Below, piece after piece: positions 1-64,000 of a DNA stretch of 64,000 nucleotides. A model generated the notes under the pieces. That model was not told the origin of the DNA. It saw only the letters and a program-made list of their open reading frames with translations, and did no database searches. The translations under genes and the position numbers were made by a program. This DNA comes from Vitis vinifera (lineage: Eukaryota > Streptophyta > Magnoliopsida > Vitales > Vitaceae). Positions within the stretch are counted from its first letter, which is position 1. Each line of letters starts with the position of its first letter. The stretch is taken from positions 3,493,501 to 3,557,500 of the forward strand of contig NC_081812.1 of assembly GCF_030704535.1 (NCBI RefSeq). Reading direction: 5' to 3'.

Positions 1-954
1 AGGAATCTAAAACCCACACCTCCTTATGAGATACAAGATTAAATAACCGCAAGAAATGATCCTTTAGAAGCTCCCCATCACTCCATTGGTCTAACCAAAA
101 TTTAACGCCAAAACCATTACCCAGTAGCAAACTTCATCCTTGAGAAAAAAATCAGCTCTGCCCTTCCTTATTGCTTTCCAAAAACATGAAACATAGGTCT
201 CTCTCCCTTCTTGAAAGCACCAAACCTTGCAACTCCTTTTATTTCCCCATAATTACCTTTCTCCAAAAACTATCTTGCTCAACAGAAAATCTGCACAGCC
301 ACTTGCTCAATAACACCTTTTTGAGAACACCAACTCCAAAAAGCCAAGCCCCCCACCAATATCTCACAAAAAATAGTAGTCTACCTTATCAATGAATCTT
401 TTTTTCTTTTTCTAGAAGGCATCCTCCCACAAAAATATCCTTCTAAATCCTTTCCAATCTAGTCCTTACTTCCCTTGGGATGACAAAAAGGGCCAATAAA
501 AAATATACTAGTAGACTTGACTATCAAATACACACACAATAGTAGACTGGAAAGAGTTCTCTTCAACATGGTTAGTCTCCTACCTATTAAAAGATACTGA
601 AATTTCCAATTTTAAACCTTTCCTCAACCAAATCCCACACCAAGGCAGATTTCAAAGGATAACCCAAAGGAAGTCCCAAATACTTAGTGGAAGGCTGTCT
701 GCTCTACAATCCCACTGAATAGCCAACTTATTAACATCATCCACCCTCCCCACTGTAATAAGCTTACTCTTTTCCAAGTTGATTTTCAACCCTAACATCA
801 CCTCAAAACAAAAGGAACCTCGAATGCACATTCTTCCCATGAAATTAATCCTCTTATGAATATTGACCATCCTATGAAAGAATCTGGTATTTCTATCCCC
901 ATCTTTCAACCAAAGAGCTCGAGATTTCTGCCTCCACGAAGTTTCCTCCAACAC
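1..954 (-). mobile_element. LINE (non-LTR retrotransposon) reverse-transcriptase relic, 5'-truncated and decayed
   Basis: Read on the minus strand, the start of this block has the plant LINE reverse-transcriptase pattern: [21 protein letters not shown] followed by HRMVNIHKR (about 860-950), then [17 protein letters not shown] (about 735-790). The two pieces are fused, so most of the catalytic palm that should lie between them is deleted. Further along, in shifting frames, come pieces of the C-terminal region (an FWLDQW-like motif near 100-120 and a LLSKWL/FSVEQDSFW-like stretch near 270-320). Frames change several times and stops interrupt every frame, so it is a dead copy that runs off the left edge. 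The family assignment is confident; no poly(A) tail or target-site duplication is visible. Confidence 0.8.
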
Positions 955-2488
955 ACCCAGCCTACTGCATCCTTGAAATGCTGCACTCCAGGCCCCTGAT
1001 AAGCAGATGTGAAGCCATTTTCTCTTTCTTTCATATCCGATTTTCCATCAATTTCAAAGCTTGAGCCTTTCTTGTGGTAATGTTGTCAAACACCCTTTTC
1101 CATCTCTTCAGCCGTTCACCTGCTGTATCTGGGCTTAGACTCAGAGGGCAGATATATTCTTCAGGACAGTGTAGAGTGCATCTCAACTGAAACCAATAAG
1201 TGTTGATTTTCTTTACAGATTCTGGGTTGTTACCTGCTGCTTTTCTGCTTTCTATTAATTTTCCATCACAATTCCCCAATAAAACTCAAGTTGAAATATC
1301 CTCCACCCCTAGCTAACAGGGGTACTCCACCACTAGGAAAGGTTTGGAAATCTCACCTTCAATAGGCATATCCCAGACCATTCACCATATCAAAACGTCG
1401 AAGGAAATAAATCCAGAGAATTCCTATCAGCCCCTCCTGATGCCCTCCTTAGCTCTTTACCATTAGGGTGTGCAAAACCATACTTTCCCTCCTCAACTCT
1501 CCTCTATAAAACTTACTTTTAGCTGAAAACAACCATAAACACTTCCCAAGCAGCTCTCCTTAGGTAAGTGCACACTCCCCCATTTTCCCTGGAGGATTTT
1601 TGTCTCTTTTCTCCTATCCTAAGACCACCACAAAGAAAATCAACTTGAATGATTTGCAACAGGCTGCAATCAGAACCTCTAAAAATATCTGCCTACAGTC
1701 ACATAAATATGGGGAGGTGCGGTTCGTCTGTAGCTACCCAACTAGCAAGTCTTTGTCCCACCCCATGGGCTGAAGAAGACCACCTATCCACATGTCGCAA
1801 GGAGTTGAAGTTCAACCCTCCCCCTACAAGATTAATCTTCATACCAATTACCAATTGAGCTAGAGCTTGTTACTGGGAAAAAAAAAAAAAAAAAAAGTCT
1901 AGTCACTAATAGTCGGAGGCCTTACTCTGCAGATCAAAGAGGGACACAATTCCCCATTCATCTGAAGCAGTCTTTCAGTATAAAACAGAGTGATTCTGGG
2001 CTGACTACTACTACAACTACATGTGCAAAAGGATGGTGCACCAAAAGATAGGGACGAAACAGATGTCACTGGAAAGGTATAAGCCCTAGCATCAACTCTT
2101 TCACCGACTCAATCTCTTGCATAATATGGATTCCAAGCATTCATGGTCTGGATTTGAACGAGTCGAATTACTTATCAGTTATCCCTCTTTACATTAGTGA
2201 ACTATCTGTTCAGAGATTGTAAAAGATGTTCCTCAAGAATATATATTCTAAGTATTGCTTCAACACATATTCCTTGTAAGAAAACAGAAAGTGCAGTGTC
2301 AATTTTATTCCTATCAGAAGTTCATTAATCTTGTTGATAAACCCTCAGAGTTAGCATTATTTAATAGTCCTTGAAAATTCAATTCTTCTACAAATTTGTC
2401 TGTATTCTGTCATTTTTGCGCCTAGTTCGCTGGTTTTTCCATTTGTATTCCTACTGTCCCATTCCCAGATCTCTACTCTAAAGAAACT
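955..2488. other. Stretch without a recognisable gene
   Basis: I see no confident gene here. An 82-codon ORF lies on the minus strand at 1,031-1,279; its product has a Cys/Trp-containing core (YWFQLRCTLHCPEEYICPL) and a basic tail, and I do not recognise it. There is an A-run near 1,878-1,896. Later exons of the methyltransferase gene at 2,522-2,803 should lie on the minus strand to the left, but I could not find its DPPY-type motif here. Confidence 0.4.
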
Positions 2489-2521
2489 TCAAAAATTTTC
2501 TGGGAAACCAAACAACAGTAC

Positions 2522-2803
2522 CTTGAGATAGGCGTAGAGGGTGGGACAAGCGACGCAAGCGACACGAACAAGAGAATCGGAGGAGTCGCAAAGAGTGAGA
2601 ACCTCTTTAGACACTGTTTCGGCCGTTTGGGGATCGTACCAGAACTGGCTCAGCCTCCAATCCTCTGAAACCAAAGAAACTGAGTCGGCGTCGACATGGG
2701 TCTGAGTCTGCTCGCTCAGGAACTGTCTCAAAGCCGCCATGGCTTCACTGCTCAGCCTCGGAGTGTCATCGTCTGAGTCGCAGTTGCCGTTGTTCAACTC
2801 CAT
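2522..2803 (-). CDS. EEF1AKMT1: EEF1A lysine methyltransferase 1-like protein, exon 1 (partial gene)
   Basis: This exon encodes about 94 residues starting MELNNGNCDSDDDTPRLSSE. It matches the N-terminus of the EEF1AKMT1/Efm5 family (formerly N6AMT2), which methylates a lysine of translation elongation factor 1A: an acidic DDDTP segment, an ALRQFLSEQ helix, then SEDWRLSQFWYDPQTAE and a VACVACPTLYAYLK strand region. I start at the ATG at 2,803, just before the family's acidic segment, rather than an in-frame upstream ATG at 2,854 whose extra residues do not look conserved. The exon ends at 2,522 with a good donor (AAG/GTACTG on the minus strand). The catalytic DPPY motif would be in later exons, which I do not find to the left; they may be beyond the edge or lost behind the LINE relic. 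The exon itself is intact. A copia element is inserted 157 bp upstream of the ATG. Confidence 0.75.
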
Positions 2804-2959
2804 TTCCTCTGCCTTGAAGCTCAGTACAATGAAAAAACGTTTAAATACCTCCACACCATTGCGTCATCAACTCTCCGTACACCCACCTCTTTTGGTTAAG
2901 GGAAAAAAAAAAGACAAAAAAGAAGAAGAAATATTTGGTTAAAAAGATAAAGTAATCCC

Positions 2960-3206
2960 TGTTGGGATGTTCAGTTAAAGTAGTCACGGTTATTAGAATT
3001 TCATTCGGTTAATAGTTCCTATTTTTTGGGACATGTTGGTAGGATTTGACTATTTCCTTAGCCATTTACCACGTTCTTACGTGGGCTATTTGTTTCCTTT
3101 TTTAATCTCTTTTGTAAGGCTTATATAACCCCATAGCTTGTTTTGAATTGAATAAGACTCATTCTCATATTGAGAGTGAATTGCATTATGTCTACAGTTT
3201 ACAACA
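2960..3206 (+). repeat. 5' LTR of the copia element, with TATA box
   Basis: Begins TG and ends CA. A TATATAA box lies at about 3,122-3,128, followed by the probable R region. It is repeated at 7,381-7,627 with six visible substitutions and no indels. Confidence 0.92.
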
Positions 3207-3209
3207 ATC

Positions 3210-3222
3210 TGGTATTAGAGCC
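3210..3222 (+). other. Primer-binding site (initiator tRNA-Met type)
   Basis: TGGTATTAGAGCC starts three bases after the 5' LTR. It is one base off the usual plant copia site complementary to the 3' end of initiator tRNA-Met. Confidence 0.85.
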
Positions 3223-3319
3223 CCATCACGGGGCCTGATTGTGAGAGAAAAGAAACCGCAGTTTCTTGTAGAGAGAAAGAGTGAAAAGAGAGTAAGATAA
3301 GAGAAAGAGTGATCAAAGT

Positions 3320-6300
3320 ATGGCAGCTAAAAGTAGTAACTTTGTTCAACCTGCAATTCCTAAGTCCGATGGCCATTATGATCATTGGTCTATGCTTATG
3401 GAAAATTTTCTTCGTTCAAAGGAGTATTGGAGCTTGGTGGAGAATGGAATCCCTGCCGCAACAGAAGGAATAGAGTCTACTGAAGCTCAACAGAAGGCAA
3501 TTGCAGATCACAAGCTGAAAGACTTGAAGGTCAAGAATTATCTATTCCAAGCCATAGATTGAAACATTATGGAGACCATCCTCAATAAAGAGACTGGTAA
3601 GCATATCTGGGACTCTATGAAGCAGAAGTACCAAGGTTCCACAAGAGTCAAAAGGGCACAACTTCAAGCACTTCGAAGGGAGTTCGAGGTTCTGCAGATG
3701 AAAGAGGGTGAAAGTGTTGATGAGTATTTTGCTCGAACACTCACCATAGCAAACAAGATGAAGATTCATGGTGAAAGCATGAAGCAAGTGGTGATCATTG
3801 AAAAGATCTTGAGATCAATGACTTCAAGGTTTGACTATGTTGTGTGTTCAGTTGAAGAGTCTAATGATTTAGACACTTTAACCATTGATGAGTTGCAGAG
3901 TAGCTTGTTGGTTCATAAACAGAGGATGAATAGGCATGGAAGAGATGAGCAGGCATTGAAGGTGACCTATGATGATAAATTTGCTGGAAGAGGAGGTCGT
4001 GGTCGTGGAGCTTTTCGAGGAAGAGGCAGAGGAAGGGGCAGGCAAGCATTCAACAAAGCTATAGTTGAGTGCTACAAGTGTCATCAATTAGGGCACTTTC
4101 AATATGAGTGTCCTAAATGGGAGAAGGGAGCACATTATGCAGAACTTGATGAGAAAGAGGAGATGCTATTGATGTCGTATGTGGAGCTTAACCAATCAAG
4201 GAAAGAAGATGTTTGGTTTCTTGACTCGGGGTGCAGCAATCATATGTGTGGAAATAAGCTGTGGTTCTCGGATCTTGATGAGGAATTCCGGCAATCTGTA
4301 AAGCTCGGGAACAATTCCAAGATGACTGTATTGGGAAAGGGGAACATTAGAATGCAAGTTGCTGGAGTTACTCAGGTAATTACAGGTGTTTTCTATATTC
4401 CTGAGTTGAGAAACAATTTGCTAAGTGTTGGACAATTGCAAGAGAAAGGAGTGGCTATTCTGATCCAACATGGAGAATGCAAAGTCTATCATCCTGAGAA
4501 AGGACTCATTATGCAAACATCAATGTCTGCAAATAGGATGTTCATACTGCCCGCAAGAGTTATGCCAAAAGCTCCCACTTGTTTTCAAATAACTCTTGAA
4601 GACAATACACACCTCTGGCATTGTAGATATGGGCACCTAAGCTTTAAGGGTCTCAGAACATTGCAGTATAAGGAGATGGTGAGAGGGTTACCACAGCTGA
4701 AAGCATCATCCAAAGTATGCACTGATTGCATGGTGGGAAAGCAACACAGGGACGCAATTCCAAAGAGGAGCTTGTGGAGAGCATCACAGAGGCTACAGTT
4801 GGTACATGCTGACATTTGTGGACCCATCAAACCTGTCTCCAACAATAAAAAGAGGTACCTTATTAGCTTTATTGATGATTATAGCCATAAGGTATGGATA
4901 TATTTTCTTACGGAGAAGTCTGAAGCTTTTACTACCTTCAAGAATTACAAAAATCTTGTTGAGAAAGAGACAGGAGCTTTTATTTGTTGTTTGCGCACAG
5001 ATAGGGTGGAGAGTTCACATCTCTCGAATTCAATGCCTTCTGCAAAACTAATGGTATTAGTAGGCAACTCACTGCAACCTATACTCCTCAACAAAACGGA
5101 GTAGCTGAGCGCAAGAACAGGACAATCATGAACATGGTTAGAAGCATGCTATCGGAGAAGCAAGTCCCAAAGAATTTTTGGCCAAAAGCAGTGAACTGGA
5201 CAGCTCATGTGCTCAATAGAAGTCCTACATTGGCAGTAAAAGGCGTGACCCCTGAAGAGGCTTGGAGTGGTGTTAAACCCAATGTTGATTATTTTCGGGT
5301 TTTTGGATGCATTGGCCATGTTCATGTGCCAGATAACAAGAGAAAGAAGCTAGATGATAAGAGCTTTCAATGTGTGTTGCTAGGGGTGAGTGAAGAGTCT
5401 AAAGCATATAGACTTTATGATCTAGTGTCCAAGAAGATAGTTGTAAGTAGAGATGTTGTTTTCAAAGAAGATAAGTGCTGGAATTGGGGGAGGAGTAATG
5501 AAGAAGTAAGACTTGATGTAATTGAATGGGGAGATAACAATGAAGAAGGGAGTGAAGATGAACAAGGTGAAGATGACACTAAAGAGGGGTGTGGCAGTAG
5601 AGGGAAGAGAAAGAGAGGACAGCTTGTCTTCGAGTGAGTCACTTGGTTCTTTGAGTGAAAATTCAGGAGTATCTGGAGAAAGCTCACCAAGCTCACAACA
5701 AGGGAGGAACAGAAGAGTACCATTCTGGATGGAAGATTATGTGAGTGGGGGAGAATTTTCAGAAGGCGACGTTGAGCACAACTTGGTCCTATTTACCTCA
5801 ACTGCAGATCCAACTACTTTTGAAGAAGCTGTTCAAAGTTCCAAGTGGAGAGCTGCAATGGACTTGGAAATAGAAGCAATAGAAAGGAATGGGACTTGGG
5901 AGCTGACGGACTTGCCTGAAGGAGTGAAGAAGATTGGAGTAAAGTGGGTTTTCAAAACCAAACTCAATGAAAATGGCAAGGTTGACAAGTGTAAAGCTCG
6001 GCTGGTGGCAAAAGGGTATGCACAACAACATGGCATAGACTATACTGAGGTGTTTGCTCCTGTGGCCAGGTGGGATACAATTGGAATGGTGATTGCTTTA
6101 GCAGCTCGAAATGGTTGGAGTGTGTACCAGCTTGATGTCAAAAGTGCTTTCTTACATGGTGAGCTAAATGAAGCAATGTTTATCGAGCAACCACAGGGCT
6201 ATGAGAAGAAAGATGAAGAACATAAGGTGTACAAACTAAAGAAGGCATTGTATGGGCTTAAACAAGCTCCTCGTGCATGGTATAGTCGAATTGAAGCATA

Positions 6301-7348
6301 CTTTATCAAGGAAGGGTTTGAGAGATGCAGTTGTGATCACACATTGTTCATCAAAACAGGAGATGGAGGTAAAATTTTGATTGTTAGCTTATATGTTGAT
6401 GATCTAATTTTTACTGGTAATGATGAGAGTATGTTTGTTAAATTCAAGAATTCTATGAAACTTGAATTTGATATGACTGATTTGGGAAAGATGAAGTATT
6501 TTCTGGGTGTGGAGGTTTTACAAAATTCTGAGGGTATTTATATTAGTCAGAGGAAGTATGCAAAAGAAGTGTTGGAGAGGTTTGGGATGGAGAAAAGTAA
6601 TAGTGTGAAGAATCCCATTGTTCCTGGAGATAGATTAACAAAGAATGAAGGCGGAGTTAAGGTGGATGCTACTAAGTACAAACAATTAGTTGGAAGTCTT
6701 ATGTATCTGACTACTACAAGACCAGATTTGATGTATGTGGTGTGTCTTATTAGCAGGTTCATGGCAAGTCCAACTGAGATGCATCTGCAAGCTGCGAAAA
6801 GGGTGTTAAGGTACTTGAAAGGTACTGTAGATTTGAGAGTTTTTTATCAAAAGGAGGGTAATGGTGAACTAATGGCATATACAGATAGTGACTATGCAGG
6901 GGATGTGGATGATAGGAAAAGTACTTCTGGCTATGTGTTTTTGCTCAGTGAAGGAGCTGTGGCATGGTCTTCTAAAAAGCAGCCTGTGGTTACTTTGTCT
7001 ACTACTGAAGCAGAGTTTGTGGCAGCTGCTTCTTGTGCTTGTCAAGGAGTATGGATGAAGAGAGTACTAGAGAAGCTTGGTCATTCTCAAGGAAAGTGCA
7101 CTACCGTGTTATGTGACAATAGTTCTACTATAAAGCTGTCCAAAAATCCAGTAATGCATGGACGCAGCAAGCACATTGATGTAAGGTTTCATTTCTTGCG
7201 TGATTTGACTAGAGAGGGAGTTGTTGAGTTAAAGCACTGTGGCACACAAGAACAAGTTGCAGACATTATGACAAAACCACTCAAGTTGGATGTGTTTTTA
7301 AAGTTGCGTGAGTTACTGGGTGTGAGTGTGGTACCAAGAGTCAACTGA
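3320..7348 (+). pseudogene. Copia gag-pol polyprotein, broken by one stop and two frameshifts
   Basis: Gag starts at the ATG at 3,320. Domains in order: UBN2-type gag; CCHC zinc knuckle (CYKCHQLGHFQYEC, about 4,069-4,110); aspartic protease with DSG (about 4,219); integrase zinc region (HLWHCRYGH ... CTDC, about 4,608-4,730) and catalytic core beginning VHADICGP; reverse transcriptase with LYVDD (about 6,391); and RNase H with YTDSDYAG and a STTEAE segment, ending at TGA 7,346-7,348. Lesions: an in-frame TGA at 3,560-3,562, a -1 shift inside the integrase core near 5,003-5,008, and a compensating shift in the linker between integrase and reverse transcriptase near 5,600-5,637. The stretches between lesions keep all signature motifs, so decay is recent compared with the LINE relic to the left. 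Confidence 0.92.
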
Positions 7349-7369
7349 ATGCATTATTGCAATCAGTTT

Positions 7370-7379
7370 AGGGGAGGAA
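7370..7379 (+). other. Polypurine tract of the copia element
   Basis: The purine run AGGGGAGGAA ends one base before the 3' LTR, the usual place for plus-strand DNA priming. Confidence 0.85.
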
Positions 7380-7380
7380 T

Positions 7381-7627
7381 TGTTGGGATGTTCAGTTAAA
7401 GTAGTCAAAGTTGTTAGAATTTCATTCTGTTAATAGTTCCTATTTTTTGGGACATGTTGGTAGGATTTGACTATTTCCTTAGCCATTTACCACGTTCTTA
7501 CGTGGGCTGTTTGTTTCCTTTTTTAATCTCTTTTGTAAGGCTTATATAACCCTATAGCTTGTTTTGAATTGAATAAGACTCATTCTCATATTGAGAGTGA
7601 ATTGCATTATGTCTACAGTTTACAACA
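7381..7627 (+). repeat. 3' LTR of the copia element
   Basis: Second 247-bp LTR. Differences from the 5' copy cluster near its start (four in the first 50 bases), with single changes further on. It is followed by the ATCCT target-site copy. Confidence 0.92.
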
Positions 7628-7632
7628 ATCCT

Positions 7633-9831
7633 CAAATCGAAAATCTAACCCATTCCATGTTTTTTTTTTGAAAAAGTAACCCATTTTTTACATAAATACT
7701 CTTTTCTATTTCAAGTATTTACATGTAGGTTTTAAAAGAAATTGTTATTTTTACAAGAATATAATGAGGGTATTTTTATCCGAATGATGCCAAAAAATGG
7801 TGAGAGGTTAAATTTCAAAAATTAGGTTTTGAGAAGTCCTTTTAATCAAATAACCCAAAAAAAAATTATGTTTGGTTAAATTTTATTTTGTCTTTTCTTT
7901 TCTTCTCTTGAAAATTCCTTTCATTAAAATCAGTTTTTACTGTTTTATAAAATAAAATAGCATGTTTGTTATACTCATTGTAAATTTTATTTTTCAATAA
8001 AATAATTAAAAATAATGGTATGCAATTTTATAATGGTATTAACAATGTATGAAGGCTTAAAAATCAAATAGAGGTGGGGATTCCTGAGGTTCCACAAATA
8101 CATACTCAAACCCTAATAAGGCCAAGTGGGTCTTGATCGGTTTTAAAGAAATGTACATATTTTTTCTAAGAATCTAAGTATTTTTCTTGAGGATGTACAT
8201 AGGCTTAAAAATTGACCATGGGTCGGGGAAGGTCTCAAACTCATTCCCAAAGTGCAACAAATAAATAGTTAGACCCTAATAAGATCGATTGGGGTCTGAG
8301 TTGCCTAAAAACAATATACGTATTTTTTCTTAAAAAATATATAAATTTTTTGTAAGAATATACATGGGCTTAAAAACCAATCATAGAAGTTAGGGGAAGG
8401 CCTCAAATTCATTCATGATGTTCCACAAATAATTTCTTAGACCCTAATAAGGTTGAGTGGAGAAAAGCCTCAAATCCATTCCTAAGGTTCCACGAATATA
8501 TACTTAGATGCAATAAAGTCGAGGTCTAAGTATACATTTGTGAAAGTAAAAAACCCCCAACTTTGATTAAAATAAATAAATAAGGCTCAAATGAAACAAA
8601 AGTAATTGCTTTCAATATAGAAAAAATATTTTTTTATAAATATTATAAGATTTAATTAGAGTGTGATTCTGTTTATTAGATTAATAAATATTTTTATATT
8701 TCCTAATAAGAGTTCAAAATGTAATTTAAGTGAGAGTAGAAAGATAATTTTTAGTGTATGATTTGATGTAGAATAGGTAGGAAATTTTATATTTAAAACA
8801 TGTAAACCAATGTATTCACAATTTTAATGTAATACCACTCACAATTTTAAACTTTTCCAAAATTTTAGGGTAATAAATTTTATGTTTTAACCAAATTGAC
8901 TCAATTTTTTATATGAAGATTGAATCCTTACTATTTAAGCTTTTTTTTTATTATTAGGGGATTTACCTCGGTAAGCTTCAAATTTTTTACCAAAGTTAGA
9001 AAAAAAAATTCTTTTTTTTTTAACCTTTCTCTTACTCCAAACTTTGTGGCATCAATTATCTATGGAAAAGTCTACGGTGCTGGGGGAGGTAACATGCCTC
9101 GTTTTTTTTAAAGCAGTCGGATGAAAGAGATTAAATCTCAGCCATCCAAAAGAAAAAGAAAAAATGAAAAAAAAAAAAACTGGGTACCTGTCCTTTCTCC
9201 CTCTTATCATTTTTCCTGTTTTTCCCCTCTCTTCTCCTCCATAGCCAATCGTCTTCTCCTCCATAGTCGGCTGTGTCCTCATGCTCTCATCTCCACTCAT
9301 CATCCTCCATAGCCGGCTAGTGTAGTTGTTGTTCCCCATCTTATTCTCTCACCCATTTCCTGTTCCCCCCTCCCCTTCTCCTAATTTGGTATCTTCTCCA
9401 CTCATCCTTGACAGTCGGGTCGGGTTTCTGTTTTCTCTCTCTTTTGTCGAGTTTCCTAATATTTTCCTCTTTTCTCCATACTCGGCTCTTCTCCGAGTAC
9501 TTGTGTTTTCCGCTCATCTCCATCGGTTGTTATTTTTAAGTGCTTTCAGTTGTCTTCGTGTATTGTTGGATGTTTTGGTGTTGTTGGGTGTTTTCGGGTG
9601 GCATCTTTTCGAGTTCTGTCTTTTCTTCGTATCTCCTCTGTTTATGTCCATATTTAATTTTCATATTTGGGGTTTTTTTTTCGGGTTTTGAAGTAAAGAG
9701 TGCGATATTCCCGCTCCCCCCTCTCCTCTCCATAACCCTTGTATTTTCTTCATATTTTATATTTTGTTTAAGATGTGTAAGGGGTGTTTTTGGCTTCTAA
9801 ATTTTGTGGTTTGAAGACCCGAATTGAAGAC
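7633..9831. other. Gene-free stretch: AT-rich DNA, then a pyrimidine-rich block
   Basis: 7.63-9.1 kb is AT-rich and holds a degenerate tandem repeat (separate entry). About 9.18-9.53 kb is strongly C/T-rich on the plus strand, resembling a plant 5' leader or promoter-proximal region, and lies just upstream of the protease-like gene starting near 9,832. ORFs of 60-120 codons here follow base composition and match nothing I know. Confidence 0.4.
8050..8530 (+). repeat. Degenerate tandem repeat, about 150-165 bp period
   Basis: The phrase GGCTTAAAAA recurs near 8,053, 8,202 and 8,368. Each is followed by a 'CTCAAA.TCATTC...GTTCCACAAATA' type phrase and by 'AGACCCTAATAAG'. The last copy is shortened. 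The units are diverged with many indels, so this is an old tandem amplification. Confidence 0.65.
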
Positions 9832-12800
9832 ATGGCTGGAAGAAGAAGAAGACGTGTAGTACCAAGAGAAAGAAAGCTAAAAAGGACACAATTTTTTGTT
9901 AATCAAAAGGCGGTTGTATTGTAATTATTTGTTGAGTTCTATATTAAGGAAAAAATGTGAGTATTGATAATGTGTTTTACAATATTGTATCCATTATATT
10001 TCATGTTTTTTGTTAGATTTATGGATTGATCACATTAATGAAAAATAATGTGGTTAGATCCATAATTGGAGATTGAAAATAATTGATATGCTAATTTTGT
10101 GACCATTTAAAATGTATAGAGATTTAGGGAGGATTTTGTAGTGGTGGTGAAAGTATGTTTGATTTATTATATTTAAAATCATATTATAAAAATTGACTTA
10201 AATGATTTGATTTAATTTTTAGGAGCGAACACAATGTTGTTGAAGTTGTTAGAAATCCAAAGAGGCCTATCGGAGCTTGGATACATTATTAGTGAGGAAA
10301 AATAGAAATATGTAAAAGAATATGTTTTTTAATGTATTTTTTTGTGGTTGTTATAGTTAAATTTGTTTGAAATTGTTTTGTAGTAACGATCAATTAGCCA
10401 TGATCAAAGAGAAGGATAAAGGAGTTAAGACAAATGATGATGTAAGGAGTAATATTGTTGTGTCTAATATAATTACATTTTAAAATTAGAATTTAAAGTA
10501 TGTGACTAGTTAATGTAGTTGAGGAAAAAATTGGGCAAGAAGTGGAATGAACTTTCAAAAGTAGAAAAAGAAGATTTCATGGCAAAGTCCAAAGAAAGTT
10601 CAAAACAATATTCACTTCAAAAGGGTGTGGTTCCAAAGGTAATTTTTTTGTAATGAATATTTAATTTCATTACTTATGTATTTGTTGGAAATTATATTAA
10701 TGTAAACATGTTTGATGTTTGTGTATCTTTTCAGTTATATCTTCAGACTCGATACTCACCTGAGCGAGTGATTGAGTTATTGAAGAATTAGAACCAAAGC
10801 AAAGAGCAGCCATAGAAGAAATAGGATTTGGTAGCCTCTTGCAACTTCAATGTAGGAAAATTGATCATGAGTTATGTCTTTGGTTGATAAATAGTTTCAA
10901 CCCGAACACTTATATGTTAGAGTTGTATAACACTTGTATCAAATTATCCTACATTGATGTTGAATTTATTATGGGATTGAGGGCAAGAGGGTTGAAGATT
11001 GACATGAACAAAGATGTTAACCATAAGAATGATTTATGTAAAAAAATATTGTGATAAAAAGGGGCGATTGTCATTAGTGATGTTAGAAAATCAAATTAGG
11101 GAGGATAAAGAAGGTGGAAACGATTTCAAAGTTCGTTTTGTATTATTTGTGTTGGGTGCATTATTGTGCCCAACAATGAAGCTTTCTGTGAAACGTTCTT
11201 TCTTACATCTTGTGGAAGACATCGATTCAATAAAGAAGATGAATTGGGCTGAATTTGTGTTGTCTTATCTTGTGCATAGGATTGAAGAGTTTAAGATGAA
11301 ACAACAAAGTGGGGTTTGCGGTTGCTTATTGTTTTTAATGGTAATGTCCTTGTAATTAATCTACATCATAGTGAATTTCGAATTTGTTATAATAAAATTT
11401 GTTAACTAACTATATATCTATGTCAAATATAATCACAGTTATTCTACCACGAGCATATATCGTTTGAAGAGAAATTTCTACCATTATATACTCGACCTTG
11501 TCCTCGGATTACTGCTTGGGGAGATGCTGAAGTACTGGACATGAAACGAAGATTGAAAAAACTCGGTGGATATGCAAATGACAATATAAGTTATAGTTTC
11601 AAAAGTCGTTTAATATTGGTTTAACTTTTTAGTGATTTTTAATCTGATATGTGTTATATTTTGATGAATATATTGTAGGTTGAAATATGGGTGATACAAA
11701 ATGAGATAAGGGATTGCGTTGATAGAAATGCGATGACAATGGAGAGGGAGAATGAGGAGGATGAGAAATTTGAAATCAATCCAAAGAAAGATGTTATTAA
11801 ACGAGTAAGTTTTACAATATTCATCATGAGTATCAATATTAGTAGTGAACCCTTGTATTATGATGTTATTAATGAAGTTCCTATATATCACTAGTTGACG
11901 GTGGGAGCTTAATGGAGATGGATAAAACCTTTCAACAATTAAAGACACATCTAATTGGTTTGTGTCATGGTGCAAAAGTTTTGACTGAATTTGAGGAGAA
12001 ATATACTACATTGAAAGGTCTCTTCCTTGGGTTAAGCGAAAAACCTTTGAGAATGCACGAGGAGGGAACGAAGAATGACATTCTCTCATGCGAGAGAAGT
12101 TTGGAAGATAAGAACAATAAGAAAGGAAATGAACATTATGTTCACACTTTGTCAATTGAGAAGTTATGCATTGAGGACTTGAATGGAAAGAATGAAGATG
12201 CATGTGCTACATCAATTGAAGTGCATATCATTCCAGACGAAAATGTAGATATTTTACCACTTCCAATCAAAAGGAGTGGAAGAGATTATGGAAAGGTATG
12301 TGTCATATAAAAGAAAAAATTATTTTCATTACAACTACTTAACCGTTACATAGTAAATAGATGTATATTAATGACATTTTCCATATTAGGAACCATTACG
12401 AGCACTATGTGGTTATCCCGATCATGTCATGAAAACACGTACATCAAGGGAAAGGAAACCAAGTAAATTCAAGGTCTCCCTGTTTGTACACAATTTAAGG
12501 AAGATGGGAAAACGTCAAGCATCAGAGGTATAATACAAATAGTTTAATATCATGTTCTTATTTTTGATACTCAACATATATAGCTAATAATTATGTCTTG
12601 CTTTCGATTTAGTCAATCCCCATGTCCATTTGTGAAGACGTGGTGGATGTTCAATCATTCAATGTACTTCAATCTCTTGTTGCTAATTATGTTTTCAATA
12701 AAGCATTGTAAAAAAGGATTGTAGTGTCTAGAACATTCATAGATGTGTTGTTACAATTTTAGCCTTCATATGCTTCCAATTTAGTTAAGAATGTTTTAAC

Positions 12801-13990
12801 ATATTATTATTTAAGTGAGCTTTTTGTTGACTTTGATCATGAACATGGAGTTCGTGGAGATTTTGAGTGCTTACGTCCTAGACAAAATTTGATGGATGTT
12901 GTAAGTACCTTCTTCATTTATATCAAATATGTGCCAAATTAATTAAATAAATTTATTGAAGTTATTGTTTAACAACAGGTAATAAATCTAGAAGCCTCAA
13001 AGCTAAATTATTTTGAGAGGCAATTCATAGGCATTACAAGTATAAGATGCTATCTTCCCACGACATTTTTAGTAAGCTCATATTTCTCTTGTTGTTTACT
13101 TACGTATTAAGTACAATATACTAATGTTCATACTATGTTTTATTATTAGCAAATGATTTTGTGCGGGAGTCCTCATCATTTTTTTGATAGAAAAACATCC
13201 ATCGTGAGTAAGTACATTAGCAAATTGGATGATTGCGAGAAGGTTAGTAATTATTTGTAATGTTTAATTACATATATGAAATTTAGAGCAGATATTGTTT
13301 TCACCTATAATATAGTAGATATTTTGTGCCCTAACTCATATATATTGTTTTTCTAACTTTACAACTATTTATTCCAATGCATGACGATTGCCCCGGTCAG
13401 TGGTATCTGTGCATCATTGACTTCAAAAACTCTCATATCCAAATTTTAGATTCATTGCCATCGAAGAGTCGGGACGAGTTCCGGTTTAAGAGTGTCAAAA
13501 CAGTTGTATGCTTTTAGATTTTTTTTTTCCTTTTAATTTGTTTTTTTTTCTCTTCCATATTTATTAACACTTTCATAATAAATTAGGTTGAATTTTGTCA
13601 AACGTTCTTCAAACTGTATGACATAGGGAAAGATGTCTTCCAATTCTCCATTGATTGGGCTCCTTCGATTCTGACCCAAGATAATGGGTTAGTATGAATA
13701 TATAACTCACATTAATATTGTTTATCTGAGCTATAATTATACAATCATTCAATAAGTTGTTTTTCTTTTCTTTTCTTTTTCTTAGGTGGGACTGTGGAGT
13801 GCATGTCATTAAATATATGCAGACATTCAAAAATGGTGATTCAATGACAGGCTTCGACTTATGTAATTCTGTTAAACTACGTCGGGAAATAGCAAGTGAT
13901 TTAGTTTTATACAAGGGAAATAGAGAAAAACAAACCATCGTGGCTATTGTTTGTACAAAGACGTCGACACGAGCAATGAAAAATTATTAT
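9832..13990 (+). pseudogene. HMG-box / Ulp1-like (C48) cysteine protease fusion gene, decayed, transposon-associated type
   Basis: This is a multi-exon gene in pieces. The likely start at 9,832 gives a basic N-terminus (MAGRRRRRVVPRERK). Exons at 10,223-10,292, 10,384-10,441 and 10,519-10,638 together spell an HMG box: PKRPIGAWIHY, then KEKDKGVKTNDD, then LRKKLGKKWNELSKVEKEDF. Exons from 10,738 on give the N-terminal domain that accompanies plant Ulp1-like transposon proteins (QLQCRKIDHELCLWLINSFN; DVEFIMGLRARG). The protease lies at about 13,150-13,870, with WYLCIIDF, the Asp of LDSL, QDNGWDCG with catalytic Gln and Cys, and VHVIKYMQ. Lesions: frameshifts near 10,787 and 11,040, stops at 12,709 and 12,760, and the position of the catalytic His (before WYL) is Gln. 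It is probably a transposon-carried protease gene. Confidence 0.7.
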
Positions 13991-15363
13991 TATGATATTT
14001 GTTATTTTTCTAATATTTATCATTTCCATCTCCACATATCGTCATGTTTATTGGGAAGTTGTGACCTTGGATGACCATACATTGTTCATTATTAAGTCCA
14101 TTTTATTTGAATATGCTATACTGTTATTTCAATATTGTAGGCAAAATGAAATTGTTATATATAGGCATCATTCATGTTCGACATGATTGAATTTCTACGA
14201 TCTTTTAGGTAATTAGATTTTTTTTGTCCCTATATAGTTTGGGTTGCTTTTCAAATATATATATATATATATTCATTTATCTATGCTCAAAATTATATAG
14301 TTAGTACCTGTAGGAGTATAGGTTAGGCGACTAATATTTTTAGTCGGTGTGAGTTATAGGTACGACTTGTCAAGACAGTGGATACTGGTTGAGGAATGAC
14401 GTTCAGCCGATTAGAACCGGTCGACCGGTTCAACTTAGTCTAGTGTCTACAAGCAATGGAATTATGGCAACCGGTTGAGAACAATCCTCAACCAGATAAT
14501 GACCCTATGGATGCAGTGTCAACCGGTTGAGGATTTGTTTCAATTGGATGAGGAATTTTAACAACCGGTTCAACAAAAGTTCGATGTAGTATCTACCGGT
14601 CGAGGAGTTTGAATGACCAGCTGAAGAATTTTCTCAACCGGTTGAGGATTTTTTTAACCAATGTCAACCAGCTGAGGAATGAAGGCTATCGGTAGAGGAA
14701 TTTCCTCAACCGGTTGAGGCCAAATCTCGATCGGTTGACTTGTTGAATGCTATTGTGCAATTTTTTAGTACGACTACTGTCCGATAAATGCCTAAAAGTG
14801 GTACCAAAAAACTTTTCACTTAGTAAACATTGGACAAGGTACCATTAAGTTCAATTAAAAGGTTTGAAAGTGATGGAAACTGCCATTCCAAATTACCTAA
14901 CTACGATTTACCCATTTTTAGTTATATCACAACATTTACCAATTTCATATGAATTACATCATATCGATTACTTTCCTATAGTTAACTCATAACCACCTAA
15001 TTGTCAAACTTTAACCACATTTGAATTTAATTAAATCTGCACGCGCAACTATTTTTTTGGATATGATATAAATGAATCAGTTTTTTTACCAATCATTTTA
15101 TTACTTGTTATCAATTAAATTATAAATGTAGAGGATATTGCATTCTATCAATCAACTTGACTCTAGATCGGAATTCAAACTTTTCATTAAATACTTTAGT
15201 TAAAAGTACATATTAGCCAAAGTGATAACGTAAGCTAATATAAATATTGATTTAATACCTGCCATCTCTTACTCCGTTAATGAATAAAAAAAAAGGTTGC
15301 ATATCATTTTCATTTGGATATTTGTTTGGATCCCCACCTTGACATGGTGTTGTCATAGTTTGT
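13991..15363. other. Gene-free spacer between the protease pseudogene and the FAR1-like fragment
   Basis: Holds the ACCGGT-motif array at 14,380-14,742 (separate entry), a short TA run near 14,259-14,272 and AT-rich DNA. No coding similarity is visible. Confidence 0.45.
14380..14742. repeat. Array of palindromic CAACCGGTTGAGGA-like motifs
   Basis: About eight copies of the core ACCGGT/ACCGGTT, most as CAACCGGTTGAGG, recur every 25-60 bp, with degenerate copies (CCAGCTGAGG, ATCGGTAGAGG, CGATCGGTTGAC) between them. The core is an inverted repeat of itself (CAACCGGTTG). Spacing is irregular, so it resembles the subterminal binding-site clusters of some DNA transposons more than a satellite. It lies between the Ulp1-like and FAR1-like genes. 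Confidence 0.65.
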
Positions 15364-16499
15364 TCATATTGCTGAAATCCTGCTATCTGCACATGCACAT
15401 TCCATTGTTAAAATTGAGCTGTCCAATTCCATTCCAATTATTTCAACCAAATCATTAAATAATGCATAGTTCAAATTCATGTCAAAAGTTTTTTTTTTTA
15501 TTCCCGAGCTTACATTGCCAAGTTCAACATAATCTATATACATGTCAGATCGGTCATTCGACAAATGCTCCCCTCGCATTCCCTGCATTTTTCAATGATT
15601 AAGTGTTGTCAATTATTGTTGAATTAGATGTTATCAATGTTTGTGTTGTTATATAACAAGCCTATTATACATATAGGTAAGGTTGCAAACATGTTAACTG
15701 ATAAATTTGTTGAAGACATCATTTCCATTTGAATGTCACATTGGGAAGACAAATTACTTTCCTGCTATGTACTCATAATGCCATGAAAACAATTATGTTA
15801 GTTATTTATGTAAGTACAAGTACAAAACTTCATCTTAGCGGCAATTTCTTACTCAATCTGACATACCATATCATGCTGATGACCAGTTTGAGGGATTCTA
15901 GCTTCTAGACACTTTCGAATTGTGTGACTCACTCTTTTACAAAAATTACACCATCTTCCCTTTTGAAAATCCGTTGCAACTTTTCCTGGATTTTCTTTAG
16001 TCTTCACAATATTTGGATCACGAACTTGGTTAGGACTTGTGGCTCCATCTGCTGCTACTTTCTTCCATTTCAAATTACTGTTATAGAGTTCCTCTATTCT
16101 CACCATTAAATTTTCTATTTCATTTTTTGCTTCTAGAAATGAAGATGATGTATCTGACACATAGTAGGAGAGCTTGTTGCACATCGAACTCAATGAACCA
16201 TATCTTACAAACCGATCCATGTCGTTATCCGTCTTATTCACCGGTGTTGATCTTGTATGCACTTTTGCTAACTTTGTCCACCTCTTCAAAATACATGAAA
16301 GATAAATCTCTTCCAAATGCTCCACCTTCATAACAACAACCATGTAGCAACAAGGGATGCCAATTGACTCAAACATCATGCATGAGCATTTTAATGTTAC
16401 AATATTCGGCCAAAATTGGACTTCCCATTTTAAGTTCGGGTGTCTAAACTTAGATAATGTGTATGCCTGCATTGAATCATCACTTACAAGGCCTACCAC
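15364..16499 (-). pseudogene. FAR1/FHY3-like (MULE-transposase-derived) fragment with SWIM region and CCHC knuckle
   Basis: The exon at 15,849-16,499 encodes 216 residues. Residues 38-52 read CSCMMFESIGIPCCY, the SWIM zinc-finger pattern of FAR1-related proteins and MULE transposases, followed by a conserved LKRWTKLAK segment. The final zinc ligand (normally His) is Tyr, so the finger is probably dead. Residues 184-197 (CNFCKRVSHTIRKC) form a CX2CX4HX4C knuckle, as in FAR1-related proteins. A likely splice acceptor lies at about 16,495. A second probable exon is 15,364-15,580 (acceptor TGCAG). The MULE catalytic domain, which should lie upstream, is missing: about 10 bp beyond the acceptor the sequence turns into the linker of the DUF866 array. 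It points toward the Ulp1-like gene and may be its transposase partner. Confidence 0.75.
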
Positions 16500-17021
16500 A
16501 AAAAATAATTAAAATAACATTTAAAAGAAATAATATAATAGTAAATATTGTCAATATTAGCATTAGAAATCAAGACAGAAAACTCAAACACCCATTTTTT
16601 CGGTTTAAAAATGAATAAAATTGTTAAATTATTGGAAACTCATTGATAATTAAGGTATAATAGAAGATAATGAAGATACTCAAGGCTAACTGGCTAAGGT
16701 GGTGGAAGATAGGTACTACATAAATGTAGATATGTTCCCAGAGAGACTTGGCTTTTGAGTTTGATGTAAAGCGGTGTCTTTGTTGCGTGAGCAGAAAGGC
16801 CTGGCTCTGTAACCAACCCCTGTTTCCTTCCTTTCCTCCCTTTCATCCTTACGATCTCGTTAGATGAAACCAATGCTTTCTGCTATGGAGGATAATCATT
16901 GTTTTATCTCATTATTAGGGTGGGTAAGAGTTTCTTTCATTATATTACTCACTTCGACAGATGTAGACTTTGGTTATCGTTAAAGCTGAATAGGAGGCAT
17001 GACTTCATTTTTCCCTTCTCC

Positions 17022-17029
17022 TATAAATA
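17022..17029 (+). promoter_or_regulatory. TATA box of DUF866-like copy A
   Basis: TATAAATA in the context CTCCTATAAATAGAGATGA lies 70 bp upstream of the ATG at 17,099. The same context is kept in copies E (29,571) and F (31,274), altered to TATATATA in G (32,956) and to ACAAATATA in B and D. Confidence 0.7.
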
Positions 17030-17098
17030 GAGATGAAGAATAGCCTCATTGTGTCAATTCCACTATTATTCACAAAAGGTAAAACAAAGAAAATAAAT

Positions 17099-18068
17099 AT
17101 GACAAAGGTTATGTCTGTTGTATCAGTCGAGATGAGGAATATTGTCTTTCTTCAAACTTGAGCTGGTGGTAATGATATAACCATCAACTACTTCTTCAAG
17201 GTGAAAATTTTGAGTATTGTTTTTATTTAACACTGATGTTGTTTTGTATTTTAACTACTTTTTTGTTACATTGAAAGTGGAGTGTGAATAGTGTGGTTGG
17301 ATTTCCCTGGAGAAAGTTTGCGTTTCTTTGGGACACAAAGAAAAGCCCACTGTAGGGAATAGGAGAATGAATTATAACAATGCATCTCTTAGAGTGGGTT
17401 ATATTACTTAAGTTTCCATTATTTTCTTTGCTATTGCTACTGGTTTTTTTTTTTCTCATTCATTTGCCCATGATTTTTGTTTTTTGTTTTTTTTTCTTTG
17501 TTCTGAAGATGGATATGGCAAACGATGTGTCATCTCTCTGATCCCAGGCCATGGAAATCCACTAAGCGAATATCACTGTAGAGAAATGGGACTAATACTG
17601 GTTAATTGCGAAAGACTTATCCTTTTGACCTATTCGTTCAATGGTGGATGGCTAGCGATGACGGTGTACCATTATCACCATAATTTTATCATTTTTCTTG
17701 TTATTAATTTGAGCTCAAGTCACTAATAGTTTTTCTTTTCTTTTCAGACATCTGGCCAAGAGATCCATGTTCATCTTCTTGGTCGAGAGTACAAGAACGT
17801 GATTGATGGAGATGAGGTCACAATCATGAACCCGGAAGCTCAATTTTTTCCCAAAGGCTCATATTGGTCCTTTTGGATCTATTCTCTATGGTTGTTATTT
17901 GGATTTTCATTTAGACATTTTGGATGCTTGGGATATTTTGGATGTCTTGTTAGGATGTTTATGTGTGGATGTTATTATGGATATTTGGATGTTTATGTGT
18001 GGATGCTATGGATGTTTGGATGTTTATGTGTGGATATTTATGACACTGATAGTGTAAAATATGATTGA
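17099..18068 (+). pseudogene. DUF866/CZIB-like copy A
   Basis: The family (UPF0587, CXXC-motif zinc-binding protein, about 160 residues) is a conserved eukaryotic zinc protein of poorly known function. Exon 1 (17,099-17,200) gives MTKVMSVVSVEMRNIVFLQ, with TGA at codon 21. Exon 2 (about 17,278-17,394) has VECE-stop-CGW, the stop falling inside the first CXXC. Exon 3 (about 17,509-17,663) has lost the second CXXC (EDGYG where other copies read CDGCD) but keeps ISLIPGHGNPLSE and the SFNGGW block. Exon 4 (from 17,748) gives TSGQEIHVHLLGREYKNVIDG; its usual stop is lost, so the frame runs into the downstream minisatellite to 18,068. Not functional. Confidence 0.85.
17930..18045 (+). repeat. TGGATGTTTATG minisatellite after exon 4 of copy A
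   Basis: Irregular repeats of GGATGTTTATGTGTGGATG and GGATATTTTGGATG. The same block follows exon 4 in every array copy, longest in copy G (33,836-33,990). In copies B-E it continues into a TGTGCAAAATGTGCAAA variant. Confidence 0.75.
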
Positions 18069-18679
18069 AAAAAAAAAGTTTGATAACATTTTGCAAATTT
18101 TTTTTATGACACTAATAATGTAATTTTTTTATACCTTTTGCTATTAAATTAATAAAAGGTTGTCATTGCAAAGATATCTATAACCATGTGACCAATATGT
18201 AGATTTTAAAATTTTAATTTATTTATCAATGGCCATTAAAATAACATTTTAAGGAAATAATATAATAGTAAATACTGTCAATATTAGCATTAGAAATCAA
18301 GACAGAAAACTCAAACATCCATTTTTTCGATTTAAAAATGAATAAAATTGTTAAATTATTTGAAGTTCATATATAATTAAGATATAATAGAAAGATAACA
18401 AAGATGCTCAAGGCTAACTAGCTAAGGTGTAGAAGATAGGTTCTGCATACATGTAGATATGTCCTAAATACATGTAGATATGTCCTAAAAGAGATACTGC
18501 TTTTGACTTTAATTGAAATGGGTGTTTTTGTTGCATGAGCAGAAATGTCTGGCTCTACAGCCAACCCCTGTTTCATTTCTTCATTCTCTTTCATCCTTGC
18601 GATCTCGTTGGACAAAACCAATGTTTTTTGGTTATCGTTAAAGCTGATTAGGAGGCATGGATTCATTTTTTTGTTCTCC

Positions 18680-19494
18680 TACAAATATAGATGAGGAATA
18701 GCCTCATAGTAACAATTCCATTGTTATTCATAAAATGTAAAACAAAGAAAATAAATATGCCAAATGTTATATTGGTTGTATCAGCCGAGATGAGGACTAT
18801 TGCCCTTCTTCAACCTCAGGCTAGTAGTGATGATACAACCATCAACTATTTTCTTCTAGGTAAAAATTTTGAGTATTATTTTGATTTAACACTAATGTTG
18901 TTCTGTATTTTAACTATTTGTTTGTTACATTGAAGGTGAAGGTGAAGTGTGAATAGTGTGGTTGGGTTTCCGTGGAGGAAGTTTGTGTTTCTTTGGGAGT
19001 TAAAGAAAACCCACTACAGCAGGATAAGGAATTATAACAATGCATCTCTTAGAGTGGGTTATATTACTTAAGCTTTTGTTGTTTTCTTTGCTACTACCAT
19101 TGTTTTTTTTTTCTCATTCATCTTCCCATGATTTTTTTTTTGTTGCGTTTGATGGATGTGACAGATAAGATGTCATCTCAATGATCCCAGACCATGGAAA
19201 TCTACTGAGCGAGCATCACAGCAGAGGTAATGGATTGATGTTGTTTAATTACAATGAGCTTATCCCGGTGACCTATTCGTTTAATTGTGGATGGCTTGCG
19301 ATGACGGTATACAATTGTCACCATAATTTTATCATTTTTCTTGTTATGAATTTGCGTTCATATCACTAGTGATTTTTTTTTCACACATCTGGCCAAAAGA
19401 TACATGTTGATCTTTTTGGTTGAGAGTACAGGAATGTGATTGATGGAAAATAGGTCAAAATCACGGAGCTCGACGCTAAATTTGTGCCCAGAGG
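18680..19494 (+). pseudogene. DUF866/CZIB-like copy B
   Basis: The ATG at 18,757 opens MPNVILVVSAEMRTIALLQPQ, and exon 1 is free of stops, though one extra T near its donor shifts the frame. Exon 2 (about 18,938-19,050) has the same TAG between the two cysteines of the first CXXC as copy A. Exon 3 begins DGCDR then TAA (about 19,165); the rest, including NPLSEHHSRG, is readable. Exon 4 (from about 19,386) has two stops. The TATA box is degraded. Sharing the exon-2 stop with copy A suggests that the copy duplicated to give A and B was already dead. Confidence 0.85.
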
Positions 19495-19559
19495 CTGAGA
19501 TTGTTTCTTTTGGATCTGTTCTTTATGGTTGTAATTTTTTAGACATTTTGGATGTTTGA

Positions 19560-19800
19560 GATATTTTGGATGTCTTGTTAGGATGTTTATGTGTGGATGT
19601 TATTGTGAATATTTGAATGTTTATATATGCATGTTATGTTTGGATGTGCAAATGTGCAAAATGTGCATAATGTGACTATGTGCAAAACGTGCAAAATATG
19701 AAAAATTACACTCACACTAAAAATTACATTTTTAGTGTCATTATAAAATGTGCAAAATGTTTGGATGTTTGTGTGGGTGTTTTATGACACTAATAGTGCA
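19560..19800 (+). repeat. Downstream minisatellite of copy B with a short palindrome
   Basis: TGGATGTTTATG and GTGCAAAATGTGC repeats. Around 19,715-19,750 the segments ACACTAAAAAT and ATTTTTAGTGT form a short inverted repeat, also present in copies D and E but not in A, F or G. Confidence 0.6.
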
Positions 19801-20257
19801 AGATATGATTGAAAAAAAAAAGTTTGATAACATTTTGCATATTTTCTTATGACACTAACAATGTAATTTTTTTTTATAACTTTTAATATTAAATTAATAA
19901 AAGCTGGTCATACTAAAAGAAAGGCATATCCTTAACATCACATTCAACTTCTATGAAACGACACTGTTTCAAAGCTACAAAACGTTCCACCCAGTTCATA
20001 CTAAAAGATGTTATTTTTCAAACGTCAGTTACCTCCCACACCCAAATTCTCATCCATGGCCTTTCACTTCAAACCCGCCTTATTTCCTAGCTGGTCGGCC
20101 TCAATTCAATTGATTATGCTTGTTTCATCCTTGATCAAACCCTTTCTTCTTGATCAAAGCCTACACCCTCCAAGACTCTCCACAAAATTCCCTATTTCTC
20201 TATCTCTAAATGCTTTAGAACAATGCTAAACCAGGTAATTTCACATATCCATTTGTC

Positions 20258-20446
20258 CTAAAAGCTTGTTCCACCCTTGGTTGGGTGCTTGATGATGAAA
20301 AAATTCATAGTCTCTCCTACCCCTTCTATGGATAACAGTCTCAACTCTATGGGGCTTTGAAACGCCCCTTCAAACCCAAACTTTTCAGCTAAATAAAAGG
20401 GCAAGTGATCAGTGCAAGGAGGAACCAAAAAAGAACAATTTATCAA
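20258..20446 (-). other. Conserved 62-codon ORF, copy 1 of 3 (unrecognised)
   Basis: Encodes a 62-residue sequence containing CTDHLPFYLAEKFGFEGAFQ and ending KHPTKGGTSF. Near-identical ORFs occur at 41,520-41,708 and 43,514-43,702, because all three sit in duplicated DNA downstream of the myosin XI pseudogene. A TTGCAAG-type splice acceptor lies just before the readable part, so it could be an exon of a neighbouring gene carried along by duplication. I do not recognise the protein. Copy 1 differs from the other two by a few residues. Confidence 0.4.
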
Positions 20447-20509
20447 ACCATTAATCCTTGCAATTGAGTTATAAGGAGAATCGGATTAATGGGACATGGC
20501 TCTGAGAGT

Positions 20510-20560
<51 letters not shown>

Positions 20561-21277
20561 GTTTTCAACATAAAGCCGTATTGCAAAAGTTTAAGCAAAA
20601 GCCAATTGTCTTTATAATAACTTGTTGTTTCAAACTATAAAAAAAAAAAGTATAGAAGACTAAGATATCACACAGATTTCATTCAACAGTTTCAGCTCCT
20701 TGCCATGAATTTTAGGTTCCATAGGCTGTTCTACCATTTTTACAACTTTGTATATATCGTCATCGACAGCAGAAAACACTTGTCATGACCCTCTCATTTT
20801 GGAATGAATAATAGAACCTTACATCACTAACACAAAACCGTATTCCATATACAGTAAAAATGGCCAAAAAAATGTGGCTACCATCATAAATTACAGTCTA
20901 AGTACTAAAAAACCGACCCAAAAGAAGAAATACAATACCGAGAAGCCCAACAAACAAATGAAAAAGCCTTTGCTGGAGTAACTTCCTGGACGCCAGGGCA
21001 TGTTTCTATTTGTTGCTCAGTGTTTTGGCACTAGAACTGTAGTTTCTACTAATCAAATACCCCACACTGTAAAGAACAAAATGGCAACAGGAAAGGGGGG
21101 AAAAAGAATCAACCTAGACAGAGAAAGCAAATACTAGCCTGGGAAAATGAAACATATATAAATATGAATCAAGCAGATGGAAAATGAAACGTAGGCACAG
21201 GTTTTGCAGCAGGTAGATCGTGAAGAAGGGCTGTGGGAAGAGAGGAGAATTGGAAGGAAAATACAACCACTGGAAAT

Positions 21278-22962
21278 CATTCAGCCCTTGGTAATAAGAA
21301 TGAGAAGCCTGAGTTTTCACGAATCAGTGGTGGAGGATCAATATCAAAAACTTTTATTTGTTGCATTGTCTTGGAAATATCATCCACAGTGAATGGAATA
21401 CTGCAATAATAAAGAAAAAATACGTGAAAAGTTGGTTTATTGCCGCAGAGCAATGAGATCACGAATGCCGATAAAATCAAGCAGTGGATTGGAAATCATT
21501 ACCTTAAGTCATCATCCAATAAGAACGAATTGCTGACAACATTGTTCGAATCTTCAGTCATCATTACTCTCATGCTTGAAATAACCTGCCATTAGAGAAG
21601 AGGTTTTAGACAAAATTTTGACAAATGGATCTGAAACAACTGGAAATAAATATAACTCCATAAAAGAGGGGGGGGGGGGGGGGGAGGAGTTTGCTTAGCA
21701 TGACGAGGATTAAAAACGGGTAGTTAGGGACTGTTTGAAAACCAAAAAATCAGGTTGGCAGTGTTTAGTTCAGAAGGAACCATTGAGATAGTGTAGGGTA
21801 CGGTAAAGGGCCCAAAACTACTTCATTCAAAAGTTGGCTTTCCCAAAAAAAAAAGAATTGAAAAGAAAATCAGGAGTGTCCACATGAAGTGATGAAACAC
21901 AATGTTGAAATATGGCTTTGAATCATCTTTACAGTTATCAAACACCCTACAAATGGAATGGAAAGAAACAAAGATTTGTGTATGTCGAAACTAATGAAGA
22001 CTTACATCTGATGAGACGCTGTGTACCATATTTGTCATCTCAGTACATGGTACTGATCCTGTATAATTGTTATATGCTAAGTATCTGAAAAACCCAAAAT
22101 TTAACAATTTAGTGAGAGAGAGAGAGGTGTGGTTTTGGGTTGAGAGGAAGAAATTGAAGGGTAAAGTTACTTACCGGGCAAAGATCATTTGTTATTTCTT
22201 TCAAAGTTTTTTTAGGCTTTTGATGTATAACTTGATTCAGCAAAATAGAGAAAAACAGATAGGAGAAGGAAATAGTCAAGCAAGCAAGGAAAATATGTGA
22301 AAACAATGATAGTATTAGGAATGGGGGCCAGATTAATGAGTCAAACCAGGAATCCAACTGCTTGTCTGATATGCCTCAGTTCATCCCAAGCTGAGCCAGC
22401 ATACTGAATATAAGGCAGATATTAGGCCACATTCTAAAGACAACAACGTGTAAAGGTTAAAGAGGAGTAATTAATCTCACCTCTTTGGTTGCTTCATGGC
22501 ACAAATTTTCTAACTCAGCCAATCCTGTCTTAACAAACTCCCCATTGCTGAATGAGCAACATTCACGCCTCAAAAGGAGACTGCAAAAATGAATTTAAAA
22601 ATGCCACTTACACATATTACATAATAAAGGCATTGGGATCATAAGAAAAAAGCCATGTTTGAGTGCACTTACCTGTTGAATAACTGAACATTGATGAATG
22701 AAAATATCTAAGTGAACACCTTGCAGACTAGGAATTGCGGAACTTGTACAGTCACAATATCCAACAAAATGAGGTACTGCTGTAAGAAGAAAAACAATCA
22801 GTTTTTGACATCATATTTCAGACTGTGACACTTACATGGTTTGCTTTCATTATCTTCAAGTAAAAATTCAGGCTTTTCAAAATGCTTTGCCAATGAGCAA
22901 TCAATGCTTGTTGTGCAACAGCATTAGCTTGAGAACGTCCCTTCACGGGATGTTTTAGGTGC
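21278..22962 (-). pseudogene. Myosin XI C-terminal globular tail (DIL domain), copy 1
   Basis: Exons in transcription order: 22,962 to about 22,838 (QANAVAQQALIAHWQSIVK-type segment), about 22,780-22,675 (IFSFINVQLFN), about 22,580-22,480 ([11 protein letters not shown]), about 22,410-22,350 (YAGSAWDELRHIRQAV), about 22,240-22,170 (VIHQKPKKTLKEITNDLCP), about 22,086-22,008, 21,585-21,503 (MTEDSNNVVSNSFLLDDD) and 21,400-21,278 (FTVDDISKTMQQI... ENSGFSFLLPRAE, TGA). This is the cargo-binding end of a plant class XI actin motor. Lesions: a deletion shifts the frame in the first exon listed, and the 22,008-22,086 exon has two stops (TAA and TGA). The motor, IQ and coiled-coil regions are absent. 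Confidence 0.88.
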
Positions 22963-23506
22963 CTGTATAATGAAAAGATACTTGAATAGAGATCAAGAAT
23001 ATATTGGGCAACTTAAAAGTTTCATTGCAAAGGAGAATGAGCTGCCTTACATAGAAATAGTAAATGAGTTACTGAGATGGTGTGTGCCAAGTGGTCAATT
23101 TGCCCAATAGAAACATTCTTTCTAGGTGCAACGGAATTGATTGATCCCTAAATTCTAACAACAGGTACTTATTCAAGGAAGTTTATTTACATGTAAATGA
23201 ATAAATAAATTCAAGGGGAGGCATACTTGGTTTTGGGTGAACAATAGAAAATGTGAATTAATAGGTTGACTTACAAGTTTACAGGCAGCAGCACGATGTA
23301 AAAAATATAGGAAATATTTACTTACCATCTACATGTCTTAACTTAATCTATCATACCTTTCCATTTTCTCCCCTCATAAGTAAAAAATCAAACCGTATTG
23401 TTGAAGAAATGTTTTAGAACAGTGCTAAACCAAGTAATTTAAGATATCCATTTGTCATAAAAGCTTTTTTTTTTCTCATTCGTCTGCCCATGATTTTTTT
23501 TTTTTT

Positions 23507-23872
23507 TTTTTTTTGTGTTGAAGATGGATATGGCAGACGAGGTGTCATCTATCTTATCCCAGGCCATGGAAATCCACTGAGCGAACAACATTGTAAAGAA
23601 GTGGGACTGATACTGGTTAATTGTGAAAAACTTATCATTTTGACCTATTCGTTCAATGGTGAATGGCTAGCGATGATGGTATACCATTGTCACCATAATT
23701 TTATCATTTTTCTTGTTATGAATTTGAGTTCATATCACTAGTGGTTTTTTTTTTCTAGACATCTGGCCAAGAGATACATGTTGATCTTTTTGCTCGAGAG
23801 TACAGGAATATGATTGATGGAAAAGAGGTCAAAATCACGAACCTCGAAGCTAAATTTGTGCCCAGAGGCTAA
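23507..23872 (+). pseudogene. DUF866/CZIB-like copy C (exons 3 and 4 only)
   Basis: Exon 3 (about 23,522-23,670) reads DGYGRRGVIYLIPGHGNPLSE with the second CXXC lost, as in copy A. Exon 4 (23,759-23,872) is open and complete: TSGQEIHVDLFAREYRNMIDG ... AKFVPRG, TAA. Exons 1 and 2 are replaced by the myosin-containing block, whose end lies about 45 bp upstream. Its 3' side is cut by the LTR-like segment near 24,065. Confidence 0.85.
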
Positions 23873-25577
23873 GATTGTTTCTTTTGGATCTGTTCTTTAT
23901 GGTTGTTATCTTTTAAACATTCTGGATGTCTTGTTATGATGTTTATGTGTGGATGTTATTGTGAATATTTGGATGTTTATATATGCATGTTATGTTTGGA
24001 TGTGCAAATGTGCAAATGTGCAAAATGTGACTATGTGCAAAACGTGCAAAATATGAAAACTTACACTTGTGAACTCTATCGAAGAGGGGCATATTTGTAG
24101 ACCCCCATATGGGGCTCGAGTTTTGTCATACCCCAACAATTTTTTCTTACCAGGTGGAGGCCTCTCAATGAGCCACTTGTCAACTCGTGGATGGCTGCTG
24201 GGAATCAGAGTAGTGGATGGGAGATGCAATCAGGGAGCGACACCTGTCAAAGGAATATTCTGAGGAGCGGGTCTGTTATGCAAAGGCTGCAGGCCGTTAG
24301 TGGTGAGGTTGCTTTTTTTTGGACGTGTTAGTAGAGGAGCGTTTCGGTGTCAGAGAAGGAGGTTGCTTTTTGGACGGGCGGCCTGGAGATATTTCGGGGA
24401 GGAGGAAGTAGCAGAGGAAAGGGAGCATGGGAATGAAAAAGAGGGTAGAGTTTAGCTGTGAGAAGAGGAAAAACAGATAGCATGTTTCTGGAGAGGGGGT
24501 GACAACATTGTGGGTAGGAGCAGAGAGCTTTGGGAGAGAGGAGATTCCTTTAGCAGAGGGAAGGGTAACAAGGAAAAAAATGAAATCTGAGAGGGCAGTT
24601 CCAGGTACGTTCAATGTAGTTTTTTTTATCATTTCCCCTCATGACTCTGTTTTCTTTGTCTTCTATTTTCTATGGTTATCTCTGATTTTCTGGGCATTGG
24701 GCGATTGTTCGAGCATGTGATGACTTATTACTTTTCTCTTACATTGTTTATCTGAATATGGCTCATTCCTATGATGGAATTTTGTTGATGCTTTCATCTT
24801 GATATTTGTTATGACCTGTCTTGCTGTACCACTGGTTGGGGAACCCTTGATTTCAACGTAAAATGGGATCCCACTATGGCTCTGCTCACCTTATCTATTG
24901 GGTTTTAAGTAAGTGTTTCTTGTCTTGCTCTCTCACCTTTATTTCCGGTGCCTCAACCCATATCTCTGCTCTCTGGTTCATATTTCTGGAACTGCTCTGG
25001 ATGATCGATTGCCTGTTCTGACCTGTGCTTGAGAATGAGAGGGCTGTGCGTTAGCTTACTACCCCAAATCTGTGACCTTAGTGGACAAGACATATGCATG
25101 GTTTACATTAGCCGCTACTCTAGTTGTTGGGTTTGCCATTGATACAGAAAGCTATATTCTCCTTTGGTGGCAGCAGAGTAAAACGGGGGGTGGAGGTTTA
25201 TCTTGCGCTCAGTGGGGTCCATGTGTTTTGCCGCTTTGACCATTGGAAATGGTAAAATTTCATTAACAGTGAAATAAACGGGTTTGATTTTATAGGCGCA
25301 TGAGGGTTTCTCTCTGTTTTCTCCATGCATTCGGCCATGAACTAGAAGTTTGATTTGAAAGATTTCCTAGTCGCCTCAAGCTTACACAGTTAAGGCTGAG
25401 ATTGGAACTGAAATTTCTGTAAAGAAAGTTAAAGCTGAAGGGAAGAACAGCTACAGCAGCAACAAGGAGCTTCAGGTGCTACATCCTTGCCCACATCACA
25501 AGCAGGCCGAGCTTCACTTTCCATGAATTCACGGGTTCCTACCTTATTCGTTCAGGAACCCAATAATCCATCCCAGG

Positions 25578-25832
25578 TACATAAGCTACGGTGTACTGAG
25601 CAGGAACAGTGTGCCGTGCTCACAGCTGGGCATGTCCTACTACAACGGCAGACCTGGCGCTCAAGCCAACTCCTACACTCGCGGCTGCAGTGCCATTACT
25701 TGCTGCCACCGTGTCACAATTCCGGGTGGTGTTCTCAACCTGAATGCCTCGCGTCTGATCATCAGTGGCATGAAGACGCTACATCCTCATGTATATCAAC
25801 AAAATCCAGCAATTCATCACATGATCCAGTAG
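25578..25832 (+). pseudogene. RALF (rapid alkalinization factor) peptide pseudogene inside the LTR-like segment
   Basis: From 25,578 the frame reads YISYGVLSRNSVPCS, then GMSYYNGRPGAQANSYTRGC and SAITCCHR (to 25,712). This is the mature RALF hormone pattern: YISY receptor-binding motif, SYYN.RPGAQAN.Y.RGCS.IT. RALF peptides are secreted, cysteine-bridged ligands of FERONIA-type kinases. The second of the four conserved cysteines is Gly and the basic residue before the fourth is Cys, so the first disulfide cannot form. I see no signal peptide or dibasic cleavage region upstream, and the frame continues past the normal C-terminus to 25,832. It is a captured or retroposed fragment. Confidence 0.8.
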
Positions 25833-26104
25833 CTGTATTTCATCCATCTTCTTATATCATGGGGCCTCTGCTTTCAAGTCTTGCTTGTGAGCCACATTTA
25901 GCATCATTGATGCAAGAGATTTTTCTTGTTGCACAAACTCTGATGACCATTAACAACAACAATATATAGCTAGGCATGATGATTATTCGTTGAACGAATG
26001 GATCCACATAGATGCATGCAACATCAGAATACGGGAGATGGTTTTCCACCTTGCGGCTCTTCAAGACACGGTGCACCTGGTTGTAGGAAGGACCCCGCCA
26101 ATAA

Positions 26105-26515
26105 ATGGAAAAACGTTCATGTGAGCTGCCTAATAACGGAGAATCAGATAATCATGAAAGTGATTTAGATCAGAAGTGTGCGAGCAAGGATTTAAAAGGG
26201 AGTAAGCTAAAACAGAGGATTATGTTGCATGAAGGGGAACCCCTTACACTGCAGGCACTTCACAAGCTTGTTGCTTTGGTCCATGATTCAGTTAAGGTTG
26301 CTGATCGAACTGAACCAGTGCACTCCACTTCAAGAAATGATTCTGATGTTAAAGTGAAAAGTGAACAAAAGAGAATTGTGGCAAGCAATCTATTTCATTT
26401 AGAAAACGACCCTCTCGTTAAAATTTTGTGGACCTTCGAGCCACTTACACTTCAGAATGTCTTTCCTGCCATGGTGCACAATTTCCCAAGAACAAGAAAG
26501 TGGCTACTGATTTGA
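26105..26515 (+). other. 136-codon ORF of unknown identity inside the LTR-like segment
   Basis: Starts MEKRSCELPNNGESDNHESD and ends near NFPRTRKWLLI. Composition is that of a real hydrophilic protein rather than AT-driven noise, with segments such as LTLQALHKLVALVHDSVK. I do not recognise it. Together with the RALF remnant it suggests that the segment contains host gene pieces; it could equally be part of an element-encoded ORF. Confidence 0.35.
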
Positions 26516-27739
26516 CTAGAGAAAATCTGCAAAAAGGGGTGATTGGAAAGAGCTAGAGTTCAAAGGGTATAATTTCAATGTCAAAGGTTAACTTGCTGAG
26601 GTGGCCATCTTCATCCATTGCTCAGGGTTACAGCATCTTCCTCCAATTGGCTAGCCGGTTCGCTCGATTGAGGGTATTATGCCAACTATGCATGGCCATC
26701 TTTTTAAGCCACGTGTCCTTTTTATTTATTTCTTCATTTTCCATTTTAAGATAATTTCTAGGTTTCCAGTGTTAGGATAATTTCCAATTTCTCCATTTTC
26801 AAATAATTTTAACTTTTCAAATCTTCATCCTTAGTTTTAGTTTTATTAGGCCTCAAAATATCAATTTTAATAAAATTTGCTTCCACTTTCTATTTGGCAA
26901 GCAATTTTCAAATCTTTCATGATCTTTTAAAATGTTTTAAAAATAAGCAAGAATTAATTTCGTAATTCCGAATAATGGAATTTATAGAATTAATTCATGC
27001 AAAAATAAACGGGCTTTGGTGGGGGCCCCACATATGTGATTTTATTATTGATGGATTGATTGGTTGATTCGATGGTCACACATGATTGATTTATTATGCT
27101 CTATGATATGCATGAGATTATTCCTTAATTGTGCACTAACCCCCTCTCTTGATAGCGCATTGATCGTTTGATGCCAAGGTATGCCCCGCTCTCACTACGG
27201 TCATTCTTTATTGAGTGTTTTGATTTTCACGTGTGCATGATCACTCTGAGTATTCATTGATTTATTCATCAATTGCCACGTCAGCTTCATTTTATTAGTA
27301 GAGACCCGATTTTAGGGACTTAGAGGGGTGCTACGGTCTTTACCGTACCTTCCCGATAAGTAACCTAACCCCCGAACCCGATCCGGTTTTTCACAGACCG
27401 CCTTTTCCAAAATAAGGACTCACACTTAGGGTTTTTCTTTCTTATTTTTTTTACCCTTTAAAAATAAAACAAAAATAAGTGGCGACTCCAAGTCATTTTC
27501 AAACAATAAATAAAAATCAATTTTTCGAATTGAAAATCGAGCTTGCCATCAAGAGGGAAACGCATGACCCGAAATGCGGGGTCCACACAATGTTTTCTAC
27601 TATGGCGGATAACCATTTTTTGCTCTCATTATTAGGGTGGGTAAGAGTTCATTTAATTCAGTTACTTACTTCTACAAATGCAATCTCTGGTTATTGTTAA
27701 AGCTGATTGGGAGGCATGGATTCATTTTGTTGTTCTCCT

Positions 27740-28158
27740 ACAAATATAGATGAGGAATAACCTCATAGTATCAATTCCACTATTATTTATAAAAGGTAAA
27801 ACAAAGAAAATAAATATGCCAAATGTTATGTTGGTTGTATCAGCCAAGATGAGGAATATTGCCCTTCTTCAACCTTAGGCTAATAGTGATGATACAACCA
27901 TCAACTATTTCTTCCAGGTAAAAATTTTGAGTATTGTTTTGATTTAACACTGATGTTGTTATGTATTTTAACTATTTGTTTGTTACATTGAAGATGGAAT
28001 GTGAACGATGTGGTTGGGTTTTCGTGGAGGAAGTTTGTGTTTATTTGAGAGTCAAAGAAAAGCCTACTAATGGGAGCAGAAGAAGAAATTATAACAATGC
28101 ATATCTTAGAATAGGTTATATTACTTAAGCTTCTATTGTTTTCTTTGCTATTGCCACT

Positions 28159-28198
<40 letters not shown>

Positions 28199-28564
28199 GT
28201 TTGATGGATGTGACAGATAAGGTGTCATCTCATTGATCCTAGGCCATGGAAATCCACTGAGCAAGTATCACAGTAGAGGTGATGGACTGATGTTTTTTTA
28301 ATTACAATGAGTTTATCCCGGTGACCTATTCGTTCAATTATGGATGGCTTGCGATGACGATATACAATTGTCACCATAATTTTATCATTTTTCTTGTTAT
28401 GAATTTGCGCTCATGTCACTGGTGGTTTTTCTATATTTTTTTTTATAGATATCTGGCCAAGAGATACATGTTGATCTTGTTGGTCGAGAGTACAGGAACG
28501 TGATTGAAGGAGAGGAGGTCACAATCATGAGCCTCGAAGCTAAAATTTGTGCCCAGGGGCTGAG
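27740..28564 (+). pseudogene. DUF866/CZIB-like copy D
   Basis: Exon 1 (ATG about 27,816) reads MPNVMLVVSAKMRNIALLQP, then TAG at codon 21, the same codon that is TGA in copy A. Exon 2 (about 27,992-28,110) is open, with an intact first CXXC (CERC) and EEVCVYLRVKEKPTNG. Exon 3 (about 28,205) has DGCDR then TAA, like copy B, and further stops. Exon 4 (about 28,449-28,564) starts ISGQEIHVDLVGREYRNVIEG but an extra A shifts its end. A 37-base T run (28,160-28,196) has replaced the intron 2/exon 3 border. Confidence 0.85.
28160..28196 (+). repeat. Poly(T) run of 37 bases
   Basis: Expanded from the short pyrimidine tract seen before exon 3 in the other copies; likely slippage. Confidence 0.9.
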
Positions 28565-29570
28565 ATTGTTCCTTTTGAATCTGTCCTTTATGATTGTTAT
28601 CTTTTAGACATTTTGGATGTTTGAGATATTTTGGATGTCTTGTTAAGATGTTTATGTGTGGATGTTATTGGGAATATTTGGATGTTTATATATGGATGCT
28701 ATGTTTGGATGTGCAAAATGTGTAAATGTGCGAAACGTGCAAAATGTGACTATGTGCAAAACGTGCAAAATGTGAAAAATTACACTAACACTAAAAATTA
28801 CATTGTTAGTGTCATTATAAAATGTGCAAAATGTTTGGATGTTTGGGTGGGTGTTTTATGACACTGACAATGTAAGATATGATTGAAAAAAAAAAAGTTT
28901 GATAACATTTTGCATATTTTCTGATGACATTAACAATGTAAATTTTTTTTATAACTTTTACTATTAAATTAATGAAAACTGGCCATTGCAAGCATAAATA
29001 TAACAATGTGACCAACATGTAGATTTTAAATTTTAAATTTATTTTACAATGGCCATTAAAATAATATTATAAGGAAATAATAAAATAGTAAATACCTTCA
29101 ATATGAGCATTAGCAATGAAGATAGAAAACTCAAACACCCATTTTTTCGGTTTAAAAATGAATAAAATTGTTAAATTATTGGAAGCTCAGACATAATTAA
29201 GGAATAATAGAAGATAACAAAGATGCTAAAAGCTAACTGGCTATGGTGTTGGAAAATAGGTACAACATACATGTAGATATGTCCTCGAAAACACCTAACT
29301 TTTGACTTTGATTGAAAATTGTGTCTTTGTTGCGTAAGCGGAGAGGCTTGGCTCTGCCGCCAACCCTTGTTTCATTTCTTCATTCTCTTTCATCCCTGCG
29401 ATCTCATTGGACAAAACCAATGTTTTCTAATATGGCAAATAACCTTTTTTTTTTCTCTCATTATTAGGGTGGTTAAGAGTTCATTCCCTTCCATTACTTA
29501 CTTCTACAAATGCAATCTTTGGTTATCATTAAAGCTGAGTGGGAGACATAGCTTCATTTTGCTATTCTCC

Positions 29571-30293
29571 TATAAATAGAGATGAGGAATAACCTCATTG
29601 TATCAATTCCACTGTTATTCATAAAAGGTAAAACAAAGAAAATAAATATGTCAAAGGTTATGTTGGTTGTATCAACCGAGATGAGGAATATTGCCCTTCT
29701 TCAACCTCAGGTGTTAAAAATTTTGAGTATTGTTTTGATTTAATATTGATGTTGTTATGTGTTTTAACTATTTGTTTTTTACATTGAATGGGGAGTGAGA
29801 ATAGTGTGGTTGGGTTTCCGTGGAGGAAGTTTGTGTTTCTTTGGGAGTCAAAGAAAAGCCTACTTTAGGGAGCAGAAGAAGGAATTATAACAATGCATCT
29901 CTTAGAGTGGGTTATATTACTTAAGCTTTTATTGTTTTCTTTGTTATTGTCACTGTTTTCTTTTTTTTCTCATTCATCTTCCCATGATTTTACTGAGCGA
30001 GCATCACTGTAGAGATAATGGACTGATGTTAAATTGCAATGGGCTTATCCCGGTGACCTATTCGTTCAATGGTGGATGGCTTGCGATAATGATATACAAT
30101 TGTCACCATAATTTTATCATTTTTCTTGTTATGAATTTGAGCTCATGTCACTAGTGGTTTTTTTATTATTTTTTTTCAGACATCTGGCCAAGAGATACAT
30201 GTTGATTTTGTTGGTCGAGAGTACAGGAACGTGATTGATGGGGAGGAAGTCACAATCACGAACTTCGAAGCTAAATTTGTGCTTAGGGGCTGA
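29571..30293 (+). pseudogene. DUF866/CZIB-like copy E
   Basis: An intact TATAAATA lies at 29,571. Exon 1 (ATG about 29,649) reads MSKVMLVVSTEMRNIALLQPQ, but the rest of exon 1 and its donor are deleted. Exon 2 has lost the first cysteine (about 29,789). Exon 3 has lost its start, including the second CXXC, and begins near the LSEHH block (about 29,995). Exon 4 (about 30,180-30,293) is open: TSGQEIHVDFVGREYRNVIDG ... EAKFVLRG, TGA. Confidence 0.85.
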
Positions 30294-31273
30294 GATTGTT
30301 CCTTTTGGATCTATCCTTTATGGTTGTTATTTAGATCTTCTTTTAGACATTTTGGATGTTTTGGATATTTTGGATGTTTTTTTAGGATGTTTATGTGTTG
30401 ATGTTATTATGAATATTTGGATGTTTATATGCGGATGCTATGTTTGGAAGTGCAAAATGTGCAAATGTGCAAAATATGCAAAATTACACTTACACTAAAA
30501 ATTACATTATTAGTGTCATTAGAAAATGTGCAAAATGTTTGGATGTTTATGTGTGGCTGTTTTATGACACTAACAGTGTAAAATATGATTGGAAAAAAAA
30601 AGTTTGATAACATTTTGCATATTTTCTTATGACACTAACAATGTAATTTATTTTTATAACTTTTTACTATTAAATTAATAAAAGTTGGTCATTGCAAACA
30701 TATCTATAACAATGTGACCAACATGTAGATTTTAAAATTTCAATTTATTTTACAATGGCCATTAAAATAACATTTCAAGAAAATAATAAAATAGTAAATA
30801 CCTTCAATATGAGCATTAGCAATCAAGACATAAAACTTAAACACCCATTTTTTCAGTTTAAAAATGAATAAAATTGTTAAATTATTGGAAGCTCAGACAT
30901 AATTAAGGTATAATAGAAGATAACAAAAATGCTAAAGGTTAACTGGCTAAGGTGGTGGAAGATAGGTACTGCATACATGTATATATGTCCTCGGAGAGGC
31001 CTAGCTTTTGACTTTGATTGAAAATGATGTCTTTGTTGCATGAGCAGAGAGGCCTGGATCTACAACGAACCCCTGTTTCCTTGCTTCCTTCCCTTTCATC
31101 CCTACGATGTTGTTGGACGAAACCAATGCTTTTTGCTATGGTGGATAACCATTGTTTTCTCTCAATATTAAGGTGGGTAAGAGTTAATTTCCTTCAATTA
31201 CTTACTTATACAGATATATACTTTGGTTATCGTTCAAGTTGAATGAGAGGCATGGCTTCATTTTGCCCTTCTC

Positions 31274-32106
31274 CTATAAATAGGAATGATGAATAGCCTC
31301 ATTGTATCAATTCCACTATTATTCACAAAAGGTAAAACAAAGAAAAGAAAAATGCCAAATGTTATGTTGGTTGTATCAGTCAAGATGAGGAATATTGCAT
31401 TTCTTCAACCTCGGGCTGGTAGTGATGATACAACTATCAACTACTTCTTCCAAGTAAAACTTTTGAGTATTGTTTTGATTTAACACTAATGTTGTTATGT
31501 ATTTTAACTATTTGTTTGTTACATTGGAAGTGAAGTGTGAGCAGTGTGGTTGAGTGTCCTTGGAGAAAGTTTGTGTTTATTTGGGAGTCAATGAAAAACC
31601 CACTGCATTGAACAAGAGAATGAATTATAACAACGCATATCTTAGAGTGGGTTATATAACTTAAGCTTCTATTGTTTTCTTTGCTATTGCCACTGTTTTT
31701 TTTTTCTCATTCGTTTGCCCATGATTTTTATTATGTTTTTGTCGTGTGATGGATGTAACAGACAAGGTGTCATCTCACTGATACCAGACCATGGAAATCC
31801 ACTAAGCGAGCATCATTGTAGAGAGGTGGGACTGATGTTGTTTAATTGTGATGGACTTATCCCTGTGACCTATTCGTTCAACGGTGGATGGCTAGCGGTG
31901 ATGGTATACCATTGTCACCATAATTTTATCATTTTTCTTGTTATTAATTTGGGTTCAAGTTACTAATGGTTTTTCTATTTTTTTTTTCCAAACATCTAGC
32001 TAAGAGATTCATGTTGATCTTGTTGGTCGAGAGTACAGAAACGTGATTGATGGAGAATAGGTCACAATCACGAACTTGGAATCCAAATTTGTGCCTAGGG
32101 GCTGAG
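31274..32106 (+). pseudogene. DUF866/CZIB-like copy F
   Basis: TATAAATA at 31,274. Exon 1 (ATG about 31,351) is open: MPNVMLVVSVKMRNIAFLQP ... NYFFQ. Exon 2 keeps the first CXXC (CEQC) but the following Trp codon is TGA. Exon 3 (about 31,750-31,900) is intact, with the second CXXC (CDGC), GVISLIPDHGNPLSEHH and SFNGGWLAVM, and a good donor. Exon 4 (about 31,994-32,106) has two stops. With G, this is the copy closest to a complete gene. Confidence 0.88.
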
Positions 32107-32955
32107 ATTGTTCCTCTTAGATCTATCCTTTATGGATGTTATTTGGATTATCTTCTAGACATTTTGGATTCTTGGGATATTTTGGATGTCTTGTTAGGAT
32201 GTTTATGCGTGGATGTTATTATGGATATTTGGATGTTTATGAATGTTTATGACACAGACAGTGGAAATATGATTGGAAAAAAAAGTTTGATAACATTTTG
32301 CAAATTTTTTTATGACACTAATAATGTAATTTTTTTTATACCTTTTGCTATTAAATTAATAAAAGTTGGTCATTGCAAACATATCTATAACCATGTGACC
32401 AACATGTAGATTTTAAAATTTCAATTTATTTTACAATGGACATTAAAATAACATTCTAAGGGAATAATATAATAGTAAATATTGTCAATATTAACATTAG
32501 CAATCAAGATAGAAAACTCAAACACCCATTTTTTTGGTTTAAAAATGAATAAAATTGTTAAATTATTGGAATCTCAGAGATAATTAAGGTATAATAGAAG
32601 ATAACAAAGATGCTCAAGGCTAATTGGCTAAGGTGGTGGAAAATAGGTACTGCATACATGTAGATATGTCCTTAGAGAGGCCTTGTTTTTCACTTTGATT
32701 GAAAATGATGTCTCTGTTGCGTGGGCAAAGAGGCCTGACTTTGTAGCCAACCCCTATTTTCTTCCTTCCATCCCTTTCATCCCTACGATCTCGCTGGACA
32801 AAACTAATGTTTTATGCTATGGTGGATAACCATTGTTTTCTCTCATTATTAGGGTAGGTAAGAGTTTGTTTCCTTCATTTGCTTACTACTATAGATGCAG
32901 ACTCTGATTATCGTTCAAGTTGAATGGGAGGCATGGCTTCATTTTGCCATTCTCC

Positions 32956-33783
32956 TATATATAGAGATGAAGAACAACCTCATTTTATCAATTCCACTAT
33001 TATTCATAAAAGGTAAAACAAAGAAAAAAATATATCAAAGGTTATGTTGGTTGTATCAGCCGAGATGAAGAATATTGTTATTCTTCAACGTCGGACTGCT
33101 AGTGATGATACAACCATCAATTACTTCTTCTAAGTAAAAATTTTGAGTATTGTTTTGAGTTAACACTATGTTGTTCTGTATTTTAACTATTTGTTTATTA
33201 CATTGAAGGTGGAGTGTGAACGGTGTGGTATGGTTTCCCTAAAGAAAGTAGGTGTTTATTTGGGAGTCAAAGAAAAACCCAGTGCAGGGAGCAAGAGAAG
33301 GAATTATAACAATGCATCTCTTAGACTGAGTTGTATTACCTAAGCTTATGTTGTTTCTTTGCTATTGCCACCGTTTTTTTTTCTCATTTGTCTGCCTATG
33401 ATTTATGTTCTTGTTTTTGCAGTGTGATGGATGTGACAAACGAGGTGTCATATCACTGATCCTAGACCATGGAAATCCACCCAGAGAGCATCATTGTAGA
33501 GAGGTGGGACTGATGTTGTTTAATTGCGATGGGCTTATTCCTGTGACCTTTTCATTCAACGGTGGATGGCTAGCGGTGATGGTATACAATTGTCACCATA
33601 ATTTTATCATTTTTTTTGTTATTAATTTGAGCTCAAGTCACTAATGGTTTTTCTTTTTTCTTTTTTTAGACATCTGGCCAAGAGATCCATGTTGATCTTG
33701 TTGGTTGAGAGTACAAGAACATGATTGATGGAGAGGAGGTCACAATCACAAATCTGAAAGCTAAATTTATGCCTAGAGGCTAA
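32956..33783 (+). pseudogene. DUF866/CZIB-like copy G
   Basis: The start codon is ATA where the other copies have ATG (about 33,031); the exon is otherwise readable to NYFF, where a TAA abuts the donor. Exon 2 (about 33,208-33,325) is open, with CERC and VKEKPSAGSKRRNYNNASL. Exon 3 has a clean acceptor (TTTGCAG at about 33,420) and is intact: CDGCDKRGVISLILDHGNP ... SFNGGWLAVM. Exon 4 (about 33,671-33,783) has one stop. The downstream minisatellite is the longest of the array. Confidence 0.88.
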
Positions 33784-33835
33784 GATTGTTCATTTTGAAT
33801 CTGTCCTTTATGGTTGTTATTTGGATCTTCTTTTA

Positions 33836-33990
33836 GACATTTTGGATGCTCGGGATATTTTGGATGTCTTGTTAAGATGTTTATGTGTGGATGTTATTAT
33901 GGATATTTGGATGTTTATGTATGGATGCTATGGATGTTTATGTGTGGATGTTTATGTATGGATGCTATGGATGTTTATGTGTGGATGTTT
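33836..33990 (+). repeat. TGGATGTTTATG minisatellite after copy G
   Basis: At least six imperfect copies of GTTTATGTGTGGATG, including two adjacent GCTATGGATGTTTATG units. Confidence 0.8.
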
Positions 33991-34090
33991 ATGACACTGA
34001 TAGTGTAAAATATGATTGAAAAAAAAAAGTTTGATAACATTTTGCAAATGTTCTGATGACACTAACAATGTAATTTTTTTTATACATTTT

Positions 34091-37000
34091 GTTATTAAAT
34101 TAATAGTCTTAATAAAATAAGATTGAAGTGAGATAAAATTCTGCCAAAATTCATGTAACTTCTTTAACATTTTTAGTTTACAGAAAAAATAGTTATTGAG
34201 GATGATTCAACAAATAACATATTTAAAATCAAACAAATATCTTATAGTACCATAACAAAGGCTGCACAGTGAGTCTCGAAAAGAAAAATCATAAATGTCT
34301 AAAATCAAATTTAAGAAGTTTAGTTTATAGAAAACATGTCCAAAGTAATTAAAGATATTATTTAATAATTCAATTTTATGAACCAAGTCCGAAACAATGT
34401 AAGACCTAAGCATGTTAAAAACATAACTTTTGTTCCTTATTTGAAAAATTATTTATGAATCAAACGAGATCCTACTGACATATTTAAGAAGTTTAGAGCA
34501 ATATCAAAGCATTGGAATGATTTTGGGGAGCTATGAGTGATTGGATTCTAATTTACAAATTCAAAGGTGCAAAGGACATTTAAGAATGTCAATAGAAAAC
34601 TAATTTTGGGAAAAACTTTGTATGTAAGGATTTACTAAATCCCTTTCTAATATCAAATGAATTCATCCATAATTCCTTACCTCAAATGATCATTAGCTCA
34701 CCAAGGCTAAGAGTGATTCCATTAATCGGAGTTATGGAATTAATTTGTGTATATTCAAAATCAAAATTCATTTTAAAAACCTTTTCAAATATGCATACCG
34801 AAAATAATGTAGCCTAACTTGAAAATTAATTTGCATACCTAATGACTTAAGATTAATTTTAAAATAAAGTTAGAAGATTGATTAGACTATGAAAAAGGTT
34901 GAAAACAATTTTTTTAAAAAAAAATCTTAAAATACATAAAATTTCAAACACAAACCATCAAAGAAGAGTATAAGTGTATGTACGTGAATTCTTTAGTGTA
35001 CCAAGATGAAAGTCAAGTGGCCTAAATATGAACATAAGACATAGCTGCATTTAAGACTAACAGTGTCGTGATTTAGGTTTTAAATTATGATACAAAAGTA
35101 TCCCAAGTGTGTGCCTAATCAAACCTAAACATGTGATCATCCATTGTTGTCAAATGTGTGTGAATTGTGATAAGTAAGTCAAAAGCATATATTAACCGAA
35201 AACATAAAATAAAGGAGACATGAATTCAAATTAATATATTCATTTAAAGCCAATTATAATACAATCATCCAATGGCTTATTTAGGTAAAAGAATGTGAAG
35301 AAAAAAATTATCCTAATCACAATCTTAACTCATCAAACAACCAATATTCTATCAAACAATTCCCTGAATGTCAATTCTAACAACACTCGTGTGTGGCACG
35401 GTTCGTCCACGCCCAAACCAGATTCAATATATCAAAATAAATCATGCAATTGAGGAAAAATTAGAAGGAAAGCAAGATAATATAAAAGATAAAAATCAAA
35501 GATAGAAAATTCAATAACTTACCTAAGGATCTTCCAAAATTCGACAATGTGTTGGTGTTCTTTCAAGCCATGTTCAGCTCATCTTCATTAAGCAGCCAAC
35601 TTTATCGCTTTTTCTTCACTGATTTTCAGCTATAAGTTTCCCACATGACCACCGAAATCCACCATTTCTCCATGGGAATTCAGCCATTAAAATTCTATTA
35701 CCCGAACGCCTTTCTCTCACCATAAAATATTCAATCACCAAAGCACTAACTACTCCATTCATGGCCACATAACCAGTCATTCTCTCCTCCACGTTCTCTC
35801 ATCGCCACCCACACCTTCATCGCCGGAGATAGCCCCGCCGTGACCTCCCTTTCCCTCCAGTGCACCTTCACCCATCGCCGCCCTTCCTTTCTCTCATGCC
35901 GACACTGCCACCCTTTCCACCATGCCTACATCGCACCTGTTCCCATGATACTCGGGCGCATTGGGCTCATTCATTATTGATATTGGGCTTCCATTATTTA
36001 TATTTGGGTTTGTTGATATTTGTTTTGGGCCTTTGATTGAAGGTTTGTTTGTGGGTTGCAGCGATTTTATTTTCATTTGGGCCTTATGGCATTGTTATAC
36101 ATGTAAATTCATTATTAACGTGTGGTTTTTGTTTCTATACATTTATTTAATTTGACTAATTATTCTATAAATACATTATTATTATTATTATTATTTTAGG
36201 CTTATTTTATTACTTAATGGAGAATAAGTGTTTTTAAGCAAAATGGTGAAAATTTGTTTTTTAAAATAAGAATCAAATTTGAATATTTAAAAAAAAAAAA
36301 TTATGAAACTCTTTCCTTTTCTAAAAAAAATGAATAAAAGACATTTTGTTACCAAAGTTAATAGAAATTTGGCTCATAGAAATTTGAAAAAATATATATA
36401 AAAGAAAAAAAAAAGGATAAAAACTAAAAAATAATAATTAAAAGGTTTAAATTTAATAAATGATTTGTATTTGTTACTTGAAACTCAATCTTTTATAAAA
36501 AAAAAAAGATTAAATAATTTTAAATTGCTTGAATTTTTAATTAATTTTAATTATATTTGATTTTTTTTTACAATTTTATAATAAAATTAAATAGAAAAAA
36601 ATAGTTTTTAAAATATTTTTCCTTGGTATTTTTCTTAAACAAAACATACTATTAAACATTAAAAAATTGTAAAATTATCGTTTTATATAGATAAATAATT
36701 TTTTATTTTATATAAAATCAAAATTTGTTTGAATGTATTCTAAGTTTTCTAAAAAATAATTTTTAAGAATAAAATTCTATTTAGTAATGAAATATAAAAA
36801 CTACATTCTTGGGGCATACATACCATTTACTACTCAATAAAGTTATTTTAGTAAATTACAAATTTTGATTTGATGTTTTTAAAGAGGAAAGAAAAACCTA
36901 GAATGGAACAAAAATCATTGATTGTGAATGCCCCAAAAAGGAAAGTCTTAAAGCACTTTTGTTAACTTACATTAAAATTATTATTATTATTTAAAAGAAT

Positions 37001-37332
37001 GATAATATTTTAAACTATTAATAAGGAATAATATTATTTTAATTGCAGTGTTTGGCATGTCCTCTTTGATAAAATTTCACCTATCCCCGTACATGGTTGT
37101 GCAGAATGCCTCAATGCCTCTGATCATGCTTCAGCACTAATTTCTTATTCTTCATTTGGTTTTTGGCTCCTTATAAATCATTTAGGGGTCAAGATATTTT
37201 GGCCACCCTTATGAGAAAAAAGTTGCTCTATGCATTTGATAACTGATTTTTCTAATAAAATTTTTAGAAAAAAATATTTGAATTAAAAAACACTTCTAAT
37301 GAAAACATTCCTACTTTTGGAGATGTCTAACA
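34091..37332. other. AT-rich gene-free stretch
   Basis: No exon of a family I know is visible. About 35,540-35,960 is less AT-rich and pyrimidine-rich on the plus strand, resembling a leader, but leads to no ORF that I recognise. A short (ATT)n run lies near 36,178-36,196. Confidence 0.45.
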
Positions 37333-37545
37333 TAGAAGTTGGTCATGGCAAGCATATCTATAACCATATGACCAACAGATGTACTTCCAAATTTTCAATT
37401 TTCAATTTATTTTGTAATGGACATTACATAACAAAACTGTAAAATAACCTTGTAAGCAAATATTAACATTAACAATATAAACAGAAAACCAGGCACCCAT
37501 ATTTTCAAGCTATGGCTCAAGGGTAAGGTGGTGGAAAATAGGTAG
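37333..37545 (+). repeat. Diverged copy of the DUF866-array linker
   Basis: GTTGGTCATGGCAAGCATAT and the following phrases (CTATAACCATATGACCAACA, ACCCATATTTTCAAG, AAGGTGGTGGAAAATAGG) match the linker found between the array units, with many changes. It ties the isolated copy H to the main array. Confidence 0.65.
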
Positions 37546-38040
37546 GTAGATAGATATTAATATAATAATAAATATTATAAATGCTAGCATTAACAATAAA
37601 AAATTGTAAAATTATTGGAAGTTTTTTTTTTTTCTTTTTATCTCAAACTCCTAGTGAAATTAGGGAAAGTAGGGGTCATGATCTTATTTATCTTGTTTTA
37701 ACTTTTTATATAACAATTAAATAATTTAAAAATATATAAAAAATTAATTACATTTGTTTCTTGTTCATACTATTAAAAATTATTACTTTATATAGATTTA
37801 GAATTTATTTTTCTTTTGTACAAATTCAAATTTGGTTTGACAATGTTCTCAAAAACAATTTAAAAAAATTAAAACAATTCTGAAATATGTTTAAAAAACA
37901 AGGGAACTCTTAAAACACATTTGATTATTAAAATTATTATTATTTTTAAAAAAAAAAAAGAATGATAACATTTTAAACTATTAGTACTGTTGCAAATTCA
38001 TTAGTTCTGTTAGGTGGTAACAACTTTTTTTCTCACATTA
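37546..38040. other. Short AT-rich gene-free stretch
   Basis: A/T-rich filler; no coding signal. Confidence 0.4.
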
Positions 38041-38043
38041 CTC

Positions 38044-38977
38044 ACTTCTGGTGGGGGTGGGTAACAATTGATTTCTTTCATTAATTAGTTCCGGTGGGTG
38101 GGTAAAAGTTGTTCTCATGGGTGGGTAAAAGTTGGATCACTGGAGGCATCAAGTAGTCATTTTCTTGCCCTCCGGACGAGAGAATCCCTAACAAGGTCCT
38201 ATTTTCCTCTGCCACTCTCAATCCTCGCAGGTACTAATCTAATCATGTTATTTATTTATTTGCAACCCCCGTTTGATTCCCAAGAAAATCCATCCCCCAT
38301 TCGATTTCCGGGAAAATTCATCCTCGTTTGATTTCCGAGAAAATCCATGCAAAACCCCCAAGGAAAACAAAAAAAAAATTGCTTTTTTTTTTGCTCCCTG
38401 TGGTTAATAGGATCTGTTCTAAGGGTCTCTTTGCTTTTGTGCCATTGGATTTAAATTTCACGAACCCTAAATCACGATTTTTGAGCCAGGCTGAAAAACA
38501 CAACCTTTGCCTGCAAATCATGATCAGATTACCTATAGCATCTTATGCTTTTTTTATAAAAAAAATGGACAGATTTTGTATCTGTGCGTGGGCTGGACTG
38601 GTAGGAAATATCGGGAAATATCCTGAAAAATCGGTTAAAATACCTATAAATACCGAAATATTGGCGATATTTTCGAAAATTTTCCGAAATTTCCATAGAC
38701 CGATAACCTGTGACGAATATTGTGTATTTGTCTATATTTACTTCTACCCTGTTTCTCTGTTGCCGGTCAGCAACAGAACACTTGCAGGGGTAGGAAATAT
38801 AGGGAAATATCCCAAAAAATGGGTAAAAATACCTATAAATACCGAAATATTGGCGATATTTTCGAAAATTTTCCGAAATTTCCATCGACCGATAATCTGT
38901 TTTTTCGACATTTCAATCCTGGCAGCTAGGTGGGTAAAAGTAATTTTCCGTCTTTACTTCTTGGTGGGTAAAAGTTG
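38044..38977 (+). repeat. Multiplied GGTGGGTAAAAGTTG promoter motif upstream of copy H
   Basis: The motif GGTGGGTAA(A/G)AGTT, present once upstream of each array unit's TATA box, occurs about five times here (near 38,055, 38,096, 38,122, 38,929 and 38,962). The last two are separated from the others by the 189-bp repeat. Confidence 0.6.
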
Positions 38978-39040
38978 TTATCTATATTTACTTCTACCTT
39001 GTTTCTCTGTTGCCAGTCAGCAACAGAACACTTCCAGGGA
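38601..39040 (+). repeat. Tandem repeat with 189-bp period
   Basis: The phrase GTAGGAAATAT.GGGAAATAT begins at 38,601 and again at 38,790; both run through GGCGATATTTTCGAAAATTT to CCGATAA.CTGT. The intervening CTGTTGCCGGTCAGCAACAG phrase near 38,758 recurs near 39,008. Because 189 is a multiple of three, an open frame of 273 codons (38,328-39,149) is kept through the repeat; I regard it as non-coding. Confidence 0.8.
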
Positions 39041-39140
39041 ATCAAGCTGCATTGGATTTTTGGCTTTGAACAGCAGAGTTGATGAGGACTTCAAGCTGCA
39101 TGCAGTAGTCAAAATCTCTCATTTTGCCCTCCTTTCCTCC

Positions 39141-39148
39141 TATAAATA
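39141..39148 (+). promoter_or_regulatory. TATA box of DUF866-like copy H
   Basis: TATAAATA in CTCCTATAAATAGAGGAG, the same context as in the array copies. Confidence 0.7.
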
Positions 39149-39189
39149 GAGGAGGGAGAGTGACCTCAATATTCCACCCAACTGCAATT

Positions 39190-39963
39190 CATTTGCATAA
39201 CGTTGGCCTTTTCAAGCCCGAAGGTGGTACCGATGATGAGGAAATGAACTATTTCTGTAAGATAAACATTCAATATTGTTCATCATTTGTTGTTTGATTT
39301 AACATTGATGTTCTTTTGTAGTTTAACATTTTAGTTTCTCTGTGGATGGGTTTCTCAGAAAGAAGTATGTGTTAACATCAGAGTTCAAGAAAAAGCCCCT
39401 GGGAAGTAGGAGAAAGAGTCATGTGAACATATCTCCTACGGTGGATAGTATTAGCTTCATTCTTTATTATTTCTGCTCTTTCTCTCATTGCTTTTGTTAT
39501 TGTTTGTTTCTTGATTTTGCAGTGTGATAGGTGCGAGCAAGGGATTATCTCACTGGTCCCAGACATGGACGCCCACTGAGGGGAGATGATTTTATAGACG
39601 TGCATGGTGTTCGATTGTGATGGAATCCTTCGGTGGACTACTCTTTTAACGGTGGATGGTCCGTCATAATGGTATACATAACATTATGGCAAGAGCATCC
39701 ACCGTTAAAAGAGTAGTCCATCGGGAGGATTCCATTACAATCGAACACCATTAATGGCACGTCTGTAAAATCATCCCCTTAGTGGGCGTCCATGTCCGGG
39801 GCCTAGTGAGATTGTCCCTTGCCACTCGCACCTATCACACTGCAAAACTAAGAAACAAACAATAACAGAAGTAATGTTGTCGTTGATGGGGAGTATATTG
39901 AAATCAACATGCGAGAAGCCAAGTTCGAACCAACAATGGATGACAGAATGCTTGGTTTTTAGT
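39190..39963 (+). pseudogene. DUF866/CZIB-like copy H (divergent) with an inverted exon 3
   Basis: Exon 1 lacks the start but reads NVGLFKPEGGTDDEEMNYFC (about 39,200-39,259). Exon 2 begins CGWVSQKEVCVNIRVQEKAP and meets TAG. Exon 3 (from about 39,525) has a clean acceptor and CDRCEQGIISLVPD, then TGA. Exon 4 (about 39,874-39,963) reads NVVVDGEYIEINMREAKFEP, TMDDRMLGF, stop. It differs from the array copies at many residues, so it split off early. Between exons 3 and 4 lies an inverted second copy of exon 3 with its upstream intron end (39,684-39,866). Confidence 0.85.
39496..39866. repeat. Long inverted repeat (hairpin) made of two opposed exon-3 copies
   Basis: Arm 1 (39,496 to about 39,668) and arm 2 (about 39,684-39,866) are imperfect reverse complements of about 175-183 bases with a spacer of roughly 15-20 bases. 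Both contain the end of intron 2 and exon 3 of the DUF866-like gene. The reverse arm keeps a more family-like GPGHGRPL than the forward arm, so the arms come from two different copies rather than from one copied in place. Confidence 0.88.
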
Positions 39964-40818
39964 TTAGGCAGTTTCTGATTGTTTTCAGTTAACTAGGTCG
40001 TTTATGTTTTTCCTTTCTGTTCCCTCTCTGTTTGTAATCCCTTTTCTTTTATCATTATCAAACGTTTCGTCGTTCCAACCCAATAGAGCCCTAGTGGAGT
40101 GAGCAGTAAAATAAAAACCAAAATGGAAAATTTGTTCCCACTAAAAAAAATATAAATTTAATTTTTAAAAATAAAAATAATGAAAACTAAATATTATATA
40201 AAAAAAATATTCATCATTAATTAATTACTAATATTTTATACTATTTCAATATTCTCGGGCTTGAATTTGTTTGGCCAAAATGGTTGCATGGGCCACCAAT
40301 CACCCGCATCGGAGAAGAAAATACCACTACTATGCTATTTATTTCTTTATGTAAACATTTTCCTGTTAGCTAAAAAAATAGATTCCTCCTAAAATTTTCA
40401 TAATAATAAAAATGAAATTAATTTAAAGTTACATAATATAATTTTTTTTTAAATTTATAAAATAATAAGTTATATAATTTTATATATATATGAATTAAAT
40501 AACTTTCAACAAATAATTTCACATTTAAATATTATATATTTTTTATTTAATAAAATGTTAAAATATTGATGTATCTATATTTTAATATGATAATATTAAA
40601 AATACAAAAAAATAAATATTATTAATTTTTAATTTCTTTACATACTTAAAAAAATTTTTATATATATTTTAAATTGTAATAATATATAAATTATATATTT
40701 ATGACATTATCATTCAACCATGGATCTAACCAATAAACCATAAAATGATAACTTTTCCAGTTCAATGATTAGTCCAATTATAAAAACATTAAAATAATAA
40801 ATCAAATACTATAGTAAA

Positions 40819-40849
<31 letters not shown>

Positions 40850-41903
40850 ATATAAACTATCACACAAAGACCACATTAGAGATAAGATTATCATATTCAG
40901 ATGAGAAAATATATAATTATCATATTCCTTAATCGATTAATCAAGAAAGAGGACTATAATACTTTAATTTATTATATATAACTATATAATAAACTAACTT
41001 TTATATTTAAATTCTAAAATAGGATTTTGGTGTCAAAAGCATTTAAGAATAATTTTTAAATTTTATTTGTTTAAGAATTATTTTCAAAAATATTATCAAA
41101 CTAATTTTTATATAAGTATTTTTTTTAAAATAAAAATATGATAGTTGTTATTTTTGTATATTTTGGTAAGAAAAAAAAAAGGCATATCCTTTACATCACA
41201 TTCTACTTCTATGATTCTACTTTACATCTGTTTCAAAGCTACAAAGCGTTCCACCCAGTTCATACTAAAAGCTATTATTTTCCAAATGTCTGTTACCTCC
41301 CATACCCAAATTCTCATCCATGGCCTTTCACTTCAAACCCACCTTATTTCCTAACTGATTGGTCTCAATTCAATTGATTATGCTTGTTTCATCCTTGATT
41401 AAACCCTTTCTTCTTAATCAGAACCTACAGCCTCCAAGACTCCACAAAATTCCCTATTTCTCTATCTCTAAATGCTTTAGAACAGTGTTAAACCAAGTAA
41501 TTTCACATATCCATTTTTCCTAAAAGCTTGTTCCACCCTTGGTTGGGTGCTTGATGATGAACAAATTCATACTCTCTCCTACCCCTTCTATGGATAACAG
41601 TCTTACCTTTATGGGACTTTGAAACGCCCCTTCAAACCCAAACTTTTCAGCTAAATAAAAGGGCAAGTGATCAGTGCAAGGAGGAACCAAAAAAGAACAG
41701 TTCAACAAACCATTAATCCTTGCAATTGAGTTATAAGAAGAATCAAATTAATGGGACATGGCTCTGTGAGAGAGAGAGAGCTATTTTCAACACAAAGCCG
41801 TGTTGCAAAAGTTTAAGCAAAAGCCCAATTGTCTTTATAATCTTGTTGCTTCAAACTACATAAATTGTATAGAAAACTATATAAACAGTTTCACACAGGT
41901 TCT
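39896..41903 (+). repeat. 2.0-kb tandem duplication, unit 1
   Basis: Starts in exon 4 of copy H (TATTGAAATCAACATGCG) and runs through its 3' flank, an AT-rich stretch with a TA/TG microsatellite near 40,817-40,850, and the flank sequence shared with block 1. Unit 2 follows directly, offset 2,008 bp at the start and 2,011 bp at the ATGATAGTTGTTATTTTTG phrase (41,138 and 43,149). Confidence 0.9.
41520..41708 (-). other. Conserved 62-codon ORF, copy 2 of 3
   Basis: Same unrecognised ORF as at 20,258-20,446; identical at protein level to copy 3 (43,514-43,702). Confidence 0.4.
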
Positions 41904-41970
41904 TATTGAAATCAACATGCGAGAAGCCAAGTTCGAACCAACAATGGATGACAGAATGCTTGGTTTTTAG
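41904..41970 (+). pseudogene. DUF866/CZIB-like fragment I (end of exon 4)
   Basis: A fragment of the last exon, identical in reading to the end of copy H, created by the 2.0-kb tandem duplication. No upstream exons. Confidence 0.85.
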
Positions 41971-43513
41971 TTTAGGCAGTTTCTGATTGTTTTCAGTTAA
42001 CTAGGTCGTTTATGTTTTGCCTTTCTGTTCCCTCTCTGTTTGTAATCCCTTTTCTATTATCAGTATCAAACGTTTCGTCGTTCCAACCCAAGAGAGCCCT
42101 AGTGGAGTGAGCAGTAAAATAAAAACCAAAATGGAAAATTTGTTCCCACTAAAAAAATATAAATTTAATTTTAAAAAATAAAAATAATGAAAACTAAATA
42201 TTATATAAAAAAAAATATTCATCATTAATTAATTACTAATATTTTATACTATTTCAATATTCTCGGGCTTGAATTTGTTTGGCCAAAATGGTTGCATGGG
42301 CCACCAATCACCCGCATCGGAGAAGAAAATAACACTACTATGCTATTTATTTCTTTATGTAAACATTTTCATGTTAGCTAAAAAAATAGATTACTCCCAA
42401 AATTTTCATAATAATAAAAATGAAAATAATTTAAAGTTACATAATATAATTTTTTTTTAAATTTATAAAATAATAAGTTATATAACTTTATATATATATA
42501 TATATATATATGAATTAAATAACTTTCAACAAATAATTTCACATTTAAATATTATATATTTTTTATTTAATAAAATGTTAAAATATTAATGTATCTATAT
42601 TTTAATATGATAATATTAAAAATACAAAAAAATAAATATTATTAATTTTTAATTTCTTTACAAACTTAAAAAAATTTTTATAAATGTTTTAAATTGTAAT
42701 AATATATAAATTATATATTTATGACATTATCGATTCAACCATCGATTTAACCAATAAACCATAAAATGATAACTTTTCCAGTTCAATGATTAGTCCAATT
42801 ATGAAAACATTAAAATAATAAATCAAATACTATAGTAAAATATATATATGTGTGTGTGATATAGACTATCACACAAAGACCACATTAGAGATAAGATTAT
42901 CATATTCAGATGGGAAAAGATATAATTATCATATTCGTTAACCGATTAATTAAGAAAGAGGACTATAATACTTTAATTTATTATATATATAACTATATAA
43001 TAAATTATCTTTTATATTTAAATTCTAAAATAGGATTTTGGTGTCAAAAGCATTTAAGAATAATTTTTAAATTTTATTTGTTTAAGAATTATTTTCAAAA
43101 ATATTATCAAACTAATTTTTATATAAGTATTTTAAAAAAAATAAAAATATGATAGTTGTTATTTTTGTATATTTTGGTAAGAAAAAAAAAAGGCATATCA
43201 TTTACATCACATTCCACTTCTACTTTATATCACATTCTACTTCTATGATTCTACTTTACATCCGTTTCAAAGCTACAAAACGTTCCACCCAGTTCATACT
43301 AAAGCTATTATTTTTCAAATGTCTGTTACCTCCCATACCCAAATTCTCATCCATGGTCTCAATTCAATTGATTATGCTCGTTTCATCCTTGATTAAACCC
43401 TTTCTTCTTAATCAGAACCTACACCCTCCAAGACTCCACAAAATTCCCTATTTCTCTATCTCTAAATGCTTTAGAACAGTGTTAAACCAAGTAATTTCAC
43501 ATATCCATTTTTC

Positions 43514-43702
43514 CTAAAAGCTTGTTCCACCCTTGGTTGGGTGCTTGATGATGAACAAATTCATACTCTCTCCTACCCCTTCTATGGATAACAGTCTCAC
43601 CTTTATGGGACTTTGAAACGCCCCTTCAAACCCAAACTTTTCAGCTAAATAAAAGGGCAAGTGATCAGTGCAAGGAGGAACCAAAAAAGAACAGTTCAAC
43701 AA
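43514..43702 (-). other. Conserved 62-codon ORF, copy 3 of 3
   Basis: Third copy of the unrecognised ORF, carried in unit 2 of the tandem duplication. Confidence 0.4.
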
Positions 43703-44486
43703 ACCATTAATCCTTGCAATTGAGTTATAAGAAGAATCAGATTAATGGGACATGGCTCTGTGAGAGAGAGAGGGAGAGTTGTTTTCAACACAAAGCCGTG
43801 TTGCAAAAGTTTAAGCAAAAGCCCAATTGTCTTTATAATAACTTGTTGCTTCAAACTATATAAATTGTATAGAAAACTATATAAACAGTTTCACACATAT
43901 ATCACACAGGTTCCATAGGCTGTTCTACCATTTTTACAACTTTGTATATATCGTACATGTTTTTTTCGCCATCGACAGCATAAAACACTTGTCATGACCC
44001 TCCCATTTTGAAATGAATAATAGAACCTTACATCACTAACACAAAACCGTCTTCCATATACAATAAAAATGGCCAAAAAAAATGTGGCTACCATCATAAA
44101 TTACAGTCTAGGTACTAAAAAACCGACCCAAAAGAAGAAATACAATACCGAGAAGCCCCACAAACAAATGAAAAAGCCTTTGCTGGAGCAACTTCCTGGA
44201 CGCCAGGGCATGTTTCTATTTGTTGCTCAGTGTTTTGGCACTAGAACTGTAGTTTCTACTAATCAAATACCCCACACTGTAAAGAACAAAATGGCAACAG
44301 GAAAGGGGGGAAAAAGAATCAACCCAGACAGAGAAAGCAAATACTAGCCTGGGAAAATGAAACATATATAAATATGAATCAAGCAGATGGAAAATGGAAC
44401 GTATGCACAGGTTTTGCAACAGGTAGATCGTGAAGAAGGGCTGTGGGAAGAGAGGAGAATTGGAAGGAAAAGGCAACCACTGGAAA

Positions 44487-47400
44487 TCATTCAACCCTTA
44501 GTAATAAGAATGAGAAGCCTGAGTTTTCACGAATCAGTGGTGGAGGATCAATATCAGAAACTTCTATTTGTTGCATTGTCTTGGAAATATCATCCACAGT
44601 GAATGGAATACTGCAATAATAAAGAAAAAAATACGCGAAAGGTTGGTTTATTGCCACAGAGCAATGAGATCACGATTGCCGGTAAAATCAAGCAGTGGAT
44701 TGGAATTTATTACCTTGAGTCATCATCCAATAAGAACGAACTGCTGACAGCATTGTTCGAATCTTCAGTCATCATTACTCTCATGCTTGAAATAACCTGT
44801 CACTAGAGAAGAGGTTTTAGACAGGATTTTGACAAATGGATCTGAAACAACTGGAAATAAATAAAGACAGCAACGTGTAAAGGTTACAGAGGAGTAATTA
44901 ATCTCACCTCTTCGGTTGCTTCATGGCACCAGTTTTCTAACTCAGCCAATCCTGTCTTAACAAACTCCCCATTGCTGAATGAGCAACATTCACGCCTCAA
45001 AAGGAGACTGCAAAAATGAATTTAAAAATGCCACTTATGCATATTACATAATCAAGGCAATTGGGATCATAAGAAAAAAGCTATGTTTGAGTGCACTTAC
45101 CTGTTGAATAATTGAACATTGATGAATGAAAATATCTGAGTGAATACCTTGCAGACTACGAATGGCGGAACCTGTACAGTCACAATATCCAACAGAATGA
45201 GGTACTGCTGTAAGAAGAAAAACAATCAGTTCTTGACATTATATTTCAGACTGAAACTTACATGGTTTGCTTTCATTATCTTCAAGTAATAATTCAGGCT
45301 TTTCACAATGCTTTGCCAATGAGCAATCAACGCTTGTTGTGCAACTGCATTAGCTTGAGAACGTCTCTTCATGGGATGTTCTAGGTGCCTGTATAATGAA
45401 AAGATACTTGAATGGAGATCAAGAATATATTGGGCAACTTAAAAGTTTCATTGAAAAAGAGAGTGAGCTGCCTTACATAGAAATAGTAAATGAGTTACTG
45501 AGATGATGTGTGTCAAGTGGTCAATTTGCCCAATAGAAACATTCTTTCTAGGTGCAAAGGAATCGATTGATCCCTAAATTCTAACAACATGTACTTATTC
45601 AAGGAAGTTTATTTACATGTAAATGAATAAATAAATTCAAGGGGAGGCATACTTTGTTTTGGGTGAACAATAGAAAATGTGAATTAATAGGTTGACTTAC
45701 AAGTTGAGTTACAGGCAGCAGCACGATGTAAAAAATATAGGAAATATTTACTTACCATCTACATATCCTAACTTAATCTGTCATATCCCTTTTCTTCCCT
45801 TATAAGTAAAAAATCAAACCATATTGTTGAAGAAAAAGTACAAAAAGAGTCTTATAAACCCATTGTGGAAAGAAAGTCAATGGATTTGTTTGTATTTAAA
45901 AGAATTGAATTGCAACCAAACAAAATAAACAAACATGTTCTTCAATCTTTCATGAAAGTAAAGCAACAAGTTGAGTGTCTGTTTTTAAATAATTAGCAAC
46001 AAAAGTTTGTCATTTCTTGACCTTAATAAGTGAATTGCAGGCTGACTCATAAGAATATCAATAGGTTCAATACTGATGTGTTGGGTAGTTAGGGAAGGAC
46101 TTACATAAAAAAGGGTTCTTCAAAAAATGAGTTGCTTTTGATATTAAATGGAACTAGTCATACCATTCATATACCATTCATATTTTCTTTCGAATTAGCT
46201 ATTGCTAAGAAGAATTACCTGAATACACAATCCAAGCAATGGGGAAATCTCTTTCTTTAAATTGTCTCTTATCATTCCATATATCTTCTCAAGGAAGGCT
46301 GTGAGTTGCTGTTTAAAAAGCAAAGCTGGATATTTGGCTTCAACTTGTCTCAAGTCATCCAGTCCACCAAGCACCCGACCATTAAGAAATGAGAACCCAG
46401 CACTTTGTGGAGATGCACAAAGCCCCTAAAAATGTAAGGCAGCAAATGAGAAAATAGGTAGTGTAGTTGTCTCAATTCAGCACCTGATTAATCAAGAAGC
46501 ATGCTGAAGAAGGACAATTCTGGACAATAAAACTTAAATTTGAAAATCAAGAAAATATTACAGATTATATGTGAGCAAAATTTTGGTGGTGGACTCATCA
46601 ATCCACATGAGTAAAAAGTTGATGGTAAAGGGCACATGTGGAATCAACACAAATAGGTAGTGTAGTTGTCTCAGGTTCTCCAGACATTTAATGCAGTATT
46701 ACCAATAAGGCATAGAAAACTTCCAAATAATTCCATTTTGTATATTTTGTTACAAACCTCTGCACTGAATCCTCGAGTTGATCCACTTTCTTCTCTGCAT
46801 CACCAAGCTTTGTGGTTAGTTCCTCATTTTGGGCCTGAGCAGCAGCACAAGCTTGCTTGGCCTCTTCTGCTGCTTGTGTTTGTGATAGTAAAGAAGCCTG
46901 TAAATTTGCAAATGATTGTCACTCTAACCCGCAGTTCTAATAATTAACCCATATGCTAACATCAACAGGAGGTATATTAAACTGCAACAGGAATTCCCTG
47001 ATTTCCAACTTTTCCACTTTCTGATACTTCCAACCAAGCATTCATGGCTAGCTTCAAGTCTTAAGTTAAATCAACAAATAGTAGTATATGTAAACTACAC
47101 ATCATATGATGATTCCAAATACAGATTAATGCACAATGACATAACTACACTAAGTGCAGCCAGTTCCTCATACATAATGTACATATAGCACATGCAATCA
47201 TAGCCCCATACATTTGCAAGATCCGTTTTCAATTTTAAATGGGAATGTGAATTCAACATTAGAGTTAAATTATCTCTACCAAACCAAGGAGCCATAACCA
47301 AATAAACCTTCTGCTATTTGTAGGGTGCGGCATGAGATTTTAATCACCCAGATGCATCTTAATGCAAATGGTCTAGATTAGGACTAAGAGAATGCGCAGA

Positions 47401-47673
47401 GAACGTATGAGATACAGTAATTATCATAGACAAAAGTTAGTAGCTCTACCTTCAGCCTTTCAACTTCAGCTGTCAACGAGTCCACCTTCTCTGTATCTTG
47501 GACTATAACTGGGGTCTCCTTAGTGACAGGAGGTGCTTCTTCAATTGCTTCGATCGAGCTGCCTCTCGTTCTCTGATAACCATGGCATTAGCTTCTTCTA
47601 TTTGCAATTGCATTGCGTGCGACATTTCTTGCAGTTTAGCAGTTTCCTGGGCTTTGGCCTCCTCAAGATCAAC
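44487..47673 (-). pseudogene. Myosin XI tail, copy 2 (coiled coil end and globular tail), 5'-truncated
   Basis: Exons in transcription order: 47,673-47,450 (LQEMSHAMQLQIEEANAMV..., coiled coil), 46,897-46,758 (SLLSQTQAAEEAKQACAAAQ), 46,425-46,219 ([20 protein letters not shown], start of the globular tail), 45,388-45,262, 45,207-45,101 (VFTQIFSFINVQLFN), 45,007-44,908 ([14 protein letters not shown]), 44,796-44,714 (MTEDSNNAVSSSFLLDDD) and 44,610-44,487 (FTVDDISKTMQQIEVSDIDP ... stop). It is the cargo-binding end of a plant class XI myosin. Lesions: a frameshift after EREAAR in the first exon, the same deletion in the 45,262-45,388 exon as in copy 1, and three exons missing near 44,865 that copy 1 keeps. 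The motor and IQ regions are absent and nothing upstream of 47,673 resembles them. Confidence 0.9.
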
Positions 47674-47699
47674 CTGTCTTTTAAACAGAAACAAAAAGT

Positions 47700-48378
47700 A
47701 CAGTGCAGGCCAATCAGAGGACTATTTCTATCACATCCAAATCACTGCACTGAAACTGAACTAAGATACTTTGTTTATATATCTATATTCTCAAACTGTT
47801 GGGGGGCGATCCCAAGTGGTGTTTTTCAATTATTATAAATGAATAAAGGGTATTCAGAAATTTGGGGCTCTAGGAGGGACACATGCATGTAGATAAAGCA
47901 ACCCAAATAATGAAAGATCATTTTAAAAGAGATGACAGATAGGGGGAGGTGGAGACAATCAAAGGGATGCCTTGGGACTCTGGGAGGGACAAATGTAATT
48001 GATAAGCTTCAAAACTGTGTATCGGACTTCCTCCCTTCAAGAGTTCCATTAGTTGACATAGGGGACTAGCTGATCTACAACTCTAAACACCCTAATTGAT
48101 GGACTATATATGTATAATATATACATTTATAAAGAGCGAAAAAAATATCTACACTACCTTTAATCAGTTATATATTTGCCTGCTTTGAGGCGAATGAGGC
48201 TTTTAAAGCCTTTGTCATCTCTTGTTTCGGACGTGGGATCATAAAGATTGATAAAAAGGAAAATGAGATTTAAAACAGCAACAGACCATAGGCTCAAGGT
48301 AAGATGTTCACACCACTCTACTATACTTCCATTGGTGTTAAGATTGATAAAAAATGAATTATATATGTTATTACAACA

Positions 48379-48422
<44 letters not shown>

Positions 48423-51016
48423 TTATATTTTCATATTTAATATAAAATATGAAGAAATAAATATTATTATTATTTAATTATATATATTTTTAATTTGTAA
48501 AAATTATTTTAAATTTTAATAAAATATAAATTATATATTTGTGATCTCATCGATAGTTGAATTGATATATTTTCCAGTTTAATCAATCCAGTTTTTTAAA
48601 CATTGTAAATAACTATAATATTTTAAAATTTTAAATATAATTTTAATTTATTTAAAAATGGACATTATATAATAGCATTAAAAATAAAAACACAAATCCC
48701 ATGTGGTAAAATTGTAAAATTATTAAAAGGTGGGTGATAATTATTAATAGTAATACAAAAAATAAATAATACATTTGGAGCTTCTATGACTTATTTGATT
48801 TCTCTGTTTCCTTTTTTTTCTTTTTATCTAAAACTCCTATTGAAATTAGGGAAAGGGGAGGTCATGATTAAATTTTAAAAAGTTTAAATTTAATATCTTA
48901 TTTCTCTTATTTTAACTTTTTATATAAAAATTTTAAAAAATTTAAAATATAAAAAAAAATTAATTTTAATTACATTTGTTTATCGTTACTATTTCTTTTT
49001 TTTTTTTTTCTTTCTTGAACCAAACATACTATTAAAAATTATAAAATTGTAAAATTATTACTTTATATAGGCTTAGAATTGTTTTTCTTTTGTACAAATT
49101 CAAATTTTGTTTGAAAAAATTATCAGAAACAATTTTTTTAAAAACATAAAACCAATTCTGAATTACTTTCAAAAATGAAATTCTATTTAGAAATTCAAAT
49201 ATAAAAACGAAAGGTTTTTTATTTATTTATTTATTTGGCGTGTAATTTATGTTTAAAAAATAGTTACCATACCAAGTACCAACTTTAGAATTTCAGAAAA
49301 ATTATTTTAGTAAATTACTAATTTGTTTTTATTTATTTTTATTTTTTACATATCTAGTGAAATTAGGAATATTGATTTCTATAAAAACAACACTAATCAA
49401 ACATAACTCAGTTGAAGTTTCGAAACCCTAGAAAAATTTGAGGGGAAAAGAGGGCATTCAGAATGAGTAGGAGGTTATTATTCAATCAAGAATCATCAGA
49501 AAATAATTGTTATGTTCATCATCATACCAAGAAAAAAGAAAGAAAGTGGAGAAGAAGAGGGGTGTGGTTTCTCTCAGACAAATGCCTCGTTTTGTCGTCA
49601 GGATTTATGGAAAGCATGAATGATCGGACTCGTCATCATTTTACTATCATCACCGAGAAACTCACCAAACCCCGATTCAAAACAAAAACAAAAACAAGAA
49701 AAGAATGATTGCTTCTCCTGATCCTAGAAGTGGCAAGTACCTAAGGCCAATCATCATCAAAAGAGAGTTAGTGAGCTTTGGTAGTGGGGCTCAGCCACCT
49801 GCTGCTTATCGTCTCCTCCAACTCCTTTCTCCTTCTATTTGTAGTGACACTGCCACCGCACTCCTAGGGTTAGGGTTAGGGTTTCTTCAAATTTACCAAA
49901 AATGGCACTATTTCAAATTGGATCCCAAATCCTGTAAACTTGGGCTGAGTTTGGGCTCAGGTGTGGACGACATCCCCACCCAGCCCAAATCCCCCAAGCC
50001 CATCTCGTATCCACGTTTAAAATGTTATCAACATTTTAAAAATATTTTATTATGAATTTTCAAAATCATATTCATTTTTTTTGGCATACTAATAAATCAT
50101 TAATACATCTATTGTTGATTAATAGATATTGAAAAACAGTTGGAAACCTTCACCTCATAATTTACAACCCTTTTCTCAACTCTTGATTCCAATTTCCATG
50201 TAACAATGTTTTATTAGACTTCTAATCTACCATTTGTTCCTGCAAGTTTCACAAACTTCCAGGCAAACTCATGCTTTTAGAAAATATTTTGTTTTTTTCA
50301 AATATACTTTTAGTGTAAAAAAACATTTTTGTCTTTGGAAAAATTTTAAAAATATTATTGAAAAGTTGAAAAATCATTTGTACTATTTTTTTTTTTGGAG
50401 AAATATTTAATAAATGATTTTTCTAATAAAGGTTTTAGAGAAAACATTCATACTTTTCAAAAATGGGTTACTTTTGAAGGACATTTGAAGGATCTGACAT
50501 AAAAATCCACAAAAAAGTATTCAAATTACTTTCAAATTTTAAATTTTAAATTTATTTTATAATGAATATTACATAACAAAAAAATTAAAAATAAAATAAA
50601 TTTATAATAGCCTTTTAAGAAAATAATGTAATAATAAATATTGTCAACATTAGCATTAACAATAAAAATAGAAAACAATATGGTCCATGTTAGAGTTGAT
50701 AAAGTTTGATGGTTACACATTCAAAGTATGTGATCCATGATGTACTGGAATCTGCAGCGGAAATGTACTCTTTTAAGAGCAAATGCTTGATATCACAAAC
50801 AGGGCCATTCCCATCAAAGGGAATAATAGGTCAACCTTGTTTAGCTACCATTATGACAGAAATTTGAATATATCAAATAAGTGAAGAATACTTGCCTAAG
50901 AAGTTCAAATCAGTAGTTGTCTCGGGTCGCATGGCACACCCACTTTCCTTTTTTCATATATTTAAAGCTCATTCCAATGATTTATAAGGAACCAAAAATC
51001 AAGTATCATAAAAGTT
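47700..51016. other. Gene-free stretch with microsatellite and array-linker remnants
   Basis: Contains a TA run at about 48,385-48,420, a three-copy GGGTTA (telomere-box-like) string near 49,867-49,883, and two diverged remnants of the DUF866-array linker (about 48,651-48,720 and 50,560-50,690). ORFs of 81 codons (49,463-49,708) and 116 codons (49,705-50,055) sit in slightly less AT-rich DNA; I do not recognise their products and do not call them genes. Confidence 0.45.
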
Positions 51017-51330
51017 CACTATAAGAAAAAAGGGAATTAATGACGTTTTTTAAGCGTCAAGAAAAGCATAAGATGACGCTTCTCTAAAGCGTCCTCTTCT
51101 CCCCTGTCATTATATGTTTTAGTTAATAATGATGCTTTTAGGAAGTGTCATCTTTGAATATTTTTTTACTAAAATAATTTTTATAGAATTGTCATTGTTG
51201 ACGCTCATACAAGGCGTCATCTTTGGATTATTTTTCAATGACAATTTTAAAAGCGCCATCTTTGGTTTATGTTAATAATGACACTTAATAGAAACATCAT
51301 CTTTAAGCATTTTATTTTAATAATAATATT
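51017..51330 (+). mobile_element. CACTA-like (En/Spm) transposon terminus with subterminal repeats
   Basis: Starts CACTATAAGAAAAAAGGGAA, the typical plant CACTA terminal inverted repeat, followed by ATTAATGACG. For about 280 bp, AAGCGTCAT/GACGCT-type motifs recur in both orientations, as expected of subterminal repeats. I could not identify the matching opposite end or a transposase gene. A second forward CACTACAAGAAAATGAC lies at 52,169. Confidence 0.65.
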
Positions 51331-53632
51331 GGTATTATGTTTTTAAAATAATGAATTTTCTATATAATTAAATAAAAGCAAAAGCAATTATAAATCATAA
51401 AATTAAATTGAATTTTACAAATTAATTAGTATAATTACTTGTATACAAATTATAAATTTGTTCATTAGATCAAAATATTTCAATGAGAATTTTTAAATCC
51501 AATATAAGAACAAATACCGGTGCAATAACTACAAAAAGAAACCATCATCAACAAAAGTCTAGTTCAACCTCTTAAAGATTTAAATGATATCATCTTCATG
51601 ATTTCCAACATCGCTTCATTGTAATGATTTCTCTTCTTCTTGTAAGCTAATTTCCTTTGAAAGCTGTAAATAAATAAAAAAATATAAACTTTTAATTTAT
51701 ACATATAACAACCAATATAATTGAAACAAAGAGGATATAAGAATAGAAAATAATCCAATAAGTTAATTAGCCTTTGTTCAAGTAAAGTAATAAAACAAAC
51801 ATGCTAATATTTTTCTTATTGGGTCAAAGGTAAAAAGTTTTACTAGAGTAAATAAATTATTAGTGTTAAAAAATACTGCTACTAAGTAAGATAATTATCT
51901 CAATCATTAAGTATACAACCACATGAATATGTCTTAGTTCCCTTAATTATTGAAAAGATCCATTTTAAAATGATTTATACTATGTTGATAGTGAAGAAAA
52001 ATAAATCTTCATTTACCTTGTCATTGGCATCATCCCTGTCAAAGTCTTCTTGATTAGGCTTTTGCTTCAGAGAGGTTATCAATAACATTAGAGTAATATA
52101 AATCAAAAGAGGTTAATTAAAATAAAATAAAAATAAACATTGATAGATTTAATTTTTCACAAAATAGCCACTACAAGAAAATGACAAAATTATAAGAAAA
52201 GGAATTCAAAATAATTTACAAGAAAAACTAATGTATATTATGAAGAGTTTTAACCAAATCTAACCGGATGATGAAATTTAAAATTCAACAAAATTTACAT
52301 AATCATATACTGGCTGATGAATGTTCAAACAATCATACATGAGATTTGAAAATTGATTCATTATCGAGTTCAAACTTATTAATAAAAATAAAAATAGCAG
52401 TCAATAAAAAATTGAAGCAAATGAAAGATGAATGAATTAAGTTATATATTTGAAAAGCAATGCAATGAACTTGAACTCTCGTTTATTCCGATGTTGATTT
52501 ATTGATATAGAGTTCATGAAAGAAAAATAATAGAAGAAAAAAATGCACTCAAATATGCCCTTAGTGGATCAACGTGAATATCATTCAACCAACAAACTTA
52601 CTTGCATGTTCCCAACAAGTAATGTGAAAAGCATCAATTTTAAGAATTACAATGATAATAGTTGCCTACTTCATAAGAAAGAAACACATAGTTTCTTTCA
52701 ACATTAACAAATGCAAATCTCAAAAGCTAATTAATGAAGCATAGGAGTTGGGGCAGCTCCTTATGGACTTTTAATAAAGAACTCTTAAAACGTTATCAAA
52801 TAAAATAATAACATAAGACCAGTAGCACGGTTAAAAATAATACCAAGGTCCAAATAAGATGAAAACCATCTTACTATCACTATGTTAATATTAATTTCTT
52901 ATATTTTTATTTTTTATTTACTTGATTAGTTTTTACTTTTATTTTAGTTCCTTTGACTTTTAATTTTATTGAGTTGATAAGAGGTGCTTGTTCAAAGTTT
53001 TTGAAAATATGAATCATTAGGCAAGTGTATGATAAGAATCCAAGGATAGGAAAATAAACTTATTTTTATATTTTATTTCAATAAAACCATGAAATGTATC
53101 ATTGTCTTGTTTAGGATAACATATAACTCCTATGCAATTATAAAAGTAAATAATTAATTTGTAAAGTAATAGAAATAAAATTTTAACTTCTATTTAGTCA
53201 TCCTTTCAAGCTATTCTATCTTTAAGAGAGAAGTTTCTAGGTGGATTACCTTTATAAATAGAGGAGATACTTGCCTTTAAAAACATTGTCTTATGTGCAT
53301 CTAGCCCTCTACTCCTAGTTGTCACAATCATTACCTTCTACTCCTAATTGTCATATTAAATGATAACTTGTTTTCCTATATCAAGAATAGAAGACCACTT
53401 TGTCTAATCACTACATCTCATTCCATTAAATAATAATGAAAATATATTATTAAAAAACATTGAAAGTTGGATCTCTTGTTTTTTTATTAAAAAAAAAAAA
53501 AAATAGAAACATAATAAGGAGGGAAGGAGCACACATTTATGAACTCACATAAAGAATACTCAAACTTTTATATTTTTAAATTAGGATTAGTTGTGTAGTC
53601 ACTCAACCATCTAGAGTAACTTTTAGTAATAA

Positions 53633-53635
<3 letters not shown>

Positions 53636-53711
<76 letters not shown>
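53636..53711. repeat. (TA)n microsatellite, about 75 bp
   Basis: Uninterrupted alternating A/T. Confidence 0.95.
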
Positions 53712-53716
<5 letters not shown>

Positions 53717-54149
53717 TAAAGAGGCCTCAAATACTTTAATGAAGGTCCACTTAAAAAACAAAAATTAGAAATGACCTTTCCTCTTTCTATTATTTGTATA
53801 AAGTGGAGTGCGCAAGGTTGAAGAAGGCATTGAAAAGACAATAAAGTTTCTTTTAACTTATTGGAAATCTACAACAAACTCCACATAAATATGGTATGCT
53901 CACGAATTTGGATAGCTTTTGTTAAGTGATGTACTCTAAACCTACATTGGTAGACTAACTTGAGAAATAAATAATAAAATTGGTATAATTGGTTTCTTGT
54001 TCTTAACACATAATCTAGACTATATTTTACAAACCCACAAACCTTGTCAACATATGACAAAACCCTGCAATCCCTTTAAAATATAACGGACAAATATACC
54101 CTTTAAGAACACATATAAAATATTTTATAAAATTAAGTTAAATAATTTT

Positions 54150-54500
54150 TTTTCAATAATTTTTTTTTCAAAAATACTAAATTAAATAAAAGTAGTTTTC
54201 AAAAATATTAAATTAAATAATTTTTTTTTCAAAAATATTAAATTAAAATTTTTTTTCAAAAACATTAAATTAAATTAAAGTATTTAAAAAAAATATTAAA
54301 TTAAATATATTTTTTAAATATTAAATTAAATAAATTTATTTTTAAAAAATATTAAATTAAATAAATTTATTTTTAAAAAATATTAAATTAAATAAAAGTA
54401 TTTTAAAAAATATTAAATTACATAAAAGTATTTTTAAAAAATATTAAATTAAATAAAAAATATTAAATTAAATAAAAGTATTTTTCAAAAATATTAATTT
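54150..54500. repeat. AT minisatellite (TATTAAATTAAATAAAAGTA unit)
   Basis: About ten imperfect units of roughly 30-37 bp built from AAATATTAAATTAAAT and AAAGTATTTTT phrases. Confidence 0.85.
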
Positions 54501-54671
54501 TTTTTTTCTCAAAATCAATAAAGGGCATTTTTGGAAATACTGAAGGATAATATCCTTCAACTCAATTTCCATACTTTCATTGGGTCTTGGGCTCAATTTG
54601 AAGAGTTACATAGACCTTTTGTTAATTTGGGGGCCCATCTACCCTCAAAACATAATTCTCCCTAAAATTAA

Positions 54672-55345
54672 TGTCAAATCAAATTAATTAATCTCCATAA
54701 ATAGAAAAATATTATCTAACTTTCCAACCAATCTCCAAATTACCTTTTCAAGTTGATAAGGTAGTCATGAATGACTTTTAAAATTAAAATTAAATCACTA
54801 AAAGTTTCAAACAATAAAATTATATTTTAAAATTTTGATTTATTTAATATAAATCAAAGAAATCTCCATAAATAAAAAAATATTGTCTTACTTTTTAAAC
54901 ACTTTCCAAATTACCTTTTCGAGTTGATATGGTAGTTGTAAATGACTTTTAAATATTAAAATCACTAATTTTTTTAAAAGCTAAAATTACATTTTTAAAT
55001 ATAAAAACAAACTAATTAAATGATAAAATTATATTTTTAAAATTTTAAATATCAAATCAAATTAATCTTCATAAATGAAAAAATATTATCTTAGTGTTCA
55101 AACGCTCTCCAAATTACATTTCCAAGTTTGATAAGATAGTCATAAATGACCTTTAAATATTAAAATCAATAATTGCTAAAATTACAAATTTAAAATTTGA
55201 TCGTTTTATAATTAAATCAAATTAATCTCCATCATAGAAAAATATTGTCTTAATTTTCAAACAGTTTACAAATTACCTTTTCAAGTTGATAAGATATTCA
55301 TAAATAACTTTTAAATATTAAAATCACTAATTTTTTTAAACAATA
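54672..55345. repeat. Tandem repeat, four units of about 150-200 bp
   Basis: Phrases TTAATCTCCATAAA, CTCCAAATTACCTTTTCAAG and TTGATAAGGTAGTCATAAAT recur near 54,690, 54,860, 55,060 and 55,215 in the same order, with substitutions and small indels. Confidence 0.8.
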
Positions 55346-56107
55346 AAATTATTTTTTTTAATATTAAAATCATCTAGTTCTTTAAAAAAAAAAATCAATT
55401 AATATTTTTTTAACTATCATTATGCAAAAAAACTCCCAAAGATTGATATCAAGAATTCAAGTGGCCGAAGACAATAAGGAAAAATTGGAGGATGACAAAG
55501 GGAAAGAAAGTAAAAGGATAAACATGAGCTGAATTATCAAATAAAAGATAATACAAAATATGGAAAATATTCTAAGTTGTTGTATAGAGGCTTAGAAGAC
55601 AATCAGAATACAGAATCACACTAGAAAGAGTAAAAGAATATATTTAAGCTAAGTTGGAAGAAATAGGTAATGAGGAACTTATCATCATCATCTTTCCAAC
55701 TGATCACTCTAAGAGTACAATCAGTTTACTCATAGATATGGAATTCCATAGTTTGCAAAACAATTATTTCAATAGAAGAGAAAACTTTGTTATGCAATTC
55801 TTATCTAATACCAAGTTTGGTATACATAATTTCATATATTCTTACTCTACCACTAGCTCCCCATATTTGCTTGAAAGATCAAGTACAAATATAGTGTTTG
55901 TACTTTTATCTTTATCGTATTTTCTTTTTTGAGCTAATTTTTAATTTATTTTTTACTTGTGTTTATGTTATCACAAAATAATTTATTTGGATTTTTGACA
56001 ACTTACATAACATAAAAAATAGTTTATTCATAATTCTCTTTATCAAATAAGCATTAGTTATACCTTGTATTTTTAAATAATCCCTTTTGAGTACTTTATT
56101 TATTATC

Positions 56108-56250
56108 TTTCATGTCGTTGAATATAAATTATATATATTATAAATTGGTTTGTAATTATAATTTTGCCATATTATTAGGTTTCATGTCTTTGAATATGAA
56201 TTATATATATCATAAATTATGTCGTAATCATAATTTTGTCATATTATTAG
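56108..56250 (+). repeat. Tandem duplication of a 72-bp segment
   Basis: TTTCATGTCGTTGAATATAA at about 56,108 and TTTCATGTCTTTGAATATGA at about 56,180 start two similar copies ending TTGCCATATTATTAG / TTGTCATATTATTAG. Confidence 0.8.
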
Positions 56251-59200
56251 AATTTAGATTTGATTAATTGAACTTTATCAAAGAAGTATAGGAACAACAA
56301 TAAACATTTCATTATTACTAATGGAATTTCCAAAATATGGTAGAATTCGTTTTTTAAAAATTCATGAGTATTCTTTTTCGTAAATTCAAGATACTGATCT
56401 CCTAGGCTTTTAGGCCTATATAAACTCTCTTTCAACCCATTTTAGGGTTGTTCACTTTGAGAGAATTAACCAACTTGCCCTATCATTCACAATCTCTTAA
56501 GAAAGAATTCATAAGATTGAATTGTGGGTTGTTAGAAGGACTTGTATCCCTTTAAAGGCCGAAAGGAATTCATTGGAGTATTAGAGGTGTTGCATCATAA
56601 ACATGGATCAAAGTGTAGGTATTAGAGAGTAAATCTTTAGGGTAAAGCCATCAAGTAAAACTATGCACTTTGATATCAAATAGTGAATTATAGAATAAAG
56701 GTCTTTGACCTCGTGATTTATTACCTCCACAATTAGTGTGAGAGTTTCCATGTAAAATTTCTTGTGTCCCTCTCTTGATCTTTTTATTACTTTGATCTTT
56801 GATTATTTTGATTATTCATATTATCTCATAGGTTTAATTTAGGTATTTTTATTTAACTCCTATATTGTAATCTTAAAAAAAAAAAAATTTCCCATTCACC
56901 CTCCTTTCCTGTAGTGTTACCCTATTGGACAAAAGGTTTTTCAGGCTCGAAAACTCTTAAGGAAATGTAATCTAGTCCTCTAGGGAAGGGGTTGATGAAC
57001 TCCATCTTATTTGATGGATCATCCTCATTGAGATGCACATCAAGTTACACATCATGAGGTTGGTTGATCATAAGGCTCCTTTGGCATGGTAGAGGGGTAC
57101 ATGGCGCCATGACACCTCCTAGCTAATGTTATAAGTCTAATATGCTTATATGTACCCTCCATAGCTGTAAATATAATATATTTAATCAAATTAAACTAAA
57201 TTAAGAAAAAAAAACTTAATTTTCAGGTGTCTAGTATTGAAGGATCGAATATAATTGAGATGTTTAGAGTTTTAAAGCTAAATATATTATAGAGATCTCT
57301 AGAACCGGACATATTTGAGATGTCCGACCATTCAAGATTGGACATAGCTGAGTTGTCCTGCCTTCTAGGACCAGACATGGCTAAAATGTTTGACCTTCCA
57401 AGTCCGAACACCATAGGTTACAATTTTATTTTCTCCATTTACACAGCAACTCTTCACAATTTCTCAATTCTAAATTGCATCTACATTCCTCCTAATTGTT
57501 TTTCAACCATTTTTATAAATTTTTTTTTTAAAAAAAAATTAGATATGAATAAGCCCTAAAAGATTTTCATGTTTTATGTTTTAGATTATAAAAAAAATCA
57601 AATTAACTATGAACATTCCTAAAATAGTCTTATGATATCAAATAAGCTTCAAAGGAAGATGATTTTAGCTAGGATTTGTGGTTAGGAAGAAATTGGTTGA
57701 GAGAAAAACGAAGAAGAAGAAGATGGGTTTAAGGATGGCTGAGAGAAAAAGGAAGAAGAAGAATATGGGTTTAAGGAGAGAATAATGGGAAGGGTGTTTT
57801 GGGTATTTTTTAGATTGTATAGTGAATGTATTAATAAATTTTTAATTTTTAGGTGGATGTATAAATAAGGTGAATGCAAGGAGAGTTTTGGTGGATGCAA
57901 ATATAATATCTTAAAGTAAAAAAATTGAAAATCTTAGTTGTTATTTACACCCTAATTAAAAAGTTTCTGATAGAAACATTGCTTTAATACACATTTATAA
58001 GATGTAAAGGTATGTTAAGACATGATTTAAAAATTATTTTCTATTTTTAGAAATCCATAACACTATTTACCTATTATTTTCTGTTTCTAATTTTTTTAAA
58101 AACAAAGTGAAATGGAGAATAGTTTTTAGAGAACACATATAAGTTGTTTTCATTAGTTTTTAAAAACAAAAGAAAAACATAAAAAAAAATTAAAATCATA
58201 AAAAGCAAATAAAGCATAATACAACATTTTTCTTCTTTCATTCTCTCTCCACGACTTAATACCAACATCGAAAATCTTCAAATATGATATTTATGTGAAT
58301 TAGATGTATTTTTTAATTTTCTTTAACTTCCATAAATTTTTCATTAAATAAATACATAAATTCTAAATTAAATTATACTTGATACATAAAATTTATTAGT
58401 TTTTAAAAATAATTTGAAACTCAAAAACCAATTTAATTAGTACTATAAAGTCGTAAAACTTAATAACAATGGAAAGTAATAGACCGAAATTTATTTTAAA
58501 TGACCTGGTTAGTTTTTCTTTGCATAAAATGATATTTTAAAAAAAAATTTATTAGACAAATAAACTCCAAATTAAACAAAACTTAATTTATTGGATTCAT
58601 TAATGAGTCTAGTGATTTTTAAATATGATTTGAAACACAAAGAGTGATTCAATTAATATAATTGGTCCTCAATGACTATTATTTCTCTTTTACATATAAT
58701 TATATTTTTATAAACTTCTCCTTAGAGAAATGAACTTCAAATCTATGACAATTTGTATTGACTTTATTAATAAATTTAATAATTTAAAAAATAATTTGGA
58801 ACTCAATTATTGATCCAATTAATTATAAAATAATCAAAATATTCCATAATACTCTATCCATAATTGAGTACTAAATATGTGCATATATATTAAATTTATT
58901 TTAAATAAATTATTATTATTATTAATTATTATTCATTTTTAACAAAAAAAATCAATTATGTATTTATAAATATGTTAATATCCATATTTTTATAACATAT
59001 ACAAAAATATTATATTTTTATAAAAAATCATAGTTTATGATTTTTTTTTATGATATTACAATTCATATGCTACTAAAAAATATTTATTTATTTAATTTAT
59101 ATGTGATTATAAAACTATTTTCATTTTTAATAAAACTTGAAATAAATTTAATTAATATTACATATATTAAATTTAAAATGTTTTTACAAAATCATGATAA

Positions 59201-60075
59201 CATTTTTTTTTTTTAAAAACCTACTTATCCAAACATTTAAAAAAAAAAATGTATTTTTAAAAATAACTTACCAAACATTCTTATTTTTATAAAATACTAA
59301 ATTTTTGTTTATGGTCAAAACGGGCTTATAGTAACTAAAATGAAAAATAGAATTGTCATTTCTCGTCATAGTGCCTAAAAGAAACTAAAAATAATATTTA
59401 TGTGTAATCAAACAAACTTAATTTTTTTTTTTCCATTTTTTCCTTTTTTTTTTTCACCTTTTCTCTATTTTTTCTCTAGTATTTTTTCTCGACCCTTCCA
59501 AGAACCAAGATATTGTAAATGATTTCATTGTCATTAGCTTTATAGATGTCAAAAAAGAGATGATTTTTTTTTTAATTTTTTTAGAATACTATACAAAAAT
59601 TTAGACATTTAACAAAATTTATAAAACATTTTTAAAAAAGTGAAAAATCATGCATTTTTTTTTATTGAGAAAAAAAAATTTGTAGATATGATTATGAATA
59701 AATTCAATACTTCTTCACTATCTATGGAGTATTTAGATAGTAAAAAAGGCTTAAAAAATGTAAATTAATTAAATATGTAAGCATGATTTTGAAATATGCT
59801 CCATTACGTATAGAAAATGACATAGATTGAATTCAACATGCTGGAAGTGGAATAATTTCACATGTTGGAATCTTAGTCCAACCAGTAATGGAGTGTGAGA
59901 AAAAAATATATATACAAAATAAAAAATAATAAAATTTAAAAAAAGGGAAAAAGGGTGTTGGAGAAAATGAATGAATTAACACAGAATTCACCCCTCAAGA
60001 GCAGGTGATTGTAGTCATTAATTAGACGGAGTCTTCTAGGAAGGCGGCTCACTCCTGTTTTACATAACCTGAGAG

Positions 60076-60106
60076 CATCTCTCTTTCTCTCTCTCTCTCT
60101 CTCTCT
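60076..60106 (+). repeat. (CT)n tract in the 5' leader of the GT47 gene
   Basis: A CT-rich run ends a few bases before the ATG at 60,111. Such tracts are common in plant 5' leaders and core promoters, and support this start. Confidence 0.8.
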
Positions 60107-60110
60107 TCTC

Positions 60111-60396
60111 ATGGCTCGGTCCTTCTTCATACTGTACCATTTTTCTGGTCGTCGTTTCTCAGATTCTTTCAGAGGCTTTTTCTTCATACCCACAATCTTA
60201 GCTCTCATAACCTCTCTCTTCATTCTCTTCTATATCTCTTCAACTTCTAATTTGTTCACTCATCCACAAGAAACCCATCTTCAAGTCCTCAAATCAGCAC
60301 TTGGGTCTTCAGCATTCTCTCCCCCATCGCACCAATTCATGAGAGTTCCAGCTGAAACCCCTCATTTATCAAGGGGTTTTGAATTCAACACTAAGG
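60111..60396 (+). CDS. GT47/exostosin-family glycosyltransferase, exon 1 (cytosolic tail, membrane anchor, stem)
   Basis: The ATG follows the CT tract. Exon 1 encodes 95 residues: a short basic cytosolic tail (MARSFFILYHFSGRRFSDSF), one hydrophobic segment at about residues 24-44 (IPTILALITSLFILFYI), then a Ser/Thr/Pro-rich stem. This is the type II layout of Golgi glycosyltransferases. The exon ends at 60,396 (AAGG/GTATGT), leaving one base of a split Gly codon that is completed at 62,828. The intron is about 2.4 kb. No lesions are seen. This exon alone would not reveal the family; the link rests on the matching phase and the anchor/stem layout. Confidence 0.75.
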
Positions 60397-62827
60397 GTAT
60401 GTGAATTCTGAGCTTTGTTTATATGGATTTTGTTTTATTTTTGAACTTGTTTGTGGGTATTGTGGTGAAGTTATTTTTCTTTGGTATGCTATGTCTACTG
60501 ATTTAGAGTTCAATTGTTGGTATGTAAACGGATGATAAACTCAGCTCTAATGGTATGTGAATCCGCATGTGGGTCTGGTTTACTTTTTGAATTTGATATG
60601 TACTTTTTGTGGGCATTGTGGTAGAATTGCTACTTTCATTGGTCTCTTGCTTGGTTATTGAAAACAAGTGTCTGTAATTTGTAGTTCAATTATGGTTTTT
60701 TCTACACGTTAAATTAGTAATTGAAGATTACTTATTTTGTTTCATCGGCTGATCTTTGGATCGTGGAAGCATTATTCAGTAATCGTCAGCTCTTGTACTT
60801 TAAACTGGTGGTCTTTCTTAGTAGCTTATAATGTGAATACAGTCACTGTGACCTTGCTCAATGAAATGTCAGACATGCACAGGAATTATTGAAGTACGAA
60901 CAACTATTTTCACCTATATATTAAGTTATAAGTAGAAAAGAATAGGTTGGAAAATGATTATCATGTTAATTAGCTCATGCAGTTGCATACTAGGGAGAAA
61001 GATGGCCCAGAGGACTAATGTTTTTATTTTTTTATTTTTTATTTTTACACATGCTCCAGCATGAAATCACCACTGTCATTTATTCTTTTATACCATAGCT
61101 GAAAATTTTCTAGCTTTGATTTGCATGTCAGAGGCCCTTGTACCATGTGCATCCCTAGTTTTGTAGCAATGTGTGGAAGAGAACCCCAGCTTGTGGGCTT
61201 TTCCTTTGTTGTTGTAGGCTGCCTAAATGGTAATTAGGCGTTGATCATGCCCTTCCTTGTATTATTATGACATCTGATTGAAAACTTACCCAGAAAACAT
61301 CAAATCATTGATATGATGCTGAAGATATTATATCTTTACCTAGGAAAAGGTGTGAGATTAAATCCACAACTCTAGAGTTAATCTCCATAAGTGGTATCTT
61401 TTAGTTATATGAAGGAAGAAACAAATGGGGTTTGTTTGTGGAATAATTCAAGTGAAATGAATTATCAGCAAAATCTTGAGTCAGTTAATTGTCATAATAG
61501 TGAACAACAAAATAAATTGTAAATATTAATCAATCAAATTAATGTAGAAATTATAATGACTATTCTTTATTTAATCGACTCCATAGTTGTTGTCTTCTAA
61601 AGCTTTTCAAACGTCAATTGAATTTATGTGATGCAGCACTGACAATGTGCTGATGTATACCTTTTAAGGAATTCAATCAAAAACAGCTTCATATTTCAAT
61701 GAAACATTGCTAAAAAAGCTTGAAAATTTCATTCAACACTGCATGACAAGGCCCCTCCTGTTTTACTTTTTCATTCTCTTCTGTTTTCCATGATTAGAAA
61801 TTTCAGGACTTCTTTAACAGGGAATAGAGAATTATTTGGAAAGAGAGGGGAGTTGTTCAAGGAAGGAGTCTTTCAAGGAGATACAAACATAAAAAGGACA
61901 AAAATAAAAAACATGAGTGAAAGGAGGATAAAAATACTCCCTGATCTCTCCAATCTCAGTCACTCCTAACCAAAGAACCTGCCTCTTCACTAACAAATCT
62001 CACCTCTTATGTCATGCAACTCTTATGCCTGTCTGGATCAATAGGTCTTTGTCAGGATCACTAACAAATCAGCATGGTAAACAACAAAAACAACACCAAT
62101 CAGTTCTCACTCCTCATTCTCCAGATTAGTTACTGCTGGAAAATTCTAAACTACTAACCTTTGATATTTTGTCTTTTATAGGAAGGTTGTATCTGTTCTG
62201 ATTTCACATATAGAAGATCATAAAACACCCCAACTCGATTATTTTCTTGATGAAATTGTGCATCTTGAGCAGCCCAAGTGTTCTTTTATGGTGCACGATA
62301 ATAAGGCATGACAGGTTTGTATAAAAGCAAGTCAGAAGATCTACAGTTTTGTTATCTGCTTCATAATGTTTAATTTTGCAAGATGTGATAACAAATTTCA
62401 AATCATTTAGTACTTATTACAGAAAATTTGAGGTCTTTTGACCTTCTTTTGTTTGTAATTTTGTTTCCTAATATCTTGTAAAATTGCTTAAGCAAGCATC
62501 ATAGCTGCATAGCATGGAAATAATGCGATAAATTTAATTTAAGATGATGTCAGCATGTTCCAACAGTGTGCTTTTAGTAGAACGTTGTTAAATATGGATC
62601 TATTATTGCTGGTATTGGTTGTCCAGGAATATTTTAGCTATTCTGTCTGGAGAGTTAATTTCTAATTTGATGCATTTTTTCCTATGATTCTCAATGATCT
62701 ATTGGAATTACTTTAAACAATTTTAGCATGAGTGGGAAGGAAGGAAAGGTTGAAAAAAAAACTTAAGTCAATGTATACAAAATTCATTACTTAACCCCAG
62801 AATCTGGACCTGGCTTTTATGGTTCAG
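60397..62827 (+). other. Intron 1 of the GT47 gene
   Basis: A 2,431-bp intron with a GTATGT donor and a GGTTCAG acceptor. AT-rich, with no other gene visible inside. Confidence 0.7.
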
Positions 62828-63395
62828 GAAACTATGTGAATAACAAAGAGGTGTTCCATGACAGAAATTTATTCGTGGAGAACTATAAAGAGATGAATAG
62901 GAGCTTTAAAATATATTGTTATCCTCATAAGCGAGATGATCCCTTTGCAAATGCTCTCTTGCCAGTGGATTTTGAACCTGGTGGTAATTATGCCAGTGAA
63001 AGTTACTTTAAGAAGGTTCTTATGAAAAGTCATTTCATCACAAAGGATCCATCCAAGGCAGATCTCTTCTTTCTGCCTTTCTCTATTGCAAGATTGAGGC
63101 ACGACCCAAGGGTAGGTGTTGGAGGTATCCAAGATTTTATCAGAGATTACATCTTTAACATCAGTCAGAACTACCCTTACTGGAATCAGACTGGTGGGGC
63201 TGATCATTTTTATGTTGCTTGTCACTCTATTGGACGGTCAGCCATGGAGAAAGCAGATGAAGTAAAGTTAAATGCTATTCAAGTTGTATGCTCTTCAAGC
63301 TATTTTCTATCTGGATACATTGCCCACAAGGATGCATCACTGCCACAAATTTGGCCAAGACAAGGAGATCCTCCCGATCTTGCTTTGTCCGAAAG
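62828..63395 (+). CDS. GT47/exostosin-family glycosyltransferase, exon 2 (gene continues beyond the window)
   Basis: Encodes the start of the exostosin domain of plant GT47 enzymes (probable glycosyltransferase At3g07620/At5g25310-like), which build cell-wall polysaccharides in the Golgi. Signatures: MNRSFKIYCYPHKRDDPF, GGNYASESYFKKVLMKSHFI, DPSKADLFFLPFSIARLRHD, NYPYWNQTGGADHFYVACHS and the final SGYIAHKDASLPQIWP block before LALSER. It starts at 62,828 after a TTCAG acceptor, in phase with exon 1, and ends at 63,395 with an AAAG/GTAAAC donor. Residue conservation is high and there are no stops, so it looks functional. The rest of the domain lies beyond 64,000. The exact acceptor sugar cannot be inferred. 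Confidence 0.92.
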
Positions 63396-64000
63396 GTAAA
63401 CTTACATCTCTCAACTAACATTTCTTGTTTTTTTTTTTCTCGATATGGTTTCTTGTTCACCTCATACAAGATATACAAGATATAAAGAAAAAGTGAAGTC
63501 TTATACTTCTAGTCTAAAAGGCTCCCTAATATTAGATGATCAGCATAGAAGCTTAGGATGCTTCTCATCCTCTGGACTCAATTATGAAAATTGTTTATTG
63601 CCTTCCCTCTATCACATTTCTTCTAAACATAGTGTTGCTATAGTTTGTTTTCACTATTTACCATTTCATGTCATTCCTTTGTTATTTGAGAGCTGATATA
63701 TATGGGAAAAAATATATATGGAAAACCTAATATTGATGTCTAAAGAAATTATCTTTGAGTTGTTTTCTACATTGTTGTATTCAGAAGGAAACAACTAGAA
63801 ACTAGCATTTTAGGTTGATGCATTTTGAGAAAGTTATTATGTTTTATGTTGTTAAAATGAATAGCTTTGTAAAATTCCTTTTTCAGAAAGATGCCTTTGG
63901 TTTTATCTAAAGCAGGTATTAACCTATAAAGCCACAATTTTTTAGGGATTCCTATGCATATACTATGTAAATTCATTAGATGGCAGAAATATACATTCTT
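63396..64000 (+). other. Beginning of intron 2 of the GT47 gene
   Basis: AT-rich, with no coding similarity up to the window edge. Small ORFs here are chance. Confidence 0.6.

Follow-up and report, generated by a model that had tools for sequence, protein, structure and literature searches.

DUF866 proteins and related systems

The DUF866 (UPF0587) proteins are represented by human C1orf123, by the Pfam family PF05907 (CXXC_Zn-b_euk) and by the structures 5zlq and 5zrt. A paper on the family counts 861 sequences across 735 eukaryotes, with two CXXC motifs in about 90% of the members (PMC6166629). The low copy number that an earlier note on the present DNA had called normal agrees with these counts for the family at large, but not with the genome described here. 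Nothing on DUF866 arrays in plants was found in the excerpts returned by a literature search.

The locus described here lies in a window of 64,000 nucleotides from Vitis vinifera (NC_081812.1, positions 3,493,501 to 3,557,500), and all positions below without a chromosome label refer to it. Very probably, it consists of dead head-to-tail copies of a divergent paralog of the CXXC zinc-binding protein DUF866, an array that spread as blocks and decayed almost neutrally. The domain and the order of its sequence blocks are those of the described proteins, the intact relatives carry two CXXC motifs, and the units share a four-exon, phase-0 layout with the canonical four-exon gene on C4. The divergent subfamily differs in its lower PF05907 scores (111.9, 108.4 and 91.1 bits, as opposed to 180.3 for the C4 gene), in being multi-copy and in the broken state of its array copies.

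Tandem gene families that evolve by birth and death, with clusters of pseudogenes, are a known concept. The locus shares with them the head-to-tail duplicates, the many dead copies, the few intact members elsewhere and the segmental spread, but none of the 23 aligned copies of three arrays is intact, and the blocks seemingly spread after some copies had died. Gene birth and death of the ordinary kind accounts for the array, next to which lies a single odd RNA-hairpin remnant. This remnant resembles inverted-duplication small-RNA loci (the subject of PMC3237417) in joining a gene fragment to its inverted copy; the two form a long foldback downstream of a TATA box that is kept. It differs from them in that it matches no living relative exactly over a long stretch and in a pairing that bears no sign of selection.

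Organization of the array

Between 16508 and 34105, the + strand carries seven DUF866-derived units in head-to-tail order (the array labelled C8), in agreement with the at least seven copies counted in the earlier note. Unit 1 (16508–18154), truncated in its 5′ part, contains a gene remnant at about 17099–17856 (PF05907 E=2.8e-12), and unit 2 (18155–19911) one at about 18757–19497 (E=6.2e-18). Unit 3 (23465–24062) is truncated to exons 3–4 and scores 24.7 bits against the cut-off of 22.9 (E=2.4e-5). The remnants in units 4 (27588–28973), 5 (28974–30678), 6 (30679–32361) and 7 (32362–34105) are found at about 27816–28563, about 29648–30294, 31352–32105 and about 33032–33783, with E-values of 1.5e-16, 5.3e-7, 1.8e-22 and 1.1e-21, respectively.

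The family assignment, to a protein also named CZIB, had rested on motif blocks, and these are present in the correct order. The profile check confirms it: with the exons joined and an X at each stop, all seven window copies exceed the PF05907 gathering score of 22.9 bits (24.7 to 80.4 bits). A genome-wide scan with PF05907 by single exons at E 0.001 lists 11 matches, none of them in the window.

The start-to-start spacing of the six copies bearing exon 1 is 1658, 9059 (across the interruptions), 1832, 1704 and 1681 nucleotides. Unit 6 is 79–88% identical in DNA to pieces of the other units over 0.36–1.75 kb, a likeness that on these alignments is far beyond chance. Four exons, attributed earlier to each copy, are found in five copies but not in copies 3 and 5. 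A promoter had likewise been attributed to each copy; TATAAAT or TATATAT is located about 76–79 bases 5′ of the start codon, in four of the six copies bearing exon 1, but copies 2 and 4 have other sequence at this position, with TATAAAA at −28 instead in copy 4.

The array is interrupted twice. The first interruption (19912–23464, − strand; repeat families D10, D12, D13 and D18–D20) is a fragment of a DIL-domain, myosin-like gene, a putative myosin XI; it has a second copy at about 41.2–45.8 kb. Its DIL match (E=4.3e-5) was obtained with a query of hand-joined pieces and falls exactly at the cut-off (24 bits). The second is a 3.5-kb insertion (24063–27587, ends placed by eye) with two open frames, neither of which has a Pfam match. 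The 3′ flank of the array (34106–35707) is shared at 93% identity with an array at C9:14.14 Mb, and the flanks of an array on C15 match the window at 50.1–51.0 and 38.1–38.5 kb.

Lesions of the copies

All seven window copies are broken, as had been claimed. Unit 1 has premature stops in exons 1 and 2, has lost its terminal stop, and its acceptors 2 and 3 are not AG where expected. Unit 2 has stops in all four exons, altered lengths of exons 1 and 2, and lost acceptors 3 and 4. In unit 4, exons 1 and 3 contain stops, exons 3 and 4 one-base insertions, and donors 2 and 3 and acceptor 3 are lost. Unit 5 carries deletions in exons 1 and 3 and two stops in exon 2, and lacks donors 1 and 3 and acceptor 2. 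Unit 6 has stops in exons 2 and 4 and has lost all three acceptors, while unit 7 has no start codon, stops in exons 1 and 4 and a lost donor 2. At the exon-3 acceptor, where several copies (including copies 1 and 3) are out of register, the exact lesion is uncertain. Both CXXC motifs are intact in copies 6 and 7, as in the intact single genes, and are damaged, interrupted or absent in copies 1–5.

Across the three arrays, each of the 23 aligned copies has a lesion or truncation and the introns are kept. Kept introns, universal lesions and near-neutral divergence (see below) are the marks of duplicated (unprocessed) pseudogenes, as which these copies qualify.

It is very unlikely that some units still work, whether through a truncated protein, through alternative splicing of the protein or under weak constraint. 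Such a role would suit the TATA boxes retained in four of six copies, and C15_10, a copy of the C15 array that keeps all splice sites and has a single stop near the C terminus. However, premature stops and at least one lost splice site occur together in all six window copies that have exons 1–2 (copy 3 has neither exon), and one or both CXXC motifs are lost or interrupted in five of the seven.

Relatives elsewhere in the genome

The genome contains about 40 DUF866 relatives, mostly broken or partial. On C9, three intact frames of the divergent subfamily have GT-AG introns; the C9 single genes have GT as their first donor, the apparent AG in the copy alignment being an alignment shift. The window unit, with an identical tandem junction, also forms arrays at C9 14.14 Mb and C15 16.63–16.65 Mb. 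The junction is found four times in the window (the query included), five times at C9:14.14 Mb and twice on C15, once from query base 23 onward. The copy number on C15 is a lower bound, with 16635541–16638457 and 16645995–16648568 outside the reading. Among the best candidates scored, the family occupies at least five loci besides the canonical gene. The expansion is therefore not the local burst it had been taken for. Neither is it a genome-wide repeat unlinked to the gene: among these best candidates the matches cluster at few loci, and the gene structure is kept.

The occurrence of a unit with identical ends at three places, and of short sequences near its 3′ end that recur next to other family members, could also be expected if a mobile element had picked up a DUF866 gene and then inserted as tandem copies. 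This origin is very unlikely. The shared ends are the tandem junction, and downstream of the last unit the sequence is similar to that found next to single family members; flanking sequence beyond the unit is common to the C8 and C9 arrays; and the matches, among the best candidates, are grouped in a small number of family clusters instead of being scattered singly. A repeat scan of 14000–46000 found no inverted repeat of at least 150 nt, a weak argument, as this ungapped scan did not pick up the foldback at 39.5 kb either, whose arms align with gaps. With target-site duplications inspected by eye, a transposable-element origin was rejected on the junction, the outside flank and the clustering.

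In the tree of the copies, from which the three truncated ones (C8_3t, C9a_1t and C15_8t) were left out, C8_1 is sister to C15_9 (100/100), and C8_2, C8_4 and C8_5 group with C15_7 (100/97); support is weak at 10 of the 20 inner branches. The gene alignment was made without the copies at C15:16.66 Mb. Sister copies on C8 and C15 have stops in common, and because these copies sit on different chromosomes, some of them were probably dead before the blocks dispersed. The simple order of a burst that was then silenced in every copy does not hold.

A majority reading taken over the 23 aligned array copies is free of premature stops. Gene conversion is an alternative source of shared stops and could mimic them.

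Divergence and mutation spectrum

Divergence at the three codon positions is 0.181/0.159/0.183 among array copies and 0.31/0.234/0.446 to two intact single genes. The corresponding dN/dS ratios are 0.64 (0.47–0.80) within arrays and 0.33 (0.23–0.52) to intact genes; the intervals were obtained by resampling codons (for the 253-pair set, 60 rounds of 40 sampled pairs), with 7 codons left out. Since dN/dS would be misleading by itself, it was compared with a neutral simulation at intron rates (150 rounds of 8 copies, star-like), which gave 0.73 (0.59–0.94). The within-array value, which would favor working units, overlaps this range, and the divergence fits neutral decay of the copies of a putative intact founder. 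It is slightly under the simulated median, which leaves room for weak residual constraint in some array copies. Stops per long copy are more numerous than simulated (2.56 versus 1.94). Introns are less diverged than exons (0.128 versus about 0.17), perhaps owing to alignment and low C+G.

Excess C-to-T change is expected at CG and CHG sites where cytosine is methylated. In the 23 array copies, the C-to-T rate relative to CHH is 2.07-fold (1.66–2.55) at CHG and 1.94-fold (1.43–2.55) at CG. The control, eight copies of the second-subfamily array at C9:1.77 Mb, gives CHG/CHH of 1.59 (0.87–2.85) and CG/CHH of 1.33 (0.51–2.75), the same direction with intervals that include 1, so that the excess holds for the 23 array copies only. 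Judging from this concentration, the chromatin of the arrays may have been methylated and silent.

Remnants beyond the array and the foldback

Further copies had been placed at 39.2 and 41.9 kb. The first (39085–40040, + strand) is a rearranged copy of another DUF866 subfamily, the type of the C9:1.774–1.788 Mb array; its TATA box at about 39141 is kept and its start codon is deleted. The second (41904–41991, + strand) is only an exon-4 tail, part of the second copy of a tandemly duplicated 2-kb segment (39.9–41.2 to 41.9–43.2 kb).

Within the 39.2 kb copy, intron 2–exon 3 and an inverted duplicate of it form a foldback of about 400 nt (39486–39876, + strand). Its arms are 85% identical, with gaps, and its RNA is predicted to fold into a stable long hairpin (MFE −306.3 kcal/mol, z −37.5). 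A foldback is also present on C9 (z −21.7). Among 121 shared columns there is no sign of arm co-evolution, two sites grouping by locus and three by arm.

The strength of both foldbacks, the TATA box kept 5′ of the first and the seemingly methylation-driven decay of the array would suit a locus that acts through RNA, the foldback or array antisense giving rise to small RNAs that silence intact DUF866 paralogs. Small RNAs derived from pseudogenes are reported for rice (PMC2708354). Such action is nevertheless very improbable here. In comparisons with 15 gene regions, excluding matches with one base above 70%, the longest exact match of the foldback is 18 nt to second-type and 13 nt to first-type genes, and its arms do not co-evolve. 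For the array region, the longest exact matches to first-type genes are 19 nt in sense and 13 nt in antisense orientation. The region of the C4 gene has a 32-nt antisense match, which comprises only four kinds of dinucleotide and is located outside the units; the longest one inside them is 13 nt. No Rfam match was found in 16000–46000.

Trans-silencing by the array or the foldback has little support from exact matches, arm co-evolution or Rfam. It is also very improbable that the foldback, which two chromosomes have kept downstream of a TATA box, acted or still acts as a self-silencing locus whose small RNAs drove methylation and loss of one branch of the family. If true, an accidental inverted duplicate would have turned a gene expansion into a graveyard.

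Proposed history and significance

In the preferred reading of a dead, block-spread array, a working four-exon paralog would have been tandemly duplicated once, which fixed a single junction and a unit length of about 1.7 kb, and unequal exchange would then have multiplied this unit. Array blocks and some flank were presumably duplicated segmentally among C8, C9:14.14 Mb and C15. Selection on the copies may have ended at about the time when the array formed, leading to nearly neutral decay, with C-to-T change focused on CG and CHG in chromatin that was probably methylated and silent. Intact and possibly functional relatives survive on C9.

For a little-understood and usually low-copy eukaryotic protein, so many relatives in one genome are unusual, and they form a natural series in which intact copies stand beside recently dead and long-dead ones. 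The presence of the block at three places makes it usable for ordering segmental duplication relative to pseudogene decay and for measuring methylation-linked mutation. Within the family, it is the intact divergent paralogs on C9 whose biology may merit testing.

Structure of the DUF866 array

The tandem array recognized in the earlier note is real and consists of seven DUF866-derived units of ~1.7 kb each, arranged head-to-tail at 16508–34105. The family was also named correctly: in a profile comparison with X placed at each stop, all seven copies exceed the cut-off of PF05907, the CXXC zinc-binding protein family, with E values from 2.4e-5 to 1.8e-22. The canonical gene, found on contig C4 of the screened assembly (495.6 Mb, 21 contigs), encodes 166 residues in four phase-0 exons, and the intron positions of the window remnants are the same. 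Copy 3 retains only exons 3–4, while exons 1 and 3 of copy 5 carry deletions.

The array is interrupted twice, first by a minus-strand DIL-domain gene fragment (19912–23464; its DIL match lies exactly at the cut-off), which we take to derive probably from a class XI myosin gene, and then by an insertion of 3.5 kb. A duplicate of the DIL-domain fragment, also on the minus strand, is located at ~41200–45800; in an ungapped comparison, five repeat blocks of the two are 91–97% alike and one is 75% alike.

Premature stops are present in six of the seven copies, the remaining one being copy 3, and each of the six, which retain exons 1–2, has lost at least one splice dinucleotide. When the related arrays on contigs C9 (14.14 Mb) and C15 (16.63–16.65 Mb) are included, a lesion or truncation is found in all 23 aligned copies. 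The mildest damage is that of C15_10, a copy on C15 whose single stop lies close to its C terminus and that lacks one cysteine of the zinc site. Read by majority, the 23 copies show no premature stop, so the founder of the arrays was most likely intact.

Relatives elsewhere in the genome

Unit 6 (30679–32361), used as a DNA query, yielded at least 36 matching pieces, clustered in the window (contig C8, 3493501–3557500), at C9:14.136–14.145 Mb and at C15:16.630–16.652 Mb, with weaker matches at C9:1.82–1.87 Mb, C9:16.52 Mb and C15:16.66 Mb. A protein query, one intact relative, gave at least 96 exon matches and additionally revealed a second subfamily, arrayed in tandem at C9:1.774–1.788 Mb; in both searches only the best candidates were scored. 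Intact four-exon frames with GT-AG introns are found in three relatives, at C9:1823 kb (163 residues, PF05907 112 bits), at C9:1865 kb (163 residues, 108 bits) and in the last copy of the second-subfamily array (164 residues, 91 bits); the canonical gene scores 180 bits. Over the matches listed, the genome holds about 40 DUF866-related copies, many of them partial. The expansion, described earlier as local, is neither local nor unique in the genome, as further arrays are present on C9 and C15. The solved structures related by sequence, 5zlq and 5zrt, are both of human C1orf123.

Kinship among the arrays

The same tandem junction (~32361 in the window) recurs across the arrays, with four instances in the window, five at C9:14.14 Mb and two on C15, one of the latter partial. 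The C8 and C9 arrays terminate at the identical unit position, and the sequence that follows is common to both (93% over 1.6 kb). The flanks of the C15 array match the window at 38.1–38.5 kb (83%) and 50.1–51.0 kb; the latter match, to the upstream flank, is 91% identical over 50127–51008, so that the segmental duplication may extend over a larger part of the window.

Part of the flank at 34106–36100 also matches C9:1806352–1807374 at 94%. This segment, which may be the home locus, has the second-subfamily array on one side and the intact 1823-kb gene on the other. The same flank has weaker matches of ~66–84% on many contigs, the longer ones reaching 78–80% at most, and part of it is thus itself repetitive.

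In a tree of 20 array copies and three single genes, with weak support at 10 of its 20 inner branches, window copy 1 is sister to C15_9 (support 100/100), and window copies 2, 4 and 5 group with C15_7 (100/97). Copy 1 and C15_9 have a common exon 2 stop, which three further copies also carry, and copies 2 and 4 share an exon 3 stop with C15_7. Such shared stops could also arise via gene conversion or recurrent mutation at one site. Taken together, the cross-chromosome groups and the shared stops point to an array in which diversification and the death of some copies had probably already taken place by the time it was duplicated from one chromosome to another. The order proposed in the earlier note, silencing after expansion, would need revision, part of the decay probably predating the spread.

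Tempo and mode of decay

Divergence among the array copies is nearly equal at the three codon positions (0.181, 0.159 and 0.183), whereas against the two intact single genes it is 0.31, 0.234 and 0.446, highest at the third position. The dN/dS ratio is 0.64 (0.47–0.80) within the arrays and 0.33 (0.23–0.52) between arrays and intact genes; under neutral simulation at the mutation rates of introns it is 0.73 (0.59–0.94). The 16 long copies carry 2.56 stops per copy, versus 1.94 in the simulation. The near-equal codon positions, the dN/dS ratios and the simulation indicate that constraint was lost at about the time the array formed.

Cytosine methylation in plant contexts is expected to yield an excess of CHG and CG transitions. 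In the array copies, CHH cytosines undergo transitions 4.5 times as often as A/T, and at CHG and CG the frequency is again about twice that at CHH; the second-subfamily array shows a spectrum of the same direction, without significance. The spectrum is compatible with silent, methylated chromatin.

The 39.2-kb copy and other features of the window

The copy at 39.2 kb is a member of the second subfamily that has lost its start codon and retains a TATA box. Its intron 2–exon 3 segment is followed immediately by its own reverse complement, forming downstream of the TATA box a foldback of ~400 nt (39486–39876; −306.3 kcal/mol, z −37.5) with arms 85% identical, gaps included. A paralogous foldback is found at C9:14.1695–14.1699 Mb (z −21.7), where the surrounding stretch keeps the window order, with gaps and insertions. 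Selection on pairing should make arms within a locus more alike than expected; such co-evolution was not seen in a comparison of low power (2 columns by locus versus 3 by arm, of 121 shared). The longest exact match between the foldback and the relatives compared is 18 nt. An old palindromic duplication is the best reading of the foldback, and a small-RNA role has a low probability. What was noted at 41.9 kb is the second copy of an exon-4 tail, derived from the 39.2-kb copy and carried by a 2-kb tandem duplication (39896–41211 and 41904–43222; four blocks 95–98% alike).

The window also contains a retroelement with an RVT_2 reverse transcriptase domain across overlapping frames (3563–7348, E=5.4e-83), an AT-rich tandem repeat of period 31 in ~10 copies (54155–54458) and an exon with an Exostosin GT47 domain (62767–63399, E=4.9e-30), probably of an ordinary host gene.

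Evolutionary significance

Going by titles and the openings of abstracts, no comparable array for the DUF866 family was found in the literature searched. The array, while not new in kind, illustrates birth-and-death evolution well.
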